Source: a virus. Taken from it: a stretch of DNA of 22,316 nt. The notes under the pieces were generated by a model. It saw only the letters and a program-made list of their open reading frames with translations. It was not told the origin of the DNA and did no database searches. Of the stretch, positions 1-22,316 are shown piece by piece (position 1 is the first letter of the stretch; each line of letters starts with the position of its first letter). The translations under genes were made by a program, and so were the position numbers. The stretch is taken from the IMG/VR virus record IMGVR_UViG_3300042450_000116, positions 1 through 22,316 of that record; one strand, given 5' to 3'.

Positions 1-395
1 GTAGTAGGATCTGATTCGTCCTTGGCTTCAGCAAGCAACTTAGCTTGTTGAATCTTCTTCTCTGGGATAAACAACCCAAGAGAATATACTACCTTCTTAA
101 TTAATGTACCAATTCCTGTGTACCACAAGAGTACACATATTCCTAATATAGCTGCAGCAATAAAGCCGTAGCTAAGTAGGTCTGCCCACCAAGGGGTACT
201 GTCTTTAATGTTACCTAAGACACCAGCAATATCCTCAGATTCACCAAGGATATTACGGGCATGTTTGTGGGCGACTACGATGTCATTTGTATTTAATATC
301 TGTAAAGCATTTGTTTGAATCTTATAAGTGCTTGTAGATATCTCATTAACAGATGAACACCCTGTAAGAAAAACTAGTAAGAATATCTTACGCAT
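1..395 (-). CDS. Lipoprotein with a second membrane segment, lysis-module candidate (3' end cut by window)
   Basis: Only the first 131 residues are visible; the reading frame runs off the window edge. The N-terminus (MRKIFLLVFLTGCSS) is a lipoprotein signal peptide with lipobox L10-T11-G12-C13; serine after the cysteine would favour outer-membrane sorting in a Gram-negative host. A polar segment of about 58 residues follows, then one strong hydrophobic helix at about residues 72-98 and a charged tail that contains an IPEKK motif. The ATG shares one base with the stop codon of the 84-aa gene upstream (TAATG), so translation is probably coupled. Position just after the tail fibre and a small membrane protein matches the T7 lysis cassette. 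Lipobox plus transmembrane segment recalls unimolecular spanins such as T1 gp11, but the spacer looks short and the tail after the helix is long. The function is inferred; the membrane features are seen directly. Confidence 0.7.
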   Translation of the reverse strand, partial: MRKIFLLVFLTGCSSVNEISTSTYKIQTNALQILNTNDIVVAHKHARNILGESEDIAGVLGNIKDSTPWWADLLSYGFIAAAILGICVLLWYTGIGTLIKKVVYSLGLFIPEKKIQQAKLLAEAKDESDPT

Positions 396-649
396 TAATC
401 CCTTTCTAGCATCTCAATGCGATACCGTAGTTCCTTCAACTCAACCATTACAGCCACCATGTTCTTTCCTAATTCAATGTCAGTCTTAACTAGATCTCTA
501 GTTATGTCTTTTAATAGAAGAAGTTCTGCCATGCTGTTGTCGATTTGAGCCTCCCTTTTGCCTAGGCGTATAATAACAGTAACTACCCCAATGGTGAGAA
601 TAGCTAATTGCAATACCGAAACATAGATACCAATGTTATTCTCATTCAT
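395..649 (-). CDS. Small membrane protein with coiled coil (holin or spanin candidate)
   Basis: This 84-residue protein has one hydrophobic helix at about residues 8-27, a basic flank (RLGKRE) and then a heptad-like amphipathic segment to the end, rich in Leu, Ile, Val, Glu and Lys, which suggests a coiled coil. The basic residues after the helix favour an N-out, C-in arrangement, which fits a one-helix holin better than an inner-membrane spanin, though both remain possible. It starts 9 bases after the tail-fibre stop, behind the ribosome-binding sequence AAGGA. It occupies the place of T7 gene 17.5 (holin), directly after the fibre gene, and overlaps the lipoprotein gene by one base. No catalytic residues are evident. 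The lysis role rests on position and topology only. Confidence 0.7.
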   Translation of the reverse strand: MNENNIGIYVSVLQLAILTIGVVTVIIRLGKREAQIDNSMAELLLLKDITRDLVKTDIELGKNMVAVMVELKELRYRIEMLERD

Positions 650-658
650 GGGAAATCC

Positions 659-3600
659 TTATGTAAATACCATTACAGACACATCAAAGAAATCAACAGC
701 TGCACCACCTTGTCCATATTTACCAGTTCTAATTATAAAACCAGTAGGAGTTACATCAGTATATTGTGCAACAGGACAAGCTGCACCACCACCATAAGTA
801 GGTGTTGAATCATAATTAAAAGCAAGAGTTACAATATATGGAAGAGCAATAGCCGGATTCAAAGTAACAGTATAAATACCAGCTGCAGTACGAGATACAG
901 TACAACTATCATTATTTACAGTATAAGTATTAGTACCATCCCATGTCCAACGGAGTTTAGCCTTAGGGCTTGAAAAACCGACCTTTGCATCAACATAAGT
1001 CTTATTAGTTAAATGGTTTCCAGTAGTTGGTGCTGTAGAAGCAGTAACTGCAGAACCGTTAACAGTTAAACCAGTCTGTAAAAGACTAGCACCTGTAACA
1101 GTAAGACCACCACCACTAACAGTAAGACCACTTGTAACGGTAACTGTATTAGCGAATGTTGCCGCACCACTGTTTACAATGGTTAGCTTAGGTACACTAG
1201 CTGTTGAAACAATGAAACTACCAAGAGTAGTACCAAGAGTTTGATCTCCAGTAGTAGCTCTAACTGCACCCGATAGAGTCATAAACCCTGAAGTAGCAGT
1301 ACTGATTGCAGTATCCATTGCACTCTTAGTAATAATTGCATCCGCTAGGGCTGGAGCCGTAGATGGACTGTAAACCAAGAATGCCTTACCGGATACTGGA
1401 GCACGAAGAACAAGATCACCAACAGCATAGATACCAGTACTAGCAGTACTAATAGCTTCTACAGTAGAATCTGTTGTGCCTAACTTAAGCTTAGTACCAG
1501 TAGTTTTAAATGTAATGGCATCACATGAAAGCGTACCTAAAGTACTTGCACCAGCTGTTAAGGTGTTTGTAGAACAATCCACATTAGCTAGCAAGCTGAT
1601 CTTACCTGTTCCAGCAGGATCTAGAATAAGATCTAGATTGCCTGTTGTTGTCAGTGTATTAGCCGCAGCACTAGTAATTATAACAGATCCAAGTGTGGCT
1701 CCAGCAAATGTTGGAGTAGCAGCAGTGTGGATGTTCTGTGGTAAACTTAGAGTTGGCGTAGTAGTACCAGTTACAGTTACTTGATTGGCTGTACCAGTAA
1801 TACTAGTAACACCAGTATTATTAAAGGTAACAGTATCAGTAGTAGCATTAGTAGTTATACTCATACCAGTACCAGCAGCAAGTGTTAGAGTATCTGTTGT
1901 GGTATCGACAACAACATCGGATTGACCAGCTACAGCAATAGTTCCAAAGATATTTGGAGCTATTGCCGAGTTAGCAATAGTGATTGTTGAACCCGAACCA
2001 GTAACAGTAATACCACTTCCTGCAGTTAGATTGAGTGTACTAGAGTTTGTAGCAGCGGTAACAGATGTTCCACTAGATGGGGTGATAGTTTTAAAGATAG
2101 CTTGTGAGCTACCCTTATCAGTATTAGCAATAGTAATACCAGCACCCTCACTACCACTACCAGTAATGGAAACACCATCAGTACCTGTAGCAGTTGCTAG
2201 ATAGTTTCCAGTAGTATCAGTACCAAGAGCAACAGAGTTAGCGGCTATTGTAGTACTTATACTGACAGCAGCAGAGCCATCAAAATTAACTGTACCAGTA
2301 ACATCACCAGTGAGGGTGATGGCACGAGTAGTAGCTAACTTAGTAGCAGTTGCTGCATTTCCCGTAAGTGGGGAATCAGTAAATGCCAAATCCTTAGTAG
2401 CAACACCAACACGCAGTTTCAGTGTATTTGATTCCCACCAAAGATCACCCGCTGTAGGTGAGGTAGGAGCAGAGCCACCAACAAAGCGTATAGGAGCTAG
2501 AGAGGTAGTACTACCGGGTAGTTGAATCATCCCAGTCATTGTTCCACCAGAACGAGCCAACGCATTGTTTGCCGTAGTAGCAACCGCAGGAACTGTAGTA
2601 CTCTCAAGCGTTGTTACTCTTGCAGTTGCAGTAACTAGAGCAGAGTTAGTGGCTACAGCATAATCATTAACAGTTTTTATAGCAGAAGAAGTAGCTGCTG
2701 TATCAGTAAGTATAGAGGTTAGTGAACTAGAGAGGTTTACAGCAGCAACACCGGATGTAATAGTAAGTCCTGTACCCTGCTTAATACCACCTAATACGGT
2801 AGAAGTAGCAGGAACAATAGAAAGGACACCGGGACCAGTGATACTAAGACCACTGTCATTGCCTGTACTAATCTGTACTAAACCAAGAGCACTAGTTGTA
2901 GCTGCATCTCTATAAGCAAGTTGCTTAGTAGCTGATGTTGTTCTAAACTGCAATACATCATTGAAGTTCCACAGATCACCCGTAACGAGTGTACCTAGTG
3001 TTACAGCTGAAGAAGGAATAGATAGAGAAGCTATTGCCGTAGTTGCAGTAGCAGTCCTTAGCTTACCTGTCATCTGAATAGTACCATCAATAAGCATACT
3101 AGCTAGTCTTAGTGTGTTAACAGAGGTAGCCGAAGCAGCAGTCGTGCTGCTGGTTGTATTAATCGTATCAGTCAGATTAACCGTAGCAACACCGGATGTA
3201 ATGGTAAGTCCTGTGCCTTGCTTAATACCGCCTAATAAGGTAGAAGTAGCAGGAACAACAGAAAGTACACCAGAACCATTGATGCTAAGACCACTATCAT
3301 TGCCTGTACTAATCTGTACTAAACCAAGAGCACCTGTTGTAGCTGCATCTCTATAAGCAATTTGCTTAGTAGCTGAGGTTGTTCTAAACTGTAAGACATC
3401 ATTAAGATTCCATAGGTCACCGTTAACCAATGTACCAAGGGTTGCAGCCGAAGGAGGAATAGATAGAGAAGCTATTGCCGTAGTTGCAGTAGCAGTCCTT
3501 AGCTTACCTGTCATCTGAATAGTACCGTCAATAAGCATACTAGCTAGTCTTAGTGTGTTAACAGAGGTAGCCGAAGCAGCAGTTGTGCTGCTGGTTGTAT

Positions 3601-6600
3601 TAATTGTATCAGTCAGATTAACCGCAGCAACACCAGCTGTAATGGTAAGTCCTGTGCCTTGCTTAATACCACCAAGTTGTGTCGTGGTTGCAGCTGGTAA
3701 AGATAAAGCACCTGTTGCGGTGTTTAAACTTAAGCCACTTGTGGCAACAGCATCAACCATGACTTGACCAAGTGTGGCATTACCCGCAATAGGATAAGTA
3801 ACATTTACTATGCCACCAGAGCCAGCAGCTAAGCCTGTGCCTAGCTTTAAACCGCCTAGTTGTGAAGCAGTACCAATAGGTAAAGACAACGCACCTGTTG
3901 AGGTGTTAAGACTTAAACCACTAGTTGCAACTAGAGCAACCATAACCTGACCAAGGGTAGCAGTGCCAGCAGTAGGATAAGTAACATTTACTATGCCACC
4001 AGAGCCAGCAGCTAAGCCTGTGCCTAGCTTTAAACCGCCTAGTTGTGAAGCAGTACCAATTGGTAAAGACAATGCACCTGTTGAGGTGTTGAGACTTAAA
4101 CCACTAGTTGCAACAACATCAACCATAACTTGACCAAGAGCAGTATTGCCAGCAGTAGGATAAGTAACATTTACTATGCCACCAGAGCCAGCAGCTAAGC
4201 CTGTGCCTAGTTTGAAAGCACCAAGTTGGGTTGCAGTTGCAGGAATAAGTGCAAGAGAACCAAGACCTGTTACACTAATACCGCCATCATTTCCGGGAGT
4301 AATAGATACTAAACCAGTTGAACTAGTTGTAGCAAGACCACCAGAAACAACGCGAGATAAACCAAAGTTTCTAATTGTGATACTTCCTGATGGGGTAGCA
4401 CTAACATATACATTTAGTACTTTAGTTGCTCCACCACTAGTATCTAACCAGAAGTATCCATCATATACAGTACCAGCCGTAGCATCTAATGCATTAGGAG
4501 TGAAGACTCTAGTACCACCCTCAGCATCAATCAGAATCATTGCTGAACTGGTTGCGTATATTGGGTTTGTAGGGTCTACAAAATTAAAGCAATAGCGTAC
4601 AAAGCTTGTGGTTGCTGGGGTTGCGGCTGTAATGGTATTAGCAGATGCCCAAGTTTGTTTAAACACTTGAGGAGCAGCCGTACCAACAACAGTACCACCA
4701 GCATTTAAAATAGCTGTTTCAATATAACCGAAGTTAACGGCATCATTAGATGTCAGAGAACCAGCAGGGCGCATAATCATATCAGTGAGATATTTATTAC
4801 CCGCACTTAGGTTGGATCCGGCAGCATAGATTGTATTAGCTTCTAAGTAACTCTTTGTAACAACATCTTGAGCAGCTGTTGGATTCACTACATTAATAAT
4901 CTTCTTAGTCCCGGCACTTAGCGCACCTCCGGATAAGAAGACTGAATTGGTAGTAAGTCGATTATCAATAGCAGTATTAAGACCTGAAGTTAATGTGTAG
5001 TTTGTGTCTACATAATTCTTCGTTGCTGCATCTTGAGCCAGAGTCGGATCAACTACATTAATAATCTTCTTAGTCCCGGCACTTAGCGAACCTGCAGATA
5101 AGAAGACTGAATTGGTAGCAAGTCGATTATCAATAGCAGTATTAAGACCTGAAGTTAATGTGTAGTTTGTGTCTACATAATTCTTAGTTGCCGCATCTTG
5201 AGCAAGAGTTGGATCAACCATATTACTAATCTTTTTGGTTCCTGCACTGAGTACAGCACCAGACAAGAAGACTGAGTTAGTAGCAAGTCTAGCATCTATA
5301 GGTGTGTTTATAGCCGAGGTTAAAGTATAATTGGTGTCGATATAGTTCTTAGTTGCCGCATCTTGAGCAAGAGTTGGATCAACTACATTAATAATCTTCT
5401 TAGTCCCGGCACTTAGCGAACCTGCGGATAAGAAGACTGAATTGGTAGCAAGTCTTGCATCTATAGGTGTATTGATAGCTGAGGTTAGAGTATAATTAAT
5501 GTCTATATAATTCTTAGTTGCTGCATCCTGAGCCGAAGTAGGATCTACAACCGCAGTAATTCTTTTAGTACCTGCACTGAGTACAGCACCAGATAAGAAG
5601 ACTGAGTTGGTAGCAAGTCTAGCATCTATAGGTGTATTGATAGCTGAGGTTAGAGTATAATTGGTGTCGATATAGTTCTTAGTTGCCGCATCTTGAGCAA
5701 GAGTTGGATCAACCATATTACTAATCTTTTTGGTTCCTGCACTGAGTACAGCACCAGACAAGAAGACTGAGTTAGTAGCAAGTCTAGCATCTATCGTTGT
5801 ATTGAGAGTTGCTGTAGTTGTATAACTAGTTAGAGCAGTATCAACATATAGTTTATTTGCTGCATGACTGTCCACTGTTGGTGTGGCAACACCAAAGATA
5901 TTTTGAGCTACTGAAGATCTTAGGGCAGTAAAGCGACTATTAACTGAATCCCAGAATGGGGCATTCGCTTGAATCTGCGTCAGTGCAGCAGCATTAAAAC
6001 CACTAAGACTTTGGAAATTATCCACTACATATTTCTTAGTAGCTGCATCTTGATCACTTACGGGATTAAGTACATTACTAATTAACTTAGTACCTGCATT
6101 AAAGAAGGAACCAACCCCAAGCGAAAGTGCTCTTGCATCAATAAGAGTATTAGTGTTAGTATTAAAATTACTGATATGTGCTGTTGATAGGGCTACAGAG
6201 TTTGCAGCCACAGTGACTCGTCCCTTAGTATCTACAGTGAATGTAGGAATAGTAGTAGTACTACCATAACTACCAGCTGAAGATGTAGCTAAAGGTGGAA
6301 TCAAAGCATCAGCAAAGGGTGAAGTAGTAATACTAATAGCTGAAGCAGACAACGCAGGAATATCACCACTAGTAATAGCTCGTTGGCTAATAGCGGTTAT
6401 TCTTCCCTTAATATCTACTGTGATATCTTTTATAGGTTGCGTACTATACGCTCCTGCTGCAATAGTGCCAATAGTACTTAGACATGTGTCTGGGAGAACG
6501 AATGCACCGGGAGTAGCTGGATCAATCTTACTAAGAATAATGCCCGAAGGGATAAAACTTAATGGGAAAGCAGCTTGACCTGCTGTAGTTGTATCTAGTT

Positions 6601-8299
6601 TAGCAACTAAAATAGAACCATCAGCAATAGCATCCTTAGGTAAGATATAGCTTTGCGATAAAGCATTGCTTAGTTTGCTTAGTGGAATGTTATTAGGAAG
6701 ATCAGCAATATCCATACTTCTATGGCTAGCAGAAGTTACACGACCTCTGTTATCATATGCAATTTGTAACATGTTGTTGGTATTGGTTGCCGTAGCTTGA
6801 CCATATGTACCAGAACCAGTAACAGAAGTAGTAGGTAAATCATTCAGTTCAATAGATCTATGAGCAGCAGCGGTTAGATTACCTTTACTATCTACAGTAA
6901 AGCGTGTAAGCGTGTTGGCACTAGTGCCACTAACAGCTCCATAAGAACCTGCCGTCACTGTAGTATTTGGTAGATCACTTGTTGTAATAGTAGCAGTACT
7001 AATGGAAGTAATACGACCCTTAGTATCTGCACTGACTGTAAGCAGCTTACCCGTACCACCGTATGACTGCGCGACTAAACCAGATACAACCGGAAGATCA
7101 TCGACCGTCATGTTTCTATGAGACAGACTGGTTAAGATACCTTTGCTATTAACAGACATAGACACCATGTTATTGGTGTTGCTAGCTGTCAGCTGTCCAA
7201 AAGTACCAATAGCTGTGCTCAAACTACTAGGGAGATTCTCTAATGGAAGAGTATAAGTTTGACCCACTGCTGAGCTTAACTTAGATAGGGGGATATTTGC
7301 AGGAAGTCTAGCAATAGCTACTGTGCCTATTGTTAAGTTATCCGCATTATTCAACTGACTTAGATTTACTGCATCAGTTGCCGCAGTACCGGGAGCTAGG
7401 TTTGTAATTTTATAGTCTGTTGCAAAACCCGGAAGTCTGGTTGTAAAGTCACCAGTAAATGTAGGTGTTCCAGCAACTAAATCTGTACGATATAGTGCGC
7501 CCTTGGTTACAGCATTTTTTACTGATAACACATTGGCAGTAAAGGTACCACCTGAGTATTCAATATTATCCTGACCAGTAAAGAATGTTGCAGTATCAGT
7601 AATTTCTTTACTACCAACATCCTTAATAAAGTTATTATTCATTTTCAAATCGCCGTTCCCTAAAAAGGGACCGTCAACTGCATTCTCATCATACTTTAGA
7701 ATAACTTCATTACGAATCTTAGCAACAATTTCTTGTACTAAATACTTTAACTGATCAAACTGTAGATTTAACTGTGTAGTAGTTAAACGAGTTCCGGGTG
7801 CAAAGGTTACAATGCTGTTTAGGGAAAGGGTTTTTCTACGAATAAACACCTTATCATATTGTCTGACTGGAGGTCCTGATGTTGTACTTGCATGTATATG
7901 GGGGATGTCAACATATTGTTCAGCCCCATTTTCATCTCTTAAAGTTAGTAAAAAAGAACGGCTTTCAGGATAAAACCTAAAGGGTTCAAAAGATGAACCA
8001 ACAGGAATAGTATCTAAATCTACAAAAGTTAATACTTTAGTTTGTTCACTAATAGAGTACCAATTTTTTGGGAAGATAAATAATTGTCTTCGGTCTGCAA
8101 TTGTAAATACATTCGTTCCAAAATTAGTATCAGCTCCCGTATCAAAAACTCTCTCGACTTCAATCTGATCAATAAGAGGAACATTCGGTAAGAATGTCAT
8201 CGTACTTAAATCAAAAGTACCACTTGCTACAGATGGATTATTGTTTGAATCAAAGACTAGTGTTGTCTGTGCTATATTTAAATTATCATATGTTGTCAT
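659..8299 (-). CDS. Giant T7-type tail fibre protein, 2546 residues
   Basis: Residues 1 to about 190 match the T7 gp17-type virion anchor: the segment at about 147-189, containing IRRKTLS, TFAPGTRL and LNLQFDQ, has the family's pattern of basic motif, 'F.PGs.L', 'dLN' and a closing helix. This part should dock the fibre to the tail. The rest is poor in charged residues and rich in Ala, Ser, Thr, Gly and Asn, with tandem repeats: six KGR-type motifs (about residues 380-700), a 55-residue repeat (about 834-1147), a 61-residue repeat (about 1357-1543) and a 147-residue repeat (about 1542-1851). A module at about 1988-2015 (GDVTGTVNFDGS) also occurs in an upstream adhesin. The last 100 or so residues are a less repetitive beta-rich domain with aromatic residues, the likely receptor-binding tip; no autocleaving chaperone domain was recognised. 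T7 gp17 is 553 residues. The start follows GGAG and lies 11 bases after tube B. The reading frame is uninterrupted. Confidence 0.93.
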   Translation of the reverse strand: MTTYDNLNIAQTTLVFDSNNNPSVASGTFDLSTMTFLPNVPLIDQIEVERVFDTGADTNFGTNVFTIADRRQLFIFPKNWYSISEQTKVLTFVDLDTIPVGSSFEPFRFYPESRSFLLTLRDENGAEQYVDIPHIHASTTSGPPVRQYDKVFIRRKTLSLNSIVTFAPGTRLTTTQLNLQFDQLKYLVQEIVAKIRNEVILKYDENAVDGPFLGNGDLKMNNNFIKDVGSKEITDTATFFTGQDNIEYSGGTFTANVLSVKNAVTKGALYRTDLVAGTPTFTGDFTTRLPGFATDYKITNLAPGTAATDAVNLSQLNNADNLTIGTVAIARLPANIPLSKLSSAVGQTYTLPLENLPSSLSTAIGTFGQLTASNTNNMVSMSVNSKGILTSLSHRNMTVDDLPVVSGLVAQSYGGTGKLLTVSADTKGRITSISTATITTSDLPNTTVTAGSYGAVSGTSANTLTRFTVDSKGNLTAAAHRSIELNDLPTTSVTGSGTYGQATATNTNNMLQIAYDNRGRVTSASHRSMDIADLPNNIPLSKLSNALSQSYILPKDAIADGSILVAKLDTTTAGQAAFPLSFIPSGIILSKIDPATPGAFVLPDTCLSTIGTIAAGAYSTQPIKDITVDIKGRITAISQRAITSGDIPALSASAISITTSPFADALIPPLATSSAGSYGSTTTIPTFTVDTKGRVTVAANSVALSTAHISNFNTNTNTLIDARALSLGVGSFFNAGTKLISNVLNPVSDQDAATKKYVVDNFQSLSGFNAAALTQIQANAPFWDSVNSRFTALRSSVAQNIFGVATPTVDSHAANKLYVDTALTSYTTTATLNTTIDARLATNSVFLSGAVLSAGTKKISNMVDPTLAQDAATKNYIDTNYTLTSAINTPIDARLATNSVFLSGAVLSAGTKRITAVVDPTSAQDAATKNYIDINYTLTSAINTPIDARLATNSVFLSAGSLSAGTKKIINVVDPTLAQDAATKNYIDTNYTLTSAINTPIDARLATNSVFLSGAVLSAGTKKISNMVDPTLAQDAATKNYVDTNYTLTSGLNTAIDNRLATNSVFLSAGSLSAGTKKIINVVDPTLAQDAATKNYVDTNYTLTSGLNTAIDNRLTTNSVFLSGGALSAGTKKIINVVNPTAAQDVVTKSYLEANTIYAAGSNLSAGNKYLTDMIMRPAGSLTSNDAVNFGYIETAILNAGGTVVGTAAPQVFKQTWASANTITAATPATTSFVRYCFNFVDPTNPIYATSSAMILIDAEGGTRVFTPNALDATAGTVYDGYFWLDTSGGATKVLNVYVSATPSGSITIRNFGLSRVVSGGLATTSSTGLVSITPGNDGGISVTGLGSLALIPATATQLGAFKLGTGLAAGSGGIVNVTYPTAGNTALGQVMVDVVATSGLSLNTSTGALSLPIGTASQLGGLKLGTGLAAGSGGIVNVTYPTAGTATLGQVMVALVATSGLSLNTSTGALSLPIGTASQLGGLKLGTGLAAGSGGIVNVTYPIAGNATLGQVMVDAVATSGLSLNTATGALSLPAATTTQLGGIKQGTGLTITAGVAAVNLTDTINTTSSTTAASATSVNTLRLASMLIDGTIQMTGKLRTATATTAIASLSIPPSAATLGTLVNGDLWNLNDVLQFRTTSATKQIAYRDAATTGALGLVQISTGNDSGLSINGSGVLSVVPATSTLLGGIKQGTGLTITSGVATVNLTDTINTTSSTTAASATSVNTLRLASMLIDGTIQMTGKLRTATATTAIASLSIPSSAVTLGTLVTGDLWNFNDVLQFRTTSATKQLAYRDAATTSALGLVQISTGNDSGLSITGPGVLSIVPATSTVLGGIKQGTGLTITSGVAAVNLSSSLTSILTDTAATSSAIKTVNDYAVATNSALVTATARVTTLESTTVPAVATTANNALARSGGTMTGMIQLPGSTTSLAPIRFVGGSAPTSPTAGDLWWESNTLKLRVGVATKDLAFTDSPLTGNAATATKLATTRAITLTGDVTGTVNFDGSAAVSISTTIAANSVALGTDTTGNYLATATGTDGVSITGSGSEGAGITIANTDKGSSQAIFKTITPSSGTSVTAATNSSTLNLTAGSGITVTGSGSTITIANSAIAPNIFGTIAVAGQSDVVVDTTTDTLTLAAGTGMSITTNATTDTVTFNNTGVTSITGTANQVTVTGTTTPTLSLPQNIHTAATPTFAGATLGSVIITSAAANTLTTTGNLDLILDPAGTGKISLLANVDCSTNTLTAGASTLGTLSCDAITFKTTGTKLKLGTTDSTVEAISTASTGIYAVGDLVLRAPVSGKAFLVYSPSTAPALADAIITKSAMDTAISTATSGFMTLSGAVRATTGDQTLGTTLGSFIVSTASVPKLTIVNSGAATFANTVTVTSGLTVSGGGLTVTGASLLQTGLTVNGSAVTASTAPTTGNHLTNKTYVDAKVGFSSPKAKLRWTWDGTNTYTVNNDSCTVSRTAAGIYTVTLNPAIALPYIVTLAFNYDSTPTYGGGAACPVAQYTDVTPTGFIIRTGKYGQGGAAVDFFDVSVMVFT
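2746..3675 (-). repeat. Tandem 441-bp (147-aa) repeat in the tail fibre
   Basis: Two full copies with a period of 441 bp (about 2746-3186 and 3187-3627) plus the start of a third. Each encodes GGIKQGTGLTIT, NTTSSTTAASATSVNTLR, MLIDGTIQMTGKLRTAT, GDLWN.NDVLQFRTTSATKQ and STGNDSGLSI in that order. The two copies are nearly identical in DNA, including silent positions, which points to recent duplication or conversion. Confidence 0.92.
3671..4230 (-). repeat. Tandem 183-bp (61-aa) repeat array in the tail fibre
   Basis: Three units in a 183-bp register encode repeats containing QLGGLKLGTGLAAGSGG, IVNVTYP, LGQVMV and TSGLSLNT. Runs of more than 80 bases are identical between two of the units, starting near 3791 and 3974. 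Unit edges fall near 3841, 4024 and 4207. 'QLGG(I/L)K.GTGL' repeats are common in long phage side fibres. Confidence 0.92.
4859..5794 (-). repeat. Tandem 165-bp (55-aa) repeat array in the tail fibre
   Basis: Five full units and one partial unit in perfect 165-bp register encode repeats that begin TKNY(I/V)DTNYTLTS, pass through LATNSVFLS and LSAGTKKI, and end DPTLAQDAA. Unit boundaries are near 5023/5024, 5188/5189, 5353/5354, 5518/5519 and 5683/5684. Two non-adjacent units are identical over 119 bases (5181-5299 and 5676-5794). The array is expected to form a regular shaft segment of the trimeric fibre. Confidence 0.93.
6205..7166 (-). repeat. Degenerate KGR-type fibre repeats
   Basis: Six spaced copies of a motif of the form (V/A/Y)D(S/T/N)(K/R)G(R/N/I)(I/V/L)T(S/A) occur, for example VDSKGNLTAAAHR and VDTKGRVTVAAN, usually after a segment like GTYG or GSYG. 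They are diverged in DNA, unlike the three tandem arrays further along the same gene, so they are probably an older shaft repeat. Confidence 0.75.
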
Positions 8300-8310
8300 A
8301 TGTGTCTCCG

Positions 8311-11300
8311 TTAAGTGTCAATGGTTGTGTATTTTTGTTTAAACTTACCCTTGAACTCCATGTTAGTAATGTTTACTGGAGTTGGGTATTCACTGGTTAT
8401 TTTAATAACAGTGGAGTCTGAGTATCCAAGTATCTTGGAAACAAACTCTCCTTGTTTTTGAAATATCTCTAAAGGTAAAGTGTCTTCATAGATTGTATAT
8501 TCCGGTCTTGTTGGAATATAACTTGTTGTAAATGCAGGTCTACCTCTATGAGTTACTTCAATATCATAGGGTCCAGTGAAGTAGTGTCTAAAGATAGCAC
8601 TACGAATATTCAATACACCATCAATAATATTATTATTCTCATCGCGTACAAACAGAGTACTAAGTTCTACATTCATCTTAAACTTAAGCCCAATGTATAC
8701 ATAGTAATTATTGATTGCATAGTCTGCACCAATGACTACAATCTCAGTATAATCTCCATCATCTGTTTTATTAGTTACACTGTAAGGCTGTATTGCTACA
8801 TTACTAAGATCTTCATACTGATTATTACCACCCTCAAAGTATCCCTTAAAAAGAACAATAAAGTACTTACTGATATCCGTTACAGTAGTATGTCCGGGTA
8901 TGCGATAAGTAGTAGTAGCTGTATAAGGATCATACTTGGCATTATAGTTAACAGCTTGCCAGTCTGAATTAATAATCTTCATCTTAAACATACGATCAAG
9001 ACGAGGAACATATACATCTTCATTTAACATATAGTTGCGGTAGAGATAATAAGCATAGGTATTACTACCAACACTAGTTTCCCTTTTACTAACAACATAC
9101 ATGTTATTGGCAAAGCATTGTAGTGTCTCAATAGAATCTGTCTCATCTAGAATATAACGATAGAATGAATTCTGTACAACTCTATCTCCACTAAACCGAT
9201 TGACATAGCCATAGATATGATTCCTGTAGTCATCATCTACAAACAGTAGAGTGTCCTGTGCGGGAGCTGTAGCTGCAGTCCTGTAGTTCTTTGGTAGATA
9301 GCCAGCTGCTGTACTTGAAACCTCTACAGCAGAGGCGTAGCCCATTGTACCCTTACCTGTAAAGAGAAAGAGTTTCTGGGAATCAAAGAAGTATAGACGC
9401 GACCCAATAAACTGTGGGTCTAGGATCGGGGCAGTCCCATAGTAGGTAACCGGAGCTACTGCTACATTGCTTGGCGACAGTTCCATACCCGCTGAAGACA
9501 TCAATTGGAATTGAATGTTAGCCTTGGTATTGATAAACATATACTCTTCAAAGGGAGTCATACTTGTGATCTCACAGTAACTGTTTGAAGAGACACGAAT
9601 GTCAATAGGATCTGTGGTAATAATATTCTCTGCATCCTTAAGGAAGAGTGATTCATATTCACCCATCTCAGATGAGAAGATAACATCATCAGCGGAGAAC
9701 CACAGTCTATCTTTAAAGACTGCGATGGAGTTAATCTTTACATGCTTTAGACTCTTACGGTCTACGGTCTTAAAGATACTCGGTCCCGGATTGGTTGTCT
9801 TGTCACCTGTGGTTCTAGCAGACCACTTGATTGGCTCAATGTTCCATGCGGTTACATTGGATGCATCAATGGATACCACAAGCTTCTGTGGCATTCTTCG
9901 TGGATCAATGTAAGAATGTTCATCAGGTGTTCTAATCTTCTGGAGATAGGGTCTACCTGTTGTAGTAATTGCTGTTGTGTGGACTACACCTCCGGTTGTT
10001 CCGGAGTAAGTATAGATACCTCTAGTTGTATCTGAAGGACTATAGTAATAAGTCTGCTCAGCTGGGTTCCAACTAATGACTCTATAGTATCCACTTGTTG
10101 TGTTTAGATATGGGTTAAGTGTGAAGAAGATTTTACCACGACCCTTGATAATTCCATTAAGAAGAGTGTCACTATCATAGAGAGACTCAAGCATTAGCTT
10201 AGCAGTATCATCTGTAGGACTACTTAGTTTGGAGTTGTTAGAGAACCAATCATCCTTTTCAGGGGGTAGTCTAATGGTGGCTAAATCATCAACACGACTT
10301 CCTAAGTAAGCCTGAGCTGTATTATAGTAATAGTAATCATCAGCAGAAATATAATCTGCATTGGTTATATTAATAGTATAAGTTGTAGTTCCATTTGTAG
10401 CAGCTAACAATCCAGAAGCAAGTGTTGCTACTCTTGTAAGACCTACATAACCTGTTATAACATATGTTCCAGCTCCGGGACCAACAAGAACAATTGATTG
10501 TCCCTTATAAGCATCATTTAAAGTAGATGCAGATGCTGCTAGTGTTATGGTAGTAGCACCGCTAGAAGAACTAGCAGCCAAAGTACCAACAACACCTAAT
10601 GTACTAATATTAATTGAGTATCGACTTGTGCTAGAAGGATTTGTAATAGACCAAGTACCCAAAATTGTAGCTACTTTAGTTACTCCATCATAATCCGTAA
10701 TTAATTTTGTTTCTGCTGCACCAGTATGGTTTGTTACAGTAATAAGCATCCAATTATAAGCATCATCTACATTAGATGCCGTTTCTGCTAAATCAATGTG
10801 ATTAGCCGCACCACCTGTAGCTAAGCCTGTGATTAATGCAGGTCGCCATCCAAGTAAGACATCATCTGCAGTACCTGCTGTATTGTCTTCACCTGTGTCA
10901 AATACCTTGGCAACCTTAGCTGCCGTATAGTATTTAATCTTACGACCATTGATATCATCGGTTGCAGTTACTACACCATTAAGATCAAACAACTTACCTT
11001 CAACATCAGAACTGAATCCCGCTCGTACATTCTTATTAAGAACAACGACACTTGATCCCAGTGATACAGCCTTAAGGGATTCCTTGGCTGTCTTGTTGTT
11101 GGGGTTATGTGTGATATATGCACGGCTGTCTGTCTTAACAACACCAGTGGCATTGGTCTGATCAGCAGGGGTTAAATCTTCCCATGTACCTGTAGGGTAG
11201 ACTCTGAATATATAAAATAATTTCTCAGCATCACTTGTTGCACTAAAGTCAATAACAACAAGAAATGTATTCTCTTCGTTAATGCTATACCAATAATACC

Positions 11301-11586
11301 ATAAATCATGGGTTGCTGGTACATCGGCTAAAGAATATAAGTCTAATCGAATATTGGTAGATGCGGTATCCCATGTTGTTGCCTCAGCTGCAGTCTTCTG
11401 TGGAACAATCTCAAAGCCGGGTCGCTTCTCAAAGTTACGCTCTAGGGAAACTAAAGCATTGTCAATATTCTCTGCTTCATTTGGTTGCCGTCTATTAGGC
11501 GACTGTCTGCCAACAGAGTTGGTTGTAAAGACAGGAACTTTGGTTGAGGCATAGCCAGCCTGTGGGCTTCGTCTACGAATAGCCAT
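8311..11586 (-). CDS. Tail tubular protein B (tail nozzle), enlarged
   Basis: A 1091-residue protein of the T7 gp12 type, which forms the nozzle of the short tail below tube A. The basic N-terminus, the segment NRRQPNEAENIDN at about 31-43, the FEKRPG motif at about 52-57, and KDRLWFSADDVIFSSEMGEY at about 625-644 are the usual landmarks of this family. T7 gp12 has 794 residues; about 160 of the extra residues are two tandem copies of an extra domain at about 250-407 (see separate entry). The ATG shares one base with the stop of tube A (TAATG) and has a strong GGAGG site inside the tube A 3' end. The following gene is the tail fibre after only 11 bases, so the T7 gene 13-16 block is not in its usual place. 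Identification by order and motifs is strong. Confidence 0.93.
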   Translation of the reverse strand: MAIRRRSPQAGYASTKVPVFTTNSVGRQSPNRRQPNEAENIDNALVSLERNFEKRPGFEIVPQKTAAEATTWDTASTNIRLDLYSLADVPATHDLWYYWYSINEENTFLVVIDFSATSDAEKLFYIFRVYPTGTWEDLTPADQTNATGVVKTDSRAYITHNPNNKTAKESLKAVSLGSSVVVLNKNVRAGFSSDVEGKLFDLNGVVTATDDINGRKIKYYTAAKVAKVFDTGEDNTAGTADDVLLGWRPALITGLATGGAANHIDLAETASNVDDAYNWMLITVTNHTGAAETKLITDYDGVTKVATILGTWSITNPSSTSRYSINISTLGVVGTLAASSSSGATTITLAASASTLNDAYKGQSIVLVGPGAGTYVITGYVGLTRVATLASGLLAATNGTTTYTINITNADYISADDYYYYNTAQAYLGSRVDDLATIRLPPEKDDWFSNNSKLSSPTDDTAKLMLESLYDSDTLLNGIIKGRGKIFFTLNPYLNTTSGYYRVISWNPAEQTYYYSPSDTTRGIYTYSGTTGGVVHTTAITTTGRPYLQKIRTPDEHSYIDPRRMPQKLVVSIDASNVTAWNIEPIKWSARTTGDKTTNPGPSIFKTVDRKSLKHVKINSIAVFKDRLWFSADDVIFSSEMGEYESLFLKDAENIITTDPIDIRVSSNSYCEITSMTPFEEYMFINTKANIQFQLMSSAGMELSPSNVAVAPVTYYGTAPILDPQFIGSRLYFFDSQKLFLFTGKGTMGYASAVEVSSTAAGYLPKNYRTAATAPAQDTLLFVDDDYRNHIYGYVNRFSGDRVVQNSFYRYILDETDSIETLQCFANNMYVVSKRETSVGSNTYAYYLYRNYMLNEDVYVPRLDRMFKMKIINSDWQAVNYNAKYDPYTATTTYRIPGHTTVTDISKYFIVLFKGYFEGGNNQYEDLSNVAIQPYSVTNKTDDGDYTEIVVIGADYAINNYYVYIGLKFKMNVELSTLFVRDENNNIIDGVLNIRSAIFRHYFTGPYDIEVTHRGRPAFTTSYIPTRPEYTIYEDTLPLEIFQKQGEFVSKILGYSDSTVIKITSEYPTPVNITNMEFKGKFKQKYTTIDT
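10366..10839 (-). repeat. Two tandem extra-domain copies inside tail tube B
   Basis: Residues of about 250-328 and 329-407 of tube B are two diverged copies of one domain. Matching parts include DAYNWMLITV / DAYKGQSIVLV, ITDYDGVTKVATI / ITGYVGLTRVATL, and Y(S/T)INI at the end of each. The domain pattern (DAY.G, then Y.G.t.vAt) is one I know from other phage virion proteins. It accounts for part of the excess length over T7 gp12 and is probably surface-exposed on the nozzle. Confidence 0.75.
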
Positions 11587-12263
11587 TAAATACCTCCGGT
11601 ACGCCAGTACCTAAAACGATTTGGATCACTGAAATAACGAGTACGCATAGCAGCATCTCTCAGCATACTGTTGTTGTTGAAGATATTTTTCTTCTTATCA
11701 TTCATATCTGCTGCTTTACTCTTTAGTGAAAAGAGTTGCTCTTGGTATCCCAAGAAGGCATCAGTAGCTTCGTCACCCTGAGTAATACTCTGGTAGTGAC
11801 GCATAGCAGTAGCCATGATGGCTCTCTGTACTGAAGTCTCTAGATTTTCCCAAGGTAATTTCATAGTCAGTTCAATATAGTATGGACCATTACTAGCTTG
11901 CCATACATCTGTATCATCAGTAACATTCCACATACGAGCTGGAGATGCGTTATTTAAAACTCTTGATTTAATAAGCCAGTTATCTTTATTCACATGTTGT
12001 GATACTAATTCAGCAGCCAAAATACCAGACTCATCTCCATCGGGAGTAGGTAGTAAAAGATAACCATCCGCTAATAAAGTAAACTTACGGATGTGTTTAT
12101 TCTGCGCTAATCCACGCATCTGATGATCCATACTTGCTTGCTCTAAAAGTGTATCTGCAATGCCAGTATCAATACCCGACTCTCCATCAAGGTCAGCTAC
12201 AAGGTTCTCACCTGAAGCCAGTAGCATATGATTAATTGCCTGTAGCTTAGTTATTAAGCCCAT
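11586..12263 (-). CDS. Tail tubular protein A
   Basis: A 225-residue protein of the T7 gp11 type (196 residues in T7), which forms the ring between portal and nozzle. The N-terminal segment KLQAINHMLLASGENLV has the family pattern (helix with AiN.mL...GE.pV), and the C-terminal part (RYFSDPNRFRYWR) is basic and aromatic as in relatives. It is the first gene after the capsid terminator and has its own strong site AAAGGAGG five bases before the ATG, as expected for a gene that must be translated well from read-through transcript. Its 3' end carries the Shine-Dalgarno site and overlapping start for tube B, so the two are probably coupled. The location between capsid and tube B agrees with the call. 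Confidence 0.9.
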   Translation of the reverse strand: MGLITKLQAINHMLLASGENLVADLDGESGIDTGIADTLLEQASMDHQMRGLAQNKHIRKFTLLADGYLLLPTPDGDESGILAAELVSQHVNKDNWLIKSRVLNNASPARMWNVTDDTDVWQASNGPYYIELTMKLPWENLETSVQRAIMATAMRHYQSITQGDEATDAFLGYQEQLFSLKSKAADMNDKKKNIFNNNSMLRDAAMRTRYFSDPNRFRYWRTGGI

Positions 12264-12285
12264 AGTAGCCTCCTTTAATTGTTAG

Positions 12286-12322
12286 AAAAAACCCACCGAC
12301 TCCCACTTAAGGGAGCCGGGGG
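12286..12322 (-). terminator. Rho-independent terminator after the major capsid gene
   Basis: On the minus strand the arm CCCCCGGCTCCC (12311-12322), the loop TTAAGT (12305-12310) and the arm GGGAGTCGGTGGG (12292-12304) form a GC-rich stem of about 12 pairs with one G-U pair and one bulge, followed at once by six U (12286-12291). It lies between capsid and tube A, the place of T-phi in T7, and should lower expression of tail genes relative to capsid. Confidence 0.88.
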
Positions 12323-12331
12323 TAGATAAAC

Positions 12332-12341
12332 GATCACCTCC
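12332..12341 (-). promoter_or_regulatory. Orphan extended Shine-Dalgarno sequence
   Basis: On the minus strand GGAGGTGATC is a perfect 10-base complement of the bacterial 16S rRNA 3' tail (GATCACCTCC). No ATG, GTG or TTG stands at normal distance after it, and the capsid terminator starts 9 bases downstream. It may be a relic of a lost gene, a ribosome-binding element near the mRNA 3' end, or chance. The base match is seen; a function is not shown. Confidence 0.4.
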
Positions 12342-12394
12342 GATTCAAACTAGTACTAATAAAAGAACCTTGTTATGAAGGAGAGTGGTAATCA

Positions 12395-13603
12395 TTAGAC
12401 GGTGGTTGCGTATTCTGCAGCGAAACCATTATCCCAGTTACCAGCAGTCGTAGACTTCAGGTAAGCAGCGATTTCCGTGCGAAGATCAGCAGCACCTGCG
12501 CTTGAACCAGCAGTGATAAGCTTGACCATCTCAGGCTTGATGATACCAGTACCCTTAAGCATGCTGCCTACGGTGAACTGAGTATTACGGCGAACATCCT
12601 GTACCGTATCAACCTTCATGCCCATAAGCGAAAGACCAGCAATCGCTTCGGACTGGAAGATAATACCAAAGATACCGAACTGTGAGCAGTTGAGGTTATA
12701 CTTCAGACCACCAATGTTATTGGCTTCCGTAGTATGGTTGATCTTCGGGATATGGTTCGTCTTAACAATCTTGACACCCATGTAATCAAGGCTGTCAGTC
12801 ATCATGTTCATGCCCTGTGCAATGGATGCACCAGCTCCACCGTAATCAGAGCCAGAAGTAAAGAGTGGCTTATTGACAAACTCATCGTTAGCACGAGGAA
12901 TACCAAGAGCACGGATAACTTGGAACACCTTTGGAGGCACAGCGCAATAGACGCTGCCAATAGCAACATCATTCTCCTGACACACAACGAGGTAATCTTC
13001 GATAGCCTGTAGAACCTTAAGTCCTTCGGTATCCGTAGCACCTGCAACACTTGCAATCGTGTCTGCAACCTGCGAAGGAACATGGAATGCAGCAGCAGCA
13101 AGACCACGAGGATCAGCTGCGCCGATTGCTGGCACTGCACCAGCAGCAACCAATGCCATCAGAATCTGACGGTCACGGGTATTAGCAAGGGTGAGTCCTG
13201 CCTGACGAGCCAACTCAGAGCGGTAATCCCACTGAGTAACAAGCAAGTCAACATTGTCGGTTTCAAAGTGAGCAGCCATAGGACGCTTATCAAGATTGAC
13301 CTTGATAGTGGTGCTCTTATTGTCAGTGGTATCACCACCGAGTTCAATACCAGCATTCCACGATGGGTTAAGACCAACAGTACCAGTGATTGGGAACTCC
13401 CATGAGTATCCACCAGTAAGGGTCTTGTTCGTAACGAGGTTTTCAAACACATTGAACTGATCGTATGCGTTGATTACTTCACCAGACCAAAGGGGGAGCC
13501 AGAGCTTATTAACGCCAGCTGATCCACCTGAGGTTTCAACATCAACTGCACTACGAGTCAGTGCTAAATCTCCAGCTGCAATATTATTTCCTGAAAATGC
13601 CAT
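12395..13603 (-). CDS. Major capsid protein (T7 gp10-like, HK97 fold expected)
   Basis: A 402-residue protein in the T7 gene 10 position, between scaffold and tube A (T7 gp10A has 345 residues). The N-terminus (MAFSGNNIAAGDLALTRSA), the segment KLWLPLWSGEVINAYDQ, the following FENLV..KTL.GGYSWEFPITG and the helix with YRSELARQAGLTLANTRDR at about 126-144 follow the order seen in T7-like capsid proteins. It assembles around the scaffold protein into the procapsid. Codon use has more C at third positions than the fibre genes, as is common for a highly expressed gene. The leader of about 186 bases contains two hairpins; the ribosome site before the ATG is weak (AAGAAAGAAT). A strong terminator follows. 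The start is supported by the family-like N-terminus. Confidence 0.93.
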   Translation of the reverse strand: MAFSGNNIAAGDLALTRSAVDVETSGGSAGVNKLWLPLWSGEVINAYDQFNVFENLVTNKTLTGGYSWEFPITGTVGLNPSWNAGIELGGDTTDNKSTTIKVNLDKRPMAAHFETDNVDLLVTQWDYRSELARQAGLTLANTRDRQILMALVAAGAVPAIGAADPRGLAAAAFHVPSQVADTIASVAGATDTEGLKVLQAIEDYLVVCQENDVAIGSVYCAVPPKVFQVIRALGIPRANDEFVNKPLFTSGSDYGGAGASIAQGMNMMTDSLDYMGVKIVKTNHIPKINHTTEANNIGGLKYNLNCSQFGIFGIIFQSEAIAGLSLMGMKVDTVQDVRRNTQFTVGSMLKGTGIIKPEMVKLITAGSSAGAADLRTEIAAYLKSTTAGNWDNGFAAEYATTV

Positions 13604-13710
13604 AGTAGTATTCTTTCTTAAAAAAGATCATATCATTCATATCAAATTGTAAGACAAAAAAGTTCTCAACCATTCGATTATTCCTAAGGGAGTCTTTTTG
13701 TTGAGTGAGT

Positions 13711-13760
13711 TTAGCCAAGGGTCATCCATTACCATAAAGGGGGATTTACCCTTTGGCTAA
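13711..13760 (-). other. Long RNA stem-loop between scaffold and capsid genes
   Basis: The arms TTAGCCAAGGGT (13711-13722 on the plus strand) and ACCCTTTGGCTAA (13748-13760) pair over 12 bases with a single-base bulge, enclosing a 25-base loop. No U tract follows on the transcribed strand, so it is not a typical terminator. A cleavage or stability element in the capsid leader (T7 uses RNase III sites between late genes) is plausible. Confidence 0.6.
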
Positions 13761-13769
13761 CCTCAGTCG

Positions 13770-13790
13770 ATCCGTTGTCTTGTTACGGAT
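13770..13790 (-). other. Small hairpin at the scaffold stop codon
   Basis: ATCCGT and ACGGAT pair perfectly over 6 bases with a 9-base loop (AACAAGACA on the transcript), touching the scaffold stop codon at 13790-13792. It lies 9 bases before the longer stem-loop. No U tract follows. It may work with that stem in the capsid leader. Confidence 0.45.
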
Positions 13791-14719
13791 TATTTGGGTA
13801 ATTTAGTAAAGTCGGTTCGCATCATCCGCTGTTCCACATATGCCCGATACTTAGGATCAGCTTTGAAACCCGGATGATTACGCTCTGCAGAGAACTCTCG
13901 CTTAGTTTGGTAAGCGACAATACCCTGCTGAGTAGATGCCATAGAGACTTGTCCCTTTGCACTTGGCTTGGGTTCTGCACCCTTGCTTGTCTGTGTGGTC
14001 TTAGCATACTTAGCCTGAAGCCCATAGAGGGCTACATCCCAAGATGCCGATGCTAGGTTCTGATTGACTGAAGCCTGTTCTGCAGGACTGAGGTTCTTGC
14101 TAGCCCAGACAAAGAGTTTACTTAACTCTTCCCGACCACCAACTAACTCAGATGCTTTAGTATAAGCCATCTCAATCTTAGCCTTCTGTCCCTGCATATA
14201 TTCATTAACAACATAATCAGGAAGACCAGTCTTCTTCTTAATAACTTCCAATGTCTCAGGCGAGAGATCATTGTTAGCTGTGAACTCAATGGTCCACTGC
14301 TTCCAATCATCTGAGGATGCCGGGATGTTCTCTACCTTGGCTACCTCTTCAACCTTGTTCTCTGGAATCTTTAAGATCTCTGGTAGCAAAGGAATTACTT
14401 CCTTCACAGGTTCTACCACAGGTTGTCCCGTAACTGTATTAGCAGTTGACGGGGTTTGTTCGTACTTCTTCTTCAGGTCTGCGACTTCTTGTCGTGACTG
14501 AGTATATCCTTTTTGAGCAGTCTTTAAACTCTCAAACCAAGATCCGGCATCCTTGAAGTTTTCAGGGACAGCCATACCTTGGTTTCTTACATAAGCATCA
14601 AAGGCTACTTTCTCACGGGCAAGCTGAGCATCCTCTGGAGTCGATGTAAGAGATTGTTCCGAAGACATGACTGGAGTCTCGGGGGATTGTTCCATCATAT
14701 CGGGAGTCTCTTCATTCAT
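13790..14719 (-). CDS. Scaffolding (capsid assembly) protein
   Basis: A 309-residue protein in the T7 gene 9 position (T7 gp9 has 307 residues). The N-terminus is acidic and low in complexity (MNEETPDMMEQSPETPVMSS), a heptad-like helical segment lies around residues 65-90 (YTQSRQEVADLKKKYEQ), the middle is rich in Pro, Val and Glu, and the C-terminus is basic (YRAYVEQRMMRTDFTKLPK), as expected for the part of scaffold proteins that contacts the capsid protein. It has no cysteine. It directly precedes the capsid gene with a hairpin-bearing leader between them and is preceded by a small lysine-rich peptide and a candidate phage promoter. The start site has only a weak upstream match (GAAAGA). 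Sequence conservation is low in this family, so the call rests on composition, length and order. Confidence 0.85.
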   Translation of the reverse strand: MNEETPDMMEQSPETPVMSSEQSLTSTPEDAQLAREKVAFDAYVRNQGMAVPENFKDAGSWFESLKTAQKGYTQSRQEVADLKKKYEQTPSTANTVTGQPVVEPVKEVIPLLPEILKIPENKVEEVAKVENIPASSDDWKQWTIEFTANNDLSPETLEVIKKKTGLPDYVVNEYMQGQKAKIEMAYTKASELVGGREELSKLFVWASKNLSPAEQASVNQNLASASWDVALYGLQAKYAKTTQTSKGAEPKPSAKGQVSMASTQQGIVAYQTKREFSAERNHPGFKADPKYRAYVEQRMMRTDFTKLPK

Positions 14720-14740
14720 ATTGTGTATCTTTCGTTAAAT

Positions 14741-14833
14741 TTAATAAGGCTTCTTTTTTGATGCCATCTTCTTATCCATCTTCTTATCCATTTTCTTAGT
14801 CATCATTATTTTCTTAGCTGGTTTCTTTTTCAT
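14741..14833 (-). CDS. 30-residue lysine-rich peptide
   Basis: A short frame encodes 30 residues, of which 14 are Lys and 5 are Met, with a repeated KKMD pattern and no acidic residues apart from two Asp. The start is preceded by AAAGGAATACT, a good ribosome-binding arrangement, and the frame fits exactly between the candidate promoter and the scaffold gene, ending 21 bases before the scaffold start. It could bind nucleic acid or an acidic partner such as the scaffold N-terminus. It is not similar to any T7 protein I can name. The ribosome site, the intact frame and the lack of other content support it as a real gene, but the composition is low-complexity, so caution is needed. Confidence 0.6.
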   Translation of the reverse strand: MKKKPAKKIMMTKKMDKKMDKKMASKKKPY

Positions 14834-14863
14834 AGTATTCCTTTCTTATAAATAATTGTGTTA

Positions 14864-14881
14864 GGCTATAGAGTTATAGAT
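14864..14881 (-). promoter_or_regulatory. Candidate T7-type phage RNA polymerase promoter
   Basis: On the minus strand TAATCTATAACTCTATAG matches 11 of 18 positions of the T7 promoter from -17 to +1 (TAATACGACTCACTATAG), keeping both conserved blocks: TAAT at -17 to -14 and CTATAG at -5 to +1. It lies in the short gap after the 174-aa gene and before the lysine-rich peptide, scaffold and capsid, a place comparable to phi-9 of T7. A host sigma-70 element is also conceivable in this AT-rich gap. Confidence 0.4.
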
Positions 14882-15405
14882 TAACCAATAGAGCAATAAT
14901 TGTACAAGATGTTAGCGTATGCTGCTGTGGCTGTAGCTGAGATAAAATCAACCTCAATGTGGGAACATCCAAACACTGGGACAACTACTGATGCTACCGA
15001 TAGCACAGCAGAGTTGTTAATAAGTGTGTTGGCACTAGTACCAGCAGTTGCTGTGATACCATGTATAGCTTTGAGAGCAACAGAGTTGTTAGTAATCATT
15101 GTAGAAGCCTGAACTCCTCCAATTGAACCTGCAAACAATAGTGTTGGATAGTAAGTAATACCTAGTTTAGACCAACCCGTTACTCGAAAGCCAGCACTGG
15201 TTGTGAAGCTGAGCAGTAAAGGATGAATACGCACATGTGTATAGGAACCTGAGGGAATAATTAAACTTGTGGCATCACTTGCTATAGAGGTTAGTGTCGT
15301 GTGTTCGTTATAAGCCGTTGTGGAATTAATGTTGGCAGTAGTTATTCCAACAAACATATCCTCTCTTGCTTGCTTTGTTTGAGACATTGTATGTGTATGA
15401 ATCAT
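14881..15405 (-). CDS. Predicted beta-rich virion protein, 174 residues, unknown
   Basis: I do not recognise a named family. The protein is rich in Ala, Ser, Thr, Val and Ile, has few charged residues and alternates short hydrophobic stretches (HVRIHPLLLSF, GFRVTGWSKLGITYYPTLLF), as phage decoration and adhesin proteins often do. There is no signal peptide. Its first ATG shares one base with the stop of the 32-aa gene upstream (TAATG); a second ATG six codons later (15387, MSQTKQARED) is an equally likely start since neither has a strong ribosome site. It is the last gene of the island between portal and scaffold and ends just where the candidate promoter begins. A virion role is inferred from composition and neighbours. 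Confidence 0.75.
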   Translation of the reverse strand: MIHTHTMSQTKQAREDMFVGITTANINSTTAYNEHTTLTSIASDATSLIIPSGSYTHVRIHPLLLSFTTSAGFRVTGWSKLGITYYPTLLFAGSIGGVQASTMITNNSVALKAIHGITATAGTSANTLINNSAVLSVASVVVPVFGCSHIEVDFISATATAAYANILYNYCSIG

Positions 15406-15503
15406 TATTTTTTATCTTTCTTTGGGTACACTATCTTTGTAGCGTCTTTACCCGTGCATGTGGTAGTTTTACCACAGTTACATTTGTATGTTGTTTTTGC
15501 CAT
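15405..15503 (-). CDS. 32-residue cysteine-containing peptide
   Basis: A short frame encodes MAKTTYKCNCGKTTTC followed by a lysine-rich tail (32 residues). The CNCG and TTTC parts give three cysteines within nine residues, recalling half of a zinc-binding knuckle. It starts 9 bases after the stop of the 60-aa gene and its stop overlaps the start of the 174-aa gene (TAATG), so it fits the operon exactly. The ribosome site is weak (TAAAGAA). Its function is unknown. Confidence 0.6.
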   Translation of the reverse strand: MAKTTYKCNCGKTTTCTGKDATKIVYPKKDKK

Positions 15504-15512
15504 TATTATTCT

Positions 15513-15695
15513 TTAGGGTTCTTTATACACCAAATCAAAAAATGCATATGCTTCTTCTATGGTGTCAAACCAATACCATCCCTGTACGGGATAGGTATAA
15601 GTATCTTTTTGTGAGTAATGAAGGTCAAGATCCATGCTAGCAATACAGGTTTCTACAATTTGTACTTCTTCATTTTCTAATTTATAAAATGCCAT
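15513..15695 (-). CDS. Small acidic protein with GWYWFDT motif, unknown
   Basis: A 60-residue acidic protein with a region of aromatic residues near its C-terminus (GWYWFDTIEEAYAFF). I have an impression of similar small proteins in other phages of aquatic bacteria but cannot assign a family or function. It starts four bases after the stop of the LRR gene, with AGGA lying partly in that gene's end (ACAGGATAATACT before ATG), and is followed after 9 bases by the cysteine peptide. The tight spacing supports it as a real gene in the same operon. Confidence 0.7.
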   Translation of the reverse strand: MAFYKLENEEVQIVETCIASMDLDLHYSQKDTYTYPVQGWYWFDTIEEAYAFFDLVYKEP

Positions 15696-15699
15696 AGTA

Positions 15700-18090
15700 T
15701 TATCCTGTTACTGCCCATCCCTTGAGAAGAGCAGTTTGTGTTTTTAGGGTTCTAAATGCCAATGAGGTAGAACCAGTTGCTGTTGCGGGTCTACTAACTG
15801 TAATGTTAGTGTTTGGTGTGATAGCAGTAACTACAGATTCCCAACGAACTGTTCCTGTTCCGTTTGTAGTAAGAGCAATAGCAGCACCACCTGAAGTGGC
15901 TGCTACTTGGAAAGTGTCTGTGGCTGCACTAATTACAAAATATATTGTATTGGTAACAATTCCTGTTGTGGTAACAATTGTAGCAAAACTAACATGATCA
16001 CCATTAGACAAACCATGTGCTGTTTTTGTGACTAGATCACCAGCATCTGTAAAGGTGCAAGCAATGGCTGTAGTGGCAGGACTTCCTGTACCCGTCCATT
16101 GCATACCTACAACAACACCTGCTGTGTTTGCTGCTGTGATTGTGGTTAATCCTGCGGTTGGAGTGCAAGTAAGTGAAACAGGAGTTACCGCTCCCCAATT
16201 ACTGCTAATATTTAATATTAAGCCTTGTGTGTTTGCTCTACCTATATTATTAATAATATTTGTGAGTTCTGTTTCGGATAATTTACAACCAGAAACCTGA
16301 TGGGCAAATCTAATACCAGATATAGTTGCTTTAACTAGTGAAGGACACGAAAGAAATATGTTATTCGTGCTGGTTGCACTTGCAACATTAAACTGGGGCA
16401 CTGTTGTAAGTGCACCACAACCAGCCAACATACCACTTATATCAGTTGCATTCGCAGTATTAAACAAAGGCACGGTAGTAAGTGACTGACAACCATTGAA
16501 CATACTACCCAAATTAGTTGCACTCGAAGTGTTAAACAGGGGTACTGTTCTAAGTGAAAGACAATTAGCAAACATATTACTCATATCACCTACACCCGCA
16601 GTATTAAACAGCGGTACTTCAGTGAGTGAGCGACAACCATTGAATAGGCTGTTAGTACCACCAAAAGCACCAGTAGTTAGAGCCGCAGTGTTAAACGGAG
16701 GCACTGATATAAGTGAACTACAACCACCAAACATACCACCCATAGTAGTCACATTTGCAAGATTAAAGGATGGTACTCTTTTTAGTAAGGCACACTGACT
16801 AAACATACTACTCGTATTAGTCACACTAGCAGTGTTAAACAAAGGCACCGTGCTAAGTACAGAGCAAGTAGCAAACATCTGACTCATATTAGTCACAAGC
16901 GAAGTGTTAAACAAAGGCACTGTTGTAAGTGCACGACAACCATTGAACATACCACCCATATTAGTAACACTCGCAGTGTTAAATAGTGGTACTTCAGTGA
17001 GTACAAGACACTGAGAAAACATCTGACTCATATTAAGCAAACTAGCAGTATTAAACAGTGGTACTCTAAGAAGTGAAATACAATTAGCAAACATATTGTT
17101 TGTATTAGTTACACTGATAGTATTAAACAAAGGTACGGTAGTAAGTGAGTTACAAAGAGAAAACATACTAGTCATGTTAATCACACTAGCAGTGTTAAAC
17201 AGCGACACTGTTGTAAGTGCCCCACAATTACTAAACATAAAACTTGTATCTGTTAAAGCTGAATTAAAAACTAAATCAACAGTTCTTAAATTACGCGCCG
17301 AATTGAATAAGTAACTTGCACTTGCATTTGTCATTGCATTGCTTAATATACACACTTGTTCTAATGAGTTAAAAGCAATGGTTTGTGTAGCAACTCCCGC
17401 AGTAGCTACACCAATCAAAATACTTGTAAGACTTGGACCTGCAATTTTTATATCAAGAAAGCCACTGCTATAAGTATTTAAATTAGTTTGATTGTGTTTT
17501 CTGTGTACATTTATGGTTGTAAATGATTGTCCTGCTTGTGGTGTCACAGTAACAACTGCTAGTTTGTACGATAGTAAAGTAGCACTTCCATTTGTGGTGA
17601 GTGGTAGGGCAGATCCACCAAGCGTAGCAGATACCTGAAATGTATCAGCGGCTGCATTAATAACATAATATATCTGTCCTTCACTCAGCCCTGTGGTACT
17701 TACAATATTATAAAAACTTACTGTGTTTCCGTTTGAATAGCCGTGTGCTGTTCGAGTAACCACATCACCCGTATCAGTAAGAGTTACAGGAGCATTCGTG
17801 TTATTCAATCCAGCAGCAGTGAAGTTATATTGATGTTGTGCAACCACATCACTATTAATATTTTCTGTGGCACTTCCGTCACCCCAATCCACAGTATAGT
17901 TTCCTGCTGCGCTTAGTGCTAGAAAGTTCGAATCTACATCTACTCTGTGCAACCCAACAAATTTATTATCTGCACCTGTCATAGCAGGAAGCGCAGTCCA
18001 TGCAGGATTTCTTACCCAAGAGGTAGTACTCTGACTGCTAGTTAATTGTTTTGGTTTTATATTTTTTTGTGTGGCGTATCCAAAACTCAT
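15700..18090 (-). CDS. BspA-type leucine-rich-repeat adhesin-like protein, 796 residues
   Basis: The protein has an N-terminal tail, a PKD-like beta domain (NYTVDWGDGSATENI at 64-78, resuming with AVVTVTPQAGQSF at 178-190), 13 tandem repeats of mostly 24 residues (269-585) and a C-terminal beta region. The repeats have the pattern tVPLFNTasVTNMs.MF..C.sL typical of BspA/DUF285-type LRRs, known mainly from bacterial and protist surface proteins that bind ligands. Each unit carries one cysteine in the same place. A domain of about 69 residues (TAHG motif) occurs twice, at 104-172 and 680-748, once within the PKD-like domain and once within the C-terminal domain. There is no signal peptide or membrane anchor, so it is probably a virion adhesin rather than a secreted product. 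The start overlaps the upstream stop (ATGA). Binding target unknown. Confidence 0.88.
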   Translation of the reverse strand: MSFGYATQKNIKPKQLTSSQSTTSWVRNPAWTALPAMTGADNKFVGLHRVDVDSNFLALSAAGNYTVDWGDGSATENINSDVVAQHQYNFTAAGLNNTNAPVTLTDTGDVVTRTAHGYSNGNTVSFYNIVSTTGLSEGQIYYVINAAADTFQVSATLGGSALPLTTNGSATLLSYKLAVVTVTPQAGQSFTTINVHRKHNQTNLNTYSSGFLDIKIAGPSLTSILIGVATAGVATQTIAFNSLEQVCILSNAMTNASASYLFNSARNLRTVDLVFNSALTDTSFMFSNCGALTTVSLFNTASVINMTSMFSLCNSLTTVPLFNTISVTNTNNMFANCISLLRVPLFNTASLLNMSQMFSQCLVLTEVPLFNTASVTNMGGMFNGCRALTTVPLFNTSLVTNMSQMFATCSVLSTVPLFNTASVTNTSSMFSQCALLKRVPSFNLANVTTMGGMFGGCSSLISVPPFNTAALTTGAFGGTNSLFNGCRSLTEVPLFNTAGVGDMSNMFANCLSLRTVPLFNTSSATNLGSMFNGCQSLTTVPLFNTANATDISGMLAGCGALTTVPQFNVASATSTNNIFLSCPSLVKATISGIRFAHQVSGCKLSETELTNIINNIGRANTQGLILNISSNWGAVTPVSLTCTPTAGLTTITAANTAGVVVGMQWTGTGSPATTAIACTFTDAGDLVTKTAHGLSNGDHVSFATIVTTTGIVTNTIYFVISAATDTFQVAATSGGAAIALTTNGTGTVRWESVVTAITPNTNITVSRPATATGSTSLAFRTLKTQTALLKGWAVTG
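15847..16053 (-). repeat. TAHG-motif domain, copy 2, in the LRR protein
   Basis: It encodes residues 680-748 (TDAGDLVTKTAHGLSNGD to TTNGTGTV), identical to copy 1 at about 43 of 69 positions. It interrupts a domain whose two halves (GMQWTGTGSPATTAIA and SVVTAITPNTNITVSRPA) would read as one continuous, commonly seen phage beta unit. Confidence 0.8.
16336..17286 (-). repeat. 13-unit array of 72-bp LRR repeats
   Basis: The units encode 24 residues each, except the ninth, which has 29 through an insertion (TTGAFGGTNSLF). They follow the consensus tVPLFNTasVTNMs.MF..C.sL. Twelve units end in a C-x-x-L tail and one in CALL, with the cysteine kept in all 13. The DNA of units is diverged enough that unit boundaries are clear but the array is not a recent expansion. 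Confidence 0.92.
17575..17781 (-). repeat. TAHG-motif domain, copy 1, in the LRR protein
   Basis: It encodes residues 104-172 (LTDTGDVVTRTAHGYSNG to LTTNGSATL). It lies between the two parts of the PKD-like domain, after QHQYNFTAAGLNN and before KLAVVTVTPQ. Copy 2 lies on the other side of the LRR array. Confidence 0.8.
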
Positions 18091-18413
18091 GTGATTTCTG
18101 TCCCATAAAGATTAAAAGAAACATTTGTAGTACCTGCATAAACAGATACAACATCTGTGGTAGCCAACGACAAACCAAGAGTGAAGAATAAGGTATCGTT
18201 AGCATTTACTGTTGTTTCATAGACAATATAATGTTGGTTTGCAATACCTGCACCCGCAGGACGAACTGCAACACGAACAGTTGTTGATACTCCGATATTA
18301 CATACCGTTAAAGTAGAAGCAACAGCAGAGGTTGATGCGGGTACTGTATACAGACTTGTAAGCGTTGTTGCAGCAGGGTTTGATTGACCTAAAACTTTGT
18401 ATATGTTTGCCAT
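18087..18413 (-). CDS. Small beta-rich virion protein, 108 residues
   Basis: The protein begins MANIYKVLGQSNPAATTLTSLYTVPAST-like and continues with VCNIG..TTVRVAVRPAGAG, ETTVNANDTLFFTLGLSLATTDVVSVYAG and FNLYGTEIT. I know this pattern from many phages of aquatic bacteria, where it is encoded among tail or adhesin genes; no biochemical function is established to my knowledge. There is no signal peptide or membrane helix. It starts four bases after the stop of the 84-aa gene, with the ribosome site GGAG inside the end of that gene, and overlaps the LRR gene by four bases (ATGA). The context suggests a virion-surface or adhesin-adaptor role. Confidence 0.82.
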   Translation of the reverse strand: MANIYKVLGQSNPAATTLTSLYTVPASTSAVASTLTVCNIGVSTTVRVAVRPAGAGIANQHYIVYETTVNANDTLFFTLGLSLATTDVVSVYAGTTNVSFNLYGTEIT

Positions 18414-18417
18414 ATTT

Positions 18418-18672
18418 TTATGCTCCCATAAACAAGAATGTTTGTTCTAACCCAACAGAAGAGTTAATAGTAATCGTATTGCCAGATGGGACTAAGGTAA
18501 TATCTCTACCCGCTATTAAAGTAGGTCCTATTTGAACCACTGATGTATCATCTTTTTTTAGATACAATTTTCCATCTGCCGTGTTTACAGCCAGTTCTCC
18601 CGCAACTAGAGATCCACTTGAGGGAACGGCTGATGCCGTTGCGCTTCGTTTAAGTCGAATTATATTTGCCAT
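18418..18672 (-). CDS. Small Mtd-N-like fibre/adaptor protein, 84 residues
   Basis: It begins MANIIRLKRSATASAVPS and continues with LVAGELAVNTADGKLYLKKDDT, the pattern of short N-terminal domains that start phage fibres (like the Mtd N-terminal family: basic strand, GELA.n..DgklY.k..). A short beta segment (ITLVPSGNTITINS) and FLFMGA end the protein. It is essentially the N-terminal module alone, without the long shaft carried by its neighbour. The start has GAGGT overlapping the previous gene's stop codon. It may be an adaptor, a decoration protein, or a remnant of a longer fibre. Neighbours on both sides are adhesin-like. Confidence 0.78.
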   Translation of the reverse strand: MANIIRLKRSATASAVPSSGSLVAGELAVNTADGKLYLKKDDTSVVQIGPTLIAGRDITLVPSGNTITINSSVGLEQTFLFMGA

Positions 18673-18680
18673 TAGTTACC

Positions 18681-19832
18681 TCAATAAGATCCACCGTCAA
18701 TGGTGCTGTCTGTGTATAAACCATTTGTAACTGTACTTGCATTACCAATCAAAGCACCACGGAAATTAGTCGCTTGGATGTCACCCATAGTTCCAGAGAA
18801 AACTTCGGTTGTATTGGTTGCGTCTGGAATAAAGGTTAGATATCCAGTTGAATCGTCAAATCCAAAGAAGCCAAGCTTTGCCGAAGTTCCATTGTGCCAC
18901 CTAAATTCTACTCCGCGATCCTTGCTATCATCTGATGCAGGAGCGGTGTCACCACCAAGAGTAATGATGGGGTCATCAAGAGTTACTGTGGTTGAATTAA
19001 CTGTAGTGGTAGTTCCGTTGACTGTTAGGTTGCCGCCAACAATAACATTTCCTGTGGATGACAGAGCTGCACAATTAAGTGTTCCAGTGAATGTTGGTGT
19101 TGCTGAAAGAACAACCGAGCCAGTTCCGGTGCTTGTAGTAACGCCAGTACCGCCCTGTCCAACCGACAGTGCAGTTGTTAATCCTGTAAGAGATGTAATG
19201 TCAGAGTTTGCACCCCGCAAGGCAATACCAGCTCCTGCAAGTGTACTAGCTCCAGTACCACCGTTTGCAAGAGGAAGAACTCCACTTACAGCCGTTGCTA
19301 AAGCAACACCACTTGATGAGCCTGTGCCACCATTTGCAATAGGCAGAATACCACTTACACTGGCTGTTAAACTTACGCCACTTGCTGAGCCAGTACCACC
19401 TTGAGCTACAGTCAGTGGGGTTGTTAAACCAGTGATAGATGTAATATCAGCGTTAGCTCCCTTAAGAGCAAAACCTGTAGCCGCAAGTGTACTAAAGCCA
19501 GTACCACCATTTGCAATACCCAGAACACCAGTTACACCTGTGGTTAATGGCAGACTAGTACAATTAGTCAGTGTGCCAGATCCGGGAGTTCCAAGTACAG
19601 TAGCACCAGTGAATGTTTTAACACCTGCAATAGTTTGTGCAGTACTTCCAAGAGAAACAAAAGCACCAAGTCCTCCGATTGCTTGAATAGTAGTAGCAGT
19701 TCCTCCTGCCCCACCAGTGCCTTCTCCGTAGTAAAGAATATCTGTTCCTTCTGTGAACGCCAGCTCTGCATTTGCAAGTGAGGTTGGTGCAGCACTTCCT
19801 GTACTTCGCTTAATTCTAATTGTGTTTGCCAT
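18681..19832 (-). CDS. Fibre-like protein with ANGGTG repeats, 383 residues
   Basis: It begins MANTIRIKRSTGSAAPTSL with an N-terminal module like that of the 84-aa neighbour (basic strand, ANAELAFTEGTDILYYGEG). Residues of about 100-230 hold five copies of an (A/V)(N/Q/G)GGTG motif, often after GVLG(I)- or GILP(I)-type segments, a common fibre shaft repeat. The C-terminal part (NLTVNGTTTTVNS, ITLGGDTAPASDDSKDRGVEF, KLGFFGFDDSTGYLTFIPD) resembles cyanophage-type structural proteins, and the last residues are STIDGGSY. The ribosome site is AAGGAAAA before the ATG; it lies 8 bases after the 170-aa gene. Likely a short fibre or head/neck appendage; where it attaches cannot be read from sequence. 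Confidence 0.85.
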   Translation of the reverse strand: MANTIRIKRSTGSAAPTSLANAELAFTEGTDILYYGEGTGGAGGTATTIQAIGGLGAFVSLGSTAQTIAGVKTFTGATVLGTPGSGTLTNCTSLPLTTGVTGVLGIANGGTGFSTLAATGFALKGANADITSITGLTTPLTVAQGGTGSASGVSLTASVSGILPIANGGTGSSSGVALATAVSGVLPLANGGTGASTLAGAGIALRGANSDITSLTGLTTALSVGQGGTGVTTSTGTGSVVLSATPTFTGTLNCAALSSTGNVIVGGNLTVNGTTTTVNSTTVTLDDPIITLGGDTAPASDDSKDRGVEFRWHNGTSAKLGFFGFDDSTGYLTFIPDATNTTEVFSGTMGDIQATNFRGALIGNASTVTNGLYTDSTIDGGSY

Positions 19833-19840
19833 AATTTTCC

Positions 19841-20353
19841 TTAGTAATTTCCACCATCAAGTAGTGGAATGATTGTTGTAATTGTAACATTATTTGAGCC
19901 ATCAAAATTTGCATTGCCAGTTGCCTCGCCTCCAAGACTTATTGTTCTTGTATTGAGTAACTGTGAAGCAGTGCTTGTGTTTCCTGCAATAGTATTAGAG
20001 ACAGCTAAATTAGTGAGAGTTCCGACTGCTGTTAAACTAGATGTAACAACATTAGGTGCCAGTGTTGTACCTGTAAGACTTGCTGCAGCTGTTGTACCAA
20101 TTGGACCCGTAGGTCCTGTTGGTCCTGCAGGTCCTGTAGCACCTACAGATCCTGTAGCACCCGGAGGTCCTGTAACACCTGTCGGTCCTGGAATTCCTGT
20201 ATAGTAAGAAAGAGATATCCATGCTGTAGTACCATCTCCAGCCTTAATAAGGTTTGTATCAGTTTCAAATCCTAACTCACCAACAATTAAAATTGGATTA
20301 GCAGCAGTCCATTGTGCAGCAGTACCACGCCTTATTTGAATCTTAGATGCCAT
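19841..20353 (-). CDS. Collagen-like fibre protein, 170 residues
   Basis: Residues 1-50 are an Mtd-N-like start (KIQIRRGTAAQW, NPILIVGELGFETDT, IKAGDGTTAWISLSYY). Residues 53-86 are 11 uninterrupted Gly-X-Y triplets (GIPGPTGVTGPPGATG onwards), a collagen-like triple-helix segment that implies a trimer. The C-terminal half contains TRTISLGGEATGNANFDGSNNVT, which is also present in altered form in the giant tail fibre, and ends LLDGGNY. The ATG shares one base with the stop of the 70-aa gene and has GGAGGT before it. It is probably a trimeric appendage or adaptor in the adhesin island. Collagen-like proteins are frequent in phage fibres. Confidence 0.87.
   Translation of the reverse strand: MASKIQIRRGTAAQWTAANPILIVGELGFETDTNLIKAGDGTTAWISLSYYTGIPGPTGVTGPPGATGSVGATGPAGPTGPTGPIGTTAAASLTGTTLAPNVVTSSLTAVGTLTNLAVSNTIAGNTSTASQLLNTRTISLGGEATGNANFDGSNNVTITTIIPLLDGGNY
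20096..20197 (-). repeat. Collagen-like Gly-X-Y repeat
   Basis: The stretch encodes 11 Gly-X-Y triplets plus a final Gly, rich in Pro, Thr and Ala. The DNA shows the matching 9-base periodicity (repeated ggtcctg-type units on the plus strand). Confidence 0.92.
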
Positions 20354-20565
20354 TAAGGTGTACCTCCATCTATAGTTGTTATGTTACTATAGTTATCACT
20401 AGGAAAACCACCATCAATCATCCCTGCATTTATATCCGCTACAAGTGCTTCCACTTTAGCTTTACTTTGAGTCAGATTGGCTAGTGTATTTGTCTGTTCT
20501 TGTAAGAGAGTTTTTAATTTTTTATTTAATAACTGCTGTTGTTGTAATGCTTTGCTGGAACTCAT
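20353..20565 (-). CDS. Short coiled-coil protein, 70 residues
   Basis: Residues 5-47 form a polar helix with heptad spacing of Leu, Val and Ala (QQQQLLNKKLKTLLQEQTNT and on), a likely coiled coil. The last part (GMIDGGFPSDNYSNITTIDGGTP) contains IDGG twice, the same ending seen on the 170-aa and 383-aa neighbours. Start and stop both use the TAATG overlap, linking it to the DUF6321-like gene before and the collagen-like gene after. It may oligomerise with a neighbouring fibre protein. Its function is unknown. Confidence 0.75.
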   Translation of the reverse strand: MSSSKALQQQQLLNKKLKTLLQEQTNTLANLTQSKAKVEALVADINAGMIDGGFPSDNYSNITTIDGGTP

Positions 20566-20861
20566 TACTTACATTTTCTATTTTTAGGGCATGATGTCTT
20601 AGACTTACCGGGTCCACCCCATAGGTCTTTGCATGCCCAGTATTTAGCAGTGAGTTTATTACTTGCTGAATCACACTTATGTCTAGCCTTGAAAGACTTA
20701 CGAGCTTCAGGACTATAGTTGTTACCATAACCCGCTGCTCCATAATGAATGATCTTTTCTTTTCCATTAGCACAAGCCTTTACTACCCGTTTCTTATTGG
20801 GATTAGGAGACTTAGTGGGTTTGTTACAAGACATGCTAGCTTTATTAACTTTCTTAGCCAT
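20565..20861 (-). CDS. DUF6321-like basic, cysteine-rich small protein, 98 residues
   Basis: The protein begins MAKKVNKASMSCNKPTKSP and contains VVKACANGKEKIIHYG, then SPEARKSFKARHKCDS and AKYWACKDLWGG. This order and the RKSFKARHKCD...AKYWACK core are the pattern I know as DUF6321, frequent in phages of aquatic bacteria. Six cysteines (12, 30, 63, 77, 91, 97) and a strongly basic charge suggest a metal-binding or nucleic-acid-binding role, which is inference. I chose the ATG at 20861 over an upstream one at 20915 because AGGAGG stands 8 bases before it and because the family usually begins MAKKV. It overlaps the portal gene by 8 bases and is joined to the coiled-coil gene by TAATG. Confidence 0.85.
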   Translation of the reverse strand: MAKKVNKASMSCNKPTKSPNPNKKRVVKACANGKEKIIHYGAAGYGNNYSPEARKSFKARHKCDSASNKLTAKYWACKDLWGGPGKSKTSCPKNRKCK

Positions 20862-22316
20862 TAGGTTGTCCTCCTGTAAATGCAGACATGTCAGCACCTG
20901 AGTTCTGTAGAACATTCATGATACCTTGTCCACCATTTTGTGCAAGATCCTGTTGTCCTGCCTGTGCCATGATGTTACCCATTGCTCCAGCAGTTGCCTG
21001 TGTGGAAGCCTGAGCCATCTGTTGCTGAGCCTGTTGCTGCTGTAGCATCATCTGCTCTTGTTGAATATCTTCAGCTGAGCGTACCCAATTACGGGCATCA
21101 AAGCCAAGAGAAGTAATCAATGCTCTAGCATACTCTTCCCATTTAAATGCAGCGGCTGCTTGCTCAGGTAGATTGCGAACCATCTCGCCCATCTGCATAA
21201 GCTTTTGCAAATCAGTGTCACGACTTAAGGCTTGAAGACCAGTAATTACTTCAATAGATAGTACACCTTCATCATCAAAGAACTGTTCATACATTCTTGT
21301 ATCAAGTTCTTCTTTCTCAATCATTAAAAATACAGATCGCTTGACAATTGGTTCCATGAGATCTCTAGCGATAGCACTGAATGCTCCACCTAAGACTGTC
21401 TCAAGTTCAGAACCAATCATACGAACAGCGGTAGCAGTCACGCGGTCACCACTTGGCAGTGAGGAAGCAGACATTAGGAATGCCTGACCAATCTCTCTAC
21501 GCATAGTTTCAACAGCGGTCTGAGCGGCTGAGATCTGTGGGTTCATTGTCTGTGATGGTGACAGTACAAATACATCGGCTTGTCTCACGGGGATCCATGA
21601 GCCATTAGGTGCATCCGCAACATCATCTACCTCAGTAATACCGGATGGATCAATGCCCATCCAGAAGGCTGAGGCTGCTGCCATGCCATCTAGCAAGGCT
21701 CTCGTATACCCATCAAGACTTGATAGGTCGCCGAGGATATCTTCGCAGTGCGATCTCCCGTAGTTTTCTCCGGGTATGCCGTACCACCGTAGTACCGTCA
21801 CAGGACATACTTCGTAGACACCGCTTGTCAGTAGGTTGCCATCGCTGTCTTCCTTTTTGTACTTCCATAGATTGTCCTCCTTGAGATATTGACAATATGT
21901 TTTTTTGTAACCTCTCTTAGCGGATTCGGGTAAGGAGAAGTGTTGGCTAATTGCTTCTGGGTCTACAAGATCATATTCAATATGAATAATTTCATTGACA
22001 TCTCCAGCAACAGTACGCTGTACAGCATAGTTATCTAAACGGGTAACTCTAAACTTAAAGTCATCCATCTCATGTACTAAACAATCTCCAACTACAATTA
22101 GATTTTGAATTGTTTGAAAGATTGTTTCTCTTAAGTTAGTACCAATAAGTTTACGATAGACTTGATAACTCATTGTCTCAAGGTACTGCCCAATTTCTGC
22201 GGTTGGTTCTGTACCAGATCGCAGACCAAATTTAAAGAAGGGTGTGTCATTCAAAGGCATCATTGCTGATAGCATTCGACTGGCTAGTGAAGTCACACCT
22301 CTTGCACCAACAGATG
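20854..22316 (-). CDS. Portal protein / head-to-tail connector (5' end cut by window)
   Basis: The frame is open to the window edge and shows 486 residues of a T7 gp8-type portal (536 residues in T7), lacking about the first 50-60. It begins in SVGARGVTSLASRMLSAMMP, a segment found in this family near residue 60. Further landmarks are NLIVVGDCLVHE, the RWYGIPGENYGRSHCEDILG motif, the SG-x-ITEVDDVADAPNGSWIP part of the channel domain, and ATAVRMIGSELETVLGG. The C-terminal 80 residues are Gln/Met/Ala-rich (QQQQAQQQMAQASTQATAG), as in many T7-like portals. The portal forms the dodecameric ring through which DNA is packaged and released. The valine coded by GTG at 22296 is internal, not a start. 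It is followed by the adhesin island instead of the scaffold gene. Confidence 0.93.
   Translation of the reverse strand, partial: SVGARGVTSLASRMLSAMMPLNDTPFFKFGLRSGTEPTAEIGQYLETMSYQVYRKLIGTNLRETIFQTIQNLIVVGDCLVHEMDDFKFRVTRLDNYAVQRTVAGDVNEIIHIEYDLVDPEAISQHFSLPESAKRGYKKTYCQYLKEDNLWKYKKEDSDGNLLTSGVYEVCPVTVLRWYGIPGENYGRSHCEDILGDLSSLDGYTRALLDGMAAASAFWMGIDPSGITEVDDVADAPNGSWIPVRQADVFVLSPSQTMNPQISAAQTAVETMRREIGQAFLMSASSLPSGDRVTATAVRMIGSELETVLGGAFSAIARDLMEPIVKRSVFLMIEKEELDTRMYEQFFDDEGVLSIEVITGLQALSRDTDLQKLMQMGEMVRNLPEQAAAAFKWEEYARALITSLGFDARNWVRSAEDIQQEQMMLQQQQAQQQMAQASTQATAGAMGNIMAQAGQQDLAQNGGQGIMNVLQNSGADMSAFTGGQPNG
20870..20875 (-). promoter_or_regulatory. Strong Shine-Dalgarno site that decides the DUF6321-like start
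   Basis: AGGAGG on the minus strand lies 8 bases before the ATG at 20861, within the 3' end of the portal gene. It argues against the longer frame that begins at 20915. Confidence 0.8.

Follow-up and report, generated by a model that had tools for sequence, protein, structure and literature searches.

A DUF285-type leucine-rich repeat protein as a proposed exchangeable fibre tip of uncultured phages

Introduction

What does a protein made of DUF285-type (BspA-type) leucine-rich repeats (LRR) do in a phage, when bacterial and protist DUF285 proteins are mostly found at the cell surface? This question is raised by a 796-residue open reading frame in a viral stretch of 22,316 nucleotides (IMG/VR record IMGVR_UViG_3300042450_000116), hereafter called the window. 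A preliminary description of the gene had reported thirteen DUF285-like repeats with one aligned cysteine each, no secretion signal and a location among fibre genes, and had proposed a virion adhesin whose cysteines might form a buried ladder or respond to redox conditions.

Phage-genome DUF285 proteins are already present in databases, and fibre-plus-chaperone modules that cross phage morphotypes are also known, being common to Alteromonas phages A5, V22, and P24 (PMC10579305). In our literature search, no paper treated DUF285 proteins as receptor-binding tips of phages, and none described an LRR solenoid as an interchangeable tip; in a coral Vibrio phage, a weak LRR match (10% probability) lies in a variable tail insertion (PMC10945359).

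Results

The DUF285 profile (PF03382) matches the 796-residue protein with 144 bits against a gathering cut-off of 25 (E 2.2e-42), which is far beyond chance. The thirteen cysteines of the array (residues 289, 313, 337, 361, 385, 409, 433, 457, 486, 510, 534, 558, and 582) are in register at a spacing of 24 residues throughout, apart from one insertion of five residues, and together with the Pfam match they bear out the repeat count given earlier. AlphaFold2 (AF2), with 36 related sequences as input, returned a model with a mean pLDDT of 91.7 that falls below 50 only at residues 1-21. Foldseek searches with this model matched the LRR proteins PcpA, 4h09, and LGR4 in the PDB (E 1e-5 to 1e-4) and phage "surface protein 26-residue repeat" proteins in BFVD. 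The predicted fold is an LRR solenoid, which at the level of the model refutes the possibility that the repeats form no solenoid.

From the N-terminus, the protein is ordered as a short disordered tail, a DWGDG domain with an E1_FCCH-like insert, the repeat array, and a C-terminal domain that contains a second FCCH-like copy and ends in KGWAVTG (Table 1). The motif G.Y.VDWGDG is invariant across 36 relatives. The insert of the N-terminal domain is missing from some relatives (L008 and L011), and the two copies in the window are 61% identical. Segments of this kind, about 65 residues long (window positions 17587-17790 and 15841-16065), were also seen within the protein encoded just upstream of the LRR gene at another locus (L073), and the segment has the appearance of a mobile domain inserted into phage structural proteins. 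Neither a signal peptide nor a surface anchor was recognised by hydropathy, the best 15-residue stretch starting in the first 46 residues reaching a KD value of 0.61, in agreement with the earlier report of an absent secretion signal.

A cysteine occupies the equivalent position in 97% of 715 repeat units of the relatives (consensus MFxxCxxL), whereas positions 3, 4, 6, 9, 17, 18, 21, 23, and 24 of the repeat are variable. Therefore, the cysteine marks the repeat family and a redox reading is unneeded. Although its presence in 13/13 repeats of the array could recall a functional redox or disulfide ladder, this frequency is expected for a consensus core position of the repeat and no other sign of redox was observed; we reject the ladder and the special role first ascribed to these residues as highly improbable.

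The window represents a fragment of a T7-like podovirus with portal, scaffold, major capsid protein, tail tubular proteins A and B, and a 2546-residue tail protein. The LRR gene lies in this virion gene block, with portal, scaffold, capsid, and tail tube proteins on its flanks. The portal is about 30% identical to those of Lau218, Roseobacter, and Limnohabitans phages. The interval between portal and scaffold holds no genes in Lau218 and only small ones before the capsid gene in Limnohabitans phage YIMV22061, whereas in the window it is occupied by a fibre island that shows Mtd_N, collagen, and structural-protein matches and has the LRR gene close to its end. The placement of the gene among fibre genes was thus confirmed. 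The Pfam matches in the window include Mtd_N domains, the one feature seen here that recalls Mtd/DGR tropism systems, which are defined by a reverse transcriptase with template and variable repeats. The stop codon of the gene preceding the LRR gene overlaps the LRR start. Three adjoining genes of the island end in IDGGSY, LDGGNY, and IDGGTP (18681-18700, 19841-19860, and 20353-20370), and ends of the same type (IDGGTY/MDGGTY) occur on fibre genes of T4-like contigs (L259-L261). The 2546-residue protein (659-8299) is among the virion proteins most unlike the sister phage, with 62-70% identity in segments.

Table 1. Features of the window; genes are numbered relative to the LRR gene in the direction of transcription
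Feature	Position	Strand	Basis
2546-aa tail/fibre-like protein, slot after tail tubular B	659..8299	(-)	PHROG tail matches; slot as in Lau218
Major capsid protein	12395..13603	(-)	PHROG 6.5e-25
Scaffold	13790..14719	(-)	PHROG 8.5e-19
174-aa gene downstream of the cassette, retained in L276 despite the swap	14881..15405	(-)	
Segment for which sister contig L276 has a Gly-rich adhesin	15503..18569	(-)	blastn collinearity on both sides
+1 gene, 60 aa (FYK...YPVxGWYWFD), short form, proposed dedicated assembly chaperone	15513..15695	(-)	
LRR (DUF285) protein, 796 aa, proposed fibre-tip adhesin	15700..18090	(-)	Pfam, AF2, exchange data
C-terminal part, residues 602-796, second E1_FCCH-like copy, KGWxVTG end	15703..16287	(-)	
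LRR array, residues about 285-601, 13 Cys-bearing repeats, fast-diverging	16288..17238	(-)	Sequence, divergence
N-terminal DWGDG domain (PKD-like by motif), residues about 22-230	17401..18027	(-)	Motif, confident strands
E1_FCCH-like insert in N-terminal domain, residues 101-168	17587..17790	(-)	Weak Pfam match below cut-off
-1 gene, 108 aa, 8-strand jelly-roll-like, proposed adaptor	18087..18413	(-)	AF2, -1 position, tail-fibre PHROG similarity
-2 gene, 84 aa, Mtd_N-like start, tail GLEQTFLFMGA, proposed fibre/attachment gene	18418..18672	(-)	
GLEQTFLFMGA tail codons, proposed docking peptide	18421..18453	(-)	
383-aa fibre/structural gene	18681..19832	(-)	PHROG structural and tail fibre matches
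170-aa Mtd_N and collagen-repeat gene	19841..20353	(-)	Pfam 1.3e-15 and 1.1e-6
70-aa gene, IDGGTP C-terminus	20353..20565	(-)	
Portal (head-tail connector)	20854..22314	(-)	Pfam PF12236 1.6e-46

Scanning IMG/VR viral contigs with a five-sequence profile yielded about 70 distinct full or partial LRR relatives on contigs of 4-197 kb. They share one architecture, and most have about 4-19 recognisable repeats. We read the contigs as freshwater in origin from the accompanying contigs and the sample identifiers, not from a record. The usual cassette comprises a -2 fibre gene with a conserved C-terminal tail, a -1 gene of about 108-121 residues, the LRR gene, and a +1 gene of about 60 residues, which was present at 49 LRR loci and is longer in some. 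The -1 genes fall into two small types of about 108 (32 loci) and about 121 residues (21 loci), for which homology was rejected (hhalign probability 0.2%). The type present in the window yields an eight-strand jelly-roll-like AF2 model (pLDDT 92.3) with weak and generic PDB matches, one of them a trimeric phage cement protein. In lambda-type loci (L250 and L049), a GpJ-type central tail fibre gene is located upstream of the cassette. A search for the +1 motif in GTDB genomes, as a link to prophages or hosts, gave no match; a wider scan found six weak relatives, and the locus in a Zoogloea MAG (L250) is an LRR/+1 pair beside the GpJ gene.

Three further loci deserve mention. One 36-kb contig carries three tandem LRR genes of the family (L087:3782-9872; 645-646 residues). 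In L202 (IMGVR_UViG_2718217757_000002), whose identifier has a non-metagenome pattern, an LRR/+1 pair follows lysis-type genes and may lead to a host. A Flavobacterium supellecticarium contig (L246) has three DUF285 genes alternating with others at its end, possibly a prophage fibre locus.

Although the -2 genes are highly diverse in length and kind, their last residues track the -1 type. FLLMGA-like ends accompany -1 type 1 in 26 of 29 distinct C-termini and IIxLSxFL-like ends accompany type 2 in 10 of 11, with no crossover; the Fisher p of 4e-9 for this matching is too small because the loci are related. Since the tail type follows the -1 type in this way, the matching suggests that the -2 tail docks on the -1 protein.

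When viral contigs were searched with the +1 motif only, 80 loci were found, and the LRR gene or its C-terminus lies upstream in all 73 that could be read. Six of these show the LRR C-terminal signature only and one (L205) is split between reading frames. The 73 should not be counted as independent events, since many of the loci are closely related. The +1 gene is directly downstream of its presumed fibre gene, the position expected of a fibre chaperone. Some long +1 forms contain the C-terminal domain of phrog_6034 (down to 3e-18), while the 60-residue copy of the window consists of the N-domain only. Homologues of the phrog_6034 type follow tail fibre or tail genes in isolate phages phiM5, P26059A, and HHBS14_1, and in the P2-like phage Acica one precedes the sheath gene and is bordered on the other side by the fibre region. 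The phiM5 fibre that precedes gp21 bears a mark of detection in the particle proteome, which gp21 itself does not. Compared with the solved chaperones Tfa and gp25, the +1 protein gave neither a PDB profile match nor a Pfam chaperone match; short forms had no Pfam or PHROG match and the window copy none among isolate phages, and assignment to a named family was rejected on these grounds. The likeness of the +1 protein to tail-fibre chaperones lies in gene position and in the optional C-terminal domain, not in sequence.

Gly-rich tips such as those of the gp38 type and Pam3 gp24 are known phage receptor binders. In a sister contig (L276), both flanks align collinearly with the window (about 90-91% identity, 81% in part; blastn), and between them about 1.3 kb encoding a 240-residue Gly-rich protein takes the place of the segment with the -1, LRR, and +1 genes. 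Between portal and scaffold, other contigs whose portals are 98-99% identical carry a 334-residue Gly-rich protein with a 63-residue partner or fibre-like proteins of 1.2-1.35 thousand residues. As expected of a fibre tip, the LRR gene shares its slot with alternative tip genes of sister phages. The Gly-rich proteins had no PDB match, and the label "adhesin" derives from their sequence pattern.

The exchange also appears to extend across phage types. A T4-like contig (L005; gp45, gp44, gp62, and RegA) has -1/LRR DNA 97.4% identical over 2.8 kb to that of a podovirus (G001), and its sisters (L260: 97% over 5.8 kb) have a 362-residue Gly-rich protein and a 63-66-residue partner at the LRR position. 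This junction is known from one contig, which ends inside the LRR gene, and a search for a second contig with the junction found none. A simple assembly chimera is disfavoured, as at the junction the presumed parents have no common string longer than 9 bp.

Divergence is concentrated in the array. Between the window and G001, the array has 61% amino acid identity (dS 0.95), whereas residues 641-796 have 97% (dS 0.11) and most flanking domains 88-97%; between L086 and L101, nucleotide identity is 80% in the array and 98-99.5% at the ends. Such a conserved attachment part with a diversified binding part is expected of a fibre tip, although misaligned paralogous repeats may inflate array divergence. 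With an array dN/dS of 0.32 and this misalignment, turnover or replacement is indicated and not positive selection. One 72-bp unit, an exact copy of the unit beside it, separates L033 from L035, and one near-identical unit separates L034 from L047; an assembler could collapse such units, and we do not take these pairs as clean proof of turnover. The repeat difference between L042 and L086 involves a fused unit and is less open to assembly collapse. Gain or loss of repeat units is therefore likely, if partly open to assembly error.

Discussion

We propose, with a probability of roughly 0.7, that the LRR protein is an exchangeable, fast-evolving receptor-binding protein at the tip of an accessory virion fibre, which is served by an adaptor and a chaperone. 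It is possible that the -2 protein acts as the fibre or anchor, with its short hydrophobic tail docked on the jelly-roll adaptor (-1), and that this adaptor holds the LRR protein via its N-terminal part. The stacked repeats of the solenoid would then offer a binding surface for a host-envelope ligand, and the small +1 protein would serve as a dedicated assembly chaperone. Host range could change as whole tip cassettes are swapped with other phages and as repeats turn over between conserved ends. The first proposal of a virion adhesin gains support, short of proof, from the anatomy of the locus and, more strongly, from the exchange with Gly-rich proteins, the chaperone-like +1 gene, and the missing signal peptide.

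Attachment to the head is a possibility raised by the location of the cassette. The cassette belongs to the head gene block both in the window and in T4-like contigs, and the podovirus already fills the usual fibre slot with its 2546-residue tail protein. The LRR protein might instead be a head fibre or decoration protein that sticks loosely to cells, particles, or mucus and does not set host range. In the window the gene lies between portal and scaffold/capsid genes, in T4-like contigs it closely precedes the prohead protease gene, the DUF285 gene of S-SKS1 is found between a "capsid assembly protein" and the prohead protease, some upstream genes match head decoration PHROGs, and the cement protein among the -1 matches points the same way. 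However, those jelly-roll matches are weak and generic, the cassette follows GpJ in lambda-type loci, and the chaperone-like +1 gene and the Gly-rich exchange suit fibre tips better, so that we regard a head fibre as unlikely, though it is the alternative to be taken most seriously. Action in or on the infected cell, for example in superinfection exclusion or as an effector, is suggested by the usual cell-surface location of cellular DUF285 proteins. This is improbable, considering that the LRR protein has no signal peptide or anchor, that its gene tightly overlaps structural genes, and that the segment is exchanged with fibre-type genes. Moreover, the purified particles of an algal virus, AaV, were found to contain two DUF285 proteins (PMC7507832).

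The proposed fibre tip can also be compared with known systems. It is the same as BspA-type proteins in repeat sequence, solenoid fold, and cysteine position, but it differs in lacking a secretion signal or anchor and in having a phage structural context, fixed end domains, and dedicated neighbours. The Alteromonas modules have a similar order of small protein, fibre, and chaperone and are likewise common to podo-, myo-, and siphoviruses (PMC10579305), but they use another tail fibre and a DUF4376 chaperone where the present loci combine an LRR solenoid with a +1 family that has no name. The Pam3 chaperone gp25 binds its fibre through an N-domain of 55 residues, continues into a helical C-domain, and does not occur in virions (PMC9608196). 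Its two-domain layout recalls the long +1 forms, some of which join a phrog_6034-type C-domain to the N-domain, and the alternative alleles of our loci are Gly-rich like gp24; the differences are that +1 has no detectable similarity to solved chaperones and that an LRR protein replaces the Gly-rich tip. Cyanophages S-SKS1 and S-CBWM1 encode proteins, annotated as hypothetical or putative tail proteins, that share the WGDG domain, DUF285 repeats, a similar C-terminal end, and a place in a structural gene block. In contrast to the present family, their arrays are short, W replaces the M-F pair, and no -1 or +1 gene of these families was recognisable. Tandem DUF285-type repeats with variable copy number and horizontal spread also characterise PARCEL elements (PMC2996958), but their unit is 25 residues rather than 24, and the DNA dyad symmetry of these elements was not found here, the best dyad scores being no higher than those of codon-shuffled controls.

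In a wider sense, DUF285-type LRR solenoids might constitute a widespread class of freshwater phage fibre tips, exchanged among T7-like, T4-like, and lambda-like phages via a common tail-peptide/adaptor interface, with repeat turnover generating diversity by a logic like that of lamprey variable lymphocyte receptors; we regard this generalisation as evenly poised. Receptor-binding proteins limit host prediction for uncultured phages, and a tip class with fixed neighbours (the -2 tail, the -1 adaptor, and the +1 gene) would make these proteins callable from sequence. It would also explain the role of many phage "BspA-like" annotations, and it allows the effect of repeat turnover on phage adsorption to be tested directly.
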